64,000 nucleotides of DNA from assembly GCF_014696065.1 (NCBI RefSeq), contig NZ_JACJPL010000024.1, positions 248,001 through 312,000 of the forward strand, in the 5' to 3' direction. The notes beneath the pieces were generated by a model. The model did not search any database and was not told the DNA's origin. It saw only the letters and a program-made list of their open reading frames with translations. Positions 1-64,000 of this stretch are shown here, one piece after another. This DNA is from Leptolyngbya sp. FACHB-261. Its GTDB lineage: Bacteria > Cyanobacteriota > Cyanobacteriia > FACHB-261. Within the stretch, counting starts at the first letter, position 1. Every line of letters begins with the position of its first letter. Made by a program: the position numbers and the translations under genes.

Positions 1-1752
1 CGCATGATCTTTCTGGATCAGGAGCGGAGCCTCTGGCGCAAGCTGCGCGAGGCTGCTCTGGCCCAAGCGTTAGAGCGCAAACTCGACAAGCAGGAAGTTC
101 TAGAGCTGTATCTCAACCAGGTTTATTTGGGTTCGGGGGCCTATGGCGTCAGTGATGCTGCCTGGATCTACTTCAGCAAGAACCTCAAGGATTTGAGTCT
201 GGCAGAGGCCGCAACCCTAGCCGGATTGGCGGCAGCTCCTAGCGATTATTCGCCACTGGTCAATCCAGCCCTGGCCGAGCGCCGTCGCAATATTGTCTTG
301 GGGCGTATGTCTGACGTCGGCTACATCAGTGAGGATGAAGCCAAAAGCGCGCAAGCCCTGCCCTTAGATCCCAAAGCGGGTAGTATTGCTGACGCTTACA
401 GCACAGCTCCCTACTTTGCCAGCTACATCCAGCAGGAATTGCCCAAGTACCTGACTGCTGACCAGATCGAAGCCGGCGGTCTAATTGTCGAAACCAGCCT
501 CAACCCCAAGTGGCAACGGGCAGCAGAAAAAGCCGTATACAACGCCATTGACTACGATGGACCCCGCTTTAACTTCGAGCAGGGAGCGCTGGTCGCCATT
601 GACCCTAAAAACGGCGAGATCCGAGCCTTAGTTGGCGGCGGAGACTTTAGCCAAAGCCAATTCAACCGGGTCACTCAAGCCCAACGCCAGCCGGGGTCAA
701 CCTTTAAGATGTTCGTCTACGCGGCAGCCATGTCTAAGGACTGGACGCCGTTCGATATCTACCGCGACGCCCCCTACTCGATCTACGACTATGAACCCAA
801 AAACTTCGGTGGTGGCTATCGCGGCGATGTCAGTCTAGTCAAAGCCATTGCCAACTCGATCAACATCGTGGCTGTGAAGCTGATGGTCGATGTCGGCATT
901 GACCCGGTGATCAACTTGGCGCGAAAGATGGGCATTGAGTCTCCGCTTGGACGCGATTACTCCGTGGCTCTGGGCAGCTCCGAGGTCAATCTGATGGAAA
1001 TTACCGGAGCTTATGCCACCCTAGCCAACCGGGGCATGCATGTGGCGCCCCACGGCATCCGGCGCATCATCCGGGCCAGAACCGGCGAGGTCCTCTACGA
1101 CTCCTTTCCCGAAGCACACCGTGCCCTGGACGAGCGCACTACCAACATCATCACTTGGATGCTGCAACAGGTTGTGCAAGCTGGCACTGGGCGCCCTGCC
1201 CAACTGACAGATCGCCCAGCTGCTGGTAAAACCGGCACCTCAGAGGAGGGAAGGGACTTGTGGTTTATTGGCTTTGTGCCGCAGCTAGCTGCAGGGGTGT
1301 GGCTGGGCAATGATGACAGCGCCCCGACCTGGGGCACCAGCCGGGCTGCTGCGGTCACTTGGCAGGAGTTTATGGCAGATATTACTGAGGGCATTCCTGT
1401 CCAAGAATTCCCCGAACCGCCTCAACTCAAGGGCCGGGGACTGCGCCCCAGTGAGGTGGACGATGAGCGTGCCACATCCTCCGGGAGCAGTGGCGGCGGC
1501 AGTAATCGCAGTAACGACGAGGATCACAGTAGTAGCGACTCAGACCAGGATAAAGCAGCCTCCGAGGATGGCGACGCCCCGTCTGAGCCCCCAGCATCAG
1601 AAGCTCCTGCCACCGACAGCAGCGCGCCAGCAGATGGCGCTACCGGCGAACCTGCTCCTCTACCGCCAGCCAACGAAGCACCTCCAGAGAACTCGCCGAT
1701 TCAAGATTTTGTGCCTGCGCCTGCACCTGATGCCGCTCCTGCTAATCCTTAA
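1..1752 (+). CDS. Class A penicillin-binding protein (GT51 + transpeptidase), 5' end missing
   Basis: Bifunctional peptidoglycan synthase, normally anchored in the inner membrane, that polymerises glycan strands and cross-links peptides. The reading frame is open at base 1, so the N-terminal membrane anchor and the first part of the glycosyltransferase lie outside the window. The visible part starts in the late GT51 domain (LELYLNQVYLGSGAYG). The penicillin-binding domain shows the acyl-serine motif in QPGSTFK (Ser codon at 697), an SxN-like SIN in KAIANSIN, and KTGTSEEG near 1229. The last 110 or so residues form a Ser/Asp-rich then Pro/Ala-rich tail, probably disordered and periplasmic. It ends about 110 bp before ruvC on the same strand. 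Family assignment is firm; the exact paralogue (PBP1a or PBP2a type) cannot be decided. Confidence 0.93.
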   Translation, partial: RMIFLDQERSLWRKLREAALAQALERKLDKQEVLELYLNQVYLGSGAYGVSDAAWIYFSKNLKDLSLAEAATLAGLAAAPSDYSPLVNPALAERRRNIVLGRMSDVGYISEDEAKSAQALPLDPKAGSIADAYSTAPYFASYIQQELPKYLTADQIEAGGLIVETSLNPKWQRAAEKAVYNAIDYDGPRFNFEQGALVAIDPKNGEIRALVGGGDFSQSQFNRVTQAQRQPGSTFKMFVYAAAMSKDWTPFDIYRDAPYSIYDYEPKNFGGGYRGDVSLVKAIANSINIVAVKLMVDVGIDPVINLARKMGIESPLGRDYSVALGSSEVNLMEITGAYATLANRGMHVAPHGIRRIIRARTGEVLYDSFPEAHRALDERTTNIITWMLQQVVQAGTGRPAQLTDRPAAGKTGTSEEGRDLWFIGFVPQLAAGVWLGNDDSAPTWGTSRAAAVTWQEFMADITEGIPVQEFPEPPQLKGRGLRPSEVDDERATSSGSSGGGSNRSNDEDHSSSDSDQDKAASEDGDAPSEPPASEAPATDSSAPADGATGEPAPLPPANEAPPENSPIQDFVPAPAPDAAPANP

Positions 1753-1860
1753 GCTTGCCAGCAGTCGCTGGATGCGCTAGAGAGGTGTTAGGAACAGAGT
1801 TCAGCCTTGGTATCCCCGTCTGGTTTGCAGACGGCCCCAGGGAACGGAGGTTCATCCATA

Positions 1861-2430
1861 GTGCCTATCAATGCGCCTTTGCCCAGTGGCGGGCTTACTC
1901 CTTCTGGAGTTGTGCTGCCAGAGCCGCCTGTTACAGCTCCCAAAGTCCGCCGCATTCTGGGGTTGGATCCAGGGTTGGCAACTTTAGGCTTTGGGGTCGT
2001 GGAAGTATCAGCACAATCGGCCAGCAGACCGGTGGCACCCCGGGTACTTGACTACGGAGTAATTCGCACAGCTGCAGGCACCGACATACCGGATCGCCTG
2101 CGTGTGATCTACCAGGACATGCACGAACTGCTGGAACTTTGGCAACCCGACCATGTTGCTGTGGAGAAGTTGTTTTTCTACCGCATGGGCAATACGATTG
2201 CGGTGGCCCAGGCCCGAGGGGTCGTGATGCTCACCCTGGCTCAGCACCAGCTAGCGATCACCGAGTTTGCGCCACCTCAGGTCAAGCAAGCCCTCACAGG
2301 CTACGGCAAAGCTGGCAAGCAGGAAGTGCAGGAAGCGGTAGCTCAGATGCTCAGCCTCAGCGAAATTCCTCGCCCTGATGATGCTGCTGATGCGCTTGCG
2401 ATAGCCTTAACCGCTTGGTTTCAGCAGTAA
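1861..2430 (+). CDS. ruvC: Crossover junction endodeoxyribonuclease RuvC
   Basis: Holliday-junction resolvase that nicks symmetric strands during recombinational repair, acting with RuvAB. The RNase H-like core starts at [16 protein letters not shown] with the first catalytic Asp in DPG. The second acidic residue is in [14 protein letters not shown] and the last pair in [13 protein letters not shown] chose the GTG at 1861 because a GGAGG lies 10 bases upstream (1846-1850). An in-frame TTG at 1807 would add 18 residues without a good ribosome-binding site. Even so there are about 24 Pro-rich residues before the core, longer than most RuvC proteins. It follows the PBP gene on the same strand. 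Confidence 0.93.
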
Positions 2431-2507
2431 GTTCCACGCGAGTTCTACCAAGATTAGGAGTTCTGGTTACCAGTGCCTGCTATGAGCCTTCAACCTAAAC
2501 TCCAACC

Positions 2508-3248
2508 ATGAGCAAATTTTTATTGGTTACAGACCTCGACAATACCCTGGTCGGGGATGATGCTGCCTTGGCCCAACTCAACCAAACTCTAGAGCAGCAT
2601 CGGGCAGCTGGGTCACTGCTGGTTTACTCCACGGGGCGTTCTCGGGTGTCTTACCAAAAGCTGCAACAAGCGAAGCAGCTATTAGAACCTGATGCCCTAG
2701 TGACCTCAGTGGGCACCGAGATCTATCGCCCAGGCTCAGTCGAGCCTGAAGCCAAATGGTCCGAGTTTCTCGCTCCTGGCTGGGACCGAGCGCTAATCTG
2801 TGCAGTGACTGCTCATTTCGCAGATTTGGAACCGCAACCAGACTCCGAGCAAAATCCCTTCAAAGTTAGCTTCTGGATCACAGAACTGGCGGCCCGTGAG
2901 GTGGTTCCTAGGTTAGAGCAGGCTTTACAGGCTGAGAATTTAGACGTTCAGCTGATTTATAGCGGCAGCCGTGACCTAGACATTCTGCCAGCTAAAGGCA
3001 ATAAGGGTCGAGCCATGGCCTATGTGCGCGAGTTGTTTGGCTTTACGCCAGAACAAACGGTTGCCTGTGGCGATTCGGGTAATGATCAAGCTTTGATGAT
3101 GGGCGAAGAACGCTGTGTGATTGTGGCAAATGCCCACCCAGAACTGCTGACCTGGTACCAAGCAAACCGCGCACCACACCGCTATTTAGCCCACGCCAAA
3201 TATGCTGCAGGTATTGCCGAAGGGTTGGCTCATTTTGGGTTTCTGTAA
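2508..3248 (+). CDS. Sucrose-phosphate phosphatase (HAD superfamily)
   Basis: Cytosolic phosphatase that releases sucrose from sucrose 6F-phosphate, the last step of sucrose synthesis; cyanobacteria use sucrose as a compatible solute. The 246-residue protein shows the HAD nucleophile motif DLDNTLVGD at the N-terminus, SVGTEIY in the cap region, the Lys-containing PAKGNKGRAM, and the metal-binding ACGDSGND. These are the characteristic boxes of the S6PP family. It is free-standing rather than fused to sucrose-phosphate synthase, and no synthase gene is visible in the window. Start ATG at 2508. Confidence 0.9.
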   Translation: MSKFLLVTDLDNTLVGDDAALAQLNQTLEQHRAAGSLLVYSTGRSRVSYQKLQQAKQLLEPDALVTSVGTEIYRPGSVEPEAKWSEFLAPGWDRALICAVTAHFADLEPQPDSEQNPFKVSFWITELAAREVVPRLEQALQAENLDVQLIYSGSRDLDILPAKGNKGRAMAYVRELFGFTPEQTVACGDSGNDQALMMGEERCVIVANAHPELLTWYQANRAPHRYLAHAKYAAGIAEGLAHFGFL

Positions 3249-3337
3249 GTAGCTTTTTACCGGCTTTTTAGAACGATAAGCAGCTTACCTAGGCAATGGG
3301 GTATACCTAAACCAGCAGTATCCCTTGCAATGGGTGT

Positions 3338-3958
3338 GTGAGACTTTCGGCAGCTCAATTGGATCTGCTCTCAGGTGTGCCGCCCTCGGCTCTAGAGCAA
3401 CTTGACACCGATGCGGATCCCAGTCGTGGTTTGTTGCTTCTGCTTCAGCAGCAGGAATTAGGACTGCCAGTTGCAAATTTTCTGGTGGCTGATGTTCTGC
3501 TATGCCAGTGGTTTCAAGCGTTCCAGGTCCAAGCCTTTCAAACCGTAGGCCTAGCAGGGCAGGGTGAGCCGCTCCTCAACCACAAACGCTCGCTCAAACG
3601 AGCCGATGGCATTTGGCTCAGTGCCAGCTACGACCTGCTGTTTTTGTCAGAGCGCTCAGAGCTTGAGGCAGAGCAAGTTGAGATTTGGCGCTTGGGTGGG
3701 CCTGTGTCAGTCCAGTCTTGGCGAGACCGATTAGCCCTATACCTTTTGCCGGAAACCAGCGCCTATGAACCTGAGGCGATCAGGCTCACCGTCTGGTCAC
3801 CCACCCACACCCAGACCCACTGCTACAGTCGTGCAGCTCATCAGCAGACCCAGGTCGAGCTAGAGCGCCTGTTACAACGCTTGCAGCAACCCCAGCCGGT
3901 TGAGTCAGAGGTCCTAGAACTGCCAACTCTGGCGGAGATTCAGGAGATTCCCCTGTGA
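3338..3958 (+). CDS. Conserved hypothetical protein upstream of recJ
   Basis: A 206-residue soluble protein that I do not recognise as a named family. It is rich in Leu, Gln and Glu, with no signal peptide, membrane segment or cysteine pattern. The middle (KRSLKRADGIWLSASYDLLFLS) alternates hydrophobic and charged residues as in a beta-sheet fold. The start is a GTG with no strong ribosome-binding site, because ATG codons just upstream are out of frame. Its stop overlaps the GTG start of recJ by four bases (3955-3958), so the two are probably translationally coupled; that is the only clue to its job. Confidence 0.7.
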   Translation: MRLSAAQLDLLSGVPPSALEQLDTDADPSRGLLLLLQQQELGLPVANFLVADVLLCQWFQAFQVQAFQTVGLAGQGEPLLNHKRSLKRADGIWLSASYDLLFLSERSELEAEQVEIWRLGGPVSVQSWRDRLALYLLPETSAYEPEAIRLTVWSPTHTQTHCYSRAAHQQTQVELERLLQRLQQPQPVESEVLELPTLAEIQEIPL

Positions 3959-6282
3959 GCAAGGCTGTCTGGCAACTGCCTACCCCCACCTCCCCACCAG
4001 AGTGGTTGGTATCGCTGACCGGTCATCGGGCAGCCCAACTGCTTTGGCGGCGGGGGCTGAGAACGCCCGAGCAAGTGCGCGGTTTCCTCAGCCCAGATGC
4101 CTATACTCCTAGCCCCGCGACAGCTCTTGGTGACGAGCTGGAACTGGCCGTTGAGCGGTTAGTGCAAGCTCATAGACGAGGCGAACGGGTTGCAATCTGG
4201 GGAGACTTTGATGCCGACGGGGTCACGGCAACCTCGGTGCTCTGGGATGGCCTCGGTCAGTTTTTTGCCAAGGACCAACAGCTTACTTACACCATTCCTA
4301 ACCGGCTCAAAGAATCGCACGGCTTGCATGCAGAGGGGCTCACCCAGCTTGCCGCCGCTGGCTACAGCTTGCTGGTCACCTGTGATACGGGTAGCAATAG
4401 CCCTGAGGAACTGAAGCTAGCATCAACGCTGGGATTAGACGTCATTGTCACTGACCACCACGCGCTACCGCCTGAGCGTCCACCAGTGGCAGCTTTTCTC
4501 AACCCACGCGCGCTAGAACCAGACCATCCCCTCGCCCATCTTTCCGGAGTAGCAGTCGCCTACAAGCTTGTCGAAGCGCTTTACTTAGCCCTGCCTGAGG
4601 TTCCCCGACGACCGCTGACTGAGTTGTTAGATTTGGTCGCCATTGGCCTGATTGCCGACTTGGTGAACTTGCAGGGCGATTGCCGCTATCTGGCTCAGCG
4701 TGGCATTGCTCGCTTGCAGCAGCAGACTAGCCCCAATCCCAGCCGCCCCGGTCTGGCCTTGCTACTGGAAGCCTGCCGTCGCGCCGGAGACCGACCCACC
4801 GATATTGCCTATGGTATTGGTCCGCGCATCAATGCCGTTAGCCGCATTCAGGGGGATGCTCGTTTTTGCGTGGAGCTGCTGACTAGTGACGATCCCCGCC
4901 GTTGTCGGGAACTAGTCCAGCAAACTGAGTTGGCTAACACCCGTCGCAAAGGTCTACAACATTTTCTGGCACTCCAGGTGCACGAGCGTCTGGCTAATCT
5001 GGACCTTTCCACTACAGGCGTGGTGTTGCTGGCAGAATCGGGCTGGCCCTTGGGCATTTTGGGGCTGGTTGCAGGACAAATCGCCCAGGAGATTCACCGA
5101 CCGACTCTGCTACTTAGCCTTGAGCCGGACGGTCGAGCCCGAGGCTCAGCGAGATCGGTAGCCGGGGTAGACCTCTACGCTCTATTTGCAGGACTTGAGC
5201 CGCTCTTAGAACGCTTTGGCGGACATCCCCTCGCCGTAGGACTGCAACTGCCTCAAGACAACATCCCGCTCTTACAGGCAGCCCTCAACCAGCGCTTACA
5301 ACCTGGTACATTGTCTGGGAACAAGCTACAAACCCCTCCATTGGCAATTGATCTGGAGCTGACTGTGGCAGAGTTGGCTGAGGATGGAGGCCGCAGTTTG
5401 TTTCAGGAACTGAAGCAGTTGGAACCCTGTGGTCAGGGCAACCCAGCCCCTAAACTCTTGATTCGTCGCTGCACCTTTGAAGGCACTACCAATCCGGGTC
5501 TACGCGACGCGAAGGGGCAAAAGGTGGGCTATGTCCAAACCCGCTTTACGCTACGCGATGCAACCGGCAGTTTCCCTGGGGTTTGGTGGGGCCATTATGT
5601 TCATGAGCTACCGCCTGGAGGTTGTGATGCGGTCGTTGAGCTGGAATATAACGCCAACGCCTGGAATTCCAGTAGCCGCAGTAGCGAGAAGCGCTATGAA
5701 GTCCGCTTGGTTGCTGTGCGTCCTGCCCAGATTGAAGCGCCAGCACCTGTTACCACTGAGCCAGGGTTGCCCACGATTTTAGATTGGCGAACTAGAGTAC
5801 CCGACCACCCCGAGCCAGCTCTGCGCTTAGCCCAGTGCCCTACCAGCTGGGAAGAACTGCGGGAACGGTTGCACCACGCTGCCCTATCCGGCTTGCCCTT
5901 AGCCCTGGTCTACCAGCTACCCATACCAGACCCTCAGCCTTGGCCCACGTTGGTCGGTCTTGCTAAATATCTGGCCCGCACCGGCAAACCAGCCAGCCTC
6001 GACCAGTTGCAGGCCCGACTGGGCATCGGCCCAACTTCCCTGGCCTTGGGTCTAAAGGCCTTGTCTGAAGCGGGTTTCAGCGTCACACAACAGCCCAACT
6101 CCAACCTTGTGGAAATTGGGGGACTAGAACCCAGAGAAAACCAACCCAAAGAATCGATTGCCCAATTTAGTGCGGCAGTCCGAGAAGAAGCATTTCAATA
6201 TCAGTATTTTTATCAGTTACCTCTGTCTGCTATTCAGGCCAAAATTCACGGGTGGAGCCCCATACCCATACAACAGGGTTAG
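3955..6282 (+). CDS. recJ: Single-stranded-DNA-specific exonuclease RecJ
   Basis: 5'-3' single-strand exonuclease of the DHH phosphoesterase superfamily, used in RecFOR recombination and mismatch repair. The motifs are in order: AIWGDFDADGVTA (motif I), LLVTCDTGSNS (motif II), VIVTDHHALP (the DHH motif), and a DHHA1-like C-terminal block with LLERFGGHPLAVGLQL. The 775-residue protein is longer than E. coli RecJ; the extra is a C-terminal extension (about residue 610 on) that looks like an added helix-rich domain, as often seen in cyanobacteria. GTG start, four-base overlap with the upstream hypothetical gene. Confidence 0.93.
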   Translation: MSKAVWQLPTPTSPPEWLVSLTGHRAAQLLWRRGLRTPEQVRGFLSPDAYTPSPATALGDELELAVERLVQAHRRGERVAIWGDFDADGVTATSVLWDGLGQFFAKDQQLTYTIPNRLKESHGLHAEGLTQLAAAGYSLLVTCDTGSNSPEELKLASTLGLDVIVTDHHALPPERPPVAAFLNPRALEPDHPLAHLSGVAVAYKLVEALYLALPEVPRRPLTELLDLVAIGLIADLVNLQGDCRYLAQRGIARLQQQTSPNPSRPGLALLLEACRRAGDRPTDIAYGIGPRINAVSRIQGDARFCVELLTSDDPRRCRELVQQTELANTRRKGLQHFLALQVHERLANLDLSTTGVVLLAESGWPLGILGLVAGQIAQEIHRPTLLLSLEPDGRARGSARSVAGVDLYALFAGLEPLLERFGGHPLAVGLQLPQDNIPLLQAALNQRLQPGTLSGNKLQTPPLAIDLELTVAELAEDGGRSLFQELKQLEPCGQGNPAPKLLIRRCTFEGTTNPGLRDAKGQKVGYVQTRFTLRDATGSFPGVWWGHYVHELPPGGCDAVVELEYNANAWNSSSRSSEKRYEVRLVAVRPAQIEAPAPVTTEPGLPTILDWRTRVPDHPEPALRLAQCPTSWEELRERLHHAALSGLPLALVYQLPIPDPQPWPTLVGLAKYLARTGKPASLDQLQARLGIGPTSLALGLKALSEAGFSVTQQPNSNLVEIGGLEPRENQPKESIAQFSAAVREEAFQYQYFYQLPLSAIQAKIHGWSPIPIQQG

Positions 6283-6313
6283 AACCTAGGCATAGTTTGC
6301 CCATTCTCTCTGA

Positions 6314-7771
6314 ATGAGCCAAATTCAAAACAGCAAGTCGAGCCTTACCAAACAGCCGAGAACTCTTACCGTCAGCTTCTTGTGGCTGGGGGTTTCCTGT
6401 CTGGTTTTGCTAATTGCAGGCGGTTGGGCGTTAACAGCAGCCGTTAACAACAGTCAGCGGCAAGAGGATGAACGCATCAACCGCTACCAGGAAATTTTGC
6501 GCTGGACCAACTTGCTTTATCAGGGAGCACTAGATGCTGAAACCGGCATTCGCGGCTATCTCATTACGCGGGATCCTCAATCTCTGGCTCCCTACTATGA
6601 GGGTCAGGCTAATTTTGCCAAAAACTTGGCTTTGTTACGGCAGGTCGAAGCGCTGAAACAGAGTGAGAGACTAGGCCAGATCGAGCGCAGTTTCGAGGCT
6701 TGGCAGAACCGCTTTGGCAGACCAGTACTCAAGAGTTTCGGTAACTCAGCCGAGATCGAGCGTCTAGCCCAAACCTCATTGGCAGGAAAGGCAGTTTTTG
6801 ACTCTTTGCGTCTAGACATTGAGGCTTTTCTCGGTGAGCAGAGAGCACGGCTTATTACGCAGCAGGCTGTAGCGCGTAAGACGCGCGACCTTATATGGCT
6901 GGTTAATAATATCTGCACCTGTTTGGTGATGCTGGGCGTGCTGCTGTTGGGGTTATGGTTGCACCGCAGCTTACAGCAACTCTTGCAAGTTCTCGATGAG
7001 CGCACTCAAACTCTAACGGCATTGCAACAGTCACAGAAAGCAACACAAGCAGCTCTAAACCGCTTAGAAAAAGCCAACACCGAGCTTGATAGTTTTGTCT
7101 ATTCTGCTTCCCACGATCTGCGCGAACCTCTGCGCAGTTTAGAGGCCTTTAGTGGTTTTCTACTCGAAGACCTTGGGCCTCGCCTAGAGGGACAAGAGGC
7201 AGACTACCTCAACCGCATTGTTAATGCTACGCAGCGAATGCGCCGTCTGCTCGAAGATCTCCTGCAACTGTCCCGGATTGGGCGAGATCCGGAGCAGCAC
7301 AGTAGTGTCGATCTCAACTGGGTTCTGCGTGAGGTTTTGCTAGAGTTTGAACTACAAATTCAAGAGCGTCATGCCAAGCTTCGGTGTCCTGAAGTGTTGC
7401 CAACAGTAACTGGCAATGCAACGGAACTTGCTAGTATTTTTCGCAATCTCATTGGTAATGCGCTTAAGTTCAGCCCAGGTCCTTATGGCGAAGAAGGTGG
7501 ACCTCAAGTTGAGATCAGCTATGCTGAGCAGCAACATGAGTTTCTGTTTTGGGTCCGGGATTGGGGGATTGGGGTTGACCCGAACTACCATGACAGAATC
7601 TTCGTGCTCTTCCAACGTTTAGGACGGCGGGAGGAATTTGAGGGAACTGGCGCTGGCCTAGCCATTGTGCGCAAAGGTGTCCTGGCTCATGGTGGCCAAG
7701 TTTGGGTTGAGTCTCAACCCAATGAAGGAAGCTGTTTCTTCTTCACAATTCCTAAAAATCCAAAACTTTAA
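6314..7771 (+). CDS. Membrane sensor histidine kinase with CHASE3 domain
   Basis: A 485-residue inner-membrane sensor kinase. Transmembrane helix 1 is at about residues 21-43. A CHASE3-type helical extracytoplasmic domain spans about 44-190 (DAETGIRGYLITRDPQSLAPY is its usual core). Transmembrane helix 2 is at about 193-215, followed by a coiled coil. HisKA carries the phospho-acceptor His267 in SASHDLREPLRS. HATPase_c follows with N box NLIGNALKFS, G1 VRDWGIGVD and G2 GTGAGLAIV. It is followed after 24 bp by a single-domain response regulator, its likely partner. This resembles phytochrome-associated kinase/Rcp1 arrangements, but there is no phytochrome domain here. Signal unknown. Confidence 0.9.
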   Translation: MSQIQNSKSSLTKQPRTLTVSFLWLGVSCLVLLIAGGWALTAAVNNSQRQEDERINRYQEILRWTNLLYQGALDAETGIRGYLITRDPQSLAPYYEGQANFAKNLALLRQVEALKQSERLGQIERSFEAWQNRFGRPVLKSFGNSAEIERLAQTSLAGKAVFDSLRLDIEAFLGEQRARLITQQAVARKTRDLIWLVNNICTCLVMLGVLLLGLWLHRSLQQLLQVLDERTQTLTALQQSQKATQAALNRLEKANTELDSFVYSASHDLREPLRSLEAFSGFLLEDLGPRLEGQEADYLNRIVNATQRMRRLLEDLLQLSRIGRDPEQHSSVDLNWVLREVLLEFELQIQERHAKLRCPEVLPTVTGNATELASIFRNLIGNALKFSPGPYGEEGGPQVEISYAEQQHEFLFWVRDWGIGVDPNYHDRIFVLFQRLGRREEFEGTGAGLAIVRKGVLAHGGQVWVESQPNEGSCFFFTIPKNPKL

Positions 7772-7795
7772 CTTCTCCCCCTATTATGCAAGATT

Positions 7796-8257
7796 ATGCA
7801 AGCCCTAACTTCTCCACAACATCCTGTGCGCATCTTACTGGCGGAAGACAGTGAAGACGATATTTTAATTATTCAACGGGCTTTTCGACGCGGACAGATC
7901 TCGGTAGATCTGCAGGTTGTACGGGATGGTCAAGAGGTGTTGGACTATCTCCAGCAGCAAGGAAAGTTCAGCCAGCCAGAAGTCGCGCCTCGCCCCGACT
8001 TGTTAATGCTGGACATCAATATGCCGCGCAAAGATGGACTAACCACCCTGCGTGAAATTCGGGCAGATCCACGTCTGCGTCTTCTGCCGGTGATCATTCT
8101 AACGACTAGCCGCGCTCAAGAAGATATTGTTAGCAGCTATGAGAGTGGTGCTAATACCTATGTCACTAAACCAAATCAGATCGATAAGTATATCGAGGAG
8201 ATGCGGCTCATCGACTCCTACTGGCGATTGGTTGCAGTTCGCCCTCCGCTTGTTTAG
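7796..8257 (+). CDS. Rcp1-like single-domain response regulator
   Basis: Stand-alone receiver domain of 153 residues without an output domain. The acidic pocket is AEDSEDD near the N-terminus, the phospho-acceptor is Asp73 in LLMLDINMPRKDG, the switch Thr is in ILTTS and the conserved Lys in YVTKPNQ. The long loop after the second helix (QGKFSQPEVAPRPD) is typical of the Rcp1/CheY-like group that pairs with bacteriophytochrome-type kinases. It lies 24 bp after the CHASE3 kinase gene, so the two are almost certainly cotranscribed and the kinase is the likely phosphodonor. Confidence 0.9.
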   Translation: MQALTSPQHPVRILLAEDSEDDILIIQRAFRRGQISVDLQVVRDGQEVLDYLQQQGKFSQPEVAPRPDLLMLDINMPRKDGLTTLREIRADPRLRLLPVIILTTSRAQEDIVSSYESGANTYVTKPNQIDKYIEEMRLIDSYWRLVAVRPPLV

Positions 8258-8349
8258 CCCTGCTTTGACGCAAGGGTTCAGTTTCGCTTAGCAGCCTAAG
8301 CCTAAACCACCGATCTACCCTATAAGAGTGCCCTGAGGCTGACTGAGTA

Positions 8350-9534
8350 ATGAGTATCCGCTCCCGTGTTCTGATTGTAGATGACTCACCCGATAGCCGC
8401 CTGATCTATGCTCGCCATCTTCGTAACGAGCCCTACGATATTGCAGTAGCGGCAGATGGCGAAACCGCCTTGACGCTCATTAGCGAATCACCTCCAGACC
8501 TAATGTTGCTCGATAACATGCTGCCTGGGATCAGCGGTCTAGAAGTGCTGCAACGGTTGCGCAATGATCCGATCACAGCGGATTTACCGATCGTGATGAT
8601 CACAGCGCATAACTCTACAATGCGACCTCGGGCCTTAGAGCTAGGGGCCGATGATTTCATTAGTGTGCCATTGGAGCCAGTAGAGCTTAAAGTGCGTCTG
8701 CGCAATTTACTGCGAATGCGACAGACCACTAGAGAGCGTGCAATCTTGGCAATTCGGCAGAAGCTGATGGAAGAGCAGATGCAGGAGGCTGATGAACTCA
8801 GCCGCAACATTGTCCACGACCTAAAAAATCCGCTGTTCTGTATGCGCTTACTTGGGGATACCCTGCTGCGCTATCGAGAGAGTTTGCCCCCTGCTGTGCA
8901 AAATTTAGCACCAGTTCTGCGCAAAGAAGCAGACTCATGCCTGAGCCTGGTTGAGGAATTACTGAACTTTTTGCGGGACAGTTACCAACAGGAAATATGC
9001 GGTGTTATTGATCTAGGGCAATTGCTCAGCACGATTGTGGACGAATTGTTACCACTAATTGAAGCCAGTGGTGCGATTCTGCAAATCGCACCAGATTTAC
9101 CAGAGCAGCTCAATGTTCAGCCCCAGCGCATTGCCCGAGTGTGGCGCAATCTGCTCTCCAACGCCATCAAGTATTCTCAGAATTCTGCAACTCCTATTAT
9201 TAAAATTAGTTACAGTCAGCAAGAATATTTTCATTGTTTTAGTATCAGTGACAACGGCGTCGGCATTCCACCAGAATATCGAGACGAGATTTTCTTGCCC
9301 TTTCGAAGGGTGACTTCTGAGAGCGAAGTAGCTGCTCCTGAAGAGCAAACGATCGGACATGGTGTCGGCCTAGCTATTGTTAAGAAAATCATTGATCAGC
9401 ACGGTGGCCGAGTGTGGATTGCCGAACGGGAGGGTCCAGGAACTGAGGTTCTGTTTACACTTCCCAAGCAGGTGATTTGCCCTGCAAATTCTAATCTGCA
9501 ACGCTCAGTTCCAGCACTACCCGTGGAGCACTAG
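8350..9534 (+). CDS. Receiver-histidine kinase hybrid (response regulator fused to HisKA/HATPase)
   Basis: Cytosolic 394-residue protein. The receiver domain is at residues 5-120 (VDDSPDS; phospho-acceptor Asp55 in LMLLDNMLPG). A short coiled coil follows, then HisKA with His156 in NIVHDLKNP and HATPase_c (N box NLLSNAIKYS, G1 ISDNGVGIP, G2 GHGVGLAIV). The order receiver-then-kinase suggests that phosphorylation of the receiver, perhaps by the kinase at 6314, tunes this kinase. The receiver position that normally holds a conserved Lys reads ISVPLEP, with Val instead of Lys, so switching may be atypical. It lies 92 bp after the response regulator on the same strand and may belong to the same operon. 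Confidence 0.88.
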   Translation: MSIRSRVLIVDDSPDSRLIYARHLRNEPYDIAVAADGETALTLISESPPDLMLLDNMLPGISGLEVLQRLRNDPITADLPIVMITAHNSTMRPRALELGADDFISVPLEPVELKVRLRNLLRMRQTTRERAILAIRQKLMEEQMQEADELSRNIVHDLKNPLFCMRLLGDTLLRYRESLPPAVQNLAPVLRKEADSCLSLVEELLNFLRDSYQQEICGVIDLGQLLSTIVDELLPLIEASGAILQIAPDLPEQLNVQPQRIARVWRNLLSNAIKYSQNSATPIIKISYSQQEYFHCFSISDNGVGIPPEYRDEIFLPFRRVTSESEVAAPEEQTIGHGVGLAIVKKIIDQHGGRVWIAEREGPGTEVLFTLPKQVICPANSNLQRSVPALPVEH

Positions 9535-9737
9535 CTGCTGCATCTTGTCTTGAAGGTCCTCGATAGACCTACTTGAACCTAATCTTGAATCTAGCCTCAA
9601 TTTAAGGATGTAACTAAGGCTAATGTGGGAGCCCTTCACAGATATCCTGGGGGGAATAAACCGTGAGCAGATCTCACAGTTTTTTTGCTTTAATAGATAG
9701 GCTCACACTGCACTGTGTTCGATAGGGTTCACCCGAC

Positions 9738-10199
9738 ATGGCCTCAAAGTCCAGTATTACTGACAAGTTACAGCAGTATCGCAAGCTCCAGGAGCAACTT
9801 CAGCAACTCGAAAGTGAGATTAATATCCCCAACGAGTATCGCGAAGGGAACAAGGTCGAAGAGGGGATTCAACTTCAGAGCGTTATAGACGGGCTTGAAG
9901 ATCTAGGCTTGTCACCACATCAGTTAGCTGACTACATGGCAGCCAAGAAGATTGTGCCCAGAGGGTATAACTTGGTTGATCCAAGCGGTAAAGCTTCTGG
10001 TCGCGGTGTTGGTCGTAAAAAGGGGGGAAACCGCTTCAGCCGTCTGACCTCAGAGCGTAAAGCCTGGTTAGAATCGGCAGTCGCGGATAATCCTAAAATG
10101 ACTGACACGGATTTCCTAGAGATGATGAATGCTCAGTTTAGTGGTGATTTCTCACTAGAGGTGATCAGTAAGCTGGTTGAAGAATACCGTCGTGGTTAA
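9738..10199 (+). CDS. Hypothetical basic protein with N-terminal coiled coil
   Basis: A 153-residue protein of unknown function. Residues 1-35 are a heptad-rich coiled coil (KLQQYRKLQEQLQQLESEI). A helical middle section contains LSPHQLADYMAAKK. A Gly/Lys/Arg-rich linker (SGRGVGRKKGGNRFSRL) comes next, then a helical C-terminus. The layout of dimerising coiled coil followed by a basic linker suggests a nucleic-acid-binding protein, possibly nucleoid-associated, but no named domain is recognised. Start ATG at 9738. A hairpin (10207-10230) lies directly after the stop. Confidence 0.7.
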   Translation: MASKSSITDKLQQYRKLQEQLQQLESEINIPNEYREGNKVEEGIQLQSVIDGLEDLGLSPHQLADYMAAKKIVPRGYNLVDPSGKASGRGVGRKKGGNRFSRLTSERKAWLESAVADNPKMTDTDFLEMMNAQFSGDFSLEVISKLVEEYRRG

Positions 10200-10206
10200 G
10201 CGGCTA

Positions 10207-10230
10207 GCCTGACTACATTTTTGGTCAGGC
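10207..10230 (+). terminator. Hairpin after the coiled-coil gene
   Basis: GCCTGAC and GTCAGGC form a perfect 7-bp stem with a 10-base T-rich loop, starting 7 bases after the stop codon at 10199. No long T-run follows (ATTTGATTT), so it is a plausible but not ideal intrinsic terminator. Confidence 0.55.
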
Positions 10231-10902
10231 ATTTGATTTACTTGAATTTCTTGAATTTAAAGAACCTAGGGCTGGAGATGCAAGGATCTTCAGTCCTTTT
10301 ATTTTGAGTGATTGACCCTGATTAGAACCAACCGGACAATTTGAACCCTCACTGTTGTCAACCAGTGCTCAGACCCGCTTCGCCTTGATCTCGTGTTTAG
10401 GGGGGTGAACCCTCTTGGGGTCTTTTCTACCCTATCTTGCCTATATATTGATTTGGATATTGATCCAAGTTTGGACGGAATTTCCTATATCTTTCGATAC
10501 AATCCTAGGTATGGGCAGATCAGCAGAGAAGAATGCACAACGGCAGCTGTCAAAGATGTGTAGCATCACACAATCTCGCTATTTGACCCTCATCTGAAAA
10601 ACTCTCCTCTAAAAATGCTGATTTCGTACCTAGACGATTTCTGCAGACTGTCCGGAGAAATATTGTGGTTAGGTGAAAGATCCACCATCACCAGACATTA
10701 ATTCCGCTTCAGAGTTTAGAATACTTGCTTGCCTTTTAGGTTAGCGAGGAAACAGTCGAAACATGAATAATTTAGCCTCCCCAATCGTTGGGCTAGACTA
10801 AGCGGGACAAACGTAATAAGATCCACCTCGATCAGCCTGCGGCGCTGGTAGGGCGCTGTCGGTGACAACCTACACCATACAATTCGGGAGCACGAGACAC
10901 CA
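10231..10902. other. 672-bp gene-free region upstream of mreB
   Basis: No convincing coding sequence: the short open frames here lack ribosome-binding sites and family features. A small hairpin at 10407-10422 (GAACCC/GGGGTC, loop TCTT, one mismatch) is followed by TTTT and could end a short transcript from the plus strand. The last 150 bp presumably hold the mreB promoter and leader; I cannot point to a clear -10/-35 pair. Confidence 0.5.
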
Positions 10903-11934
10903 GTGGGCATCTTTAAGCGTCTTTCGCGGGACATGGGCATAGACCTAGGAACCGCAAACACCCTGGTCTACGTTTCTGGTCGTGGCATTGTGCTTCAAGA
11001 GCCTTCTGTGGTGGCCATGGACATGAACGCCAAAGTGCCTCTAGCGGTTGGTGAGGATGCTAAGAAAATGCTGGGCCGCACCCCCGGCAATATCGTCGCC
11101 ATGCGCCCGCTGCGCGATGGTGTAATCGCCGATTTTGATGTGGCTGAGCTGATGCTCAAGCATTTTATTACCCGTGTGCACGAGGGCAAAACGCTGCTCC
11201 GTCCCCGGATTGTAATTGGCATTCCCTCTGGGGTAACTGGAGTAGAGCGGCGGGCCGTTATGGAAGCGGCACACCAGGCTGGGGCTGGCGAAGTTTACCT
11301 GGTCGATGAACCTGTAGCAGCAGCTATCGGCGCTGGTCTGCCAGTTGCTGAACCTACCGGCAACATGATTATTGATATCGGCGGTGGCACCACCGAAGTT
11401 GCGGTGCTGAGTTTGCAGGGCACAGTGCTGAGTGAATCAGTCCGCGTAGCAGGCGACGAACTGAGTGAAGCGATCACCCAGTATATGAAGAAGGTTCATA
11501 ACCTGGTGATTGGTGAGCGAACTGCGGAAGAAATCAAGATCCAAATTGGTTCGGCCTATCCAGTAGATGAAGAAGCCATGATGGAGGTGCGTGGTCTGCA
11601 CCTGCTCTCTGGTCTACCTAGAACTGTAACGATCAAGAGTCCAGAAATCCGTGAGAGTATGGCTGAGCCTCTCTCAGTAATTATTGAAGCCGTCAAGCGC
11701 ACTCTAGAACGCACCCCACCAGAACTAGCGGCAGACATTATTGACCGGGGCATTATGCTCGCCGGCGGTGGCGCGCTACTAAAGGGGATTGATACGTTAA
11801 TCAGCCACGAAACTGGCATTGTCGTGCATGTGGCAGCTGATCCGCTAAGCTGCGTAGTGCTCGGAACTGGACGCGTCCTTGAGAACTTTAAGCAGCTGGA
11901 ACGGGTGTTCAGCGGTAGCTTTAGAGCGCACTAA
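10903..11934 (+). CDS. mreB: Rod shape-determining protein MreB
   Basis: Actin-like ATPase that forms membrane-associated filaments and directs lateral wall synthesis. The 343-residue sequence has phosphate-1 MGIDLGTANTLVYV, phosphate-2 IIDIGGGTTEVAVLS and the adenosine motif MLAGGGALLKGID. The N-terminus MGIFKRLSRD is the usual amphipathic membrane-binding start. Start codon is GTG. mreC and mreD, the usual downstream partners, are absent here: a strong hairpin follows about 90 bp after the stop, then an unrelated secreted protein. Confidence 0.95.
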   Translation: MGIFKRLSRDMGIDLGTANTLVYVSGRGIVLQEPSVVAMDMNAKVPLAVGEDAKKMLGRTPGNIVAMRPLRDGVIADFDVAELMLKHFITRVHEGKTLLRPRIVIGIPSGVTGVERRAVMEAAHQAGAGEVYLVDEPVAAAIGAGLPVAEPTGNMIIDIGGGTTEVAVLSLQGTVLSESVRVAGDELSEAITQYMKKVHNLVIGERTAEEIKIQIGSAYPVDEEAMMEVRGLHLLSGLPRTVTIKSPEIRESMAEPLSVIIEAVKRTLERTPPELAADIIDRGIMLAGGGALLKGIDTLISHETGIVVHVAADPLSCVVLGTGRVLENFKQLERVFSGSFRAH

Positions 11935-12026
11935 GCTTGAGGCATAGGTGCAGGTCTAGCATTCGGGATTCTCAAGTGTGGCTCTGGTTCAACTACACTA
12001 TCCAGCTAGAAATTAAGGTAAAGGCT

Positions 12027-12064
12027 AAACAAGGGGATCTCTCTGTAGAGAGATCCCCTTGTTT
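12027..12064 (+). terminator. Strong hairpin terminator after mreB
   Basis: Perfect 18-bp inverted repeat (12027-12044 with 12047-12064) with only two bases between the arms, ending GTTTAATT. GC-rich in the middle (AAGGGGATC) with A/T outer pairs, so it has A-runs and T-runs on both sides and could work in both directions. Confidence 0.75.
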
Positions 12065-12180
12065 AATTAGAGCTTGTGTAAAACTCTCTCTTTATGCATA
12101 AGTAGAACCCCTACTAAGAAAGATTCTAAAGCCGACTAGCTTTGCTTTGATAGGCGGTTAGTCCCTTAAGGTTAAGCGTA

Positions 12181-13116
12181 ATGAGAACAAGATTTCTAGC
12201 TCTTATTGGAACCGTTGCTGCCCTAGTAACCGCTGGCGGCGCTGCGGTTGCACAATCCACTGCTCCTGCAGGCGGTGAGATTCAGTTGTCTCGTGAGGGT
12301 CGTGAGATCCTTTGTCAACGTTTCCCGCTCAATTCCCGTTGTCCTGGCGGTTCGACTGGAGCTGTCAGTAATAGAACCGCACCGGCTGCGGCTGGAGCGG
12401 TGACGACTCCTAGCGACCCCAATAACGATCCCTCCGGTCCTAGTGGCAATCCAGCTATTCCTTACCCCAGCCGCAACGGCCCAGAGAGCTTGAACCCCGA
12501 AGGCAATACGCCTGGAGCCAGCGGTAGCAGTGCCAGCGGCACCAGCTCCAGATCTCAAGCTTGCGTTGCACCTCAGGGATCCTCAAGCAGTATGTCTGGC
12601 ATGTCTAACCGCAATAGCGGCATGTCCAGTGGCAGCATGTCTAACAGTGGTTCTTCGCCCCGCGGCGCTGCTTCTACCGAGCCTCTAAGCCAACGCAGCA
12701 CAACTGAAGTTCTGGAAGACTCCTCTGAACTGCGGGTTCAGCCTGGTGATCAGCAAGCCAGCGACAGCCGGGCCAGCTCCAACCGCACGAGTGGTAGCAC
12801 CTCCGGCAACATGACTGGCTCTATGGCGCGTGGTGCTTCCAGTAATAACTCTCCTCGCGGCGCTGCTTCTACCGACACAGTCGGCGAACGGAGCACAGCC
12901 GAGATTCTGCAAGATACCTCTGAGCTGCGCGTTCAGCCTGGTGACCAGCAAGCAGGTACCGGGCAAGAAGCTTGCGAACCTCCTACTGGCGGCCAGTCTG
13001 GTCGTAGTACAACGCCTGGTTCCTCTAGCAATCAGCCCAATGGTGTGAACGGTAACAACGCTGCTCCAGGTGGCGCTTACGCTCCGACAAACGGAGCTGG
13101 CGGCAACCGTCAGTAG
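12181..13116 (+). CDS. Secreted low-complexity Ser/Gly/Asn-rich protein with two long repeats
   Basis: A 311-residue protein starting with a clear signal peptide (MRTRFLALIGTVAALVTAGG, cleavage near AVAQS at 25-26). The mature part has a short conserved block with two Cys (REILCQRFPLNSRCPG) and two more Cys near residues 128 and 265. The rest is disordered Ser/Gly/Asn/Met-rich sequence. Two copies of a 35-residue block (about 159-193 and 224-258), each SPRGAAST then STxEIL-like then ELRVQPGDQQA, lie 65 residues apart. No catalytic domain is recognisable. Probably an extracytoplasmic or surface protein. Flanked by strong hairpins on both sides, so transcribed alone. Confidence 0.75.
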   Translation: MRTRFLALIGTVAALVTAGGAAVAQSTAPAGGEIQLSREGREILCQRFPLNSRCPGGSTGAVSNRTAPAAAGAVTTPSDPNNDPSGPSGNPAIPYPSRNGPESLNPEGNTPGASGSSASGTSSRSQACVAPQGSSSSMSGMSNRNSGMSSGSMSNSGSSPRGAASTEPLSQRSTTEVLEDSSELRVQPGDQQASDSRASSNRTSGSTSGNMTGSMARGASSNNSPRGAASTDTVGERSTAEILQDTSELRVQPGDQQAGTGQEACEPPTGGQSGRSTTPGSSSNQPNGVNGNNAAPGGAYAPTNGAGGNRQ

Positions 13117-13211
13117 TCAGTACGACCGTTGAGTCAGTAGGTGTCAGGTCAACAGAGCAGACGCTTAGGTATTCGTTGCAGTACGGTACAGTCGGCGTAA
13201 TATCCAAACTT

Positions 13212-13273
13212 CAATGGGGGAGAGAGCAATTTAACCTGCTTTTCAGTCTGGGAACTTCTTCTCTGCCCCATTG
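13212..13273. other. Long-loop inverted repeat after the secreted-protein gene
   Basis: CAATGGGG...CCCCATTG arms extended by AGAGA/TCTCT (one G/G mismatch), enclosing a loop of about 30 bases. It lies 95 bp after the stop at 13116 and just before the terminator at 13292. Together they could be the 3' end of that mRNA or a small separate RNA. Confidence 0.4.
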
Positions 13274-13291
13274 AGCTTATTTGGAAAACAG

Positions 13292-13329
13292 AAACCAGGC
13301 CCCGAAGAGTAATCTTCGGGGCCTGGTTT
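13292..13329. terminator. Bidirectional terminator between secreted-protein gene and psbY
   Basis: Perfect 17-bp stem (13292-13308 with 13313-13329) closed by a GTAA tetraloop, with AAA at the 5' end and TTT at the 3' end. It sits between convergent genes (plus-strand gene ending 13116, minus-strand psbY ending 13406) and can serve both. Confidence 0.8.
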
Positions 13330-13405
13330 GAAAGACAGACCCGATCAGGAAATTCAGGTCCAGTTTCCAGGTCTATTGATTTGTTTCCCGATTTGTCCCC
13401 GGCGA

Positions 13406-13525
13406 TTAACGGGTGCGGAAATCGTTGCCGATGGCGCCCTGTTTCCAAGCGCGGAAGATATTAAACAAAGCCCAGCTACCTGCTAGCAGTACAGGACCAA
13501 CCACAATTAGAACTCGCCAGTCCAT
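13406..13525 (-). CDS. psbY: Photosystem II protein PsbY
   Basis: A 39-residue single-span membrane protein bound at the edge of photosystem II next to cytochrome b559. The start MDWRVLIVVGPVLLAGSWAL matches the conserved N-terminus of cyanobacterial PsbY, followed by FNIFRAWKQG and a short charged tail. A longer frame upstream is open, but the ATG at 13525 has a TAGGAG-type ribosome-binding site about 10 bases upstream and gives the normal length. It is transcribed on the minus strand after the Crp/Fnr regulator gene, with a 166-bp gap. Confidence 0.88.
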   Translation of the reverse strand: MDWRVLIVVGPVLLAGSWALFNIFRAWKQGAIGNDFRTR

Positions 13526-13691
13526 TTTGGATATACTCCTACGCGAAATATTTGTTGATATTTGACATTGTATGGATAGAGCGATGCAAAGGGAATCGTT
13601 TGCCCTCTTTTCATCATCCCAGTCTTTGGTCAGACTCTGGCTCAGTTTTTGATCTTCAGGCCATTCCTCAAGCTTGTCTTTGGCACTGAAC

Positions 13692-14366
13692 TTACAGCTC
13701 AGTGAGGCTAGCACCAGCACAGACAACGATGTGACGGCTGGGGTCAATCGTAATCCAGCCTTCACTGCGCAATTTGCCTAGCAGTCGGGTCACAGTCACA
13801 CGGGTAGTGCCGATCGCATTAGCGAGGTGCTGGTGGGTTAGGCGAACACCCAAGCGAGTCCCTTCCACCGTTGCCTGGCCGAGCTCATTCTTGAGCAGCC
13901 AGAGGATGTGTCGCAGCCGATCTTCAACACGGCGCTGACCAGTCAGGGCCAAAATCGCTTCTGTTTGGCGCAAGCGGCGGCTCACATGCCGGAAGATACC
14001 CTGTGCCAAAGTGGGCGAGGCTTCCACTTCAGCGACAGTCAGACGCATCAAATCCACATCTGAAAGCGCTGTTGCCATATAGGGTTCTAGCAAGGTGAAG
14101 GGCTGGCCGAAGGGCATCGACGGACCGGCTAGACCAAGCAACGCTTCGTCACCACTGGCGTACAGCGTACTGAGCTGCACCACACCACGACAGACGACCC
14201 AGATCTCCTGTGGTTGAATCTTGATAATCTGACCGCTGCGGAAAGGATATAAGGGTCGGTCTCGATAGATCCCTTCCATCAGCTGCCGGTCATACACTTC
14301 TTGCAAGCTTGGTTCAGAGAAGCGAGCTGTGTACGAGGAGTCGCTCTGGGGATGTAGCTTAGCCAT
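13692..14366 (-). CDS. Crp/Fnr-family regulator, NtcA-like
   Basis: Transcription factor of 224 residues with an N-terminal cyclic-nucleotide-binding-like barrel (about 35-125) and a C-terminal winged helix. The recognition region LTHQHLANAIGTTRVTVTRL is nearly that of NtcA, so it may bind a similar GTA-N8-TAC site. The effector domain is clearly different from NtcA and lacks the cAMP phosphate-binding Arg-Ser pair, so it is a paralogue with an unknown ligand. I prefer ATG 14366, which has GGAG five bases upstream, over the GTG at 14372, which the GGAG would overlap. It lies upstream of psbY on the same strand. Confidence 0.85.
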   Translation of the reverse strand: MAKLHPQSDSSYTARFSEPSLQEVYDRQLMEGIYRDRPLYPFRSGQIIKIQPQEIWVVCRGVVQLSTLYASGDEALLGLAGPSMPFGQPFTLLEPYMATALSDVDLMRLTVAEVEASPTLAQGIFRHVSRRLRQTEAILALTGQRRVEDRLRHILWLLKNELGQATVEGTRLGVRLTHQHLANAIGTTRVTVTRLLGKLRSEGWITIDPSRHIVVCAGASLTEL

Positions 14367-14515
14367 ACTCACTCCGTAGCAGCCTTCAGGAATGGGCTGC
14401 TGCCATCAGAGTAGAGTGCCAACGTAAACAGCAGGTAATCAAAACTTAAAAACTGAGGGGGATGTGTGCCAGATGACAGCACTTCTCAGGTTGCATATGC
14501 TCAGGGCTCAGGTGT

Positions 14516-15943
14516 CTAGGGCTCAGAGGGCAGGGTATGAATTTTGAGAAAGTTGGTGCCCCTAGCTTTCTGCATAGGAGTTCCGCCCAAGATGAGAATG
14601 GCATCGCCAGCACTGGCTAAGTGGTGCTGACGCAAACAAGCTTCGATTTGTTCAATGATGCCTTCTATAGAGCTGGCTGGCTGGTTCAGCAGCATCGGCA
14701 TCACGCCCCAATATAGATTCATTTGACGATAGACAGCGAGGTCAGGGGTCAAGGCAATGAGCGGGGCGCGGGGGCGTTCAGCAGCAGCGAAGCGAGCTGT
14801 ATAACCAGTCGTGGTGAAAGCAGCGATGCAGCGCAAGTCCATGATCTGATCGATGGTGTTAATTGCTTCACTTAGAGCGTGGGTGGCATCAATTTCGGCA
14901 GGGGGCAGGTTAGGAAACTCCAAAATCTGCTCTACTTCTACGGCAATGCGCACCAGCATCTCCACAGCCTGTACTGGAAACTCACCCACCGCTGACTCAC
15001 CGGAGAGCATGACGGCGTCGGTACCATCAAAAATCGCATTGGCGACGTCGCTAGCCTCAGCGCGGGTAGGCCGAGGGTTGCGAATCATACTGTCGAGCAT
15101 CTGCGTGGCTGTAATCACAGGTAAGCCGCGCTCGTTGCAGGCGCGAATAATTCGCTTTTGTAGAATTGGCACTTTCTCGGGGTTGACCTCGACCCCCAAG
15201 TCGCCCCGTGCCACCATCACACCGTCGCATTCGTCCAAAATAGCGTCCAGTTGGGCAACAGCCTGAGGTTTCTCAATCTTTGCCATGACTGGCACCGTTG
15301 CCCCCTTTTCTGCCAGCAGAGCTTTGAGGGCTCGAATATCTTCAGGGTGGCGCACAAAGCTCAGGGAAACCCAGTCCACGCCTTGAGCTAGCCCAAAATC
15401 TAGATCCTGCTTGTCTTTGTCAGTTAGAGAGGGCAAGCGCAGATTGAGGCTGGGCAGATTAACGCCCTTACGGCTTTTAAGAACACCACCACGAACGATC
15501 TGGCAAAGCACAGCGGGTGCTTCAATGGCACTCACAGTCAATTCCAAGAGCCCATCATCAAGCAGCACTCGTGTGCCCGGCTGGGCCTCTTCCGCTAGAA
15601 AGGGATAGTCGATGGGGACGGTATCTGGCTGTTCGGCAAAGTGGTCAATGGGAATCAGGGTTAAGCGACTGCCCTTGTGAAGCGTGATCTCTCCTTGAGG
15701 CAACTGCCCCACCCGAATCTTAGGGCCTTGCAAATCCTGCAGCAGCGTGATTGGCACATCCAGCTCGTCAGACACCGCGCGGATCAGCTTGACTGTGCGC
15801 GCGTGGTCCTCGTAACTGCCGTGGGAGAAGTTCAAGCGGGCAACCGACATGCCCGCCTCGATCAACTGCCGCAGCACCTCTGGGGAGCTGCTGGCAGGGC
15901 CGATCGTTGCGACAACTTTTGTGCGGTGGAGAAATGGGGGCAT
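14516..15943 (-). CDS. pyk: Pyruvate kinase
   Basis: Cytosolic glycolytic enzyme that converts phosphoenolpyruvate and ADP to pyruvate and ATP. The 475-residue protein starts [14 protein letters not shown], has [11 protein letters not shown], the active-site [10 protein letters not shown] with the catalytic Lys, the [12 protein letters not shown] block and [19 protein letters not shown]. It is the standard length and lacks the extra C-terminal PEP-utiliser-like domain carried by another cyanobacterial form. ATG at 15943. Neighbours are unrelated and face away on the upstream side. Confidence 0.95.
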
Positions 15944-16069
15944 GCAATCACCTTTAACATTTGCCTAGCCGGACAAGGTGTTACCGCCCACACTTTAAGC
16001 AGAATGGGTAGGCTGGTTCCAGTTGTCAACTTGGTTTTGTGAGCAGAATGAGCAGCAGAGGACAAAGCG

Positions 16070-16414
16070 ATGTTGGTTGATGAACTTCTGAGACGGTACG
16101 CAGCGGGGGAGCGCAATTTCCGCCGAGCAACCTTGTTTGCTGCTGAGCTGAGCGAAGTGAATCTGAGCGGTGCCGATTTGCGTGGGGCCAATCTAACCGG
16201 AGCCAAACTTGTAGCTGCTAATCTCAGCAAGGTTAAGCTCGGCATGGCCAACCTGACTGGAGCTAAGCTCTCAGTCGCTAACTTGAGTGAGGCTGACCTC
16301 AGTGCAGCTAACCTAGGCGGTGCTGATCTTAGTGGAGCCAAGCTTGAAGGCACATTCCTGGATGGCGCTAAGCTGACAGGCGCGATTATGCCGGATGGCA
16401 GTATTCATGGTTAA
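16070..16414 (+). CDS. Small pentapeptide-repeat protein
   Basis: A 114-residue cytosolic protein. After a 20-residue helical start (MLVDELLRRYAAGERNF), nearly all of it is A(D/N)Lxx pentapeptides such as ADLRGANLTGAKL. This folds as a right-handed quadrilateral beta-helix of about four coils. No catalytic residues are expected; such proteins are very common in cyanobacteria and mostly uncharacterised. Single gene, divergent from pyruvate kinase across a 126-bp gap. Confidence 0.85.
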   Translation: MLVDELLRRYAAGERNFRRATLFAAELSEVNLSGADLRGANLTGAKLVAANLSKVKLGMANLTGAKLSVANLSEADLSAANLGGADLSGAKLEGTFLDGAKLTGAIMPDGSIHG

Positions 16415-16698
16415 GGTCAGGGCTAATTCAGGACTAGTCCAGGGCTAAGTTCGGTAGATACAGCAGCCAAGGCAATCAGTTATTTCCAGGTTCGACTTAG
16501 TCGTCAAAATCTTTTACGACTTTCACCAAAATCCTCACAAGAGCGAAGGCTAATTCTTTCCGTTTTTTACTTGAGCCGCTAGTAGGAAAGCTTTCCAAAC
16601 TTGGCAATCAACTTGCCTTCAAAGTCAATGCGCTACCCGAACTGAACTTCTAGGATGAAAGAGTAAGCAACTTGATAAGCCTAAGGAAGTTCCAAACA

Positions 16699-17196
16699 AT
16701 GACACTACAAAGTGGTTACGTTCTTCTGCCTGGAGAGGGTAAAGCAGTTTGGTCAATGAGCGGTTTGACAACCATTAAAGCTTCTACTGAAACCACTCAA
16801 GGCAGATTTGGCTTATTCGAGCAACTATTGCCCCCAGGCTTTGAACCTCCAGCTCATGTTCATGAGAAGGAAGACGAGGCGTTCTACATTCTGGAAGGGG
16901 AACTCAGCTTCCGTTGTGGCAACCAAAGCGGTCGGGCAACGCCAGGTTCATTTCTATTTTTGCCGCGCGGTGTTGTCCACAGTTTCCGAATTGAAAGTTC
17001 GACTCCTGCCAAAATTCTGATCTTTTGTACTCCCGGTGGCTTCGAGCACTTCTTTGAAGAAATGGGAGAACCGGCACAACAACGCGAATTACCACCTAGG
17101 GAACAGCATGAGCAAGGGCAGCACGAGCCTGAAAAAATCACGCTATTGGCTGCAAAATACAAGCTCTCTTTGAAAGAGCCGCAACTTCAGTCCTAG
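16699..17196 (+). CDS. Cupin-domain protein
   Basis: A 165-residue beta-barrel protein with one cupin_2 domain. Motif 1 is PPAHVHEKEDEAFYILEGEL, with metal-ligand His, His, Glu and a later His in GVVHSF (motif 2). It resembles the quercetin-2,3-dioxygenase-like group with unknown substrate. The C-terminus is Glu/Gln-rich (PPREQHEQGQHEPEK). I chose ATG 16699, preceded by AAGGAAG, rather than an upstream TTG at 16672. A small hairpin (17224-17249) after the stop may end the message. Confidence 0.82.
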   Translation: MTLQSGYVLLPGEGKAVWSMSGLTTIKASTETTQGRFGLFEQLLPPGFEPPAHVHEKEDEAFYILEGELSFRCGNQSGRATPGSFLFLPRGVVHSFRIESSTPAKILIFCTPGGFEHFFEEMGEPAQQRELPPREQHEQGQHEPEKITLLAAKYKLSLKEPQLQS

Positions 17197-17349
17197 ACAG
17201 GAGCGAACCACGATTGCCAGAGGCAAGCCAAGCATATTACGCTGGCTTGACTCTAGCTTTTATCAACCAGTCTTTGCTTAGTAGAAACAACTAATCAAAA
17301 CAATCAGGTTGCCTTCTAGTCTTTGGCTTTGACCGCTAACTTTGCGTTT

Positions 17350-18159
17350 CTAACTTTGTACCTCTAATACTTCCACAGCATCACCGCGACGGACTTCCCC
17401 TATGTTGGTATGAACTAAGTTCTGACCAAAAACAACACCGCTCTTCGCGCGCCGATAAGTGGCTAGTGTGACTAGAGGCTCTTTTCCCCGCTCGGCAGTG
17501 GCTTGGTCTGTAGTTGTGATCGCACAGCGTTCGCACAGTTTGACGCCCCGAAAGGTGGCATTGCCAATGCGCACTGCCCGCCAACCATCTTCAGCATAGG
17601 GCTCACACCCAAACACCACCAAATTCGGTCGAAAGCGGTTCATAGGCAAGGGAATTTCTAACCGCGCGTTGAGATCTCTCAAGGAAGCTTCCGAGATCAC
17701 CAATAACGGATAGGCATCTGCAAAGCTGACCTGAGCGGGTTCGCTAATGTAGTCTGGCTCCACTGGTCGGTCGTAGCCCTCGCCAATGCGCACTAAACGG
17801 CAAGGAGTTTCGAGGAACGTACTTAACCACTCAGCCGCAGCTGAACCCTGGTCAACCGCCTGACATTGATCGTCCCAAACTGTCACCGACAAACGCTCGC
17901 TTGCTATGGGCGCGAGCGGGACGGAGAACTCAGGCATCCCTGGCGATGTCAAGCGCAGACTATCCGGCTCCAAAGCTGTTTTGATCAGAGCCAGACGCGG
18001 AAACGCCCGCTGCGTGAGGAAGCTTCCCTTTTCATCCACAATCAGCCAATTACGGTCATAACGCAGCCCCCAAGTATCTAAGTGGGCTGCATCCAGTTCA
18101 ATGCCAGCACAGGACTTAACCGGGTAGACGTAAATGGCAGATAGAAGGGGCTGAGACAT
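17350..18159 (-). CDS. MOSC-domain protein with MOSC N-terminal barrel
   Basis: A 269-residue protein of the mARC/YcbX type. The MOSC_N beta barrel begins SAIYVYPVKSCAGIELD, and the C-terminal MOSC domain includes the Cys region GVKLCERCAITTTDQ, where the Cys is the molybdenum-cofactor ligand in this family. Relatives reduce N-hydroxylated compounds using molybdopterin, with electrons from a ferredoxin or flavoprotein. No fused 2Fe-2S domain is present, so an external donor is needed. ATG 18159 is preceded by GAGG at eight bases. A Fur-box-like sequence lies about 85 bp upstream. Confidence 0.85.
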   Translation of the reverse strand: MSQPLLSAIYVYPVKSCAGIELDAAHLDTWGLRYDRNWLIVDEKGSFLTQRAFPRLALIKTALEPDSLRLTSPGMPEFSVPLAPIASERLSVTVWDDQCQAVDQGSAAAEWLSTFLETPCRLVRIGEGYDRPVEPDYISEPAQVSFADAYPLLVISEASLRDLNARLEIPLPMNRFRPNLVVFGCEPYAEDGWRAVRIGNATFRGVKLCERCAITTTDQATAERGKEPLVTLATYRRAKSGVVFGQNLVHTNIGEVRRGDAVEVLEVQS

Positions 18160-18241
18160 GCAGAATTCCTCGCCTTGTAACAGCAACACCCTATCGAAGG
18201 TTTAAAAGGGCGATGAGTTCGAGAATTCAGTTATTTTTTTA

Positions 18242-18260
18242 AGTATTGATAATCATTGCT
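18242..18260. promoter_or_regulatory. Fur-box-like sequence
   Basis: AGTATTGATAATCATTGCT matches the classical 19-bp Fur consensus at 13 positions, with the central 11 bases (TGATAATCATT) identical. It lies between the divergent MOSC gene (start 18159, minus) and the DUF924 gene (start 18530, plus). AT-rich context makes chance matches possible. Confidence 0.35.
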
Positions 18261-18529
18261 TAGGTTCTGGAAGCAGTTACAACGCTCCGGCAGCACCCAA
18301 GTTAGGGCATCAAGTAGTTAGGGCATCAAGTAATGTTGCTAGGCGGCTGTGCCGAGTTTGGGTTTCAGATTTTGATTTTTGGCTTCCAGAAGTTGGAAAG
18401 CCGAGCAAGATACAGCAGCTCATGCAGCTGCTGTATGACCGTATTGGTACAGACTCAATGAAATGCTTACACAGTAACTTGTCATACCGACAGTCTGTAT
18501 GATGAAGCGGAATTCTTAGGTCTGAGAGA

Positions 18530-19111
18530 ATGTCATTGATTGAGGATGTTCTCAACTTCTGGTTTGCTGACGCCCACCAAGATCAAGCCAGCCTGCGTGC
18601 CTGTTCCAAAGTTTGGTTTGGCAAAAAAACAGACTTTGATGATCAAGTTCGGACTCAATTTGTTGAGGTTTATCAGCAAGCGGTTGCTGGCGATCTAGAT
18701 AACTGGCGGCAGTCAGCTCAAGGCTGCTTGGCTCTGATTCTCCTATTTGATCAGTTTCCCCGCAACATGTTTCGAGGTAGCGCCCAAGCCTTTGCCACAG
18801 ATAGCCAAGCGTTAGGTTTAGCCAAGCACGCCTTAGCGCAAGGGTTCGACCGCGAGCTGCTACCCGTTGAACGCTGGTTTCTCTACCTGCCATTTGAGCA
18901 CAGCGAGTCCTTAAGCGAGCAGCAACGCTCGGTTGAGCTGCAACGGCCGCTCGAGGAACAGGTGCAAGGTCTAAATATTCTCCGCTACGCCCTGCGGCAC
19001 CTTGAAGTGATTGAGCGATTTGGCCGTTTTCCCCATCGCAATCGGATTTTGGGCCGCTCTACTACAGCTGAAGAAGCGGAGTTTCTCAAGCAGCCGGGCT
19101 CGTCGTTCTAG
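18530..19111 (+). CDS. DUF924 family protein
   Basis: A 193-residue helical soluble protein. The N-terminal IEDVLNFWFADA and the middle CLALILLFDQFPRNMFRGSA, LPFEHSESL and GRFPHRN are the signature blocks of DUF924, a TPR-like all-helical family of unknown function found across bacteria and plants. Full length for the family. ATG start at 18530. The 340-bp gap upstream contains a tandem duplicate of GTTAGGGCATCAAGTA (18300-18332) and presumably the promoter. Confidence 0.9.
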   Translation: MSLIEDVLNFWFADAHQDQASLRACSKVWFGKKTDFDDQVRTQFVEVYQQAVAGDLDNWRQSAQGCLALILLFDQFPRNMFRGSAQAFATDSQALGLAKHALAQGFDRELLPVERWFLYLPFEHSESLSEQQRSVELQRPLEEQVQGLNILRYALRHLEVIERFGRFPHRNRILGRSTTAEEAEFLKQPGSSF

Positions 19112-19235
19112 CCATGTTGTTCTGATTACCTGACTCTAGCCTGTGGGTCTACAGAGACTGTTCTGACTAGTAAGGCTTGGTTCAAACTGAGGCAGAACCG
19201 CATCAGCCGTAACAATTGGCTCAAGGATAGTTGGC

Positions 19236-19532
19236 TCAGGGTTTCTTGCGAGCACTCGTGCCATTGATATCTTTGGTGATGTCTTTGGTCTCTTCGAGCA
19301 GACGCTCAATGCCAATAATCGCCCGGTCAGTAGCAATATCTTTAAGGGTGTGAAACGAAAAACGCCGCTTGTCCCCTTCGCGATTCCAGGCATCTAACAG
19401 CGCAGCATTGGGATAAGTGCCACTGTTGAGCTGCTCCAACAGCAACGGCCACAATTTCTTAATGGCACTGGCATCACCAACGTAGAGCCTTAAGTGACCG
19501 ATGTGAGCAAGTGCGTAGACGCCAGAGGCCAT
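19236..19532 (-). CDS. Small GIY-YIG-like protein, probably catalytically degenerate
   Basis: A 98-residue protein not annotated by a clear family match. The pattern SGVYALAHIGHLRLYVGDAS at the start resembles the GIY...YIG strands of GIY-YIG nucleases. It is followed by YPNAALLDAWNREG and FSFHTL, which match the usual N..L...WN..G....F.f..L continuation. The catalytic Arg of helix 1 and the metal-binding Glu are not evident, so nuclease activity is doubtful. The C-terminus is Lys/Asp-rich. Stand-alone gene. The fold assignment is my inference from the motif order. Confidence 0.6.
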   Translation of the reverse strand: MASGVYALAHIGHLRLYVGDASAIKKLWPLLLEQLNSGTYPNAALLDAWNREGDKRRFSFHTLKDIATDRAIIGIERLLEETKDITKDINGTSARKKP

Positions 19533-19750
19533 TGCTTATAAAAGCAGGGAGAATTACCAGCAGTCTATTAGTGGTTGTGGTTTAACGCAACCATCTGCTC
19601 AACTGCCGCAGCTTCAGTCAAGGTCTTAGCGTTTGCTTGTAGGCTTGGCTTGCTTACAGGTTTTCTTGCAATTGCACCAATCACCCTGACCGGTTCACCT
19701 TCGGTTCACCTTATCAATTGACCTTGGTCAATCAGCTTGCAGAACTCTAC

Positions 19751-20521
19751 TCAACTCTCCGCTGAACTCTCGCTAGTCGGCCCCAGGTAGCGGCTGAGCA
19801 CAGGAGAGTAAACCTCGTAGATCAGGGAAAAGGGCGCTCCACCATGCCAAAACAGGTAGTGCCTCCCCCAAAATGGCCCAGGCATTTCGAAGGCTTCTTC
19901 CAAAGCCTTGTTGTGGCCCAGAAACAGGGTCCGAATATCTCGGTAAACTTCTCGGCGCGACTGACTCAAACTGATGCCGATGGGCAAGCTAGGGTCTGCC
20001 AGGTACTGATCAATCTGACTGGCTTGCCACCAGGAAACTGCATAGGACAGCCGTAGACCACTCTCGGTTCGCAACCAAACCTGTCGCCGCAGACGAGGGC
20101 CTGGAATGGCAGTCAGCTCTGCTGGCGCACCATCTGCATCAGACCCAATATCGCTGGCGTCCAAGATGTCTACCTGCACGGTTTCGCCAGTTAGCAGCCT
20201 CAGGTTTCGCGTAGCCGAGCCATCGCCCAACAGAAACATCCGCCAGGCTGGTGATAGATGGGCGGGTTGACCAGGCTGCAATAGATCTGGCCCAGCAGTC
20301 CAGACCGGTTTAAGCGCACACCAGGCTTCAGGCTGTGCCCCTGTCTCTGGGCTGTGGGCTGGCAAGGAAACAACGGCTCGTTTTACTCCTGTTGATCCCG
20401 CTCCTGTTGATCCCGCAGACGATTCTAAGCCAATGGCCTGCTGAGGGCTGGGCACTGACCGCTGTTCGAAACAGCCGATATCTTGTGACGCCGAGTATCC
20501 CTTCACCAGACCTCTTAACAA
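19751..20521 (-). CDS. Chorismate lyase, Ycf21/DUF98 type
   Basis: Enzyme that converts chorismate to 4-hydroxybenzoate and pyruvate, the first step toward plastoquinone in cyanobacteria. The conserved domain starts near residue 80 (LSPAWRMFLLGDGSATRNL) and includes RLRRQVWLRT, SYAVSWW, RREVYRDIRTLFLGHN and GPFWGRHYLFWHGG. The first 60-70 residues are low-complexity (GSTGAGSTG) and uncertain. The frame opens just upstream at a TGA, and possible starts are TTG 20521 or in-frame GTG codons further in. No ATG precedes the domain, so the start is unsettled. Confidence 0.82.
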   Translation of the reverse strand: MLRGLVKGYSASQDIGCFEQRSVPSPQQAIGLESSAGSTGAGSTGVKRAVVSLPAHSPETGAQPEAWCALKPVWTAGPDLLQPGQPAHLSPAWRMFLLGDGSATRNLRLLTGETVQVDILDASDIGSDADGAPAELTAIPGPRLRRQVWLRTESGLRLSYAVSWWQASQIDQYLADPSLPIGISLSQSRREVYRDIRTLFLGHNKALEEAFEMPGPFWGRHYLFWHGGAPFSLIYEVYSPVLSRYLGPTSESSAES

Positions 20522-20671
20522 AACTTTTCACGTCCCTGACGGGATCATAAGCTAGGAGATGACCGCTTATCCACTGCTTCTGCCATTTGCCTGCTGTCAT
20601 CGCTCGTCGTTGCTACCCTGGGCTGGACTTCGGCAAGCGATAAAGAACTTCATTTAGCTGTCCAATTGACC

Positions 20672-21271
20672 CTATAGCAACCCACGGGCCTTGAGTTCTG
20701 CCGCACACCACAACAGGGCCAAGGCACTCTTGGCATCAGGCATCTGGGCAGAGCTAGCCAAGTGCATCGCCTCTGCCGCATTCAGCAGAACTCGTTCGAT
20801 CAACTCGCCGTTCTCAAGTGCCTGTGGCTGCTCTAGAGTCACCCCGAGCGCCAGAAAAACGTGGGAGCGCTCATCGCTGCGGCTGGTCGTGGGGTAAAAG
20901 CAACCTTGATAGAGCAGTTCGCGGCAAGTGCCACCGATTTCCTCAGCCAGTTCCTTACGGGCCACGGCTGCCAAAACCGTTTGGGAGACATTGGGATTGT
21001 AGGCATCAGGGTGGTCATGCAGGCCTCCAGCTGGCACTTCTAAGCACCACTGATCGACTGGGTAGCGGTACTGACGGATCAAGACTACGGTTCCGTCTGC
21101 CATCACGGGCACGATGAACACTGCCGCCGGTTGCTGCAAGTATTCGTAGGTGGTTGATTCTTGACCCAGCAGCAATTGGTCCTGCCGTAGCCGTAGCCAG
21201 GGAGTTGCCAAGAGACAGGTACTGCCTAGAAGGTGCCAGCCCAACTGCTTGCCCAACGGTTTGTCGGTCAT
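20672..21271 (-). CDS. Nudix hydrolase, ADP-ribose pyrophosphatase-like
   Basis: A 199-residue nucleotide-diphosphate hydrolase. The Nudix helix reads ARKELAEEIGGT, with the two metal-binding Glu of EExG intact but Lys in place of the usual first Arg. An insertion (HDHPDAYNPNVSQ) separates it from the Gly-Gly of VPAGGL. The preceding IRQYRYPVDQWCLEVPAGG is typical of the ADP-ribose/sugar-nucleotide branch. ATG 21271 has an AGGG site six bases upstream; an ATG ten codons earlier (21301) lacks one. Substrate cannot be fixed from sequence. Confidence 0.85.
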   Translation of the reverse strand: MTDKPLGKQLGWHLLGSTCLLATPWLRLRQDQLLLGQESTTYEYLQQPAAVFIVPVMADGTVVLIRQYRYPVDQWCLEVPAGGLHDHPDAYNPNVSQTVLAAVARKELAEEIGGTCRELLYQGCFYPTTSRSDERSHVFLALGVTLEQPQALENGELIERVLLNAAEAMHLASSAQMPDAKSALALLWCAAELKARGLL

Positions 21272-21383
21272 CGTCACCCTACTGTTGATAATTTTTCTCA
21301 TCTAGCGTTAGCTTGAGGAAGAGGGTTTTCCTCTCCCTTCGCTGTTCGTTGTTTGTTTGTCCCCTTACTTAAACACGTGCCCT

Positions 21384-21974
21384 ATGTCTTCCCATAAATC
21401 GCCTTGCCGTGTTGCTGGCCGCATTGTCCGCTACGAAGCTGCTAATTCTGGTCAAATCAAGCATTTACGGCTGGCAACGGCTGGGGGAGAAGTGGAAGTC
21501 AAAATCCCCAAGTTTCTGCGCTCCACGGTGCAATCAAGTTTGCCTGCTGGAACCTGGGTCGAAGTGATTGGCTATCGCAAGTGGGCTGACAGCCAGATGG
21601 AGATCAAAGCAGCCCTGATTGTGGCAACTGGTACCGTGGCGACTGCTGTGCTAGAGGCAGAAACCGCAATGGAACCAAGTAAGCCAGCGGAGACCAGTGC
21701 CTCTGCCAAGCTAGGCACCATTCAGGTTTGTCAAAAGTCAGACTGCTGCAAGCGCGGTGGTACAGCGCTTTGGAACGCCTTGGAGACAGAGCTGGACCGA
21801 CAGGGCTTGAGCGACCAGGTGAAGCTGAAGGGGACAGGCTGCATGAAGCAGTGCAAAGCAGGTCCTAATCTGGTGGTTTTGCCTGACAAGACCCGCTACA
21901 CCTACGTCAAACCCCAACAAGTCCCACAGTTACTAGAGAAGCACTTCGGTGAAGTGTTCGCCCACCAGAAGTGA
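21384..21974 (+). CDS. 2Fe-2S thioredoxin-like ferredoxin with N-terminal OB-like domain
   Basis: A 196-residue protein with two parts. Residues 5-85 form a small beta-rich domain (VAGRIVRYEAANSGQIKHL) that predicts as an OB-like nucleic-acid or metal-binding fold. Residues 110-190 form a thioredoxin-like 2Fe-2S domain with VCQKSDCCKRGG and GCMKQCKAGPN supplying the four cluster cysteines, as in NuoE or HoxE. This combination recurs in cyanobacteria; the partner is unknown. I prefer ATG 21384 over TTG 21357. Confidence 0.83.
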   Translation: MSSHKSPCRVAGRIVRYEAANSGQIKHLRLATAGGEVEVKIPKFLRSTVQSSLPAGTWVEVIGYRKWADSQMEIKAALIVATGTVATAVLEAETAMEPSKPAETSASAKLGTIQVCQKSDCCKRGGTALWNALETELDRQGLSDQVKLKGTGCMKQCKAGPNLVVLPDKTRYTYVKPQQVPQLLEKHFGEVFAHQK

Positions 21975-22160
21975 GCACTCAGGAACAAGTTATTAACTTG
22001 AGAATGCTTGTAGAAGCTTGACAAAGACTTGGTAGAGGCTTGCAGAGAACCCCTCTCGAACAGCCCCAGTACCGCAAATACAAGCTATTCTCAATTGGGG
22101 CACCACTGGCTTAGGCGATTGGGAACCACGATTTGAACCGCAATGCCAGAGGTCCCAATT

Positions 22161-22442
22161 ATGAGCGGCCGGGTTGTACTCAACCACTCCACCCATGTTC
22201 CCGGCCTGATTCCGATTTTGCATGAACTAGCCCGTCGGGATGGCATTCAAACCATCACACCTGGCGTGCTCAGTTCTGCTCGGGCTCAGGCCCCTCGCTT
22301 GATTCTGCGTATCTCAACACCGATTCGAGGCGGCTTCAAGCTTCAAGCCCGTAAGGGAAAGACGGTGCAGGAAGTGTTTGTGATTACTCGCCTGAGCCAA
22401 GTTGACTTGGAAAGTGCCGTGGCGCAGGTGCTCGATCGCTAA
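22161..22442 (+). CDS. DUF2103 family predicted metal-binding protein
   Basis: A 93-residue conserved cyanobacterial protein. SGRVVLNHSTHVPGLIPIL with two His, and a central IRGGFKLQARKGKTVQEVF, are the hallmarks of DUF2103. The fold looks like a small alpha/beta domain and the function is unknown. Start ATG 22161 has AGAGG eight bases upstream; an ATG six codons earlier (22143) has none. The start overlaps a stretch whose minus strand loosely resembles a tRNA (see rejected items). Confidence 0.85.
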   Translation: MSGRVVLNHSTHVPGLIPILHELARRDGIQTITPGVLSSARAQAPRLILRISTPIRGGFKLQARKGKTVQEVFVITRLSQVDLESAVAQVLDR

Positions 22443-22956
22443 CTGCCTCTAGTCAGAAGCCCATTAACCCTGCAGTTAAGCTAATGCTCAGTCGACGCTG
22501 GAACCGCTTGGGAAAGACAAAGGGTTCAGGAGGCTACTTCCTGGTCCATAGAGCCAGCATGAGTACAGCGCAGCTACAGTTATTTTTAGGATCTCAACTT
22601 CAAGTACATTGAATTTCCTCAGTTTGGCAACAAGTTAAACTTTGGTTGTATTCATAATTTTCTCCTTGAGAGACTGAGTGAGCAGAAGTTGTACAGTATT
22701 CGAAGCCAAATTAAGCAGCAAACTCTATCTTTTAGGAAAGAAATCTAGCTTCTTATTCAATTGGCTTCGGGTCACTTGTCCAACATCCTTATCCTAAAAA
22801 AAGGCACTCAATAGCGCACAAGGTTTTCTGAAAATCAAATTCTAGATTTAGCAACGGAAAATTGCTTGAACGGAAGCTGCCACAAATCTATTACAGGAGA
22901 TCACAGTGTGATCTCCTGTAATAGATTCGGTCTAGGCCCTAATCTAGAAGCCCAAT
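22443..22956. other. 514-bp gene-free region between DUF2103 and cruA
   Basis: Convergent intergenic region, AT-rich in the middle, with no credible coding sequence. The only structure I see is the 20-bp perfect inverted repeat at 22885-22927 near the cruA end. Confidence 0.5.
22885..22927 (-). terminator. 20-bp perfect inverted repeat after cruA
   Basis: Arms 22885-22904 and 22908-22927 are perfectly complementary with a 3-base loop. It lies 30 bp past the cruA stop on the minus strand. The core (TTACAGGAGATCAC) is strong, but the exit on the minus strand is only TTTG, so factor-independent termination is likely but not certain. Confidence 0.65.
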
Positions 22957-25071
22957 TTAGGGCGTATCAGCCTTAGCAACCGTGGGCAAGCTACCCTGAC
23001 GGTAGACCTCCGGTAACTTGGAGCGATTCACAGAAAAGCCTGATCCAGGTTGACCGGCCCCATAGGTGAGCCAGTAGCTCCAAGCCAGCAAGCGGAACCA
23101 GAGCAGCGGATTTTGCGGCTCGATCCAGCGCTGCATCCAGCGCAGAAATGGCGGAACCCAACCAGCCAGCAACACATTTAGCAGAGCATTCCAAGTAAAG
23201 CTTAGATAGCTAACCAGCCAGCGCAGAGCATCTCTCGGTCCAGCCAATTCCCAAATCCAGGGCAGCAGAGCTGGGTTGGTGAAGGCAGCCCGGATCGCCA
23301 TGCGGTTGAAGGCCAGCCAACCAGCGCGATCTTTAATAAAGGCATCGGCAATCTCAGGCGACTCCCCGGCCAAAATGCCGAAGAAGGTATTGAGCATTGA
23401 GTTCACCCGTGCAGGTGGCAAATGCTTGCCGGTAGGGACCATCATGCCTTTGGAGAACAGCCAGGTGACGGCGACGTTGCTTTGGTAGGCACGGATGCGG
23501 TCCAGTTCGCCAGAGGCTAACAGGTCGTACTTCAAGGCTGTGTCTAGCAGCTCAGTCAGACGGGGCAGATTGCGCACCAGTGAGCCAAAGCCGGTAAAGA
23601 CTAGGGGCGATTGCAAAGCCGCCGCATCCCCAACTGCAATCAGTCGGTCAAATCCCACCCGCCGCGAAGTGGCTCCAGTACTGAAATGTCCTGGAATGTA
23701 ACCGAAGGTCGCTTTTTTCCAGACCAATTGGTCCAGATCGCAACGACGATACTCCGGCAAAATTGCGAAAAAGTCTTCGTACATTTCCAGCAGCGAGCCA
23801 GGATTGTCGGGGTGCACTTGGTGGTAGTGGAACAGGTAGAAGGTCAGGTCCTTGCCCTCGCCAGGAAACAGCTCCCAAATCAACTGGCGTCCCCGCGAAA
23901 TATCGCCGTGACTGTAGAGCACATCGCCGTAGCGCGAGTCCCAAACCCCCGGCTCAAAACCATCAGCAATCACTGCACCAACCGTGGGGCAAACGCTGTC
24001 AAAAGCTTTGCCACCATTGAGTTCCCAATTGAGCTGCCAAGCAATGGGAGAGGCAGTACCCATCGCATCGACCACTAAGCGCCCTTGATAATAAGCCAGT
24101 TCACCGGTGGGCAGGTGCCGCGCCGCCACTACCGCTCCTGTGGCGTGGCTATAAACCTGCTCAAACTCAGTCTGATCGCGGATCTCGCCACCTAAGTCGC
24201 GTAGTTTTTGACCGCACAACCGCAACAGCTTCTCAGAATCGAGCGCAATGTTTAAAACCGTGGGCGTATGTAAGACGGGGGCCCGAGCTTGAGGCGGATT
24301 ATTGGCATCAAAGAATTTATTGAAGCCATCTACATATTCACGGGCGATCAAGCCCTCAAATTCAGCCTCACTTAACAGGCCGATTTCAATCAGACTCTGA
24401 GCTTCAGACCGCGAGATATTCCACTCCCGGTTCATCCGACCAAAGGGCAAGCGCTCCAACAACAGCACGCGGTATCCGAGCCGGGCCATCACTGCCGCAT
24501 GAATGACCCCGAGGGCACCGCCCAGGTAGATCAGGTCGTATCGAGAGGTTGCAGGCTCAATATTGGGCGGCAGTCCTTGAATCACCACTTCACGCGGCTT
24601 TTGGGGAGAGCGCACACTTTGACGCCAGCGTTGCTCCCACCAGTAAGCCCGCATCAAATCATATTCACCGTCAGGAAATCTTTGAAAATACTTAACGGTA
24701 AGTGGGTATTTTTGCTCAAGCGCTTCAAAAATCGACTGGCTGTCCGGATTGAAGGCGGGAGGCTCTGGATATACGCAGGGGAAGCGACGACGCACCTGCT
24801 GCTCAAGCTCCCTCAAAAGCTGGGGTTCTCCCGGCAGCATCTGCTGAGCCCAGCGAAATGCTTTTAAGTAGGTAGTGCGCTGCACAGACCAAACAAAGAT
24901 GCTTAATTCCCCGCCTGCAAGGGCAAGCCGGATTCCGTCAGGAGTCACCGTTCGAGCTGGCTGCTCTTGGCTTACCGTAGCAGCCAAAACTGGCTGAAAC
25001 TCTCGCTGGAGCCAGGCCCGAACCGCCTCAAGATCGGGGGTAGGAACTTCTAGATACAGTCGCTCGTACAT
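22957..25071 (-). CDS. cruA: CruA-type lycopene cyclase / FAD-dependent oxidoreductase
   Basis: A 704-residue flavoprotein that in this family cyclises lycopene toward gamma/beta-carotene. A 180-residue N-terminal extension (MYERLYLEVPTPDLEAV) precedes the dinucleotide-binding fold (RYDLIYLGGALGVIHAAVMA), where the usual GxGxxG reads GGALG. The signature REWNISRSEAQSL, the GRLVVDAMGTASP strand and the FAD-contacting LIAVGDAAALQSPLVFTGFG follow, then a C-terminal hydrophobic helical region (WNALLNVLLAGWVPPFL) for membrane association. The long N-terminal extension favours CruA over the shorter paralogue CruP, but I cannot exclude CruP. ATG 25071 chosen over TTG 25080. Confidence 0.8.
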   Translation of the reverse strand: MYERLYLEVPTPDLEAVRAWLQREFQPVLAATVSQEQPARTVTPDGIRLALAGGELSIFVWSVQRTTYLKAFRWAQQMLPGEPQLLRELEQQVRRRFPCVYPEPPAFNPDSQSIFEALEQKYPLTVKYFQRFPDGEYDLMRAYWWEQRWRQSVRSPQKPREVVIQGLPPNIEPATSRYDLIYLGGALGVIHAAVMARLGYRVLLLERLPFGRMNREWNISRSEAQSLIEIGLLSEAEFEGLIAREYVDGFNKFFDANNPPQARAPVLHTPTVLNIALDSEKLLRLCGQKLRDLGGEIRDQTEFEQVYSHATGAVVAARHLPTGELAYYQGRLVVDAMGTASPIAWQLNWELNGGKAFDSVCPTVGAVIADGFEPGVWDSRYGDVLYSHGDISRGRQLIWELFPGEGKDLTFYLFHYHQVHPDNPGSLLEMYEDFFAILPEYRRCDLDQLVWKKATFGYIPGHFSTGATSRRVGFDRLIAVGDAAALQSPLVFTGFGSLVRNLPRLTELLDTALKYDLLASGELDRIRAYQSNVAVTWLFSKGMMVPTGKHLPPARVNSMLNTFFGILAGESPEIADAFIKDRAGWLAFNRMAIRAAFTNPALLPWIWELAGPRDALRWLVSYLSFTWNALLNVLLAGWVPPFLRWMQRWIEPQNPLLWFRLLAWSYWLTYGAGQPGSGFSVNRSKLPEVYRQGSLPTVAKADTP

Positions 25072-25197
25072 CGTGCTCAAAAAATTGTCACCTCAGCTAC
25101 TCGCTGGATTGAAAGTGCGCTATACTTACACCACTTCTTTAGACTTCAAGAAAGTTAACACACTTCCTCATTTTTTAATTTTTAAGGAAACACACTG

Positions 25198-25428
25198 ATG
25201 AATTATCCCATTCCCTCTAGTCCTGAAGAAATTGTTGCCTTACGCCAGCGTCCTGTGGACGAGGATTTGATCGCAGCAGCAATTCTGGGCGTCATTCGCG
25301 TCGCCCGTGCCCAGGGTCAATCTCTGCCGGATGTGATGGCTGAACTGCGTCGAGACGACCAACTGCTCGATCCAGATCTGCGGCGGTGGCTCTGCGGTGT
25401 AGTTGAGCAGACTTGGACCCTGGTTTAG
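25198..25428 (+). CDS. Small conserved hypothetical protein
   Basis: A 76-residue acidic, helical protein (ILGVIRVARAQGQSLPDVMA, then LLDPDLRRWLCGVVEQTW). No signal or membrane segment. I do not know its function. It is divergent from cruA with 126 bp between starts, and the gap contains AAGGAAA just before the ATG. Composition and length look like a genuine gene typical of cyanobacteria. Confidence 0.7.
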   Translation: MNYPIPSSPEEIVALRQRPVDEDLIAAAILGVIRVARAQGQSLPDVMAELRRDDQLLDPDLRRWLCGVVEQTWTLV

Positions 25429-25513
25429 CTCTGCTTTAGACCTGATTTAGACGCTGGTAGCGAACTCAACTAAACACCATAAGCGCCCTAACAGCTTGCT
25501 CTAGGCTATTTGA

Positions 25514-28500
25514 TCATCTTGAAACCAGGCCGTGATGGTCGTAGTTCAAGGTATTTGTAACAGTCTCTAGAAGGCCCTGCTCTAGGTAGGGCTTGGTGAG
25601 ATAGGCGTTAGCGCCTAATTCCAGTGCCATCTGACGGTGCCGGTTGCTGCTGCGGGAGGTCAACATGATCACAGGAATTTGGCTCAAGGCAGGATCTTGG
25701 GCTCGATAGCTCAAGAGTTCAAAACCGTTGAGGCGCGGCATTTCAACATCGCAGATCATCAAACTCACCGCATGTCGTCGCAGTTGCTCCAAGGCTTCTT
25801 GACCATCCCGAGCTTGCACAATCAGGTAGTTCGCCTTTTGCAGCGTTAAGGCGAGGCTTTGGCGCAGCGTAATCGAGTCATCGACTACCAGGATTGTGGG
25901 TCGTCCATTGGCTGGTGCCTTAGGCAATTCCTTCAACAGAGGGGGCTGGGCCAGTTGCCCCGGAGGAAGCGCAGCAGAAGCAGAACTAGGAGGAGCAGGA
26001 GCAGACGGGGACGCCTCAGGTGAGCCCACTAATTGGCTTACTAATTGACCTGGCAATTGACCCGGCAACTGGCCCGGTAATTGCACTAACTGACCCGGCG
26101 CTTGCGACGGAGCAGCCACTGCTGCTTGCTCTAAGACGTAATGAATGAGTGCGGCACCATCCAGGACCAGCGCTAAACGCCCATCCGCCAAGACACTACA
26201 ACCAGAAACATAACTAGGGGGCGCAATCAGAGCCGTACTCACCGACCGGATGACTAGATCTTGTTCGCCTAGAATTTGGTCAACTTCTAGCCCCAAGCTG
26301 TGAATTCCTGATTGCAACAGCAGCAGCGGTTTGGGTAGCAACGTCTCACTGCTGGCATAGAGAGCAATACCTTGGGTCTGGCTCTCAGGCAAAGGTGAAC
26401 TATATGGCAGGAGGTTGGCCAGTTGATGCAGGGGAACTGGATGCTCATCTTCGCCCTTGTACCAATCCAAAACTCTTTGTCCTTGCCAGAGTTGAATCTG
26501 CTCTGCTTCTGGCATCACAATCTGCTCTAGGGCATCGGCAGTAAAGGCGTAAACTGCCCCGCCAGCCTGACAAACAAACAACCGAGAAATGGTCAAGCTG
26601 AGAGGAATTTGCAACGAAAAGGTCGTTCCCTGTTGCAACTGTGAACGCACCGTCACCGAACCTTGCAGGGATTGTAATTGCGATCGAACAACATCCAAGC
26701 CAATACCACGCCCAGATAAATCACTAACCTGGGCCGCCGTGGAGAAGCCAGGTTCAAACAGTAAAATTGAGACCTGCTCGTTAGAGAGATGATCTAGCTC
26801 CTCTGCCGCTAACCAGTTCACTTCGAGCGCTCGGCGGCGGATCTGTTCCGGATTAATTCCTTGCCCATCATCGCTGACTTCGATGATTGTCTTTCTACCC
26901 TGGTGATAGGCGTGGATATGGATTTGTCCGGCGACTGGTTTGTTGTGTTGCAATCGGACTTGACGCGGTTCAATTCCGTGGTCAAAGGCATTGCGGACTA
27001 AATGTAGCAAGGGATCATAAAGTTTTTCAGCAATGGCTTTATCGACCAAAACCTCACTGCCGTGAAGATGCAGCTCAACAGGTTTGTCGTGCACAGCGGC
27101 GAGTTGTTGCAACAGGCGAGGAAAGCGATTAAAAATCGTGCCCAAGGGCAACATTCGCGCTGCAACTAAATCGTCTTGAGTGTTGGTGAGTAGGCGGCGC
27201 TGCTGGTCTAAGACTTGACTGGATTGTTGAACGTGAAAGTCAATTCCCTCAGCGGCTTCTTCGAGTTGCACAGTTTCTTCCCACGCACTCTGTAGAAGCA
27301 CATGAAATTCGCTGTAGGGATCCATTTCAAGGCTGTCGAAGCGATAGAAGGGAGCCTGCTGTGCCCCTGCTAGGGTTTTGACCGGTTGCCGTTGCGGTTT
27401 GGTTACTAATCGGTCTGCCCAGTCGCGGAGCTGACTCAGGGTTTGCTGGTGTCGCTGCAATTGCTGCAGCAATGCCTGAACTGAACTCTGGCTTTGCTCA
27501 TTGCCAAGAGCTTGGCGGTTCTGGTTGGTCAGCAGTTCACCGGCCAGGTAGTTTAGGCGTTCCAATCGCTCTAGCTCGACCCGCACGCTCTGAGCTGGGG
27601 CGCTGGCCTCTTGGGGTTGAGATGCCGGACTAGGACTGAAGCTGGCTGCTTGGGGCGCTGCGGTTGGTGGGGGCGGGGGCTGAAAGCCTGGCTCTAGGTC
27701 TGATAACAGAGTCTCCAGGCTCTCTAGGCCCTCTCCGACCTGTGGCTCAAAACTGGACAGACTCGGCGCTGGCGTTTGATCTGGCCAGCTTTGGTCCGGC
27801 CAAGTTGAATCTTGCTGTATTTGGTCGGCCTCTATTTGGTTGGACCGTGTTGAGTCAGGCTGTGTTGGATCTAGCCAGGATTCGTCGGCCTGTGTTGAGT
27901 CAGGCTGTGTTGGGTCTAACCAAGTCGGGTCGAGCAGTTGCTCCAAAGGCTGTGCCTCTAAAGCCCAACCTTCAGGCGGTAGCTCAGAGCTTTCCTCCAC
28001 AGGCCACTGGCTCACCTCAGCCGTCAAGCTACTAAAGATATCCTCCAGGCTGGGAGTTTCTAAAGTCTCTGCTGCCACCTCTGCGGCGACAGGCTGAGTA
28101 GGAACGATTAAGGCTTGCAGTGCTGGCGATACAGCCCCACCACAGTCCCGGTCCCCCGCCAGTACAGCCGCCTGTCCCTGCTGGAAATCAGCTAGAGCTA
28201 GTTGAGCAATCGTCAGCGCTTGATCAGGGTTGGCGTCGAGCGACTGAAGCGCAGCTTGCGCAATGCTGCCGAATCCTGGCAAGTTTAAAGACTCTGCTAG
28301 ACCAACAAAGACCTCGGCTTGAGTGCGCAGGCTTAAGGCAATGATCCCATCCGAGCCATTTGAGCTATCTAAGCTCTCGGCTTGCGCCACAGTAGTGGCT
28401 AATTGCTCTAAGCGCTTGCTCACTCCAGTTTCGAAGATTGATTGGGTAACATCAAAACCCAATTCGGCAGAGGTTGGAATCTGCGCTTCCTCATCGAAAC

Positions 28501-28906
28501 AATCACCTAACCGGCTCTGAAGTTGTGTAAACACAGCCGCAGCTCGGTCAAAAATTTCTGCCTCATTGATTGCACTGCCGGTGAACTCCGCCATCAGCGG
28601 CAATCGCAAGCATTCATAGCCTTGAAACAGTAGAGCCTCCAACTCTAGGTCAATAACCACATCTGGGTTATAGAGCGACTTGAAGACATTTTCCAGGGAA
28701 TGAGCCACCGTTTTGACCGTCTCAAGCCCCACGCTGGCAGAAGCCCCTTTGAGGGTGTGGGTCATGCGCATGAGGGTGTGCACTTTGGCAATGCTGTAGC
28801 CCTCCCGCAAATTGAGAAGCTCCTGCTCGATGGTTTGCAACAGCTCCGGTGCTTCCATCAAGAAGAAGGCGTAAGTCTGATCTCGAATGCTGGGGTCAGC
28901 GTTCAT
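25514..28906 (-). CDS. CheA-like hybrid histidine kinase (PilL/PixL type)
   Basis: Central kinase of the chemosensory operon, 1130 residues. Hpt domain with His50 in MRMTHTLKGASASVG. A long disordered region from about 330 to 450 has tandem DPTQPDST/DSTWPDQSWPDQ-like repeats. Then come the dimerisation domain, a CheA ATPase (HLVRNAFDHGIEP; VSDDGQGINPEQI; SGRGIGLDVVRSQL), a CheW-like domain, a PGQL-repeat linker, and a C-terminal receiver (VVDDSITLRQ; Asp near 1053 in MICDVEMP; TKPY). ATG 28906 has GGAG seven bases upstream. Last gene of the minus-strand operon; it should phosphorylate its own receiver and the small regulators upstream. Confidence 0.92.
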   Translation of the reverse strand: MNADPSIRDQTYAFFLMEAPELLQTIEQELLNLREGYSIAKVHTLMRMTHTLKGASASVGLETVKTVAHSLENVFKSLYNPDVVIDLELEALLFQGYECLRLPLMAEFTGSAINEAEIFDRAAAVFTQLQSRLGDCFDEEAQIPTSAELGFDVTQSIFETGVSKRLEQLATTVAQAESLDSSNGSDGIIALSLRTQAEVFVGLAESLNLPGFGSIAQAALQSLDANPDQALTIAQLALADFQQGQAAVLAGDRDCGGAVSPALQALIVPTQPVAAEVAAETLETPSLEDIFSSLTAEVSQWPVEESSELPPEGWALEAQPLEQLLDPTWLDPTQPDSTQADESWLDPTQPDSTRSNQIEADQIQQDSTWPDQSWPDQTPAPSLSSFEPQVGEGLESLETLLSDLEPGFQPPPPPTAAPQAASFSPSPASQPQEASAPAQSVRVELERLERLNYLAGELLTNQNRQALGNEQSQSSVQALLQQLQRHQQTLSQLRDWADRLVTKPQRQPVKTLAGAQQAPFYRFDSLEMDPYSEFHVLLQSAWEETVQLEEAAEGIDFHVQQSSQVLDQQRRLLTNTQDDLVAARMLPLGTIFNRFPRLLQQLAAVHDKPVELHLHGSEVLVDKAIAEKLYDPLLHLVRNAFDHGIEPRQVRLQHNKPVAGQIHIHAYHQGRKTIIEVSDDGQGINPEQIRRRALEVNWLAAEELDHLSNEQVSILLFEPGFSTAAQVSDLSGRGIGLDVVRSQLQSLQGSVTVRSQLQQGTTFSLQIPLSLTISRLFVCQAGGAVYAFTADALEQIVMPEAEQIQLWQGQRVLDWYKGEDEHPVPLHQLANLLPYSSPLPESQTQGIALYASSETLLPKPLLLLQSGIHSLGLEVDQILGEQDLVIRSVSTALIAPPSYVSGCSVLADGRLALVLDGAALIHYVLEQAAVAAPSQAPGQLVQLPGQLPGQLPGQLVSQLVGSPEASPSAPAPPSSASAALPPGQLAQPPLLKELPKAPANGRPTILVVDDSITLRQSLALTLQKANYLIVQARDGQEALEQLRRHAVSLMICDVEMPRLNGFELLSYRAQDPALSQIPVIMLTSRSSNRHRQMALELGANAYLTKPYLEQGLLETVTNTLNYDHHGLVSR

Positions 28907-29087
28907 GCAATTCTCCACAGGGCTTTTATTGGCAAGTGCACTTGGAATCGCAACCTTAGAATCGGAACAAAATCGCAACGGTGGCTATGGTGCTGGCTTA
29001 GAGATGACCCTTACAAATAGGACCTTACAGATGGAGCCGCTCGCAGGGACGTTCCAGGGCAAATACAAGGCAGATACAACGATTCAT

Positions 29088-32000
29088 TTATTGGTTGACT
29101 TTGAACTGGCCCACACTGACTTGCAGCTCATCCGCCGTCGCCAGCAACGCGTTGAAGGAGGCAGAGATTTCAGCGGAGTCTCCAGAAGTTTTGTTGGCAA
29201 TTTCCGCCACTGCGGTCATCGATTGGGTAACCGATTGCGCCTGCTCATTTTGTAGAAGTGCCGTTTGGGTGATGTCCTCAACGAGTTGGCTAATCTTGGC
29301 TGTGGCCGCGACGATATCGTTTAGACTTTGGCGAGTTTCGTTGACCAAATCAGTTCCAGCCACGACTCGCTGAATCCCCGTTTCCATCGCCGCCGCAACC
29401 GCACTGGTTTCGCTTTGAATCTCCTGCACCAGCTTCTCGATGTCGGTGGTTGCAGCTGCAGATTGCCGCGCTAAAGAACGAACCTCATCCGCCACCACAG
29501 CGAAACTACGCCCATACTCACCGGCACGGGTAGCTTCAATCGAAGCGTTCAGCGCCAGCAATTGAGTTTGCGCTGTGAAGTTGCTAATCAGGCTCACGAC
29601 CTTGAAAATCTTCTGGGAGGATTCGCTCAGACGCTTGATTTTCTTGCCTGTTTCAGCCACCGTTTCACGGATTTCTAAAATGCCATCGACCGTGCGGTTC
29701 ATGGCGACATCACCGGCATGTACCGTCTGATTGGCCTGCTGAACTGCCACTTTGACCTGTTGCGCGCTGGCTGATACTGCCTGAGTTGAGCCACTCATGA
29801 GTTGGATCTGCTCAAGAGTTTGAGCAATCTCTCGAAACTGCTGAGACGCTTGATTGGACAAGCCTTCTAAAGCCACTTTGCTACTGCGCGAGGTCAGCGA
29901 CACATTGGCCGCCGCCGTTTGCATTTGCATCACAACTTGGCGCAGGCTTTGAATGGTTGTGTTGTAGGCGTCGGCAATTGTGCCCACTTCATCCTCGGTG
30001 ACTGGTGCTCGCACCGTCAGGTCGCCACCTAGAACTGGACGCACAGAAGCCAACACCTGAACAGCGTGGTTCTGAAGTTGCTCTTTGGCTGCTTTTTCTC
30101 GCTCTGCAGCCTCAGCAAGTTGCTGTGACTTTAGTCGCAGTTGTTCGAGGTATTCTGCCTGTTGCAAAGCGACGCCGAACTGAGTGCCGATTTGCACCAT
30201 CACATTGACATCTAGCTCTTCCCATTGTCGGGGGCCAGAGTTTTGATAAGCCGCCAACAGCCCCCAGAGTTTGTTCCCTTGAAGAATTGGCACAATGACA
30301 TAGGCTCGGGCTTCATACCGTTCCAATACATCTAAGTAGCAGCCTGGAAAGCCCGCTTGATAAATGTCATTGACAACCTTAAAACGGGCTCCTCTGCCGT
30401 AGGCACCGCCTTTAGTATCTTGTAAATAGGTGTCTACTGGTCTGAGCTGGTCTTGACCCAGGTATTTAGCACTGCACTCCGAGATATTTGCTTCAAACGT
30501 GCCGTTCTCCTGTTTATCTTGTAGGAGAGACATCCAACCACTAGCAACAGACTCAGCTACAAACTTCCCGCTCCAATCTGGCTCAAACCGATAAACTACT
30601 ACCCGTTCAGCTTGGAGCAGACTGCGAACTTCTTTGGTGGTGGTTTTGAAAATGATATCAAGGTCAAGGGTTCTGCGGATCTTGTCAATGACTTTAGAGA
30701 CTAAGCGCTCTCGTTCGGCGACTTTAGCTAGTTGTGTGGACTGGGCTCGCAGTTGATCCAGGTATTCAGTTTGTTGCAAAGCTACGCCTAACTGGGTGCC
30801 GATTTGCGTCAGCAGTTTGACTTCTTCTTCTTCCCAATGCCGAGGCCCACTATGCTGGAAGGCCGACAGCAGTCCCCAAAGTTTTTGCCCTTGAACAATA
30901 GCAACGACCAAACAAGATTTAACGCCGAAGTTCTCTAGAGCTTCAACGTGGCAGTCGGTCAGACCCGCAGTGTAAACGTCATCAACGACTAGCGGTTCGT
31001 TGCTGCGGAACCTACCGCCTTGGTGTTCGTTGAGATAGGGATCTTCCCAGCCACTACCCACTAGTTTCGGCCAGCCGCCGGACTCAGACTCCACCACAAA
31101 ATCGCCGAAGTAGTCTGGGCGGAATTTGTAGATCGCTAAACGCTCTACCCCCAACAGTTGCCGAACTTCTTGCGCTGTGGTTCTGAAGATAGTGTCGATG
31201 TCTTGAGCTTGACGAATCTTGTCAATGACCTTGGTGGCTGCTTGTTCCCGTTCGGCAACCTGCTTGAGCTGCTTAGACTGCGCTTTGAGCTGTTCCAGGT
31301 ATGTAATTTGCTTCAAGGCAGCGTTGAATTGGGCAACGATTTGCTCTAGCAAATAGATCTCTGATTTCTCCCAGTTGCGTGGGCCAGAGTTTTGGTAAAC
31401 CCCTAGCAAACCCCAAAGCTTTTCATCCTCAAAAAGCGGCACAATCAGGTAAGCTCGGACCTCAAACTGCTCCAAGATCTCAACGTGGCAGAGTGAGTGG
31501 CCTGCCTGATGAATATCATTGACCGCAAAGGTTTCATGATGCCGATAGCGGCCCCCCTGCGTTTCCTGTAAATGGCTGTCTTCCCAAATTGTTTTGATAT
31601 TCGGTCCAACCAGTTTCACCCAACTAGCGCCCACAGATTCTGAGATAAATTCGCCGCTCCAGTTGGCATCGAAACGGTAAATAGCAACGCGGTCAGCCCG
31701 TAATAGATTGCGAACTTCTTGAGTAGTCGTCTTGAAGATAGCCTCTAAGTCAAGGGATTGCCTGATTTTGTTCAGGATCTTCGTAACCGACTGTTCTTGT
31801 TGAGTCTGAAGTTGCAGTTTGGCGCGAAATTCCAGCGGCTGCAAGGCAACCGTTAGCCTGGTTGCAACCTGGTAGAGCAGATTGATCTCTGCTTCCTCCC
31901 AACGGCGCGGCGCAGCGCATTGCTGGACCACAAGCAAGCCCCAGATTTGACCTTCAAACCAAATCGGTAGACTCAAGCTAGCCTTGACTTGCAGTTCCTC

Positions 32001-32600
32001 CAGCAGTTTCAACTGGTAGGGGCTAAGCTCAGCCGCATAGATATTACTGATGGCGACGACTTGCTGCTCATATTCCGCGGCTTGGTCAGCGCCAAAACAA
32101 AGAACTGGCAAGGTTTCACCGAGCGATGGTGCCCACTTCCGGCTGACCGCCTCGGCGATGACTGTGCCCTGGCTTTCGGAACTGAGACGATAGATCAGCA
32201 CCCGATCCGCTTGCAAATAATGGCGGATCTCAGCTGCCGTTAGCTTCAGCAAATTGTCCAGATCTTGGCCCTGCCCCAAGTGCCGCGTAATGGACAGCAG
32301 TTTTTCCCGCTCCGCTTTCAGTTGTCGTTCAGTGGCTTCGGTCCAACTGGCCAGAAACTGCTTGCGGACACCAGCGATAAAATTTTCAATTTGTGTAACT
32401 TTAAGTTCTAAAGCAGACTTCTCTGGCTCTGCCGTTTTCTCCAGCTCTGATTTGAGCGAGGAAACAACAGCACTGATTTGTTGAAAAGGGGAGCTAGGAT
32501 TCGCTAGGTTCTGAGTGCCATTAGTGCCATTAGTGCCGTTAGTGCCGTTAGTGCCATCGATTGGCTTTGAAGTGGCTTCAGACTGATGCAGCATGGACAT
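29088..32600 (-). CDS. Soluble methyl-accepting receptor with four GAF domains, three cyanobacteriochrome-like (PixJ-like)
   Basis: Photo/chemoreceptor of 1170 residues. After a (NGT)n start and coiled coil come GAF1 (about 109-254), GAF2 (281-432), GAF3 (461-610), GAF4 (640-813), a HAMP-like segment (851-905) and the MCP signalling hairpin (TQLLALNASIEATRAGEYGR). GAF2 has the red/green cyanobacteriochrome pattern IWEDSHLQETQGGRY plus HSLCHVEILEQF (Cys371-His372). GAF3 has GWEDPYLNEHQGGRF and LTDCHVEALENF (Cys550). GAF4 has Cys754-Tyr755 and an extra Cys709 in an insert (NISECSAKYLG). GAF1 has Tyr195 where the bilin Cys should be. No transmembrane helix is visible, unlike classical PixJ. Third to fourth position in the operon, between cheW and cheA, so it controls phototaxis or pilus motility. 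Confidence 0.9.
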   Translation of the reverse strand: MSMLHQSEATSKPIDGTNGTNGTNGTNGTQNLANPSSPFQQISAVVSSLKSELEKTAEPEKSALELKVTQIENFIAGVRKQFLASWTEATERQLKAEREKLLSITRHLGQGQDLDNLLKLTAAEIRHYLQADRVLIYRLSSESQGTVIAEAVSRKWAPSLGETLPVLCFGADQAAEYEQQVVAISNIYAAELSPYQLKLLEELQVKASLSLPIWFEGQIWGLLVVQQCAAPRRWEEAEINLLYQVATRLTVALQPLEFRAKLQLQTQQEQSVTKILNKIRQSLDLEAIFKTTTQEVRNLLRADRVAIYRFDANWSGEFISESVGASWVKLVGPNIKTIWEDSHLQETQGGRYRHHETFAVNDIHQAGHSLCHVEILEQFEVRAYLIVPLFEDEKLWGLLGVYQNSGPRNWEKSEIYLLEQIVAQFNAALKQITYLEQLKAQSKQLKQVAEREQAATKVIDKIRQAQDIDTIFRTTAQEVRQLLGVERLAIYKFRPDYFGDFVVESESGGWPKLVGSGWEDPYLNEHQGGRFRSNEPLVVDDVYTAGLTDCHVEALENFGVKSCLVVAIVQGQKLWGLLSAFQHSGPRHWEEEEVKLLTQIGTQLGVALQQTEYLDQLRAQSTQLAKVAERERLVSKVIDKIRRTLDLDIIFKTTTKEVRSLLQAERVVVYRFEPDWSGKFVAESVASGWMSLLQDKQENGTFEANISECSAKYLGQDQLRPVDTYLQDTKGGAYGRGARFKVVNDIYQAGFPGCYLDVLERYEARAYVIVPILQGNKLWGLLAAYQNSGPRQWEELDVNVMVQIGTQFGVALQQAEYLEQLRLKSQQLAEAAEREKAAKEQLQNHAVQVLASVRPVLGGDLTVRAPVTEDEVGTIADAYNTTIQSLRQVVMQMQTAAANVSLTSRSSKVALEGLSNQASQQFREIAQTLEQIQLMSGSTQAVSASAQQVKVAVQQANQTVHAGDVAMNRTVDGILEIRETVAETGKKIKRLSESSQKIFKVVSLISNFTAQTQLLALNASIEATRAGEYGRSFAVVADEVRSLARQSAAATTDIEKLVQEIQSETSAVAAAMETGIQRVVAGTDLVNETRQSLNDIVAATAKISQLVEDITQTALLQNEQAQSVTQSMTAVAEIANKTSGDSAEISASFNALLATADELQVSVGQFKVNQ
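32515..32560. repeat. 9-bp tandem repeat encoding Asn-Gly-Thr repeats
   Basis: Five near-identical 9-bp units (plus strand GTGCCATTA or GTGCCGTTA) inside the 5' end of the receptor gene. On the coding strand they give DGTNGTNGTNGTNGT. Slippage-prone; the copy number keeps the reading frame. Confidence 0.8.
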
Positions 32601-32708
32601 GGATAAGACCTCGATTATTCTTTAAACTAAATGACCACAAATTGGGTGAGCCTAAATGGGGTGAGCCTAGACAAAGTGAACCTAGACCAATCGCTCAACC
32701 CATAAAAC

Positions 32709-33278
32709 TTAGCGATGACAAGTCTGCCAGAGAGGAGCCCGAGCGATCGCAACAACATCAAGAACGGCGCTGCCAGATTCAGTCAAGTACCCCTGGATAA
32801 AGGGCAAAAGTCTGGATGGGAAAAGAGCAGCAGTAGCAGGCTGAATTTGCCGAATTTCATGCGGCTCAATGTCATTGACTTGCGGCACCACTAAGCCTAG
32901 AACTTGGTTGCGGATCTGCACCGTGATCACCATCCGAGTTGCCCAAGCTTCCACAGTGGACAGAGCCTGAGGTAAGCCTAGAAACTGGTCTAAATCGACT
33001 AGCCACAGCATCTCCCCTCGCCAGTTGTAAAGGCCCAGGACACAACCGGGCATCTGCGGCACTGGCAAGATTTCTGAGCTAGCGATCTTGAGTACCTGTG
33101 TAATCACATCCACAGCGAGCAAGGCGGTATCTTGCCCTAGGCGAAAGCGTAAGAATTTTTGTTCAGATTCTCCAGGATCAGCTGCTACAGACGCTAGAGT
33201 TGCGTCCAGATCTGCAGCCCGTTCTAAAGGCGAGGTAGGATTTACAGATAGTGCCTGCTTAACAGAATTCGACATCAT
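32709..33278 (-). CDS. CheW-like coupling protein (PilI/PixI type)
   Basis: Scaffold protein of 189 residues that links the receptor to the CheA-like kinase. The CheW fold starts about residue 38 (EQKFLRFRLGQDTALLAVDVI), with VPQMPGCVLGLYNWRGEMLWLVDL as the signature and GLVVPQVNDI later. The first 35 residues are an extra flexible leader. Double ATG start (33278). Lies between the pilH-like gene (19 bp upstream) and the receptor gene on the minus strand. Confidence 0.9.
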   Translation of the reverse strand: MMSNSVKQALSVNPTSPLERAADLDATLASVAADPGESEQKFLRFRLGQDTALLAVDVITQVLKIASSEILPVPQMPGCVLGLYNWRGEMLWLVDLDQFLGLPQALSTVEAWATRMVITVQIRNQVLGLVVPQVNDIEPHEIRQIQPATAALFPSRLLPFIQGYLTESGSAVLDVVAIARAPLWQTCHR

Positions 33279-33297
33279 TCTTGTCCTAAATGATGAC

Positions 33298-33663
33298 CTA
33301 AAGCTTAATCAGTTGTCGGACAACTGTGAGCAGTTGTTGAGGGTCCACCGGTTTAGGCAAATAGGCATCTGCGCCCAACATATTGCCCCAAATTCGGTCA
33401 ACTTCGGTGCTCTTAGTGGAGCACATCACGACAGGAATTTGGCTGGTCACCGGATTCTTTTTCAGCTCTCGACACAGCTCAAAACCGCTTTGGCCCGGCA
33501 GAATTACATCTAGAACAATCAGGTCCGGCTTTTGAAAGCCCAGCTTCGATATGGCCTCCTCACCGCTGCGCACACACACGACTGAAATCCCCAATTGCTT
33601 GAGATAACGCGACATCAATTCCGCATCAGTCAAGCTATCTTCCACCAGTAAGACAGTGTTCAC
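33298..33663 (-). CDS. CheY-like response regulator (PilH/PixH type)
   Basis: Single receiver domain of 121 residues. VEDSLTDAEL supplies the acidic pair, the phospho-acceptor is in LIVLDVILPGQSG, the switch Ser is in VMCSTKS, and the Lys is in YLPKPVDP. GTG 33663 gives the normal length and has AAGGTGA just upstream; a TTG seven codons earlier is less likely. It follows the PatA-like gene by about 26 bp and precedes cheW by 19 bp. Confidence 0.9.
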   Translation of the reverse strand: MNTVLLVEDSLTDAELMSRYLKQLGISVVCVRSGEEAISKLGFQKPDLIVLDVILPGQSGFELCRELKKNPVTSQIPVVMCSTKSTEVDRIWGNMLGADAYLPKPVDPQQLLTVVRQLIKL

Positions 33664-33689
33664 AAGATCACCTTTCGGAAACAATAAAT

Positions 33690-35003
33690 TTAGGACAGAG
33701 CGGCTTTTTGAGCACTAGTAGGCAGAGGTAAATATTTGCGCAGCAGTGTCAATATCCGTTGGGCTTCAATCGGTTTAGCCAGAAAATCTGATGAACCGAC
33801 CACCTTAGCTCGGACTCGATCCACAATGCCGTCATTCCCCGTCAAGATAATCACAGGCGTTTTCTTGAAAATAGAAACCCTGCGAATCTGTGCGCAAATC
33901 TCATAGCCACTGGCAATGGGCATTACCAGATCCAAAAAGATCAGATTAGGCTTAGTTTCTAGCAGGATAGGTAGGGCCTGTAAGGGATCTTGAATCCCCA
34001 CAAACTGGTAGCCAGACTGAAGCAAAATCGACTCCATCAAGCGGCAGTCCATCGGGCTGTCATCAACGCAAGCGATCAATAATTGGGGCTGGTCCCCTGT
34101 TGGCTGATTGGAAATTGGCTGATTGGGATTTGACTGATTGGGTGCTGACTGATTAGGACCATTAACCTGGGATCGACCTGGTTCTGCAGCCGGGTTAGAC
34201 TTCGGGCCAGTGTTTGAGCCAACGTCTGAGCCAGCCTTTGGGCCAACCTTTGAATCAGTGCTTGTCTTTGGGGAAGCGAGATCAGGAATAGCCACCAGTC
34301 CCATAGTCCCCTTGTGAATGTAGGGCATCAGTGACTGAGTCAACACCAATAGGTCCTTCCTCATCAGAATGGCTAAATCTCGGAGCGTCCGTTTGCCATC
34401 CATGATCGCGACAAGCGTCTGGTAGAGACTGGGTGAAACTTGCCTTTGTAATTGCTCAGGCTGCTGAACAATCGGCGCTAAATTTGGCGAACAGTTCTTC
34501 AGCCCCGCGCGGCACCAAGCATCCCAAACTTGTTGAGTGGCTTGGAGTGCATGTTCAGTATTAATCAGTGCCAGGGACGACTCTAAGCTGTCCTGCTGGA
34601 AACAGGTAAAGGTCAATTGCTCAGCCTGTTCCCGTTGCTTGACATCAAACAATGCCTCGGCCACGGCACCGCGAATCAAAGCAGCCGCTTGCTCTCCTGT
34701 AATCATCTGCCGCTTGGCAAGGGTGAGCAGCGCCCGGTAATCCCAGTAGCCTTGGTGGCCATCGGGCGAAAAGCTAAGGGCGGCGTTCAGGTCCAGTTTG
34801 GGACAATGCTGCGAGAGCAGCCGATAGCGGGCTCGAACGGGGTGTAAGCCGCCCTTAACCCAAACTAAACGCCCGGAAGACAAATAGAATCGCCATTGCA
34901 ACCCACTTGCAGCTTGGACATCAAGCCAACCTGAAAACTGAAGCTGCCGAAGCGATTGAAGTTGGCTATCAAGGCCGTCAAGGGCTTGATGAACAGAGGT
35001 CAT
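33690..35003 (-). CDS. PatA-family response regulator (PilG/PixG type)
   Basis: First gene of the operon, 437 residues. The N-terminal 240 residues are a PATAN/DUF4388-type domain (LRQLQFSGWLDVQAASGLQW, then SGRLVWVKGG). A disordered Asn/Gln/Pro-Ser linker (SAPNQSNPNQPISNQ) precedes a C-terminal receiver (IACVDDSPMDCRLM; Asp in LIFLDLVMPIASG; LAKPIEA). In cyanobacteria, PATAN-receivers bind pilus motors or ATPases to set movement direction. Upstream lies a 350-bp gap that should contain the operon promoter. Confidence 0.9.
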   Translation of the reverse strand: MTSVHQALDGLDSQLQSLRQLQFSGWLDVQAASGLQWRFYLSSGRLVWVKGGLHPVRARYRLLSQHCPKLDLNAALSFSPDGHQGYWDYRALLTLAKRQMITGEQAAALIRGAVAEALFDVKQREQAEQLTFTCFQQDSLESSLALINTEHALQATQQVWDAWCRAGLKNCSPNLAPIVQQPEQLQRQVSPSLYQTLVAIMDGKRTLRDLAILMRKDLLVLTQSLMPYIHKGTMGLVAIPDLASPKTSTDSKVGPKAGSDVGSNTGPKSNPAAEPGRSQVNGPNQSAPNQSNPNQPISNQPTGDQPQLLIACVDDSPMDCRLMESILLQSGYQFVGIQDPLQALPILLETKPNLIFLDLVMPIASGYEICAQIRRVSIFKKTPVIILTGNDGIVDRVRAKVVGSSDFLAKPIEAQRILTLLRKYLPLPTSAQKAALS

Positions 35004-35355
35004 CCTGTAGTCTCTACTTCTGGTAGTGAACCAGCGGTCCCTGGTTTGTGGTCACTGAAGTAGATGCACTGAAATCTGCGCCTTAGCGCTGCACTCTCGT
35101 TTGAGAGCCGCCGTTTAGAGTCGCGTTTTGCCCCCAAGGTCAGCCTGGGAGTGACTAGGCCATAAAACCTCGAATGCTTTCCAGATCACATAATCTAGGA
35201 TTGAGTCCTCGGTGTATACACGGAAAACCAGATTTCACCCTCTCTTGATTCTTCGATAAACCCCGTGTAAATACCGGATGGCTATAATCTTTCTTAAGCT
35301 ATATCTTCATCTCAAATGGCCTGAGAGCTTGAGAATCTGAGGCTTACAGTCCCCC
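35004..35355. promoter_or_regulatory. Upstream region of the chemosensory operon
   Basis: 352 bp between the operon start (35003, minus) and the end of the HerA-like gene (35356, minus). No coding sequence. It holds a GTGTATACAC palindrome near 35210 and AT-rich stretches, but I cannot assign a promoter with confidence. Confidence 0.4.
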
Positions 35356-37017
35356 TCACAGCCCCAAGTCCGCCCGTGCTGCTGCTGCTGCTTGCGCAAC
35401 CACGTCAAGCGGCAGTTCTTGCCAAGCCGTTTCGCCCACCTCAGCATAGAACTGCTGGTCATAGGCCCGCGTTTGCATCACTACGGGCATCGGCACTGCG
35501 TGACCCAGCACCAGCGCTTGCTGTTTGGAGTCCAATTTAGCCAGCACCGCACGCAAATTTTGCCCGCCGGAGACGCCTGTAAAGATCGCCTCAATATCTT
35601 TTTCGTCATTGAGCAGGGCAGTAATCCGTGTGCCAATCTGCGACATCACCTCGTTGTCGATTCCAGAAGGACGCTGATCGACAATCAGTAAGGTCACAAA
35701 ATATTTGCGCATCTCACGGGCAATCGTGCCAAAAATCGTCTGCCTGGCAATCGCTGGGTCTAGAAATTTATGCGCTTCCTCGATGGTGATCACCAGTTGC
35801 CGGGGTCGGTCGCTGGGATTTTTGGTCTGCAAAAAGTGCTCTGCCTTGCGCACATAGCTAGCGTGAATGCGGCGGGTGATCACGTTGGTTGCCAGCATGT
35901 AGGCCAGCAGATTTGATTGCGAACCAAACTCAATCACCACATGCTTACCCGATTCCAGGGCATCTAAAATCTGCGCCACATAGTTATGAGGGCAGGCGCT
36001 ACGCATATATTTCAGCCCGTCCAGCCGTGTGAGCTTGCGCTGCAAGGCCATGATTGAAGATTTAGAGCCCATTTTGGTTTCGCAGAACTCTTGAATCTCC
36101 TGATTGGACAGGCTCAGCAGCCGGGTAATCCAACTTTTTCCAAACTCATTGCGCAGGATAATTGCGTTCTCTAAACTGGCCTCCGAGAGGTTTAGCTCAC
36201 TGCTGACCAGCATCAAATCTTCGACTTCGATCTGGTCGTAGCTGATGTAGAGCTCCTGGGCATCACGTACGCCACGCCGTTGGGTGGATTCGGCATCTAG
36301 GGTGTAGACCTGAACCTCACTGGGAAACAGTTGCCGCAGACCTTTGACCGTGTGAAAATGCTTGCCCTCCGCTGCCGCTTCCCAGCCGTATTCTGAATGC
36401 ATATCGAAGATTAGATTCACCGCAGCCCGCTTGCGAATAATGCCGGACAGCAACAGGCGAGTCAAAAACGATTTGCCGGTGCCCGACTTACCAAACACGC
36501 CGTTGCTGCGTTCGACAAAGCGGTCGAGATCCAGACAAATCGGCACCGCCATATCGATAGGCTGCCCCACCGAAAAGTTACGGCGGTGCGGATCATCTTC
36601 CCAGCCAAACACCACCCGAAAATCGCGTTCTGAAGCGTCGTAAACCTGGCTAAAGTGACTGGGCACCGTTTTGACCGGCAGCAATTCTAAGGTCGGCGAA
36701 CTGCCATCATCCAGGTTGGAATCGCTGATGAACATCAGCATTGGCGTTAAGCTCACAGTGCCAAAGGTACCGGTTCCCGCCAAAACTTCAGTGAGAAAAG
36801 TATTGCTAGGGTCGGGAGGATTCGACAAAATTCGTGCGCTAGCAGTGCCCAGTTTCACATCGGTCAGAATGCAAAAAAAGCGAGTGCGCTGGCCCTGCAC
36901 CACCAGAAATTTTCCCACTCGCATTTCTTCCACTGAAACATCCGGATGCAACCGGACTTCAATGCCTTCACTCAAAGATCCCTGGATCACCGATCCCAAG
37001 GGGCGCAGCATTTCCAT
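35356..37017 (-). CDS. HerA-like ATPase (DUF87 / FtsK-HerA superfamily)
   Basis: A 553-residue ATPase. The N-terminal HAS-barrel-like domain (residues 1-150; FLVVQGQRTRFFCILTDVKL) precedes the motor: Walker A GVFGKSGTGKSFLTRLL, a DMHSEYGW block, Walker B RQLVITIEEAHKFL, and sensor/arginine region ITALLNDEKDIEAI. HerA hexamers pump DNA, usually with the nuclease NurA; no nurA is adjacent here. ATG 37017 preferred to TTG 37026. It is divergent from nadC with about 70 bp between starts. Confidence 0.88.
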   Translation of the reverse strand: MEMLRPLGSVIQGSLSEGIEVRLHPDVSVEEMRVGKFLVVQGQRTRFFCILTDVKLGTASARILSNPPDPSNTFLTEVLAGTGTFGTVSLTPMLMFISDSNLDDGSSPTLELLPVKTVPSHFSQVYDASERDFRVVFGWEDDPHRRNFSVGQPIDMAVPICLDLDRFVERSNGVFGKSGTGKSFLTRLLLSGIIRKRAAVNLIFDMHSEYGWEAAAEGKHFHTVKGLRQLFPSEVQVYTLDAESTQRRGVRDAQELYISYDQIEVEDLMLVSSELNLSEASLENAIILRNEFGKSWITRLLSLSNQEIQEFCETKMGSKSSIMALQRKLTRLDGLKYMRSACPHNYVAQILDALESGKHVVIEFGSQSNLLAYMLATNVITRRIHASYVRKAEHFLQTKNPSDRPRQLVITIEEAHKFLDPAIARQTIFGTIAREMRKYFVTLLIVDQRPSGIDNEVMSQIGTRITALLNDEKDIEAIFTGVSGGQNLRAVLAKLDSKQQALVLGHAVPMPVVMQTRAYDQQFYAEVGETAWQELPLDVVAQAAAAARADLGL

Positions 37018-37086
37018 GCAATCCAATACCTTTCGGGCACCGTAATCTGCGACTATATTAATCCTCTGAGTTCACATTTGACATTT

Positions 37087-37974
37087 ATGGCGATTTTGCC
37101 TCCCCAAATTGTTCTAGATCCGCTTTTACAAACTTGGCTACGCGAAGATATTGGCCGAGGCGACCACACTACCCAAGGCCTATTTCATCGTTCATCGAAT
37201 GTTGAAACCCCTAGGGGTAGCGCTCAATGGTTAGCAAAAGAAGCAGGCGTGATTGCAGGCTTACCTCTAGCCACTCGCATTTTTCAATTGCTAGATCCTC
37301 AAGTTCAATTCACGGCCCTGGTACCGGAAGGCAAAGCTTGCGATTCTGGCACTGTGATTGCGCAAATGCAGGGACCCATGGAGGCCCTGTTGATCGGTGA
37401 GCGCACAGCCCTCAACCTGACCATGCGTCTGTCTGGAGTCAGTAGCCTGACGCGGCAGTATGCCGACAAAATTGCTGACTTAGCCACACGCCTGGTGGAC
37501 ACGCGCAAAACTACCCCCGGTTTACGCCTGCTGGAAAAATACGCCACTCAATTGGGCGGCGCGATCAACCACCGCCTGGGCCTGGATGATGCCGTGATGA
37601 TCAAAGACAATCACATTGCCGCAGCCGGTGGCATTGCTCAGGCCGTGCAACGCATTCGTGCCTACTTGCCGTATCCGCTCACGATTGAAGTAGAAACGGA
37701 GTCACTAGAGCAGGTGGCTGAAGCGCTGGCAGCAGGCGTGGAAATCATCATGCTCGACAATATGCCCATCGCCCAAATGCGAGAGGCCGTCGCTTTGATT
37801 CGCCAGCAGAATCCTGCGGTCAAAATCGAAGCCTCTGGCAACATTACCCTCACCACCCTGCGCTCTGTCGCTGAAACCGGCGTGGATTATATTTCCACCA
37901 GTGCGCCTGTAACTCGGTCTTCCTGGCTAGATATCAGCATGGATCTGCAGGGACCAAGTTATGACTCTATTTAG
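37087..37974 (+). CDS. nadC: Nicotinate-nucleotide pyrophosphorylase (quinolinate phosphoribosyltransferase)
   Basis: Cytosolic NAD-biosynthesis enzyme that converts quinolinate and PRPP to nicotinate mononucleotide. The 295-residue protein shows WLREDIGRGDHTTQ, ERTALNLTMRLSGVSSLTRQ, VDTRKTTPGLRLLEKYA, GGAINHRLGLDDAVMIKDNH and the C-terminal IEASGNITL/GVDYISTSAPV, all family hallmarks. The frame is open further upstream, but the ATG at 37087 matches the family start. About 70 bp separates it from the divergent HerA-like gene. Confidence 0.95.
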   Translation: MAILPPQIVLDPLLQTWLREDIGRGDHTTQGLFHRSSNVETPRGSAQWLAKEAGVIAGLPLATRIFQLLDPQVQFTALVPEGKACDSGTVIAQMQGPMEALLIGERTALNLTMRLSGVSSLTRQYADKIADLATRLVDTRKTTPGLRLLEKYATQLGGAINHRLGLDDAVMIKDNHIAAAGGIAQAVQRIRAYLPYPLTIEVETESLEQVAEALAAGVEIIMLDNMPIAQMREAVALIRQQNPAVKIEASGNITLTTLRSVAETGVDYISTSAPVTRSSWLDISMDLQGPSYDSI

Positions 37975-38040
37975 CGAGTGCTTGCTAACTGGTGCTCGCT
38001 AATATCAACAATATCAGCTCATTTTTTAGTCACTACCCGT

Positions 38041-38100
38041 TTGCCCCCTCCCAACCTCCCCTTGCCAAGGGGAGGAGCTGTAGGTGGTGAGGTTTTGATT
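38041..38100 (+). repeat. Dispersed hairpin repeat, copy 1
   Basis: CCCTCCCAA, then a 9-bp perfect hairpin (CCTCCCCTT GCC AAGGGGAGG, 38055-38075), then GTAGGTGGTGAGGTTTTGAT. A second copy with the same flanks but a different hairpin sits at 56299-56357 on the other strand. Looks like a small intergenic repeat family. Confidence 0.7.
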
Positions 38101-38625
38101 GGCGGCTCTCATCGAGAAAATTGGGATAACTGGTGCTAGCTAATTGGCACTCGTTAACGGGTACTAGCGGCTGACTTAAGCTTGCAGGTTCGATTGCATT
38201 GCTCATTAAGCCTTCTGCTTTTATCAAGCAGATACAGGATAATGTAGCTTTAACTACCAATTACAGTGCGGTTCGGTGAGCTAAGCGGGTGAGTTCAGAG
38301 CTAAAGAACTAGGGTATCTAAGGTAGAGCCTAGTGATGACAAAAAAGCTTAGAACTTCATCCAGTTTTAACTGAGCTTTTACTTCTTCTGCTTGTACAGC
38401 CTGGCTCCCAGGCTTTCAGCTTCGCCCCTTCATCTCAAACCATAATCATTGTCTTCAATAAAGTTTCTGTAAAGCTCAAGCTAAGTTTGCTGTTTACCGG
38501 TTGAACATGCAAGTATTTACACGGAGTTTGTAAACTTTACAAGGCGCATAGCTTCTTGGGCTGGAAGTGGAACTTGCCCCGTCCATTTCCACCGTTCTCT
38601 CTTGCTGTTTATGGTCAGCTGAGTA
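38101..38625. other. 525-bp gene-free region upstream of the subtilase-like gene
   Basis: AT-rich, no credible coding sequence. It presumably holds the promoter of the secreted protease-like gene. A near-direct repetition of CTGGTGCTAGCTAATTGGCA-like phrases occurs around 37989 and 38131, but I see no defined element. Confidence 0.4.
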
Positions 38626-40548
38626 ATGAAAATCTTAAAGCTTCCTTACCCAATTGCAGCCGCAGCCTTAGCAACCACAACAGCTGTCGCTGGCTTCTGC
38701 CTTGATGCCAAAGCTGCAACTTTTAACGGTAGTTCTAATTTTGCAGATCTGATTAGCCTGCTCGGTTCAACCAAACAAGGGCCGATGGCACGGGTGGGAA
38801 CCGACTTAAGCTCCCTCTACGTTCGACACACAAACGGTCTGCCGGTCTTGCCGTCGTCATCGTTGCAACTGTACGGCGATCAAGTAAGAATTAACGCCAT
38901 TGCCGCTGGCAGCACCCAAACCCTGTTCGCCGATCTAAACAACTTGGGACTGCAAGGGGGTTCGACTTACGGCTCTCTGGTGTCAGGCTTATTGCCCGTT
39001 GCATCAATTGATGACCTGGCTCAGCTCAATAGTCTGCAATTTGCCCGTCCTACCTACCGCCCGATCAGCAACGTCGGTTTAGTCACCGGTCAGGCCGATA
39101 TTGCTGTGCGCGCAGATGTGGCCCGTGAGCGGTTTGGCGTGGATGGCAGCGGGGTTAAGGTTGGCATTTTGTCAGACAGCTTCGACTTTTTGGGTGGCGC
39201 GGCAACCGATGTGGCCACGGGTGATCTGCCGCCGGATGTGGAGGTGCTCAAAGAATTGCCACTGGATGACCCCTTTGGCGGCATTGATGAGGGGCGGGCG
39301 ATGGCACAGCTAATCTACGACCTCGCGCCCGGTGCTGATCTGGCCTTTCATACTGCCTTTCTGGGAGCAGCGGACTTTGCTCAGGGCATTCTCGATTTGG
39401 CCGCGGCTGGCTCCGATATTATCGTGGACGATATTGGCTATCTCGAAGAACCGTTCTTTCAAGATGGCGTAATTGCTCAAGCCGTGGACGAAGTTGTGGC
39501 TGATGGCGTGGCCTACTTCTCTGCTGCCGGTAACGATGCTCGCAATAGTTATGAGAGTCCTTTTAATGCCAGCGGTCTAGTCGATCCTCTGTTTGGTGAG
39601 CTTCACGATTTTGATCCGACAGCAGGCATCGACACGCTGCAAAGTATTACCATCCCCGAGGGCAATAGTATTGTGCTGAGCTTCCAGTGGGATCAACCCT
39701 TTGCCTCACTCGGCAGTGAGGGCTCGGCTAGCGATCTGGATATTCTGCTGTTTGATGAGTCTGGCACTAACCTCCTGGCTGGCAGCACAGAGTCTAATAT
39801 CGGGGCTGATCCGCTAGAAATTTTCGAATTTGAGAACGACGGCTCGTTTGGCAGCGACCAGTTCAACCTGGCGATTACCAATCTGACAGGCCCCAATCCT
39901 GGGCTGATGAAGTACATTCTGTTCGGTCTTCGCGGCAGCATCAATGAATTCGATACCGCTAGCGGTACGGTCTTCGGTCATCCCAATGCTGAGGGAGCCG
40001 AGGCGGTGGGCGCTGCGCCCTACTTCCTCACGCCAGAATTCGGTGTCAACCCGCCAATCCTCGAACCCTTCTCCTCAGCCGGTTCGGTGCCCATCCTGTT
40101 CGACTCGGAAGGCAACCGTTTGGCCCAGCCAGAGATTCGCTTAAAGCCCGAAATTGTGGCTCCCGATGCCGTCAACAACACGTTCTTTCCACCCTTTCCA
40201 GGCTCAGATCTTGAAGGTGATGGCTTCCCCAATTTCTTTGGCACTTCGGCGGCAGCTCCCAACGCGGCGGCGGTGGCAGCCCTGGTGCTAGAGGCCAATC
40301 CAGACCTCAGCCCACAGGAACTCTACAGAATTCTGGAGCGAACAGCCATTGATATGGATGACCCCAGCACGCCAGGTTTCGACCGAGGCTTTGACTTTGC
40401 CAGTGGCTTTGGTTTGATTCAAGCGGATCGGGCGGTTGCGGCGGCAACTTCTGTGCCGGAACCCACGACAAGCTTTGGTCTGCTGGCATTGGCCTTGGGG
40501 GCGGGTTCAGCGCTGAAGCGTAAGGGCAAGGTCGCACCTAGCCGATAG
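38626..40548 (+). CDS. PEP-CTERM subtilase-like protein with a Glu-for-His active site
   Basis: Secreted 640-residue protein. Signal peptide at residues 1-30 (cleavage near DAKAA). The peptidase S8-like domain has Asp184 in VGILSDSFD, then DEGRAMAQLIYDLAPGADLAF, where the catalytic His position is Glu222. The oxyanion Asn303 is in FSAAGND and the nucleophile Ser541 in FFGTSAAAPNAAAVAAL. Asp-Glu-Ser resembles the sedolisin-type chemistry inside a subtilisin-like frame, a subgroup I have seen described only as S8/S53 family. The C-terminus VPEPTTSFGLLALALGAGSA with a basic end is a PEP-CTERM sorting tail, so the protein is probably processed by an exosortase-like system and exported. Confidence 0.85.
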   Translation: MKILKLPYPIAAAALATTTAVAGFCLDAKAATFNGSSNFADLISLLGSTKQGPMARVGTDLSSLYVRHTNGLPVLPSSSLQLYGDQVRINAIAAGSTQTLFADLNNLGLQGGSTYGSLVSGLLPVASIDDLAQLNSLQFARPTYRPISNVGLVTGQADIAVRADVARERFGVDGSGVKVGILSDSFDFLGGAATDVATGDLPPDVEVLKELPLDDPFGGIDEGRAMAQLIYDLAPGADLAFHTAFLGAADFAQGILDLAAAGSDIIVDDIGYLEEPFFQDGVIAQAVDEVVADGVAYFSAAGNDARNSYESPFNASGLVDPLFGELHDFDPTAGIDTLQSITIPEGNSIVLSFQWDQPFASLGSEGSASDLDILLFDESGTNLLAGSTESNIGADPLEIFEFENDGSFGSDQFNLAITNLTGPNPGLMKYILFGLRGSINEFDTASGTVFGHPNAEGAEAVGAAPYFLTPEFGVNPPILEPFSSAGSVPILFDSEGNRLAQPEIRLKPEIVAPDAVNNTFFPPFPGSDLEGDGFPNFFGTSAAAPNAAAVAALVLEANPDLSPQELYRILERTAIDMDDPSTPGFDRGFDFASGFGLIQADRAVAAATSVPEPTTSFGLLALALGAGSALKRKGKVAPSR

Positions 40549-40617
40549 GTTAGCCCAGTAGTCCAGTGATCAGCAGTCAAGTGATATGTGATAGCGGTGG
40601 CTCCTCTTTTCGGGTCT

Positions 40618-40932
40618 CTATTTCTGGGGGTTCTGGATTGCCCGCAATAGGCTAGGGGAAAGGCTATAGAGCGGAATGATGGAGCCACGGCCTTCGGGGT
40701 AAACCATCACTTTGCTCACCAGGTTGCGGGCTTCGAGGCTTAGGAGCAAGGGGCTCAGGGCATGGGGTTCTAGGTCGCTGTCGCGGCTGAGCAGGCCGAG
40801 GGTGACTCGCGATTGGGCACCGCTGGGTTCGATGTAGTTGGCGATCACCAGCAAAATCAGTTTGAGCTGAGCGGGCAGCTTGAGACGACGGACTATGTAA
40901 TCCCACAGAGCAAGGCGGAGGCTAGGGCTCAT
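40618..40932 (-). CDS. Small winged-helix protein (HTH_36-like) next to the repeat array
   Basis: A 104-residue DNA-binding candidate. LKLILLVIANYIEPSG followed by LGLLSRDSDLEPHALSPLLL and SLEARNLVSKV fits the HTH_36/winged-helix pattern common in plasmid and phage replication initiators: helix, a short loop where homologues have a start-of-S motif, recognition helix, wing. The end is short (PEGRGSIIPLYSLS). ATG 40932 lacks a Shine-Dalgarno sequence; the region upstream on this strand is the phased repeat array (40951-41475), just as iterons precede a rep gene. Function is inferred; specific homologues are not known to me. Confidence 0.65.
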   Translation of the reverse strand: MSPSLRLALWDYIVRRLKLPAQLKLILLVIANYIEPSGAQSRVTLGLLSRDSDLEPHALSPLLLSLEARNLVSKVMVYPEGRGSIIPLYSLSPSLLRAIQNPQK

Positions 40933-40950
40933 GATTGGTAGGAAGGGTGA

Positions 40951-41475
40951 GAAAAATTACGTAGAGAAGTGAGATTAGATCTCGTTGAGAACGATCTAAA
41001 AGACTGGGGGATAGAAAAGATGATCTCGAAGACTATCTTTTCTATGTTTGAGAAGCAAAAATGCCTAGAGAAGTGAGATTAGATCTCGTTGAGAACGATC
41101 TAAAAGACTGGGGGATAGAAAAGATGGTCTCGAGGACTATCTTTTCTTGTTTGAGAAGCAAAAATGCCTAGAGAAGTGAGATTAGATCGTTTTTCGGAAG
41201 AAAAATTACGTAGAAAAGTGAGATTCAATCTCGTTGAGAACGATCTAATCTCACTTCGCACCGAAAATTTTCGTAGACGACTCCATCTTTTCTATGATCG
41301 AAACGATCTTTTCTATCCTGGGAAGAAAAATTACGTAGAGCGATTCATCTTTTGTAAGTCTGGAACGATCTAATCTCGGTTGGCCTCGAAAATTTTCGTA
41401 GACGGCTCTATCTTTTTCATGATTGGCAGCAGATTTTCCATCATTGGCACGAAAAATTACTGAGCCGAGTGAGAA
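40951..41475. repeat. Phased repeat array with mixed inverted modules
   Basis: Eight copies of a box GAAAAATTACGTAGA or variants (GAAAATTTTCGTAGACG, CAAAAATGCCTAGAG) start at 40951, 41056, 41159, 41200, 41263, 41325, 41388 and 41451. The last five are 62-63 bp apart; earlier gaps are 105, 103 and 41. 63 and 105 equal six and ten helical turns at 10.5 bp. Between boxes are shuffled palindromic modules: AGTGAGATTAGATC/AATCTCACTT, TCGTTGAGAACGA, and GATAGAAAAGAT/ATCTTTTCTATC (an 11-bp perfect stem at about 41011 and 41033). Two long units (40951-41158) are tandem near-identical. The array fills the whole gap between two minus-strand small genes. No long coding frame fits. Confidence 0.9.
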
Positions 41476-41495
41476 AAATTTTAGGGTCAGCAAGA

Positions 41496-41867
41496 TCATT
41501 GCGCTAACACTCCCTGCGTTGCTTCTTGCTGAGTGAGTTGGCGGTGTCGCTGTCGCCAGAGTTGTCGCCAGTAGTCGAGCACGTCTTCGCCGTACTGGAA
41601 GCGTTGCACTTCGGCTTTGATTACCCAACCGATCCATTCGAGCAGGCGCAGGTCGTTGCAACTCTGGATGGTGCGGGCGCAGGCTTCAACCCAAGCGGCG
41701 AATTTGCGATAGCTGATGAACTGGCCGCCCTGGTCGGCACGATGGACGAACAACACATGGGTCCAGTGTTCGATGCGGCAGATGCGGGATTTGGGGATGC
41801 CGAGAAAGCGGGCGACCTGGAGCAAAGAGATACAAAGCTGCGGCTGCAACACCTGGGTAAGGTGCAT
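41496..41867 (-). CDS. Small HTH-like hypothetical protein upstream of the array
   Basis: A 123-residue basic, Trp-rich protein. LCISLLQVARFLGIPKSRIC looks like a helix-turn-helix, followed by EHWTHVLFVHRADQGGQFIS and a helical C-terminus (VLDYWRQLWRQRHRQL). ATG 41867 is preceded by GGAG at eight bases; an ATG at 41894 has no such site. Its stop is 20 bp from the end of the repeat array, and its start abuts the run of hairpins at 41901-42063. I do not recognise the family. Context suggests it acts on the array or the RNA. Confidence 0.6.
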   Translation of the reverse strand: MHLTQVLQPQLCISLLQVARFLGIPKSRICRIEHWTHVLFVHRADQGGQFISYRKFAAWVEACARTIQSCNDLRLLEWIGWVIKAEVQRFQYGEDVLDYWRQLWRQRHRQLTQQEATQGVLAQ

Positions 41868-41900
41868 GGCAAGAACTCCAAAATTTGAGGGCATGGGAGC

Positions 41901-42063
41901 CTTTGACCCTATTCAGGGTCGAGAAAGGCAGGTGCTAAACTGCCCCCTAGCCGCCGGGTTGTAGATATCAACCCGACGGTTAGTTCCCCAGAGTTTGCAT
42001 AAGACCCTGGGGGACGCCTAGGGAACCAGTTGCCTGTGAGGAAAGTAACAGGGACTGGATTCC
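41901..42063. ncRNA. Candidate structured RNA: five consecutive hairpins
   Basis: H1 41905-41920 (GACCCT/AGGGTC, loop ATTC). H2 41927-41944 (GGCAG/CTGCC). H3 41947-41983, a 15-bp stem with one mismatch closed by a 7-base loop (CCGCCGGGTTG/CAACCCGACGG). H4 41985-42014 (TCCCCAG/CTGGGGGA with one bulge). H5 42022-42063, a composite stem (GGAA, CCAGT, CCTGT paired to ACAGG, ACTGG, TTCC) with loop GAGGAAAGTA. No open frame runs through it. It may be the leader of the small gene at 41867 (minus strand) or a separate RNA on either strand; the strand is undecided. It matches no RNA family that I recognise. Confidence 0.5.
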
Positions 42064-42944
42064 GGAGTCAAGGGGTCAACCCAAAAAAGATTTGTTGTAT
42101 CGTAACTAACCAGGCGGAGTAAGCACCGAAACCCAGGTTCAGCCTAGTTTCACTCAACTGAATTTTTTCCTACCCAGTCAGAAAAACGACAGCTATGCTG
42201 GATGGAAATCTCAGCTCAGGGTGAAACCTGGAGCGAGATTCAGTTTATCAAGTGATTAAGAGCAACGTTCCCCGGAGCCTTTCACTTGAGAGAACAGCAG
42301 GGAATTTCTGTGCCTATTGATGTCTACGCTGTTCATGTTTTTGGAGGATGGATAATCAGAGACGAGATGTAGTGGCAGAGCTGCTGAACACCAATATCCT
42401 TGGTACGGTATGAGTAGGAAGCGAATCGCATTTTAGGCTTGATCGAGCAGCTTTCCTGATCGTGGCACATCTTCAGAAAACATCAGTTTCTCGACATAGC
42501 AGAGATTTTGGTAATTAGCCCGTGAAGAGAGGTGCTTTCCCTAAAGAAAAGGCTGAACTTCCTAGTCACTACGGGCAAATGTTAAGATACAGATAGTTTG
42601 GTAAACCTAATCGCCAAAATCAGAGATTAGCTTAGAAAAGTCATACAAAATCGGGGAAAGGGTATTAGTTAGGCCGAAGATCACCCTAATAATGGGGTTG
42701 GGCAAATTCCCATCTCAGCATGGAGAGTTCCTTAAACTTATTTATTTAAGACTTTAGTGACAGTTGCGCAACGGGTAAAGTCATCAATAAATATTATCTT
42801 GCAGTTATTTATCCCCATCAATTATTTATTAATTTGGCCTTCTAGAAAGCAATTCAAGATAGCTCCTCAAGGAGATGATGGGTAACCGAACGATTTCTGG
42901 AATGTCTGCGTGCCAATCGCGTTACTCAATCTTGTCTTCATCGT
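42064..42944. other. About 880 bp without recognisable genes
   Basis: No open frame above about 60 codons with family features on either strand. Several weak inverted repeats: GCCCGT...ACGGGC bracketing 42519-42577, and GACTTTA...TAAAGTC bracketing a GTTGCGCAAC palindrome near 42750. Composition becomes AT-rich toward the right end. Could hold decayed genes, a second RNA, or a replication/maintenance region together with the array to the left. Confidence 0.5.
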
Positions 42945-43253
42945 CTAACTCCTGGGTAGGCGATCGAGGCGATCATTTGCCTCGCGATACAGCTGCGCAC
43001 ACCGACCTCCTGCTGCCGTCGAGGCCAATCCTCCAACAGCTGCATAAGCCCCTTGAGAGATGCGACCCGTAAGTAGGAAAGCAACACAAAGGAGTGCAAG
43101 AACAGAACTTGCTCCTGCAAAAGCGATAAACAAGTTGAACGCCAGCTTGGCTTGTCGGATACGTTCTTGGCAGATTCGATCTTCTTGAGGCCCCTGTTGG
43201 TGATTATTCGACAACTGCGAAAGCTCCAGATTTGTAAAGAATGTTACAGACAT
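42945..43253 (-). CDS. TRADD-N-associated membrane domain protein
   Basis: A 102-residue membrane protein. A charged helix (PQEDRICQERIRQAKLAFN) leads into two hydrophobic segments (about 38-61 and 66-83; LLTGRISQGAYAAVGGLAS) and a conserved tail RCAQLYREANDRLDRL. The layout, including RxRQAxLxFN and the GG-AS second span with xANDRLD, matches the TRADD-N-associated membrane domain reported in predicted bacterial conflict and immunity proteins. The full-length versions carry extra effector or adaptor domains; here the domain stands alone. Divergent from hsdS with a 162-bp gap. Confidence 0.7.
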   Translation of the reverse strand: MSVTFFTNLELSQLSNNHQQGPQEDRICQERIRQAKLAFNLFIAFAGASSVLALLCVAFLLTGRISQGAYAAVGGLASTAAGGRCAQLYREANDRLDRLPRS

Positions 43254-43415
43254 CAGACATACCCTTAATCAAGCAAGAGCTTCTGCCCTCAATCCTCCTT
43301 TTGGGTTTCGAGTTTTTTGCCGTATGCCACCCTACGGCATTTCAAGCATGGTATGGTTGTAGCATTCTGATTTGCAGTAGTCAAGATTACGGCATTTTTC
43401 CGGGGCGCACAATTT

Positions 43416-44006
43416 ATGGTTCAAGCAGGATATCTTTTCAAAGATTTAGGGGAAAGTCTTACTCAAGGCTTATCAGTGAGCCGTTATCGAGATAATGGAG
43501 GAGAATCGGAGTTCATCGTCAATGTAAAAGATTTAGAGAAGCTGCACATTGAGCATGACCTAGAGCAAATCAAGCTAAACAACACCGCAAGTATTCAACG
43601 ATATCGGCTGCGTAAGAACGACGTTGTCATTGCAATTAGAGGGTCATTGCTTAAATCTTCAGTCGTGACAGAAGCTTCAGAAGGAAGTATCGCAGGTCAA
43701 AATGTTGCGATTTTTCGACCAAAAGATTTGAAGCAGGTTAACCCGGGATATATTGCAGTGTTAATGCGTTCGAAGTGGATGGAGAAGTTATTATATACAC
43801 CGCAAAAACGCTCTAGCACAACTTTGCCCTCGATTAGAGTCTCTGAATTGCGTGAGCTTAAGATTCCATTGCCTGAAATAAACACTCAGAATCAAATCGT
43901 TCAACTATTTTTACTATTTGAATCTTATAGGGAATTAACTCTAGACGCATTAGCAGCTCGCCAGGAGTTAACTGAGATGTCTCTTTTTCAATTATTGGAT
44001 AAGTAG
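43416..44006 (+). CDS. hsdS: Half-size type I restriction-modification specificity subunit (HsdS)
   Basis: A 196-residue protein with a single target-recognition domain and one conserved helix. VSRYRDNGGESEFIVNVKDL and LRKNDVVIAIRGSLLKSSVV resemble the HsdS TRD core. LPSIRVSELRELKIPLPEIN is the hallmark end of a TRD, followed by the coiled coil LTLDALAARQELTEM. Full HsdS proteins have two TRDs; this one would have to dimerise to read a symmetric site. Stop and the hsdM start are one base apart (44006/44008). Confidence 0.82.
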   Translation: MVQAGYLFKDLGESLTQGLSVSRYRDNGGESEFIVNVKDLEKLHIEHDLEQIKLNNTASIQRYRLRKNDVVIAIRGSLLKSSVVTEASEGSIAGQNVAIFRPKDLKQVNPGYIAVLMRSKWMEKLLYTPQKRSSTTLPSIRVSELRELKIPLPEINTQNQIVQLFLLFESYRELTLDALAARQELTEMSLFQLLDK

Positions 44007-44007
44007 A

Positions 44008-45453
44008 ATGCTAAACCGAGAAAAAATTGAGTCTGCACTTAAAAACGTCATTAATTTATTGCGTGAGGATACGTACTTGTCAGGCAACTATAGTAGTTAT
44101 ATTCTGCCGCTTTTATTTTTTAAGTGGTTGTCGACTTTGCACACCAAAGACAGTTTAAAGAATCAGAAGCTTAGTGAAAACCTTACTCTTCCCAGAGAAG
44201 CTAATTGGATATACATAAGGGATTCAGTTCAGAAGGTTGGCAAAGAACTGACCAGCATTTTTTCTTCCATTGAAAAATCGAACCCAACGCTTCAGGGAAT
44301 TTTCATCAATCCTATTATTAATCAATGGGAACGAGCCAGTGACCATACGCTAAAAAGCGTGATCAGAGAACTTTCTATGTTTGATTTTGATCAGAATAGC
44401 CTGAACCAACCAGAGTTGCTAGGACAAATATACGAGGATTTGATTGTAAACTCCGGATTGTATGAGATGAAGTCGAATGTAAATTTCTTTACTCCATATG
44501 GCTTAAGAAAGCTAATAATTGACTTAATTGAACCTCAAGCGGAGATGCACATTTATGATCCAGCCTGTGGCTCTGGAGGGATGTTAATTGAAGCGGCCCG
44601 TTACTTTAAAAAGAAAGGCGAAGATCCTCAAGAAATTTCTCTTTGGGGACAGGAGGAAGATTATGAATTACGATCAATAGCATCTATGAACTTATTTATA
44701 CACGGTTTTATTCATTCTAAAATTTTATCAGGAAGTCTTACCAGAAACTTTCCAATAAAGGAGAAAGGAGAACCACAAAAATTTGATGTAGTTATCACCA
44801 ATCCTCCTTTTGGAGTTAAAAATTGGGATAACTATGAATCCAAGCATAATTCTTCCCCTCGTTTTCAATATGGTGATCCACCAAAAAGTTCAGCAGACTA
44901 TGTGTTTATTCAGCATGCACTAGCTCTGCTTACTGACAGGGGGAGAGCCGCAATGATAGTGCCACATGGAGTACTATTCCGTGGAGGAATTGAAGGAGAA
45001 ATTCGTGAAAGTATAATCAATGATGACTTGGTTGAAGCCGTTATTGGTCTTCCTCAGAAATTATTTTATACTACAAAAATCGCTACAGCCATTATTATTT
45101 TTAATAGACAAAAATCAGAGGACAGAAAAGGAAGGATTTTGTTTCTTGATGCCAGCCATGAGTACGAGTCAAATCGCAAGCAGAATTTTTTAACTGATGA
45201 AATTATTTCTAGGATCGTCTCTACCTATTCTGATTTCCGAGAAGAGGCTGGTTATTCCCGGATTGCATCACATGAGGGGATTTCTAAGTATGGCTATACC
45301 CTAGCCATTAACCGTTATGTAGAGCCCAAAGAAGTGAAAAGCGAATTAGATATTGATTCGCAGGTTAAAAAAATGCAGGAATTAGAAGCTGAGAGATGTG
45401 AGATCGAAGCCCAGATGAATACTTATTTAAAAGCACTTGGGATAAAAATCTGA
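44008..45453 (+). CDS. hsdM: Type I N6-adenine DNA methyltransferase subunit (HsdM)
   Basis: A 481-residue methyltransferase. HsdM_N helical domain (SALKNVINLLREDTYLSGNY, LPLLFFKWLS). SAM-binding motif I YDPACGSGGMLIEA and catalytic NPPF in VVITNPPFGVKNWD. The C-terminus is coiled (MQELEAERCEIEAQMN). Transcribed with hsdS. No HsdR restriction subunit is found on either side, so this is methylation only, or the translocase is elsewhere. The A/T-rich codon use contrasts with the core genes and suggests transfer. Confidence 0.9.
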   Translation: MLNREKIESALKNVINLLREDTYLSGNYSSYILPLLFFKWLSTLHTKDSLKNQKLSENLTLPREANWIYIRDSVQKVGKELTSIFSSIEKSNPTLQGIFINPIINQWERASDHTLKSVIRELSMFDFDQNSLNQPELLGQIYEDLIVNSGLYEMKSNVNFFTPYGLRKLIIDLIEPQAEMHIYDPACGSGGMLIEAARYFKKKGEDPQEISLWGQEEDYELRSIASMNLFIHGFIHSKILSGSLTRNFPIKEKGEPQKFDVVITNPPFGVKNWDNYESKHNSSPRFQYGDPPKSSADYVFIQHALALLTDRGRAAMIVPHGVLFRGGIEGEIRESIINDDLVEAVIGLPQKLFYTTKIATAIIIFNRQKSEDRKGRILFLDASHEYESNRKQNFLTDEIISRIVSTYSDFREEAGYSRIASHEGISKYGYTLAINRYVEPKEVKSELDIDSQVKKMQELEAERCEIEAQMNTYLKALGIKI

Positions 45454-45856
45454 GGAAAATCAAAGTTCAGTTTTTGCTACTTTTGAATTAGGAAATTTAA
45501 TATCAGCTTTTGTCTAAACTACTATCGTTGAATAGTATTGTTTAACCAGCATACTACACAGGAATGCTCTACCTAATAGAGCCGCTTCAAAATAGAGGCA
45601 GGTCAGCAAAGTAGAGGCGCTGCAAATTAACCAGGGTATACCATAGGCAGTGTAGAAGCGAATGGGGTTTCGTTGCCTTTGGTCCTACGTCCTAAGTAGC
45701 CAGTTTATTTCGAAACAGCCCTAATATGTAGTAAGTTCTAAGAAGGGTACACTTCGGTAACGGATGTGTAGTTACCCTGACTTAAGCTTTGGTAGATGTG
45801 CCTCTACAAAAAGGCTAAAATGATGGTGATTCTGCAAAGCCTAGACTAAGTTGAGC
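45454..45856. other. 403-bp gene-free region after hsdM
   Basis: No coding sequence or clear structure is seen. The upstream part lacks a good terminator for hsdM; the last 80 bp should hold the promoter of the membrane-protein gene. Confidence 0.45.
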
Positions 45857-46423
45857 ATGGAAAACATTTTTCAATATCTAGCAGAAATTCTTGAAGCAGT
45901 AGGTGATAATCCAACAGCATTAGCAGCCCTGATGTTTGTTTTGCTCGCTGTTTTAGCATCTCTTCTATTTAAAGGTTCGCAAGGTTTAAGTGGGCTTTTG
46001 GCATTCATCGCACTCCTAGCTTTTGCATTTTTTTTAGTGATCACATTTAACAAAGCTTCAGCTCCAACTTCTCAAAATCAAATCGCGACTAATCCTTTAC
46101 GAGTAGGATTATATAGAGCTAACAATAATTACCTGGAGATATTGCAGAGAGGGGAAAGAATCTGTATGAGAGTTACTTCTCGAAATGGTTCAACTGTTGC
46201 TTCTGTTCATGTAGATCCTCAAGATCCTGATTCATATGGAGCTACAAATTACGAAGACTCTACTTTAAAGCAAAAGAGCCCTACCACGATATCGTTTGTT
46301 GGTTTTATTTTTACTGAAGATAATGAACTGGGATTTTCTCAAGAGGTTGACGATGTCGAGCAAGAATGCCTTGATTCTACCAGACGGTTTTTTCTTTATA
46401 CACCACCGGATGAAGGCAGGTAG
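45857..46423 (+). CDS. Membrane protein with two N-terminal helices, unknown function
   Basis: A 188-residue protein. Two hydrophobic helices (about residues 22-40 and 45-64; LMFVLLAVLASLLF and LLAFIALLAFAFFLVITF) anchor it, followed by about 120 residues of beta-rich soluble domain (GLYRANNNYLEILQRGERI). No family recognised. ATG 45857 is preferred to TTG 45851. A strong terminator follows at 46460-46526. Part of the AT-rich island near the restriction genes. Confidence 0.65.
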   Translation: MENIFQYLAEILEAVGDNPTALAALMFVLLAVLASLLFKGSQGLSGLLAFIALLAFAFFLVITFNKASAPTSQNQIATNPLRVGLYRANNNYLEILQRGERICMRVTSRNGSTVASVHVDPQDPDSYGATNYEDSTLKQKSPTTISFVGFIFTEDNELGFSQEVDDVEQECLDSTRRFFLYTPPDEGR

Positions 46424-46459
46424 AAGCAAAAATTTTTAGTTGGCACAGACTAACAACTC

Positions 46460-46526
46460 AAAGGCAACGAACTGCCGGAAGCCACTGGTGTGGTGGCAGT
46501 CAACCTCTGCCACCGTTGCCTTTTTT
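46460..46526 (+). terminator. Terminator after the two-helix membrane protein
   Basis: Nested stem: AAAGGCAACG pairs with CGTTGCCTTT, inside which GGTGGCAG pairs with CTGCCACC; it ends in a run of six T. Clear rho-independent terminator shape 37 bp after the stop at 46423. Confidence 0.8.
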
Positions 46527-46627
46527 CATTAGATAGCATGGTTACCCGTAAGACAATAGCCTTAATACTATTTGCAGAGAATCGTCTACAGTAGAGTTAT
46601 CAATCAAACAATCAAAGTACACGCGTC

Positions 46628-47178
46628 TCAACCAGGAAATCTCCTTGTTTTCTTAGGTCGTTCACGAGGTATCTCTTCAAAGGCTGAGAACCTAACATCA
46701 GGATCTGAGAACTCAACTACGTATACACCGATATCGTTTCTGAGGGCTACTTCAAGCCTCTCCACTTGCTCCTGAAGCCCCTTGAGCAGATCTGGATTCT
46801 TCAGCTCTTCGTCTGTCAGTTGTTTTAATTCAGCGACTAATCTTCTACGAAGACTGTATAGCTTACGACTTGCATAACTGCTCAAAAATATAGCGTTTCT
46901 AGAATCCCACTCTATCAACTGAGTACGTAATTCCTCCAAGTTTGAGTTATCAATAGAACCATATTGTATTTCTTTGAGAAAATACTCGTCAAATAGTATA
47001 AACTTGGATAAGTTTCTAGTCGTTTAGAAAGCAACTGATCAGCGTATGTCTTCTTAATTTCTGAACGCAGTTTTTCTAATTCAGTTCTTGTAAGCCTTAA
47101 GCTAGTTAGGAAGGAGATGATTACTGATAGTGCTACTCCACCAAGAGAAATCAGAGCAATAACAATTTCTTTAGACAT
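46628..47178 (-). pseudogene. Frameshifted single-span membrane protein
   Basis: Two frames read as one protein. The first part (ATG 47178; SKEIVIALISLGGVALSVII membrane segment, then SLRLTRTELEKLRSEIKKTY) runs in one frame to about YADQLLSKRLETYP near 47010. After that the next frame continues with sensible sequence (FDEYFLKEIQYGSIDN then NLEELRTQLIEWDSRNAIFL) to the stop at 46628. The original frame instead ends in unrelated residues at 46915. A single-base change between about 46990 and 47030 would restore it. Sequencing error or true decay cannot be told apart. Function unknown. Confidence 0.65.
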
Positions 47179-47434
47179 AAATTTCTCAGCAAAGATATAA
47201 GTTAGTTTATTTCAGCATCTAGAACTCATCAAGTCTGAGATTCTGAAAAGACATAAGTGGAGCGGCATAAAACCGTATTGCAGCGAACAGTATCAAGTCT
47301 TTTAAGTTCAATTTTTAAGTTCAAGGTAACTTGCTGTTCTATGAACACAAATTTAGCTCCGGTCTTTCAGCAAGACACAGTGATGAAGTTACTGGTAGGC
47401 TATGATTGCAAGTAAATAATCAGACAATTAAGCG

Positions 47435-48406
47435 ATGCAAGAGTGGACAAAAGTACAATTCGCTGTTTTTTTCTCTGCATTGATCACTTTGGTGGTCATT
47501 CTAGTTTTTGCAGAACCGATCGCAACTTGGCTGACAAATTGGGCATTCATCAAAATTCTTGATGCCGTCAGTAAGTTAGGTGTTCTCATTGCAGTCATTG
47601 CTTTTCTATTGGAAATTCCTAATCGCCAAGAGAGAATTCAATCGGAGCGCAAACGGACACAGTTTGAATACTGGCAGGTCATTGATGCCGCTGCCACTGC
47701 TGGAACCTCCACGAGCAATGCCCGCAAGATTGCACTAGAGAATCTGGCAAATGAAAAAGTTTCATTGCGGAATATTGATGCTCCAAAGGCAGAGCTGCGA
47801 CGAATCAATTTGGTAGGAGCAGATTTGGTAGGAGCCAATCTGAGGGCAGCAGATTTAACAGGTGCTATCTTAGACCGAGCTGATTTATCAAAGGCTTCTC
47901 TTTATCGAGCGCGATTATACGGTGCTAGCTTGCTGAATGCGAAATTAGAGGGCACAGATTTTCGAGAAGTCCTATATGACGACAAGACTCAGTTCCCAGA
48001 AGGTTTTAGAGCAGAGAAATCAGGTGCTTATCTAATCGCCCCTCATACATCTCTTATAGGAATTCAGTTACCTAAAGCTATCCTATGGGACGTTAATCTT
48101 GAGAGCGCAAATCTACAAGGGGCGAACTTCTCCGGCTCAGGATTTCAGGGTGCTCTGTTGCAGAACGCTAATTTTCAAGCAGCGAACTTACAAGGAGCAA
48201 GATTTAGGAATGCAAACTTGGAAGGAACAAATTTAAAAGATGCAAATATCCAGAAGGCAAATTTTGGGGAAGCAAAGGGGCTGACGGTTGAACAAATTAA
48301 AGCAGCCCAAAATTGGAAGGAAGCAACTTATAGCCCAGAGTTGTATGTTGAGTTAGGACTCAGCAGTAATGAAGGTTCAACAATTAAATGTACTGGACAA
48401 AGTTAA
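47435..48406 (+). CDS. Membrane-anchored pentapeptide-repeat protein
   Basis: A 323-residue protein with two N-terminal transmembrane helices (about 8-30 and 40-62) followed by a basic coiled segment ([19 protein letters not shown]). Then come two runs of A(D/N)LxxAxL pentapeptides (about 118-182 and 222-285), split by a non-repeat insert ([20 protein letters not shown]). This topology is common in cyanobacteria; the repeat domain would face the cytosol. Function unknown. ATG 47435. Confidence 0.82.
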
Positions 48407-48541
48407 GCTGTCGTTGAGTTGCAAAGTTATCTGCACTCAACAAGCTGTGCCGTTAGATCTACAACCCGTCATATCCTTCCTCAGCTATCTTTTTACTGAA
48501 GAGCCAGCAGCGTATACTCTCCCCACAGCCCCGAAGTACGT

Positions 48542-49117
48542 ATGCCCGAAAACGCAAAGAACCAACTTCTACAGCTGCTCAAGAATCTTGGCTGCGTTGA
48601 GGATTGCGCTGATTTTCAACTGATATCCAAATCTCCTGGTCCCCACCGTTCTACAGTAACAGTGAAATTCCCCGATGGTCGTACAGTTCAGGGAACCGGT
48701 GAAGCGCCGCGTAGAACTGATGCCGATATCGCAGCAACACAAGTTGCCCTTAATAAATTGCGCGACGACTATAAAGATCTCGTAATAGATTGGGGCGAGA
48801 TATACGTTCAGGCACAGGCAGGAGATGCACTAATTAAGCTAGGGGTATATCTTTCAGCAGAGATAAAAAGTGTCGGTGATAAATCGAAACGATTACAGAC
48901 CCTAGAGTCTGATCTTCATCTTGCAAAAGTATTTGACCAGTGGAAAGCCCAGGGTGATAAAGACCTAGCTGTCTGGGGAACTAACTTAGGCGAAAAGCGA
49001 AAAGCTACGCTAGTTGAAGCTTTGCTCTGGAAACGTTTCGGGAAGCAAGTTATTACTACCGATGCACCTGTGCAACTGCAATCTCTATTGAGAACCTTGC
49101 TACAGAATGAAGGGTGA
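48542..49117 (+). CDS. Double-stranded-RNA-binding-domain protein with possible RNase III-like tail
   Basis: A 191-residue protein. Residues 5-76 fit a dsRNA-binding motif: helix NQLLQLLKNLGCV, FQLISKSPGPHRSTVTVKF, then GTGEAPRRTDADIAATQVAL. The rest (80-190) resembles a RNase III fold with QAGDALIKLGVYLS, LESDLHLAKVFDQW and LGEKRKATLVEALLW. The canonical ExxxGD acid upstream is missing, so catalysis is uncertain. The dsRBD is N-terminal, reversed from RNase III. No neighbour suggests a substrate. The dsRBD is fairly secure; the tail is inference. Confidence 0.7.
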   Translation: MPENAKNQLLQLLKNLGCVEDCADFQLISKSPGPHRSTVTVKFPDGRTVQGTGEAPRRTDADIAATQVALNKLRDDYKDLVIDWGEIYVQAQAGDALIKLGVYLSAEIKSVGDKSKRLQTLESDLHLAKVFDQWKAQGDKDLAVWGTNLGEKRKATLVEALLWKRFGKQVITTDAPVQLQSLLRTLLQNEG

Positions 49118-49161
49118 AGCGGAATCTAGACAGCTTTCGTGCCAAGTGAGTTGAGCTTGAG

Positions 49162-49491
49162 ATGAGTGAGAAACAAGTTGTAGAAGCAGATTTAAACTTC
49201 GATCCGTTCAACTGTTGCGGCAATGAAGCTCTGTATCCCTTCAAATGCTCACAGTGCGGTTGGCCTATGGTCTTTTGTTATGAATGCGATACCCTGTACA
49301 ACAACCTGCACGATTTATCCCAGAATGATCAGGAGATAAATCACTTCAAGCCCGATCACCCCGGCTTCTCCTGCCCAAAATGCAACTATAAATTCGAATA
49401 CTATTTCATGCAGAACCCGCTTTATTGGGTATCAATTAAAGATTGGGTTGATGCTGGATTTGAGCATCTATTGCGCAAAAATAGCACTTAG
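49162..49491 (+). CDS. Small zinc-ribbon-like hypothetical protein
   Basis: A 109-residue soluble protein with four CxxC-like pairs: NCCGN, KCSQCGW, CYECD and CPKCNY. These could bind two zinc ions. Aromatic residues are frequent (FEYYFMQNPLYWVSIKDW). The family is not known to me. It lies 44 bp after the dsRBD gene on the same strand and may be cotranscribed. Confidence 0.65.
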   Translation: MSEKQVVEADLNFDPFNCCGNEALYPFKCSQCGWPMVFCYECDTLYNNLHDLSQNDQEINHFKPDHPGFSCPKCNYKFEYYFMQNPLYWVSIKDWVDAGFEHLLRKNST

Positions 49492-49523
49492 AATAGGGCA
49501 CAGCAGCATGAAGGAAGCCTCTG

Positions 49524-49886
49524 ATGTGGAGTTTAGGATCACACTTAATGAATGGTGAAGGCCAGCAACAACCAGAACCTTGTGGTTGCTACACCACGCC
49601 AAGCAATCATTTGACCAGTAACAGAGAATTGGGAATGGATAGCAGGTTTGCTGAAGTCTCCATCCTCACCTGCCAAAACTGTGGACAGCACTGGCTCAGG
49701 TATTTCTATGAAATCGAGGCCTTCACTGCTTCGGGGCAGTGGTATCTCGGTACTATCACGCCTGAGCAGTCCTCTAGGCTAACTGCCAACCAGGCAAAAG
49801 ACACCCTGGAAAGACTCGACTGGTATTACTACGGCGGCAGTTATTACCACGGGCAAAGCGGCAGGACATCGGGGGCAATCTTTTGA
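49524..49886 (+). CDS. Hypothetical protein with two CxxC motifs
   Basis: A 120-residue soluble protein. CGCYTT and LTCQNCGQHWLRYFYEIEAF suggest a single zinc site. The C-terminus is Tyr/Gly-rich (YYYGGSYYHGQSG). GGAAG lies eight bases before the ATG at 49524; an internal ATG at 49548 is possible. It is separated from the zinc-ribbon gene by 32 bp, so a shared transcript is likely. Unknown function. Confidence 0.6.
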   Translation: MWSLGSHLMNGEGQQQPEPCGCYTTPSNHLTSNRELGMDSRFAEVSILTCQNCGQHWLRYFYEIEAFTASGQWYLGTITPEQSSRLTANQAKDTLERLDWYYYGGSYYHGQSGRTSGAIF

Positions 49887-49983
49887 ACGTCTGAGCCAAG
49901 ACTGATGTCGAACTCTCACAAATAGATCTCGAACTTGCTTCACGCTCAATGCAACTTAAGCATTACCGAAATTCAGATAATTC

Positions 49984-51279
49984 ATGGGAGGATCCGTAGG
50001 CTATTCGCTATCAGCAGCAATGCCAGACTCAAACTGGAATCCAATAAGACAGCTCATCAGGCAGAGGGACAAAAAAGTCTTTGCTCCTCTGCTTATTGCT
50101 GCTGAGCAAGTGCTCTCAACCGCATTAGGTCGCCAAATTCGAATCAACGAAGTTGAACGCTTGACCCAAAGGGGAAGACGGAATTTGTTACTGCGCTGCC
50201 TCACCGATCCAGCACCTAATCTACCCTCAAGTTTCATTCTCAAAAAGATCGAGACCAAGGTCTATAACCCTGAAGACACTGCCTCTTGGGAGACCATGCG
50301 TTTCTTTAAAGATTGGGTTGGGGCTCAATTCTTAAGCACTATTTCAAGAAGATCTAACCACAGCCCTCATTGCTACGGAGGCGATCGGAAACTAGGTTTC
50401 TCTATGCTTGAAGACTTGGGAACACATTCCAGCCTAGTCGAGCCACTACTAGCCAAGGACAGCAATCAGGCTGAAAAAACATTACTCAAATATGCTACCC
50501 GTCTAGGCCAAATGCACAGCGATACCATTGGCAGAGCAGCAGAATTCGAGGCGCTTTTTCACTCGATTAGCCCAACTGCGCAGATGTCTAGCCTGCATAT
50601 GACCAGCCAAGCGGCAAGACTACCCATTCAAGCAGCAAATGGGCTCAATCAATGTCTTCAAAACCTTCAAGCTAGGCTCGAAAGCCTGGGGATTCAAGCT
50701 GAGAGCGGTTTAGCCCAAGAGCTAGCATCTATTGTGGATGCCATTACTAACCCCGGTCCATTTCTGGCTTACGTCCATGCCGATCCTTGCCCAGACAATG
50801 AGTTCGACACAGGTGAAGAATTACGATTGATAGACTTTGAGTTTGGTCATTTTGGCCATGCCTTGATTGATGCAGCTTACCCAAGAATGATCTTTCCCAC
50901 CTGCTGGTGTGCTGGTCGTCTGCCCCACAGCATCATCTCCCAAATGGAAACCCTGTATCGGACCGAACTGAGTCGAGGATGTCCAGAAGCCCAAGACGAC
51001 AGCCTTTTTGAAACGGCACTGGTCAAAATTTGTGGTTTCTGTCTCTTAAGTACCTTGATTCGACATCTGGAAGATGCCCTGAAGAGAGATCGAAATTGGG
51101 GTATTGCAACTGTGCGCCAGCGTGTCATAGCTAGGCTAGAAGCATTTATAGACACCTCAGAACAATTTGCCCAACTGCCTAGACTAAGAGGTATGTCTAG
51201 TAACCTATTGGAGTTATTGCGTCAAAGATGGCCTAACACCCCCCAGCTGCCTCTCTATCCGGCATTCAGAGACAGATAA
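49984..51279 (+). CDS. APH-like phosphotransferase family protein
   Basis: A 431-residue protein with the aminoglycoside/choline-kinase fold. The Brenner-like motif YVHADPCPDNEF (catalytic Asp and metal-binding Asn) and the metal motif LRLIDFEFGHFGHALID are clear. The nucleotide Lys is probably in SSFILKKIE. A C-terminal helical addition of about 110 residues is present. The small-molecule substrate is unknown; antibiotic inactivation should not be assumed. ATG 49984 or the in-frame ATG 50020. Confidence 0.8.
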   Translation: MGGSVGYSLSAAMPDSNWNPIRQLIRQRDKKVFAPLLIAAEQVLSTALGRQIRINEVERLTQRGRRNLLLRCLTDPAPNLPSSFILKKIETKVYNPEDTASWETMRFFKDWVGAQFLSTISRRSNHSPHCYGGDRKLGFSMLEDLGTHSSLVEPLLAKDSNQAEKTLLKYATRLGQMHSDTIGRAAEFEALFHSISPTAQMSSLHMTSQAARLPIQAANGLNQCLQNLQARLESLGIQAESGLAQELASIVDAITNPGPFLAYVHADPCPDNEFDTGEELRLIDFEFGHFGHALIDAAYPRMIFPTCWCAGRLPHSIISQMETLYRTELSRGCPEAQDDSLFETALVKICGFCLLSTLIRHLEDALKRDRNWGIATVRQRVIARLEAFIDTSEQFAQLPRLRGMSSNLLELLRQRWPNTPQLPLYPAFRDR

Positions 51280-51481
51280 TTCAATCAGTGAGATAGCTCA
51301 ACTAGTAATACGTCGGCAATTTCGGGCTGTTGAGTTGGAGAGGTAAACTCTGCCCGGGTGATAGGCTGTTAAGAGACTTACAACCCCTGTATCAATGACA
51401 CCTATTATGCTTCACCTCACCTTAACTATGTATGACATACTACTAAATTTGACACAAAGCATACTCCACAAGATCCTGATA

Positions 51482-52243
51482 TTAATCAATATGTTCAGCG
51501 GTAGAAGATTCTCCGCCACACTTCCCTGCCAGCTCTTTTGCGACTGGTGAGGGTGAATTGCCAATACCAATATTAATTCTGTCTAAAAAAGAACTCATGT
51601 ACGAGAGTATTGCGTAGACAAAGATGGTAGCACCTATCATTTCTAAAAGCTCCTCAATGGTTGCAATAATCTCTGCAATGAAGATTGGTTGATTATAGAT
51701 ATTTGAGAAGTAGCGTCCCCCCACTAGTTCAATACCAATCGCACCTAAAGTAAAGAGACTACCAGACAAAAAGAACAACCGTTGAGTTTTTAGAGGGAGA
51801 CGCCGAAAAAATTTTATGTAAGCTAGAACAAAAATTGGTAGGATCACTGAATTCAAAATATCCCAGGGACCACTTTCCCAAAGCTGTAATCCTTTGTCTA
51901 AATTCCTATTAACAGATTCATGGATCTCGATTAGCTCATCGAAGGACAGATAAAGAAAAATTACTGATAAAGCCCGCCAATGATTGGTGAACGAATCCCT
52001 GCTTTTCTGCTTGGCTAGAGCAACTAGAAAGAGCAAGATTGAACACAGAAAAAGAATGAAAGCTGAGTATAGGGTAGGTATATTACTCTCATAATTCACA
52101 TTGAATAGCCCCACCAAACCGAAGAAATTTTCTTTGCCGAGGAAATATCTAACTGCTTGGCCGACAATACTGAGCAAGGCAAGACTAAATGCTCCCAGGG
52201 CAAGAATTTGAGCAATTCGTTTTGGTTGAATTACAACATTCAT
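51482..52243 (-). CDS. Polytopic membrane protein, unknown function
   Basis: A 253-residue protein with about six hydrophobic helices (ILALGAFSLALLSIVGQAV, LYSAFILFLCSILLFLVAL, ALSVIFLYLSFDELIEIHE and others). The conserved-looking LSFDELIEIHESVNR has acidic residues and His next to a membrane segment; FDE..E.HE could bind a metal. C-terminal soluble tail of 30 residues. ATG 52243 chosen; a TTG lies six codons upstream. No family name known to me. Confidence 0.7.
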   Translation of the reverse strand: MNVVIQPKRIAQILALGAFSLALLSIVGQAVRYFLGKENFFGLVGLFNVNYESNIPTLYSAFILFLCSILLFLVALAKQKSRDSFTNHWRALSVIFLYLSFDELIEIHESVNRNLDKGLQLWESGPWDILNSVILPIFVLAYIKFFRRLPLKTQRLFFLSGSLFTLGAIGIELVGGRYFSNIYNQPIFIAEIIATIEELLEMIGATIFVYAILSYMSSFLDRINIGIGNSPSPVAKELAGKCGGESSTAEHID

Positions 52244-52794
52244 AGTGTAAAAAGCGGACAACTGATTGGACTCCAGCAGATTGAGAAGCAGAAGATTCAG
52301 CTAGCCCTCTCAGGAGCCAACTGAAAAGTTAGATGCTTTCTCTTCAAACAGCCCGCCAGTTCATATCCCGGTAATCTTTCATTAATTTTTTGTTAATTTT
52401 CTTAATTCAAATTTAATCTTAAATTAACCACGTCTGCCTATGACATCCCAAGGGTGCCAGGCTGTTTACAGGATGAGCACCATCCCAGAGCCTTCTAGGA
52501 AGTAAGCATTGGTCAAACAAGTTCGCTGCACCAGAACGTATTGTTGATAATTCGCAGCATACAGAGCGTAACCTGGTGTACCCGCTGAGGTTTTAATGCC
52601 CAATAGAAAGTCGCACAGAATAGCTATTGATGTGGATGTAAAAGAACTCGTGTTGAATACTGGCTAGGAGGGCTAAGCTACTCAAGTTATTAGAGAGACA
52701 GTAAGTTGTATCCAAGCCATTTGCTAACATTATTTTAGGGTAGTGCCTTTAGAATAAATTTAGAAGGCTATCACTGTAAATAACAGCTCAACTT
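52244..52794. other. 551-bp gene-free region
   Basis: AT-rich, especially 52375-52435 (runs of AATTTT/TTAAT). No coding sequence or hairpin of note. Holds divergent promoters for the polytopic membrane protein (minus) and beta-lactamase (plus), presumably. Confidence 0.4.
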
Positions 52795-53772
52795 GTGATA
52801 AAAGAAGCATGGCTCTGTGTTTTTTTCATATCCTTTCTAGCCGTCGGTTGCACAAGCTCCAAATTCAGCAGCATTGCGGCCAGCACCAGCCCAACAGATG
52901 TACCAGAAGAGGTCACAACGCCTACTAATCATGCCCCGAATCATGCATCGAGCAGTGAATTGTACGGGCGGATTGAACAAATTTCTCAGGCGGCTCAAGG
53001 GCAGGTTGGAGTTGCAGCCACAGTCCTGGAAACCGGAGAATCAATTACTCTCAATGCAACGCAGCGCTTTCCCATGCAAAGCGTTTATAAGTTTCCCATT
53101 GGCATGGCTGTGCTGGCTCAAGTCGACCAAGGCAGGCTACAGCTAGAGCAAAGGGTCCGAGTTGAGAAAAGTGATTTCGTCTCAGAGCGTCAGCACAGCC
53201 CGATTCGGGACGAGAATCCCCAAGGCGTGGAACTCAGTCTGGCTGAACTGCTGAGGTACATGGTGTCTGAAAGCGACGGCACAGCTTGCGACGTGCTGCT
53301 GCGACTGGTTGGCGGACCAACAGTTGTCACCGAATATTTACGGGATTTGGGTGTCAATGGCATCGTTGTGGCTGACACCGAAAAGGAGATAGGGCAAGAC
53401 CAAGCAGTGCAATATCGCAACTGGGCAACGCCCGAAGCAATGGTTGTTTTGTTGCGTGCCTTGCAGGAGGGTCAAGGGCTTTCAGACTCTAGCCAAGCGT
53501 TGTTGCTGCGATTGATGACTGAGACCCCTACAGGACTCCGACGCATCAAAGGACTGCTGCCTGCTGGAACAGTTGTCGCTCATAAGACAGGCAGTTCCCG
53601 CACTGTGAACGGGGTGACAGCAGCAACCAATGATGCGGGACTGGTCACGCTACCAAATGGACAGCATTTAGCTATAGCGGTTTTTGTTTCAGATTCTAGA
53701 GCTGACTATGCCGTACGCGAAGAAGTCATAGCAAGGGTAGCGCGGGCAGCATGGGACGAATGGGGCCAATAG
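52795..53772 (+). CDS. Class A beta-lactamase, A2-like, putative lipoprotein
   Basis: A 325-residue serine beta-lactamase homologue. Lipobox FLAVGCTS near residue 19 suggests a lipid-anchored export form. Active-site SxxK is in MQSVYKFPIG. The SDN loop reads SESDGTACD (SDG). The omega loop ADTEKEIGQDQAVQYRNW aligns with that of PER/VEB-type A2 enzymes, with the catalytic Glu. KTG is in AHKTGSS. GTG start at 52795. Whether it hydrolyses beta-lactams or acts on wall peptides is not decidable. Single gene, flanked by gaps of 400-550 bp. Confidence 0.85.
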   Translation: MIKEAWLCVFFISFLAVGCTSSKFSSIAASTSPTDVPEEVTTPTNHAPNHASSSELYGRIEQISQAAQGQVGVAATVLETGESITLNATQRFPMQSVYKFPIGMAVLAQVDQGRLQLEQRVRVEKSDFVSERQHSPIRDENPQGVELSLAELLRYMVSESDGTACDVLLRLVGGPTVVTEYLRDLGVNGIVVADTEKEIGQDQAVQYRNWATPEAMVVLLRALQEGQGLSDSSQALLLRLMTETPTGLRRIKGLLPAGTVVAHKTGSSRTVNGVTAATNDAGLVTLPNGQHLAIAVFVSDSRADYAVREEVIARVARAAWDEWGQ

Positions 53773-54195
53773 GATTATCTTCGATGGGCCAGAGGTGGAG
53801 TTTCATCCTTTCACTTTTTTAAAGCTCCAGTGCTGTAACTACCAGCAAATTTTGTTTGTAGTTCCATAGAAAATCAGACTGTTTTTCAAGGCTTTGCCAC
53901 GAAAAATCTCCTCAGCTATTTGCTTTGGCCTTTCACTTTGGTCATTGACGTTGGAGTGATACCGCTACTGGCGGCACAGCCTTGGGAAACAACGCTCAAC
54001 TTTGAAGGTCATAGGGCGAAGCATTGAGGCAAGAGTTCTTGAGACACTGCCAAGACCACTTTCAAGAACAGCTGTTTGAGTGTTTGGCCCTTAGTTTCCA
54101 ATTGGCCAGTTCTATCCCCACGCCGCTGAAGTGACTGCAGTTTTCGATGGGTTACTCTTGTTACTGTTGATTTTTCGATTGAGAATCTACCAAGA
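53773..54195. other. 423-bp gene-free region
   Basis: Frames in the minus direction show fragments such as SERPKQIAEEIFRGKAL and a short open frame (54009-54209) without a known family. It may be a decayed gene, but nothing can be assigned. Confidence 0.35.
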
Positions 54196-54828
54196 ATGGC
54201 AAAGCTCACTGTTCATGGCACTCCCATCAGTACTTATGTCCGTACTGTGCGGTTGCTGCTTGAGGAAGCAGGCGCAGATTACGACATTAAAGACGTTGGT
54301 ATCTTCAATGGCGATAACGAGTCAGCGGAGTATCTAGCCAAGAATCCCTTTGGTAAGGTACCGACACTCGAAGTTGATGGGCAACTGATCTATGAGACAG
54401 CTGCCATTACCGATTATCTGGATACTGTCCTAGTCGGAAACAAGTTCAGCCCGTCCGACCCGCTGACGCGAGCGCGGATGCGCCAGATCATGGCTATTGT
54501 CGACAGCTATCTCTATTCCCAGGCAATCACAACCATTGTGGTTCAGCGTCTCATTGTGCCCAGTCAGGGCGGCAAAACCGATGGGGAACGGGTGAACAAT
54601 GCCGTTTCACCTGCCAAAAAAGCAGTAGAAGCGATTGAGGCGCTAACGGTTGGCAGTCCCTATCTGCTTGGCGGCGAAGTGAGCATCGCTGACTTCTACC
54701 TCATCCCCATCTTCATCTACCTGTCAAAGACTCCAGAGTTCGATGCAATTACAGCTCAGACTCCTAAACTCCGGGCTTGGTGGGATCAAGCGGCTCAGCA
54801 TCCCAATGTGAAAAAAGTGTCCGCTTAA
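54196..54828 (+). CDS. Glutathione S-transferase family protein
   Basis: A 210-residue cytosolic GST. The thioredoxin-like N-terminal domain (KLTVHGTPISTYVRTVRLLL) contains the cis-Pro site KVPTLEVDG and the glutathione-contacting YETAAITDYLD. The all-helical C-terminal domain has YLLGGEVSIADFYLIPIFIY. Substrate unknown. The stop codon is inside GCTTAAC (54823-54829), an attC-like R'' box. Single gene. Confidence 0.9.
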   Translation: MAKLTVHGTPISTYVRTVRLLLEEAGADYDIKDVGIFNGDNESAEYLAKNPFGKVPTLEVDGQLIYETAAITDYLDTVLVGNKFSPSDPLTRARMRQIMAIVDSYLYSQAITTIVVQRLIVPSQGGKTDGERVNNAVSPAKKAVEAIEALTVGSPYLLGGEVSIADFYLIPIFIYLSKTPEFDAITAQTPKLRAWWDQAAQHPNVKKVSA

Positions 54829-54936
54829 CTCCATAGCTCGCCTCAAAACTGTTTGCCGCTGAAGCTCAGCGTTACGCTTGCTGCCATTGAGGTTTAGGTG
54901 GCCAAAAGCTGAGCGGTGGCGGCAACTAATCTTGAG

Positions 54937-55752
54937 TTACTTGGAGGAAAGACGCCTCTGCTTCTCCAGATAACTGAGCATCGCTTGCGCCACAGCCTCC
55001 GCTGATTCAACCACAAAGGCGTGGCCACCCTGAAGCATGACTAGCTCTGCACCTGGAATGCCTTGGCTAAGTTGCTGCGAGAATTTGATTGGAGTCACCA
55101 GATCTTCCTGACCAACCAGAACCAGGGTAGGGCAGCGAATATCCATGAGGCGATTGCTGGTATCACTGGTCAGGATGGCTCGGCTTTGGTGATAGAGCCC
55201 ATGAGACGTGGGTGGAAAGGGTTGCTTCTCAATCAAGTCAATCAGTTGATCGATTGCGCCGGGTGTTGAGTAGAATTTCTCGGTAAATAGCCAAGGCAAT
55301 AGAACCTTCTGATAAAGTGTTCCTTCTAATTTCTGGGTCAAGTCTCCAAACAATTCGATTAGGGCATTGAATTTGCCATCTCCCCAAGCCCAGGCTGAGA
55401 GCAGGAGCAAACTTTGGATTTTTTCTGGCTGAGACAAAGCCAATTCTTGAGCAATTTGTCCACCCATCGAGTGCCCTGCAACATGCACTCTAGCAACACC
55501 TAAGTGAGCCAACAGGGCAGCAGCATCAGCCGCCATTTGCTGAATGCTATAGGGACCGTCAGGGGCAGAACTCTGTCCTACACCTCGGTTATCAAAGCGC
55601 AGGACCTGATACTCCTCAAGCAGTGAGGGCATCATCGCCGCCCAAGTCGAACTGTCACTGGCAAAGCCTGCAATCAGCAATAACAGCTCGTTTTGGCTGG
55701 AGCCCTGAAGCTTGTAGTACACATCAATGCCATTAACTCGGATGATTGGCAC
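54937..55752 (-). CDS. Alpha/beta hydrolase
   Basis: A 271-residue hydrolase. IRVNGIDVYYKLQGS, LLLIAGFASDSSTW (oxyanion region), LRFDNRGVGQSS, nucleophile elbow VAGHSMGGQIAQELA, acid VLVGQEDLVTP and the catalytic His in QGGHAFVVES are all in order. It resembles 3-oxoadipate-enol-lactonase/haloperoxidase-like enzymes; no neighbours suggest a pathway. It ends on the minus strand about 108 bp from the GST gene. Confidence 0.88.
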   Translation of the reverse strand: MPIIRVNGIDVYYKLQGSSQNELLLLIAGFASDSSTWAAMMPSLLEEYQVLRFDNRGVGQSSAPDGPYSIQQMAADAAALLAHLGVARVHVAGHSMGGQIAQELALSQPEKIQSLLLLSAWAWGDGKFNALIELFGDLTQKLEGTLYQKVLLPWLFTEKFYSTPGAIDQLIDLIEKQPFPPTSHGLYHQSRAILTSDTSNRLMDIRCPTLVLVGQEDLVTPIKFSQQLSQGIPGAELVMLQGGHAFVVESAEAVAQAMLSYLEKQRRLSSK

Positions 55753-55786
55753 CTTCAGATCTCCTCAAAGCCTTACTCTCACTCTC

Positions 55787-56008
55787 CTATAGATCACCCT
55801 GAAGGGCACGGGCAATACTGCAAGTATGGGAAAGGATCCGGCTCATGGCATTGAACATCTCCAGGTGAATGGCACTGGCATCCAAGCTGGTTGGGGTAGC
55901 AGAGGTCCAGTGACGAAGATGACGAACCTGCATCTCGCGCTTGAGCTGATTGAGCCATTGCCGATGCGATAAAACCTCGTTGGCAATGGTAAGGGGAACC
56001 TTAGACTG
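55787..56008 (-). pseudogene. C-terminal remnant of a Na/Pi-cotransporter family protein (PhoU domain)
   Basis: A 73-codon frame bounded by stop codons, with no start. It reads EVLSHRQWLNQLKREMQVRH and SLDASAIHLEMFNAMSRILS, then TCSIARALQ. The pattern S.xxSxIHLxxxxxxxRIxSxxxSIA is the conserved end of the PhoU-like domain of YjbB-type Na/Pi cotransporters. The gene upstream is gone (an in-frame TAG at 56009-56011). It ends just upstream of the alpha/beta hydrolase start, on the same strand. Confidence 0.55.
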
Positions 56009-56298
56009 CTAGGTTATTTGTAGGGGCATAGTGAGAGATTATTGGTGAGTTGCGGTGGTCAGGTAAGCGTTAGTTCTCAGTTAGAGCGCGGCTGGGGGTA
56101 TTTGACACGGGTGTAACTACAAAACGATCTACACTTAGCCTTTTCTCTAAAAGAACAACAGAGATCCTGTGTTTGTAGCGATCATCACAGCTAGCCTATT
56201 ACGTTCAGCTTGACTGCACATAAGCTAATAAAAGTGTCGCTGGTCAAGATATTGGAGAACGACTCCTCTAAATACCAATCCCCTAAACGAGAGTGACA

Positions 56299-56357
56299 AA
56301 TCAGAACCCCACCACCTACGACACCCTCCCTGCCAAGGAGCTTGGGAGGGAGGGTGT
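56299..56357 (-). repeat. Dispersed hairpin repeat, copy 2
   Basis: On the minus strand: ACACCCTCCCT pairs with AGGGAGGGTGT (56321-56331 with 56347-56357), containing an inner CCAAG/CTTGG stem, followed by CGTAGGTGGTGGGGTTCTGATT-like flank shared with copy 1 at 38041. The stems differ in sequence yet pair perfectly, which implies selection on or generation of the hairpin. Confidence 0.7.
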
Positions 56358-56655
56358 CGCGATTAAAAGTGAGTTGATATAGTATCTTGATCGAAGACAA
56401 GCTGCTATGAACTTAATGGTGCAGTCAAGGGGATATCCGTTGGACAGGATTGCTAAATAACCCACCTTCAGACTAAATTGTGCTAACGTTTGTTTGAATT
56501 ATTGAAGCAGAAGCAGGAAGCGGGTATGAAAATTTTGGTTAGTCTGCAACCATGAATTTATTGCACTCAATTCCTTTACTCAACTTGAGTATGCATTTGC
56601 AAACTAAGTATTCGCCGAAGCAACCATAAGCGATTGAACATAGCGAGCAAATCGC

Positions 56656-57630
56656 ATGAAAGAAGACATCCTTGCCAAAATGACCGAGGACACCCGCGTC
56701 CTTGTCCAACAGATGCAAGCTCATGCAGCACCACCGCCACCGGATGCTGATCCCATTCAGCTAGCACGCAACGGTTATCGACAGGTCATTCCGCTTGCTG
56801 GGCCTATCGAAGACGTAGCAGCTGTTGAGGACTACCAAGTTGATTCAGTTATACCGACTGTTCCCCTGCGATTGTATAGGCCGCAATCTCAAGGGGGCAA
56901 CACCTCACCACTGCCAGCGCTCGTCTATCTTCACGGGGGTGGCTTCGTCAGTGGTGGCTTTGATACCCACGACCGCCCACTTCGGGCACTTGCTAATGCC
57001 AGTGGTTATGTAATTGCGGCAGTGGAGTACCGACTCGCACCAGAGTCCCCCTTTCCAGCTGCGCCAGAAGACTGTTTTGCAGCACTTCAATGGGTAATTC
57101 AAAAGGCTGAAAAACTTAGTATTGATGCCTCCAAAATTGCAATCGGTGGTGACAGCGCTGGAGGGCTACTGGCTACCGTTGTCTGTCTGATGAGTCGAGA
57201 CCGGAAAGTGAGCCGACCAATTGCTCAAGTTCTTATCTACCCTAATACCGACTTGGCAAGTGATACTCCTTCATGGCATGAATTAGATTTTCTGCACCCC
57301 AATCGCTCACGCGAAAATTTTGTAGGCCAGATGGCAATGTACGTCACCGACCCTGAAGAGCGTGAACAACCCTATGCATCTCCTTTGCGTGCCCCCGATG
57401 TTTCAGGGCTTCCACCTGCCTTAATGATTACAGCAGAACTTGATCCTCAGCGTGACGAGGGCGAAGCTTATGCTCAACGGTTGCGAGATGCTGGCTGTCT
57501 GGTTACACACACTCGTTATCCTGGTGTTTTGCATGGCTTCTTTCAAATGGGTGGAGCCATTGCGTCTGGAAGAGTTGCGATTGCTGAGGTTGCAGCTTAT
57601 CTACGCCTTCGCTTTAATCTAGCCAGTTGA
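56656..57630 (+). CDS. Alpha/beta hydrolase fold-3 esterase (HSL family)
   Basis: A 324-residue carboxylesterase/lipase-like enzyme. VYLHGGGFVSGG is the oxyanion HGGG motif; IGGDSAGGLLATVV has the nucleophile Ser; ITAELDPQRDEGEAYA has the acid Asp; and VLHGFFQM has the catalytic His. Length is normal for the bacterial HSL group. ATG 56656, no strong ribosome-binding site. No neighbouring metabolic genes. Confidence 0.9.
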   Translation: MKEDILAKMTEDTRVLVQQMQAHAAPPPPDADPIQLARNGYRQVIPLAGPIEDVAAVEDYQVDSVIPTVPLRLYRPQSQGGNTSPLPALVYLHGGGFVSGGFDTHDRPLRALANASGYVIAAVEYRLAPESPFPAAPEDCFAALQWVIQKAEKLSIDASKIAIGGDSAGGLLATVVCLMSRDRKVSRPIAQVLIYPNTDLASDTPSWHELDFLHPNRSRENFVGQMAMYVTDPEEREQPYASPLRAPDVSGLPPALMITAELDPQRDEGEAYAQRLRDAGCLVTHTRYPGVLHGFFQMGGAIASGRVAIAEVAAYLRLRFNLAS

Positions 57631-57808
57631 AGTGGTACTGAGATTACTTGTAGAAAGTCTGGAATTGAGTGGCGTCTATCTGTAGACGATCGCAGAGTAA
57701 CGCAGTCTGATCAACTTGCCAAACTGCTTGCGTTAGTGGAAGTTGGAGTTGAGATGCTATGCCAAATTTGACTGAGGAACATCAGAAATTATAAACTTTG
57801 GCAGGTAC

Positions 57809-58123
57809 ATGAATTGGTCAAGATACAGTATCCTACACCTTTGTACACCCAATGGTGGAACTGCAGCTACAACCTACACAGATGAACTCGTAATGGGCAG
57901 TTTATTCGTGGCTGGCAATGACATGCAAGAGCAAGATGGAAAAGTAAATTATCGCGCTTATCAAGTCTTTGGTCGCAGTGAAGACAGACAAGCCTATACA
58001 TTTCATCTTTTCGATTCATTTGGTGCAAATCCTGCCTCGCCAGCGCACGGTTCATGGAAAGACAATGTGTTGAATCTAGAGCAAGATAGCTACACGGCCA
58101 GTTATCTGCTGCCACTTAGCTAA
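57809..58123 (+). CDS. Truncated DUF1579-like protein
   Basis: A 104-residue protein. MGSLFVAGNDMQEQDGKVNY, YQVFGRSEDRQAYTFHLFDS and AHGSWKDNVLNLE resemble the second half of the DUF1579 beta-barrel (usual length about 150-170). The N-terminal third seems missing, or the start is elsewhere. Function unknown. It is 19 bp upstream of the GNAT gene. Confidence 0.5.
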   Translation: MNWSRYSILHLCTPNGGTAATTYTDELVMGSLFVAGNDMQEQDGKVNYRAYQVFGRSEDRQAYTFHLFDSFGANPASPAHGSWKDNVLNLEQDSYTASYLLPLS

Positions 58124-58141
58124 ACCGCTAGGCCCTAGGTC

Positions 58142-58579
58142 ATGAGAATTAAAGAGGTTGAGTACGATAGCGACGAATGGGCGGCTGCCCGCCGTATTCG
58201 ATACTCGCTCTTCTATGAGCCCGTAGGTCTACCAGAATCAGTGCTCGACGATTCAATTGAAAGGGTTGCTTTTCGAATAGTTCTAGTTGACGGCTCAGTG
58301 GTGGGCGGGTGCGGTCGATTGTCGATTAATGATGAGTCTGAAGGGATTATCAGCCAGATGGCAGTGCTTCCCAAGTATCAGGGAACTGGCGCTGGACGTA
58401 CGATAATGCTCGCGCTTCTCGATAAAGCAAAGTCCTTGGGAATTAGCTCCTTGCGTCTGAGCGGACGACTGACTGCGAGAGGGTTTTACGAGAAGTTTGG
58501 GTTCGTGGCGATAGGAGCCTCTTTTCCCTCGAAGACTACTGGAGTGGAGCACATTGAAATGATTTTGCGAAGGGCATAG
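58142..58579 (+). CDS. GNAT-family acetyltransferase
   Basis: A 145-residue N-acetyltransferase. Motif A SQMAVLPKYQGTGAGRTIML binds acetyl-CoA (QGTGAG). Motif B has LRLSGRLTARGFYEKFGFVA. ElaA/YjdJ-like short form; substrate unknown. Near an attC-like half-site (GCCCTCACAACGGAC after the stop). Typical integron-cassette-style gene. Confidence 0.87.
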   Translation: MRIKEVEYDSDEWAAARRIRYSLFYEPVGLPESVLDDSIERVAFRIVLVDGSVVGGCGRLSINDESEGIISQMAVLPKYQGTGAGRTIMLALLDKAKSLGISSLRLSGRLTARGFYEKFGFVAIGASFPSKTTGVEHIEMILRRA

Positions 58580-58618
58580 CCAGCCCTCACAACGGACATC
58601 GCGCGGCAAGGGCCAATT

Positions 58619-58822
58619 ATGCCGCAGGTTTCTAGTGGGGGCAGCCTTCAGAAGCTATGTGTTTATGATGGCTTTCGGTTTAGAACAACTGAAGAATTAA
58701 TGAGTTCAATGACCTGGTCAAGAGAAGATGCTGAACATAATTACAATCTCTGTCGCTCTCGCTTAACTGTACCGATAGATTTATTACAAGAAGAAATTTC
58801 AACTTTATTGTCAGCGAATTGA
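58619..58822 (+). CDS. Small hypothetical protein
   Basis: A 67-residue frame. The part from KLCVYDGFRFRTTEELMSSM to the end is acidic and helical and looks protein-like; the first 12 residues do not, so the true start may be downstream. No family. It has no strong ribosome-binding site. Lies between the GNAT gene and an attC-like sequence. Confidence 0.4.
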   Translation: MPQVSSGGSLQKLCVYDGFRFRTTEELMSSMTWSREDAEHNYNLCRSRLTVPIDLLQEEISTLLSAN

Positions 58823-58880
58823 TTTCCTCAACCAAGCAGTAATCAATCTAATCTTGTCTGAGCTGAGAGCAGGCTAAAAG

Positions 58881-58960
58881 ATAGCCTAACAAACGCCTGC
58901 ACACAGACGGGTTAGCCAGCGTTGGCTTAGTCTTTGTGTTATCTACCCCCGCTGAGCGGG
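58881..58960 (+). other. attC-like sequence
   Basis: ATAGCCTAACAAACGCC contains the exact R'' consensus RYYYAAC (GCCTAAC, 58884-58890). Downstream are GGGTTAGCC, GCGTTGGC and a CCCGCTGAGCGGG hairpin. The matching R' (GTTRRRY) is imperfect, so this is only a candidate integron recombination site. Confidence 0.35.
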
Positions 58961-59021
58961 AAGGAAAATGCGACATTAGCAAGAATTTGAAAGCCCGAGG
59001 CTCGCAACTGCTCATCATTAA

Positions 59022-59738
59022 TTAATCAGCCACTCTAGTGGTCTTGAGTTCGCGGTCAACAAAGTAGAATATCTCAGAGCCATACCCCACCGTCTGATTG
59101 AACCGCTCCTCTTCAGATTGCGAGGGTGAAGTTCCAGAACGATAAACGGCAGGAGATAACCATAATTCAATGGCAGGACTGGCAATAAAGGTTTCACGTT
59201 CAGCGGTGCCGCCTTCAAGGGGAAAATATTCTCGGTTGGCAGTTCCCAGTTCTCCTGAGCGTTTGAGAAACATAGCAACATAAAGCGGTTCTGCAATCGG
59301 CTGTGGCGGCTTGGGATAATCTCTGATCACCGCGTTTTCAAATGTGCCTTGATCTTGATTTATGGCTAGTCGGAACTGGGCGGTTTGTGTTTTAGGGTTC
59401 ACCAACAGTGCAGCATAATCTTGTTGTCCGTCCTGATTGAAGTCAGCAACAAAAATACTGCATGTATAGGTGATTTTAGGTTTGCCTGGAGGTCCAGGAT
59501 TTTGATCAAATTCTCGAATTTTGGCAATAAAATCATCAGGCTGAGCAAGGCGAAACTCCCCAAACGTCGCTTGCAGTGTTTCAGGAATCTCACCTCGACA
59601 CTGCACATTCGGCAAACTCGAAGCTTGTTCAACTGAGGAGGTTGCAGCAGGGCGAGCACTCTCTGCTGGAGCCTGAGGAGATGCTGTACAGGATGCTAGC
59701 CCTACCAGCAGGGTTGGCATCAAGAAACGGCGAATCAT
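59022..59738 (-). CDS. Secreted lipoprotein with FG-GAP/EF-hand-like DxNxDG segment
   Basis: A 238-residue protein with a lipoprotein signal (LMPTLLVGLASCTAS, Cys17). The mature part includes SIFVADFNQDGQQDYAALLV, a calcium-binding-like DxNxDG turn seen in FG-GAP repeats. The C-terminal half is mixed alpha/beta with no known active site. Function unknown. Only minus-strand gene in this part of the cassette-like region. Confidence 0.7.
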   Translation of the reverse strand: MIRRFLMPTLLVGLASCTASPQAPAESARPAATSSVEQASSLPNVQCRGEIPETLQATFGEFRLAQPDDFIAKIREFDQNPGPPGKPKITYTCSIFVADFNQDGQQDYAALLVNPKTQTAQFRLAINQDQGTFENAVIRDYPKPPQPIAEPLYVAMFLKRSGELGTANREYFPLEGGTAERETFIASPAIELWLSPAVYRSGTSPSQSEEERFNQTVGYGSEIFYFVDRELKTTRVAD

Positions 59739-60041
59739 TAGGAACTACTGCCCTTAAAGCAACGGTCATTGCCTATTAGACGAGATAAATTTACAGCATG
59801 TTCCCTTTCTAAACAGTTGATATACTATCGGCTGCTAATGGAGCGTATGGGACGTGCTTGTTGTGGGGATACGCCCTTGTACTCATTACTGAATTCATCA
59901 CGGCTCAGGACTTTGTAAAATTCTGTTGGCGCAGCTCACTGCATAAGATGTCAGTGTAAGGTAAGGTGAAAATTTTTAATAGGGCGTTCTAGGCTCTCTG
60001 ATCACTGATTTGAGCCGTTTTGCATAATTCTCTGAGGTACT

Positions 60042-60365
60042 ATGGCAACCATCACAGCCAACGATTCAGTCGTTACCCTTATTTCTGTGCACTCCTGTGC
60101 CCCAGAAAATCAAGTTGCGCTTGTATCACTACTAACGAGCGCGGCTCAGGACATCTATCGGAATATTCCAGGCTTCATATCAGCCAGCATCCATAAGAGT
60201 GTCGATGGTCTGGCAGTGACCAACTACGCGCAGTGGGAAAGTCTCGAGCACTTTGAGGCTGCCGGAACAAATCCTTTAGTTTCACCTTTCGTCGCCCAGG
60301 TTAAGCCACTACTCACTGGCTTTGAAGCTCACTTGTATGGCATCTCAGCAGTTGTACATGCCTAA
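60042..60365 (+). CDS. Antibiotic biosynthesis monooxygenase (ABM) domain protein
   Basis: A 107-residue ferredoxin-like-fold protein of the ABM/YgiN family. IPGFISASIHKSVDGLAVTN and YAQWESLEHFEAA are the conserved strands. Members are cofactor-free monooxygenases or have lost activity. The stop TAA lies within ATGCCTAAC (60358-60366), and GCTAGGCAT (60432-60440) is its near inverted copy, so an attC-like element follows. A strong terminator comes next. Confidence 0.85.
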   Translation: MATITANDSVVTLISVHSCAPENQVALVSLLTSAAQDIYRNIPGFISASIHKSVDGLAVTNYAQWESLEHFEAAGTNPLVSPFVAQVKPLLTGFEAHLYGISAVVHA

Positions 60366-60440
60366 CAGGACACTGCAACCTACTCACTTATCTGGCTACT
60401 CACTTACCTGGGCAGTCCGCCGAGTTTTCACGCTAGGCAT
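60358..60440 (+). other. attC-like imperfect palindrome
   Basis: ATGCCTAAC (60358-60366) and GCTAGGCAT (60432-60440) are inverted copies with one mismatch, 74 bp apart. Inside, GGACACTGC and GGGCAGTCC are also roughly inverted, as L''/L' boxes would be. Spacing between L' and R' is longer than usual, so this is a candidate only. Confidence 0.35.
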
Positions 60441-60442
60441 TT

Positions 60443-60487
60443 TGTCTCACCCTGGTTCTACCTAGGCTGTAGAACCAGGGTGAGACA
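60443..60487 (+). terminator. 19-bp perfect hairpin after the ABM gene
   Basis: Arms 60443-60461 and 60469-60487 (TGTCTCACCCTGGTTCTAC and its complement) are perfect with a 7-base loop. It stands 78 bp after the ABM stop and before the ArsR gene. No T-run at the end, but very stable. Confidence 0.6.
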
Positions 60488-60606
60488 GTGGCTGTGAGGG
60501 CATAACCCATCTCAGCGCAAGAGTTCAGGCGACAGAAAGCCAGCGCTTGACATTTTTTGAATGCTTATTTAACTTAATAGTTAATTAACCATATGGTTAA
60601 ACACAG

Positions 60607-60957
60607 ATGTCCTCAGATCAACTGAGCGTCACCTTTGCCGCCCTTGCCGATCCCACCCGGCGCGCTATCCTGGCCCACCTTGCCAAGGGTGAGGCCTCAG
60701 TGACCGAGTTGGCCAAGCCCTTCGAGATGAGTCTGCCTGCCATCTCCAAACATCTCAAGGTACTGGAGCGTGCTGGACTGATCACACGGGGTCGGGAGGC
60801 GCAATGGCGGCCCTGTCAGATCCAAGCCGAGCCACTCAAGGATGCGGCGGCTTGGATCGAGCAATATCGCCAATTCTGGGAGGAGAGCTTTGATCGGCTA
60901 GAGGATTACCTGCACGAATTACAAACTCAAGAGAAACAAGATGAGCAACAACAATGA
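60607..60957 (+). CDS. ArsR-family transcriptional regulator
   Basis: A 116-residue winged-helix repressor. ALADPTRRAILAHLAKGEAS and LPAISKHLKVLERAGLITRG form the HTH and wing; the metal-binding Cys motif of classical ArsR is absent. The C-terminus WIEQYRQFWEESFDRLEDYL is helical. This group is usually paired with an SRPBCC protein, and here its 3' end overlaps the downstream AHSA1 gene by 17 bp, so the pair is cotranscribed. Confidence 0.92.
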   Translation: MSSDQLSVTFAALADPTRRAILAHLAKGEASVTELAKPFEMSLPAISKHLKVLERAGLITRGREAQWRPCQIQAEPLKDAAAWIEQYRQFWEESFDRLEDYLHELQTQEKQDEQQQ

Positions 60958-61438
60958 TTCCACTGATGCTCAATCCGAACGCGAGATCGTCATCACTCGC
61001 GTCTTCAACGCACCCCGCGAGCTGGTATTCAAGGCGTGGACCGATCCAAAACACGTGGCGCAGTGGTGGGGTCCAAAAGGCTTCACGACCCGAGTGACTG
61101 AGATGGACTTGCGCCCAGGTGGTAAATCGCGCTACGTCATGATTGGTCCAGATGGGACGGAGTACCCGGTCAAAGGTGTCTTCCGCGAAATCGTGCCCCT
61201 TGAACGAATTGTTACCACTGACGAGTTTGACGAAGGCTCTGAAAAGGTCATGAACGTAGATCTGCCAAAAGGCATGGTAATGACGGTGCTTTTCGAGGAT
61301 GTAGGCAGCATGACCAAACTCACCCTCCGGATTACGCATGAGTCTGCTGAGGAACGCCGGAAGCACGAAGAGATGGGAGTCGTTGCAGGTTGGAACTCCA
61401 GTTTTGACAGCCTTGATGAGTTTTTGGCGAAAGCTTGA
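60941..61438 (+). CDS. SRPBCC/AHSA1 family protein
   Basis: A 165-residue hydrophobic-ligand-binding START-like fold. EREIVITRVFNAPRELVFKA, WTDPKHVAQWWGPKGFT and a C-terminal GVVAGWNSSFDSLDEFLA are the family hallmarks. Ligand unknown. It starts inside the ArsR gene, giving an operon of repressor plus SRPBCC; the VOC gene follows 116 bp later and may also be part of it. Confidence 0.92.
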   Translation: MSNNNDSTDAQSEREIVITRVFNAPRELVFKAWTDPKHVAQWWGPKGFTTRVTEMDLRPGGKSRYVMIGPDGTEYPVKGVFREIVPLERIVTTDEFDEGSEKVMNVDLPKGMVMTVLFEDVGSMTKLTLRITHESAEERRKHEEMGVVAGWNSSFDSLDEFLAKA

Positions 61439-61554
61439 GCCTCGTCCACGAATAAGACGGTCAAGGAACGGGCTGCATCGAACTACTCAGCCGGAAAACT
61501 AGCGTCAGCCTACCGAATATTTAGACCTGGAATTCGCTCTCAAAAGGAGAAAAT

Positions 61555-61962
61555 ATGGCTACTAAAATTTTCGTAAATCTGCCGGTTAAAGATCTCAATC
61601 AGTCCGTCGATTTTTTTACGAAGCTTGGCTTCAGTTTTAATGCCCAATTCACTGATGAGACGGCCACTAGCATGATTGTCAGCGATGACATATTCATCAT
61701 GCTGTTGACTCATGACAAGTTTAAGAGCTTTACTCCGAAAGAAATTTGTGATGCAACCAAGAGCACTGAAGTACTTGTTTGCTTATCTTCCGAAAGTCGA
61801 GAAAAAGTGGATGAAATGGTTCGCAACGCAGTTGCCGCAGGTGGATCGACCTACAACGAACCACAAGACTACGGTTTTATATACGCACACGGATTTCAAG
61901 ATTTAGATGGGCACATCTGGGAAGTCATGTTCATGGAACCTAGCGCAATAAACCAAAGCTAA
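61555..61962 (+). CDS. VOC-family (glyoxalase-like) protein
   Basis: A 135-residue protein of the vicinal oxygen chelate superfamily. KIFVNLPVKDLNQSVDFFTK and LGFSFNAQFTDE begin the first module; DYGFIYAHGFQDLDGHIWEV is the second, with Asp-Gly-His-x-Trp typical of the PhnB-like/lactoylglutathione-lyase-like group. AAAGGAG lies seven bases before the ATG. Substrate unknown. Confidence 0.9.
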   Translation: MATKIFVNLPVKDLNQSVDFFTKLGFSFNAQFTDETATSMIVSDDIFIMLLTHDKFKSFTPKEICDATKSTEVLVCLSSESREKVDEMVRNAVAAGGSTYNEPQDYGFIYAHGFQDLDGHIWEVMFMEPSAINQS

Positions 61963-62140
61963 ATGGCAATGTTCCATTGCAATAACAAAATGCGCTAACA
62001 GCTTATTCTAAAAGCCTGTGCAGCGAGGCTTTCGAAAGTGATTCACTCCTAGGGGGCTGGTCTGGATGCCTAGAGCGCTTCAGTGACTGCCTGACAAGGG
62101 TTGGATTGAGTGCCGGCTCCTACGAGGCCGCTCAGGCGGG

Positions 62141-62158
62141 GCGTTGGGTATCCAACGC
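62141..62158 (+). other. Hairpin with integron-type GTTRRRY/RYYYAAC arms
   Basis: GCGTTGG and CCAACGC form a 7-bp stem with loop GTAT. GTTGGGT and ATCCAAC satisfy GTTRRRY and RYYYAAC. 150 bp upstream TGCGCTAACAGC (61991-62002) resembles an R'' box. Could be an attC relic or an ordinary hairpin ahead of the MarR-GNAT gene. Confidence 0.3.
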
Positions 62159-62208
62159 TCCTAAACTCGTGATATTGTGTAGCCACTTACGTAACCACCT
62201 ACGCTTCC

Positions 62209-63168
62209 ATGGATTTCTACTTTCAAGCTGGTAAAGTGGCGTTGGGTAGCCGCCTACGCCGACTGAGCGAAAAACTAACGGAAGATGCCGCAAAGATCTA
62301 CGCTCTTTATGATGTGGCGTTAGATCCTAAATGGTTCCCTGTCTTTTATGTCCTATCGCATAGAGATGGAGTGTCAGTGACTGAAATTGCGCAAATCATT
62401 GGTCATTCACATCCATCTGTTAGTCAAATTGTCAAAGAGATGAACAAAAAAGGGTTGACGGTTGTTGATAAAGATATTGAGGATGCAAGAGTCAGTGTTG
62501 TGAGGCTTTCTGATGTAGGAAAGCAACTCGTGCCTAAGATCGAAAAGCAATACATTGATGTTACACAAGCTGTTGATGGACTTCTATCAGAAGCGCAGCA
62601 GGATTTATGGCAAGCCATTGAAGAAGTCGAGTTTCTACTTGCAGACAAAAGCTTTTTTGACCGTGTCAAAGATATGCGAAAAGCGCGTGAGCGTCAGCAT
62701 ATTGAAATTATTGCCTACTCTCCTGAGTTTCAGGATGACTTCAAACGCTTGAACTGCGAATGGATCGAGACCTACTTCAAGCTAGAGGAATCTGATTACC
62801 AAGCTCTTAATCATCCAGACGAAAAAATCTTGCAGCCTGGTGGGCATATCTACATGGCACGTCATAATGGTGAAATCATTGGTACTTGTGCCCTAATCAA
62901 AGTGGATAGCAATACTTATGAGTTAGCGAAAATGGCAGTCACCGAGAGAGCTAGAAGCAAAGGTGTCGGTTGGCTGCTAGGGCAAGCTGCTATCAACAAG
63001 GCTAGTGAGTTGGAAGCCAGAACAATTTATTTGGAAAGTAATACTGTTTTGGAACCTGCTATTCGTCTTTACCAGAAGTTAGGGTTCCAGAGAGTCATCG
63101 GACAAACTTCGCCCTACCAACGCTGCAACATTCGAATGGAACTCAAACTTGTTCAGCAGCATCGCTAA
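62209..63168 (+). CDS. MarR-type regulator fused to GNAT acetyltransferase
   Basis: A 319-residue two-domain protein. Residues 1-155 form a MarR winged helix (VSVTEIAQIIGHSHPSVSQI, then VDKDIEDARVSVVRLSDVG). Residues 170-319 form a GNAT domain (YMARHNGEIIGTCALIKV, acetyl-CoA loop TERARSKGVGWLLGQAAI). Known in many bacteria as a fused helix-turn-helix/GNAT regulator. Target unknown. The stop TAA lies in CGCTAAC followed by AACGGCGGGC, attC-like. Confidence 0.92.
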   Translation: MDFYFQAGKVALGSRLRRLSEKLTEDAAKIYALYDVALDPKWFPVFYVLSHRDGVSVTEIAQIIGHSHPSVSQIVKEMNKKGLTVVDKDIEDARVSVVRLSDVGKQLVPKIEKQYIDVTQAVDGLLSEAQQDLWQAIEEVEFLLADKSFFDRVKDMRKARERQHIEIIAYSPEFQDDFKRLNCEWIETYFKLEESDYQALNHPDEKILQPGGHIYMARHNGEIIGTCALIKVDSNTYELAKMAVTERARSKGVGWLLGQAAINKASELEARTIYLESNTVLEPAIRLYQKLGFQRVIGQTSPYQRCNIRMELKLVQQHR

Positions 63169-63210
63169 CAACGGCGGGCAAAGAAAATTCTTGACACCTA
63201 GTTCCTCAAT

Positions 63211-63708
63211 ATGCTTGAAATACTCAACCAGGCTTTTCTGATCATTCTCCTAAAGACAACTGGCTACGAGCAAAAAACAGCGACGCCGCCTGGACTGGAA
63301 AGCAGGTATCAACCATCAGCGTCCCTTGATAGTCTCAATCAGTTAAAAGGTCGCACATTAAAGTACCGGCTGACTAGTCTGGCAACATTGCAGAATGCCT
63401 TCAATAACCGAGTCAGCAATATTCAGGTTTTAGTATTGGGTAGAGTAGTCTCCCTTTTACCAGATGACCTCAATGGGAATCGGCATCAGAGGTTTATTGT
63501 AGAATTAGCAAATTCGCAAACATTATTAATTGCACACAATATTGATATTGCCCCACGAATCAGTAGATTGCGAGTAGGTGATGAACTCTATATCTATGGT
63601 GAGTACGAGTGGAATAGAGAGGGCGGCGTTATCCACTGGACACACCGCGATCCAGATAGACGCCATGTGGATGGCTGGATTGAAAGAAATGGGCTCATAT
63701 TTCGGTAG
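63211..63708 (+). CDS. DUF3465 family OB-fold-like protein
   Basis: A 165-residue protein. From about residue 70 it matches DUF3465: VLVLGRVVSLLPDDLNGNRH, QRFIVELANSQTLLIAHNID, GDELYIYGEYEWN and GGVIHWTHRDPDRRHVDGWI. The family often starts with a signal peptide; here the first 60 residues are not conserved, so the start (ATG 63211) may be wrong or the 5' end replaced. Function unknown. Confidence 0.8.
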   Translation: MLEILNQAFLIILLKTTGYEQKTATPPGLESRYQPSASLDSLNQLKGRTLKYRLTSLATLQNAFNNRVSNIQVLVLGRVVSLLPDDLNGNRHQRFIVELANSQTLLIAHNIDIAPRISRLRVGDELYIYGEYEWNREGGVIHWTHRDPDRRHVDGWIERNGLIFR

Positions 63709-64000
63709 CAGATAGCAGCGAGAAGGTAATGGCTTGCAGCTAAGGAGCAGGTCAATATATGGCGCTACAACAAGCATAAAGCTATTAGGGGAAGTGCAAG
63801 GGTTGCTAGCAATTGCTCAGCCACACTGTTAAAACATACGGCCAGGATAGTAAGAGGGGCGCCAATACTCTCTTATCAATATGTACCACCCGACAGCATA
63901 ATCAAAATCATAGAAGTTAGCCAAAGCGCCAGAATTAGATAGATTGCCAAAGCAAAAAAGTTTAGCAATAATCTAAGTACGTTTAAGGTCCGCCTCTGTT
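63709..64000. other. No gene in the last 292 bp
   Basis: I see no coding sequence or stable hairpin between the DUF3465 stop and the end of the window. Confidence 0.5.

Follow-up and report, generated by a model that had tools for sequence, protein, structure and literature searches.

Gene organization of the locus

The window analysed is a stretch of 64,000 nucleotides from Leptolyngbya sp. FACHB-261 (contig NZ_JACJPL010000024.1, positions 248,001 to 312,000). Five adjacent genes in it are considered here:

33690..35003, minus strand: pixG-like, DUF4388 plus receiver, presumably a PATAN-type response regulator (Pfam, position)
33298..33684, minus strand: pixH-like single-domain response regulator (Pfam)
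32709..33278, minus strand: pixI-like CheW (Pfam)
29088..32600, minus strand: pixJ-type receptor gene, ATG start, 1170 aa, GAF1-GAF2-GAF3-GAF4-HAMP(partial)-MCP
25514..28978, minus strand: pixL-like CheA with Hpt, dimerisation, HATPase, CheW and receiver domains

Together they form a complete pixGHIJL-type operon (PATAN-type receiver, receiver, CheW, receptor, CheA), in which the first protein is one that we take to be of the PATAN type by analogy, on the basis of its DUF4388 domain and gene position. The first-pass annotation had described a phototaxis-type operon (patA-like, pilH-like, cheW, receptor, cheA), and this order was confirmed on the minus strand; it was found again around most of the relatives sampled. 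In the CheA gene, translation more probably begins at an in-frame ATG at 28906 than at the TTG.

The output of the operon is likely to be phototaxis. That it steers something besides the direction of phototaxis (e.g. piliation, aggregation or the c-di-GMP level) appears unlikely: roles may be divided, given at least two more Che operons of similar make-up in the same genome, but the tax1/pix and ptx loci have the identical gene order and their mutants lose normal phototaxis, according to the available part of the source (PMC5812497). The genome also encodes one heme oxygenase and, adjacent to each other, T2SSE-family ATPases of the PilB/PilT type.

Domain layout of the receptor

The features of the receptor gene, all on the minus strand, are as follows:

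31815..32318, minus strand: GAF1, residues 95-262, without a bilin Cys; the site reads SPYQ
31275..31808, minus strand: GAF2, predicted red/green type, residues 265-442; C371-H372 codons 31485-31490
30741..31262, minus strand: GAF3, far-red JSC1_58120g3-like, residues 447-620; C550-H551 codons 30948-30953
31035-31058, minus strand: GSGWEDPY of GAF3
30123..30737, minus strand: GAF4, predicted insert-Cys type, residues 622-826; C754-Y755 codons 30336-30341
30435..30533, minus strand: insertion loop of GAF4, residues 690-722 (motif rule from PMC5240096)
30465-30476, minus strand: second Cys motif C709-S-A-K, within the insertion loop
30423-30434, minus strand: D723-T-Y-L, directly after the insertion loop
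29937..30029, minus strand: partial HAMP, residues 858-888 (19.7 bits, below the cut-off of 25)
29196..29669, minus strand: MCP signalling domain, residues 978-1135 (Pfam)

Pfam recognized four GAF stretches (E 8e-91) and MCPsignal (3.8e-39) over the whole protein, so that an MCP output is fused to GAF domains carrying a bilin Cys. A hydropathy scan revealed no transmembrane-like stretch in the receptor (19-residue maximum 1.46), and a transmembrane receptor like PixJ1 was rejected on this ground. The protein is almost certainly a soluble cyanobacteriochrome chemoreceptor of the PixJ/PtxD type.

The residues on which the first-pass annotation had based its proposal of three cyanobacteriochrome-like GAF domains (C371-H372, C550-H551, C754-Y755 and Y195) were all located, as were its motifs (WED at 339 and 518, LQETQGGRY after WED339, NEHQGGRF at 524). 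In a tree of 107 GAFs (support pairs are quoted for each clade below), all three domains fell into known cyanobacteriochrome clades. The best PDB matches of GAF2 (E 2e-76) and GAF3 (E 2.1e-72) exclude chance similarity. As judged from sequence, the three Cys-bearing GAFs represent three different known colour classes.

GAF1 had been said to have lost its Cys (Tyr195 at the site). A recent loss found no support and is no longer the simplest reading, because the first GAF of relatives usually lacks the Cys (52/62 frames); in 35 of these 52 the Cys site bears a motif resembling [TS]P[YH][QR].

GAF2 is very probably a red/green cyanobacteriochrome. It possesses the Cys-His pair, the lid Trp, the beta2 Phe and the helix-4 Phe, and it groups with NpR6012g4, AnPixJg2 and slr1393g3 in the red/green clade (support 95/93). 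Its best PDB match is NpR6012g4 (6bhn, 66.7% identity); identity to AnPixJg2 (3w2z) is 60.6%. Both share with GAF2 the same CH, WED, beta2 Phe and helix-4 Phe, with no notable difference at the residues checked. A red/green type, one of the two that the first-pass annotation had offered, is thus backed by identity, tree and diagnostic columns.

GAF3 and its chromophore

A far-red lineage of GAF3 is likewise backed by three kinds of evidence. JSC1_58120g3 of Leptolyngbya sp. JSC-1 (PDB 6xhg, 6xhh) is its best PDB match (71.5% identity); both belong to a far-red clade of 29 rows (support 100/99), and GAF3 is of the far-red type at 16/16 clade-diagnostic columns, a count that is partly circular. 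We also considered 20 reference-only columns, at which three red/green references share a letter that JSC1_58120g3 does not have: the letter of JSC1_58120g3 is found at 15/20 of them in GAF3, at 1/20 in GAF2 and at 2/20 in GAF4, while GAF3 retains the red/green letter at 4/20. The AF2 model of GAF3 has a pLDDT of 92.4 and is closest to 6xhg/6xhh. GAF3 is probably a far-red sensor.

JSC1_58120g3 takes biliverdin or 18(1),18(2)-dihydrobiliverdin as its chromophore instead of phycocyanobilin (PCB) and rejects A-ring-reduced bilins such as PCB, as described in the available part of PMC10151467; within the far-red clade, verdin binding is reported, there and in a PDB title, for this domain only. 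We lean towards one of these verdins, rather than PCB, as the bilin of GAF3. Unlike GAF3, however, JSC1_58120g3 has a 16-aa insert before TDCH, which is present in its 15-row sub-clade (99/87) wherever the segment is readable; GAF3 lies outside this sub-clade and was not filed there. The absence of the insert makes the chromophore of GAF3 less certain. The competing reading, in which verdin specificity is limited to the insert-bearing sub-clade and GAF3 binds PCB (red/green-like, or far-red with PCB), strikes us as possible but somewhat doubtful. It would fit the sub-clade position, the missing insert and the 4/20 red/green-like columns, and the genome encodes one PcyA (NF002760, 344 bits), so PCB should be the abundant bilin; on the other hand, the 15/20 reference-only and 16/16 clade-diagnostic columns and the strong support of the 29-row clade speak against it. 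Because JSC1_58120g3 rejects A-ring-reduced bilins, an expression assay supplying only PCB may miss GAF3 (a false negative).

The host genome was also searched for signs of far-red photoacclimation. A ChlF-like paralogue was not found in it, the sole PF00124 protein being a standard D1; this absence carries no weight, because D2 was missed too and the two psaB-like C-terminal pieces found are both incomplete. Among 36 genomes surveyed, psbA lies near psbD in several with a far-red GAF, and also in two (G160 and G380) without such a GAF in the receptors read.

GAF4 and its second cysteine

The first-pass annotation had pointed to Cys754-Tyr755 and an extra Cys in GAF4. The latter is C709, and the assignment can be firmed to the insert-Cys subfamily: GAF4 carries a loop Cys (C709) ahead of D-x-Y-L, which replaces DXCF, together with the canonical C754, and it belongs to an insert-Cys clade (23 rows, support 99/92). 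The label was given by a motif rule (loop Cys plus canonical Cys). In set A the domains so labelled have Cys-Tyr in 41/41 cases; in set B and the own-genome loci there are 26 Cys-Tyr and 3 Cys-His, at least one of the latter (GAF2 of L174, without a long insertion) being a false positive of the rule. GAF4 also has the poorly conserved CXXR/K motif (C709-S-A-K); K or R occurs at +3 of the loop Cys in only 20/41 insert-Cys GAFs of set A. In the AF2 model the loop near C709 has a pLDDT <50, so that its geometry relative to the bilin is predicted only poorly. GAF4 is very probably a dual-Cys domain.

By published residue numbers alone, GAF4 resembles two insert-Cys domains of Microcoleus B353, UG1 (Mbr3854g4) and UG2 (Mbl3738g2), in its DTYL and in the CXXK at its loop Cys; it further has the F/Y tuning pair in common with UG1 and the distance from loop Cys to Asp in common with UG2 (PMC5240096). 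Near-UV/green, rather than another insert-Cys colour pair, is a tentative choice for GAF4. It could quite possibly be a dual-Cys domain of the violet/orange (NpF2164g3-like) or UV/blue (NpR1597g2-like) kind instead, as all three colour types occur among known insert-Cys domains (PMC5240096) and the C709-to-D723 loop has the length of that in UG2 (14) and not UG1 (26), again by published numbering. The reported colour-tuning residues, beta2 Phe and helix-4 Tyr, nevertheless match UG1 (F680 and Y762 in GAF4).

Linker spacing and proposed mechanism

GAF-to-GAF spacings in the relatives step by sevens: 279/327 unique spacings fall into one class modulo 7. The remaining 48/327 break the rule, 7n+1 spacings being the rarer phase. 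The spacings of the receptor itself (74, 81 and 81) are consistent with the heptad class, and the distance from the last GAF to the MCP tip is constant in 69/70. Such phasing is as expected for continuous coiled-coil signalling.

As the explanation of the whole we favour, with fair confidence, a light receptor of three classes that would signal in line to the MCP and type IV pili. GAF2 would use PCB as a red/green switch and GAF3 would sense far-red light, most likely with verdin and possibly with PCB; in GAF4, C709 would make a second, light-labile bond to the bilin, giving a near-UV/violet state interconverting with a green-to-orange state. Photoswitching may twist or tilt the long GAF-joining helices in the dimer, and the signals would pass in line, as suggested by linkers that hold one heptad phase, reaching the tip of the MCP by way of the HAMP-like segment. 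The tip may then alter how active the PixL-like CheA is as a kinase, with CheW holding it in place, and the two response regulators would bias movement driven by type IV pili.

It seems improbable that a single GAF is the working sensor and the others are structural or non-photoactive. PixJ1 offers a precedent, PCB being bound by its second GAF only, and GAF1 of the receptor has no Cys; yet GAF2, GAF3 and GAF4 have each kept a Cys and class-specific pocket residues, and PtxD is reported with bilin on at least six of its seven GAFs (both in the available part of PMC5812497).

A more far-reaching version of the three-class reading, possible but doubtful when taken whole, places two bilins in one polypeptide, PCB in GAF2 and GAF4 and an unreduced verdin (dihydrobiliverdin or biliverdin) in GAF3. 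If true, the range of the receptor would extend from the near-UV to >700 nm, and how far GAF3 is loaded would additionally reflect the PcyA intermediate pool, these verdins being on the substrate side of PcyA. With heptad-locked spacing the cell could gain, lose or exchange colour modules and leave the output sign unchanged, and the rarer 7n+1 spacings would be a sign-inverting phase.

Relatives and comparison with known systems

Two further sampled receptors combine the same three GAF classes. Scanning genome contigs with query-specific patterns yielded one distant MCP only, and a plasmid search for relatives yielded only matches of <60% identity. A literature search, judged from bibliographic summaries, produced no description of the combination of red/green, far-red and insert-Cys GAFs.

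How several photoswitches drive one output is unsettled for the known multi-GAF phototaxis receptors. The present receptor is compact (three switches of three classes in a soluble protein, with a predicted range from near-UV to far-red) and makes two questions accessible: the use of two bilin kinds in one receptor and the in-line adding of signals by heptad-phased linkers. GAF3 also offers a shorter scaffold for finding the determinants of verdin choice, since it is a far-red GAF of the JSC1 lineage that lacks the 16-aa insert.

By its sequence the receptor belongs to an already known kind of multi-GAF phototaxis receptor. PixJ1/TaxD1 of the Synechocystis tax1 locus is likewise an MCP within a set of PATAN-receiver, receiver, CheW, MCP and CheA, but it differs in its two GAFs and its pair of transmembrane domains (PMC5812497, available part), whereas the receptor has four GAFs and no stretch that looks transmembrane. 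PtxD (NpF2164) of the Nostoc punctiforme ptx locus, which is required for hormogonium phototaxis, is also an MCP with multiple cyanobacteriochrome GAFs adjoining cheY/cheW/cheA genes; it differs in its seven GAFs, at least six of them bilin-binding, against four with three Cys-bearing (same part of PMC5812497). The published descriptions of PtxD examined, in the parts available, mention no GAF of the far-red lineage, a comparison by description and not by sequence. PtxD does include an insert-Cys GAF, NpF2164g3 (PMC5240096), as the receptor appears to do in GAF4, and the receptor as a whole is a good candidate for a mixed-chromophore member of this kind, with two different pigments at once.

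Operon and receptor architecture

Five consecutive minus-strand genes are encoded in the window, separated along the operon by 5, 19, 108 and 109 bases, with the following Pfam assignments:

33690-35003, minus strand: protein with DUF4388 and receiver (pixG-like)
33298-33684, minus strand: single receiver (pixH-like)
32709-33278, minus strand: CheW (pixI-like)
29088-32600, minus strand: 1170-residue receptor with an MCP signalling domain behind four GAF domains (pixJ-like)
25514-28978, minus strand: CheA with its own receiver (pixL-like)

All residues named in the first-pass annotation are present in the receptor, and the extra Cys it reported in GAF4 is C709. A HAMP match was below cut-off. 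Hydropathy revealed no membrane span (maximum 19-residue mean, 1.46), and the receptor is probably soluble, since no stretch of its sequence is hydrophobic enough to form one.

Tandem repeats of short period (9, 12 and 15 bases, all multiples of three) occur in three of the genes:

32514-32557: start of pixJ, giving NGT repeats
26043-26083 and 27847-27916: pixL
34100-34158 and 34206-34253: pixG

Directly upstream of the operon, on the same strand, lies a gene for a HerA-like ATPase (HAS barrel and DUF87; 35356-37026), and a putative secreted protein of 640 amino acids with a PEP-CTERM-like C-terminal tail and subtilase-like motifs was read by eye on the plus strand (38626-40548).

Colour classes of the GAF domains

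Among 388 genomes of the class, 66 matched the whole receptor (at 1e-150) and 74 matched GAF3 (at 1e-50). Sixty fetched stretches yielded 62 frames, the window receptor (L023) among them, with 266 GAFs, to which four references were added; these frames form set A, in which far-red GAFs are enriched through the GAF3 search, and 40 further loci form set B. The tree holds 107 of 130 selected GAFs (23 near-copies were left out); its bootstrap was not fully settled (correlation 0.983). The receptor's classes are resolved more finely than in the first-pass annotation.

The best match of GAF2 among all PDB chains is the red/green domain NpR6012g4 (2e-76; 66.7% identity over aligned columns), and in the tree GAF2 groups with the three red/green references (95/93). 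For GAF3 the best match is the far-red domain JSC1_58120g3 (2.1e-72; 71.5% identity over aligned columns), with which it shares a 29-row clade (100/99) and, inside it, a clade of 22 (96/84). GAF3 carries the far-red letter at 16 of 16 columns separating far-red from red/green GAFs, a test that is partly circular because GAF3 itself was the query that retrieved many of the far-red GAFs. A reference-only test, free of that circularity, drew on the 20 columns that set JSC1_58120g3 apart from three mutually agreeing red/green references: GAF3 matches JSC1_58120g3 at 15 of them and the red/green references at 4, with a different residue at 1, the corresponding numbers being 1, 14 and 5 for GAF2, 2, 13 and 5 for GAF4, and 3, 7 and 9, plus one gap, for GAF1. 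The top three fold matches of an AlphaFold2 model of GAF3 (pLDDT 92.4) are to 6xhg and 6xhh, both JSC1_58120g3. Wherever the segment is readable, the JSC1 sub-clade (15 rows, 99/87) carries about 16 inserted residues directly ahead of TDCH; GAF3 is without them. GAF3 may share the chromophore choice of JSC1_58120g3, which is reported to bind biliverdin or 18(1),18(2)-dihydrobiliverdin and not phycocyanobilin (PCB) (PMC10151467), the missing insert being the chief ground for doubt.

GAF4 shows 53.8-55.3% identity over aligned columns to NpR6012g4 and AnPixJg2 and falls in a 23-row clade (99/92) where 22 rows are insert-Cys domains by rule and 1 is not. Its loop 690-722 contains C709-S-A-K and is followed by D723-T-Y-L. 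UG1 (Mbr3854g4), an insert-Cys domain that cycles between near-UV (384 nm) and green (560 nm), has D739-T-Y741-L, F684 in beta2 and Y777 in helix 4 (PMC5240096); by arithmetic on the printed residue numbers, D723-T-Y725-L, F680 and Y762 of GAF4 stand at matching spacing. The canonical site is Cys-Tyr in all 41 insert-Cys GAFs of set A, 18 of which have the F/Y tuning pair; set B plus loci from the window's own genome gave 26 Cys-Tyr and 3 Cys-His, at least one of the latter being a false positive of the rule. Given this predominance of Cys-Tyr, the combination of Cys-Tyr and an extra Cys remarked upon earlier is typical of the subfamily. In the GAF4 model (pLDDT 87.6) residues 89-103 (receptor 710-724) score below 50, so any reach of the loop read from it is tentative.

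GAF1 forms a very long branch and is unplaced. The suggestion that it had lost its Cys is not supported in the sense of a recent event, since 52 of the 62 set A frames begin with a Cys-less GAF; a motif resembling its SPYQ recurs in 35 of these 52. Rather than a sensor recently lost, GAF1 is more likely a domain conserved for a structural or dimer-forming role.

By motif class, three of the 62 set A frames combine red/green, far-red and insert-Cys domains, namely the window receptor, L090 (genome G026, seven GAFs) and L154 (G318); none of the 46 frames from set B and the own-genome loci does so (among them L217, a repeat of L106). Set A, in which the GAF3 search favoured far-red GAFs, has them in 27 frames. 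The order of the classes differs in each three-class frame, and the colour classes are thus freely shuffled between receptors.

Spacing of the GAF domains

Each spacing was counted between two conserved residues, a Trp close to the end of a GAF and a Tyr close to the start of the GAF that follows. A single class modulo 7, mainly 74 and 81, accounts for 178 of 205 spacings in set A and 107 of 130 in set B, although spacings in related receptors are non-independent and both sets were picked by similarity to the receptor or GAF3. Once identical pairs are discarded, 279 of 327 fall in this class (119 at 74, 143 at 81, 11 at 67 and 6 at 95); the window receptor has 74, 81 and 81. A quick tree implies 59 changes in length; 31 of these are multiples of seven, and 28 of the 31 equal plus or minus 7. 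The 7n+1 class (e.g. 89 and 96) makes up 20 of the 48 deviant spacings in sets A and B. The stretch between the last GAF and the MCP tip has one and the same length in 69 of 70 cases.

Cellular context

The own genome holds a single heme oxygenase, a single bilin reductase, identified as PcyA with an equivalog model (344 bits against a cut-off of 206), and an adjacent pair of T2SSE ATPases of PilB/PilT size; from these genes, the host should contain PCB with its precursors and should have pili. In the proposed scheme, light would switch each bilin, GAF dimers would relay the change to the MCP along in-phase helices, the MCP together with CheW would set CheA activity, and the two response regulators would act on the pili.

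Two other Che operons were seen in this genome. One (L173, G000:C15:176500-196000; 8009-17622) encodes a DUF4388-like protein with receiver, a receiver, CheW, an MCP receptor (about 1040 amino acids, the N-terminal half hydrophobic, with a single GAF that lacks the Cys), CheA and a second CheW; pcyA is located on the opposite strand, some 2.5 kb upstream. The other (L174, G000:C20:82000-98000; 2857-10976, minus strand) encodes a receiver protein, CheW, an 890-amino acid MCP and CheA, the MCP having one GAF with DPCF and Cys-His and one with DTYF and Cys-His. Light input may be divided among several systems. The set of photosystem genes in this assembly looks incomplete: loci L177, L178 and L171 gave two distinct psaB-like C-terminal pieces, each running off the edge of its locus, and one PF00124 protein only (a D1), and D2 was not found.

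Comparison with known systems

Heptad-periodic linkers have been pointed out in a review (PMC6798134), which also states that regularly spaced PAS/GAF tandems, cyanobacteriochromes included, imply signal-integrating coiled coils, and reports an inverted response of the engineered kinase YF1 when its linker has 7n+1 length. The heptad-linker idea is therefore already known, and the contribution here is the count in these receptors. The favoured 7n+1 deviants have the phase reported to invert YF1 signals and deserve separate study. The window receptor, its colours being predicted, reads as a real multi-colour receptor of an already known kind. The pixG-H-I-J-L order was found again in most fetched relatives, and it is the order described for tax1 (the Synechocystis PixJ1 locus) and ptx (the Nostoc punctiforme PtxD locus) (PMC5812497).

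What the first reader, a model, noticed from the sequence alone, without database searches (positions are those of the whole stretch)
40951..41475. Helically phased repeat array filling the gap between two small DNA-binding-like genes
Seen in sequence: eight copies of a GAAAAATTACGTAGA-like box; the last five start 63, 62, 63 and 63 bp apart, and two earlier gaps are 105 and 103. 63 and 105 bp are six and ten turns at 10.5 bp per turn, so most boxes lie on one DNA face. Two box types (ATTACGTAGA and TTTTCGTAGACG) alternate in the right half. Between them, palindromic modules (AGTGAGATT, GATAGAAAAGAT, TCGTTGAGAACGA) occur in direct and inverted forms and are shuffled. This is more ordered than a simple tandem repeat and not a CRISPR array. 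Inference: a binding array for a multimeric protein, such as an iteron origin, partition site or regulatory array.
Basis: partly seen in the sequence, partly recalled or inferred. Interest (0 to 1): 0.85.

Follow-up and report, generated by a model that had tools for sequence, protein, structure and literature searches.

The report
Two-turn DNA repeat array beside orphan genes
The gap between two small genes is a non-coding array of about 26 units spaced two DNA turns (21 bp) apart, and arrays of the same spacing but different sequence sit beside dozens of similar orphan genes in this genome and, mostly directly in front of one gene family, in about 25 other cyanobacteria, next to or apart from an unlisted structured RNA; nobody appears to have described this arrangement.

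Summary
Box starts are 40951, 41055, 41158, 41200, 41263, 41325, 41388 and 41451. Under the boxes the whole 563-bp gap is one array of about 26 degenerate units, mean spacing 20.8 bp, far above chance. It is not coding.

It is one of many. The flanking genes (B, 132 aa; A, 104 aa, winged helix) belong to families of 47 and about 45 members in this genome. Twelve of the 15 closest B-A pairs carry a 21-bp array between the genes, and about 26 of 56 B/A loci carry one somewhere near. The unit sequence is usually different, even between 85%-identical neighbours.

A third orphan family, X, has a 21-bp array 5' of the gene in 41 of 50 loci from 27 genomes, never 3'. Background is about one array per 270 kb. 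B and A loci also start with a covarying leader RNA absent from Rfam: 73 hits here, present in 39 of 194 class genomes.

Best reading: a two-turn-phased protein-binding (nucleoprotein) control array of small orphan transcription units. The binder is unknown, and array sequence does not track A or B. Iteron origin, partition site and CRISPR are not supported. Neutral minisatellite expansion remains the main rival.

The parts
40933..41495 (.). 21-bp-period non-coding array filling the B-A intergenic gap (about 26 units, spacing 20-22, mean 20.8 bp)
40951..41475 (.). part holding the eight GAAAAATTACGTAGA/GAAAATTTTCGTAGACG boxes; 104-bp higher-order repeat on the left, 63-bp (3 x 21) on the right
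40618..40932 (-). gene A, 104 aa, winged helix; about 45 copies in this genome; the array lies 5' of it
41496..41894 (-). gene B, 132 aa (conserved start probably Met-10, MHLTQVLQPQL); 47 copies in the genome; fold without a confident PDB match
41925..42050 (-). structured leader RNA: P2 hairpin, CTAACC, P3 hairpin, GGCGGCTAG, TTTAGCACC; covarying; not in Rfam
42044..42072 (-). promoter-like TTGACT - 17 bp - TTACTT just 5' of the leader RNA; the TTGAC element is present in most close paralogues
   Evidence: seen directly in the alignment; not tested

Best explanation
The array is a non-coding cis element on which a multimeric DNA-binding protein assembles: one dyad-like unit every two helical turns, so bound dimers lie on one face and contact each other. 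It belongs to small orphan transcription units. Here the order is promoter, leader RNA, B, array, A; in other loci it is array-RNA-B-A or array-X. The assembly most likely regulates the gene 3' of it (here A), or makes a local nucleoprotein or insulating structure. Shown here: the array, its period, its lack of coding potential, its repeated position next to such genes in many genomes, and the dyad enrichment. Inferred: that protein binds it, that binding is cooperative, that the role is regulatory. The binder is not identified; because array sequence turns over while A and B stay alike, and the same array type occurs beside different genes, it is probably either a shared trans-acting factor or one that reads spacing and dyad form more than exact sequence.
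For: Period 21 with 306 of 340 unit gaps exactly 21 bp in 40 X-linked arrays, and 20-22 in the window. 41 of 50 X loci (one of them fetched twice) from 27 genomes have such an array 5' of X, none 3'. 12 of 15 close B-A pairs have one between the genes, and about 26 of 56 B/A loci have one nearby. Background: 1 per 400 kb in this genome, 2 per 400 kb in G236; of these three, one in each genome is itself next to an X gene. Dyads exceed column permutation in 19 of 40 arrays and, in a second and largely separate set of X arrays, in 10 of 40 (Fisher p=5e-9). Not coding: 19 open frames against 24 expected, no codon-phase pattern. A is a winged helix.
Against: Array sequence is decoupled from A and B: the window copy and L038 share 85% of A and 81% of B but no array similarity (Mantel A r=0.12 p=0.17; B r=0.20 p=0.07). 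Array types are shared between loci with different genes (window and CRISPR locus L020; L058 and X locus L356; L041/L051 and X locus L355). Conservation along the unit shows almost no core and spacer (only lag 1, z=3). Fewer than half of the arrays show a significant dyad. No binding or expression data exist here.
Confidence: 0.42

Rival explanations
1. Neutral minisatellite: slippage and unequal exchange make and replace tandem repeats in tolerant gaps beside fast-evolving orphan genes; the arrays have no function.
For: Sequence turnover between 85%-identical paralogues; nearly uniform conservation along the unit; three of 15 close B-A pairs have no array between the genes.
Against: One period (21) at dozens of loci in 27 genomes; 41 of 50 X loci have it 5' and none 3'; near absence elsewhere; dyad enrichment.
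Confidence: 0.25
2. RNA-level function: the array is transcribed as part of the B-A or X message and acts as an RNA spacer, processing substrate or binding ladder, together with the leader RNA.
For: In the window it lies between co-directional genes 3' of a structured leader RNA; C exceeds G on the sense strand in 29 of 40 arrays; many dyads could form short hairpins.
Against: One and the same array serves a divergent X gene and an RNA-A unit (L068/L352), so it cannot be sense for both; the genes themselves have the same C excess; spacing slips of 1 bp and a two-turn period fit DNA better.
Confidence: 0.15
3. Recombination or mobility element: array plus leader RNA are the cis parts of a dispersed unit spread by an unknown machinery, and A, B, X, Y are its accessory genes.
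For: 47 B, about 45 A and 73 leader-RNA copies; sharp homology borders between the closest copies; Y relatives on plasmids directly 5' of tyrosine recombinases.
Against: No terminal inverted repeats, target duplications or transposase seen at borders; most copies share only 40-85% protein identity, so expansion is old; leader RNA not credibly detected at those plasmid copies.
Confidence: 0.1
4. Iteron replication origin or partition site.
For: Iteron-like unit length; A is a winged helix, and one paralogue has a weak resemblance (E 0.03-0.05) to replication initiators; locus-specific unit sequences.
Against: Dozens of arrays in one assembly, many on large contigs; no Rep, ParA or actin-like gene beside the window array; unit sequence not cognate to the neighbour gene.
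Confidence: 0.06

Closest known systems
Iteron arrays of plasmid origins (from general knowledge)
   Same: direct repeats about two helical turns apart next to a gene for a small winged-helix protein; unit sequence differs from locus to locus
   Different: dozens per genome; no initiator family; unit sequence not tied to the adjacent protein; position 5', between or 3' of genes
ParG/ParR-type centromere and operator arrays (from general knowledge)
   Same: phased dyad or direct units for small DNA-binding proteins, near their gene
   Different: no ParA/ParM NTPase partner beside the window array; shorter units in the known cases; here 21-bp units
Short tandemly repeated repetitive (STRR) heptamers of filamentous cyanobacteria (from general knowledge)
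   Same: intergenic tandem repeats in cyanobacteria
   Different: STRRs have a 7-bp period (lags 21, 28, 35 together, as in Symploca, Microcoleus and Lyngbya loci); here lags 28 and 35 are at background
Structured leader RNAs and riboswitches in Rfam
   Same: covarying multi-hairpin leader 5' of small genes, many copies
   Different: no Rfam family matches the window copy or ten others; downstream genes are orphan small proteins
CRISPR arrays
   Same: regular repeat spacing; one related array lies about 2 kb from a CRISPR array (L020)
   Different: no constant repeat with unique spacers; the whole 21-bp unit is degenerate

Membership tests
Iteron replication origin | adjacent replication initiator (Rep) gene | tested here: not met
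   A and B match no Pfam, NCBIfam or PHROG family above cut-off
Iteron replication origin | one replicon, one origin with its cognate unit | tested here: not met
   about 26 arrayed B/A loci and at least 9 arrayed X loci in one genome; unit types shared between different genes
Iteron replication origin | autonomous replication of the cloned site | not testable with these tools
   needs an experiment
Plasmid or chromosome partition site | ParA, ParM or TubZ NTPase gene in the operon | tested here: not met
   the array's operon holds only A and B, neither of them an NTPase
CRISPR array | constant repeats separated by unique spacers of equal length | tested here: not met
   conservation is spread over all columns of the unit, no spacer
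Cyanobacterial STRR | 7-bp unit | tested here: not met
   mean self-match z at lags 7, 14, 28 and 35 is below 0; at 21 it is 8.7
Protein-coding repeat | open frame and codon-phase variation | tested here: not met
   19 open frames against 24 expected; phase test at chance (on 22 arrays of regular spacing; the window array itself has no open frame through it)
Insertion sequence or transposon | terminal inverted repeats, target duplication, transposase | tested here: inconclusive
   none seen at the borders of five close pairs; borders are sharp
Known Rfam RNA family (leader) | match to a covariance model | tested here: not met
   no match at E<=1 in the window and no relevant match at E<=0.5 in ten other copies
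Cooperative protein-binding array | units on one helical face | tested here: met
   mean spacing 20.8 bp in the window; 90% exactly 21 bp in X arrays
Cooperative protein-binding array | a protein that binds it | not testable with these tools
   no binding data; sequence covariation with A or B not significant

The most novel reading that the evidence does not exclude
A widespread cyanobacterial locus class defined by repeat length and not by repeat sequence: 21-bp arrays of locus-specific sequence paired with small orphan proteins (X, A/B and others), often with a new structured leader RNA, kept for a function that reads two-turn spacing while the sequence is continually replaced.
Probability: 0.35. 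Interest if true: 0.92.

Novelty: new variant of a known kind. Interest (0 to 1): 0.78.

Why it matters
Repeat arrays for DNA-binding proteins are normally recognised by a conserved motif. Here the length is constant and the sequence is not, in dozens of loci in this genome and in several cyanobacterial families, so motif searches would miss the class. It also brings a covarying leader RNA not in Rfam (39 of 194 class genomes searched) and several orphan protein families (A, B, X, Y) without any database family. It offers a direct test of whether selection can act on repeat phasing alone.

Tried and rejected
Coding heptad repeats: rejected. Phased A-tract curvature: no AA/TT signal at 10-11 bp. 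Cognate binding by A or B: Mantel tests not significant. Phage or plasmid origin of A/B: no relatives of B or A in IMG/VR, and none of B in the phage or plasmid collections. Transposon ends: no repeats or duplications at borders. Rfam: nothing. PDB fold search: A is MarR/ArsR/TFE-like; B has no confident match. PADLOC and PHROGs: nothing above background for the families tried. WD40, pentapeptide and similar coding repeats with 126-, 99- or 15-bp periods were set aside as open frames. Literature: no paper found in the held library describes such arrays, but few searches were made and subscription papers are not held.

Full report
OBSERVATION. Measured starts are 40951, 41055, 41158, 41200, 41263, 41325, 41388, 41451, so the gaps are 104, 103, 42, 63, 62, 63, 63. 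Self-comparison of the region peaks at 104, 125, 63, 62, 42, 41, 21, 103 and 83 bp; the comb score is 36.6 against 3.5 +/- 2.1 in 2000 Markov resamplings. A fit that allows 19-23 bp steps places 26 units over the whole gap with steps 20 (8), 21 (13), 22 (4), mean 20.8 bp, and finds a local dyad at p=0.001. The boxes are every second, third or fifth unit of this finer array: 63 = 3 x 21 and 104 = 5 x 20.8.

GENES. The window is C24:248001-312000 of a 6.95-Mb cyanobacterial assembly; no genome closer than class level was among the relatives that the search returned. Both flanking genes run on the minus strand, B (132 aa) then the array then A (104 aa). Searches of the assembly give 47 B and about 45 A copies. 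Wherever both are present B precedes A on the same strand. A was found in no other genome searched (39 genomes including its own); B occurs in 9 of 194 genomes of the phylum sample and, in named genomes, in Symploca (many copies), Microcoleus, Trichocoleus, Moorena, Lyngbya and others, without A. AlphaFold gives A as a winged helix (pLDDT 87.8; nearest PDB entries MarR, ArsR and TFE types) and B as a compact helix-strand protein without a confident PDB match (pLDDT 84.9). Neither has a Pfam, NCBIfam, PHROG or PADLOC family above cut-off.

ARRAYS IN PARALOGUES. Autocorrelation of all B/A loci shows arrays with lags near 21, 42, 63, 84, 105 in about 26 of 56. In the 15 closest B-A pairs, 12 have the array between the genes, as in the window; the other three have gaps of only 48-70 bp. 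In the second subfamily, where B and A nearly overlap, the array lies 5' of the leader RNA and genes. The unit sequences differ from locus to locus. Some types recur at two or three loci, including loci with different genes: the window type also lies 3' of a WYL-type regulator gene at a type I-D-like CRISPR locus (L020), and other types are shared between A/B and X loci. Array similarity does not track A or B identity.

LEADER RNA. Upstream of B (or of A where B is missing) lies a conserved segment, recognised in 52 of 56 loci. RNAalifold predicts 18 pairs, 14 with compensatory double changes. On 35 copies from other genomes, using the structure derived from this genome, 88% of pair cells are kept and the covariation score is 0.523, against 0.02-0.13 when partners are slid; that alignment was fitted to the model, which favours it, but the sequences are independent. 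A covariance model finds 73 copies in this genome and matches in 39 of 194 class genomes, this one included, the weakest near E = 0.01. No Rfam family matches. In other genomes the RNA precedes small orphan genes (Y, 'LVIGSRDGV..IHDLHGRGFAEVGAWSPLLPAP'), and 12 of 40 RNA loci outside the A/B set (14 of the 40 in this genome, 26 in others) have a 21-bp array within 1.7 kb.

GENE X. Background samples gave 1 noncoding 21-bp array in 400 kb of this genome and 2 in 400 kb of G236; one in each genome lies directly 5' of a third orphan family, X (115-145 aa, 'MARxKRSSxVLEKAELR...AGGxRKSERKRP'). X was then searched on purpose: it is present in 27 of 145 class genomes, in most of them in several copies. 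Of 50 X loci (49 distinct), 41 carry a 21-bp-type array 5' of X and none 3'. Most start between -380 and -600; in L310, L319, L324 and L330 the array lies further up. The X alignment used for the search was built from six loci chosen because of an array, and those six are partly among the 50, but the other loci were taken by protein score. In fitted X arrays 306 of 340 steps are exactly 21 bp, and dyads are again over-represented (10 of 40 at p<0.05, Fisher 5e-9).

WHAT IT IS NOT. Not coding. Not curved by A-tract phasing. Not the 7-bp STRR class. Not CRISPR. No evidence of an origin or partition function. No TIR or TSD at copy borders, although the borders are sharp. No relatives of B in phages, plasmids or viral contigs, nor of A in viral contigs.

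MECHANISM. Fixed two-turn spacing, dyad enrichment and a 5' position relative to small gene units fit a platform for a multimeric DNA-binding protein (inferred). The decoupling of array sequence from the neighbouring protein argues against a simple cognate repressor or iteron scheme. It leaves a shared trans factor, a protein that reads spacing and dyads loosely, or neutral turnover. Nearly uniform conservation along the unit is more comfortable for the neutral rival, while the constant period, strict 5' placement at X and rarity elsewhere are hard for it. The periodicity thresholds and the rule for calling an array '21-type' were set by eye and differ slightly between scans (window 147-210 bp, z 4.8-5.5), so counts are approximate.

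VERDICT. It belongs to an apparently undescribed class of cyanobacterial loci.

Noticed in passing
L020 8165-8560 (C26:14171-14546): Array of the window type (63 = 3 x 21 bp) between a WYL-domain regulator gene and a 162-aa gene, about 2 kb from a CRISPR array and near a cas10d-like gene; a leader-RNA hit lies at 9536-9661.
   Followed up: partly
L021 about 5700-6150 (C26:44007): Decayed duplicate of the 3' end of that WYL gene plus one array unit.
   Followed up: partly
L261 2388-2663 and L284-L287: Orphan family Y follows the leader RNA in several genomes; relatives on Nostocales plasmids, in two cases directly 5' of a tyrosine recombinase and in one near ParG and a replication gene.
   Followed up: partly
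L253 1447-1917, L257, L020 8886-9374: Another orphan family (156-162 aa, 'KVGDKTRxFI') next to 21-bp arrays in three loci.
   Followed up: no
window 38010-38130: Dispersed repeat matched at many other loci of the genome (75-92% identity).
   Followed up: no
window 43416-45453: Type I restriction-modification genes: a short HsdS-like gene (196 aa) followed by an HsdM gene; the region was not searched for HsdR.
   Followed up: no
L102, L110, L118, L119, L124: 7-bp STRR arrays (lags 21, 28, 35) near B genes in Symploca, Microcoleus and Lyngbya, a different repeat class.
   Followed up: no
L051, L082, L086, L091 leaders: A second hairpin (GGGGCAATTC...GAATTGCCCC type) just before the start of B, possibly over the ribosome-binding site.
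   Followed up: no
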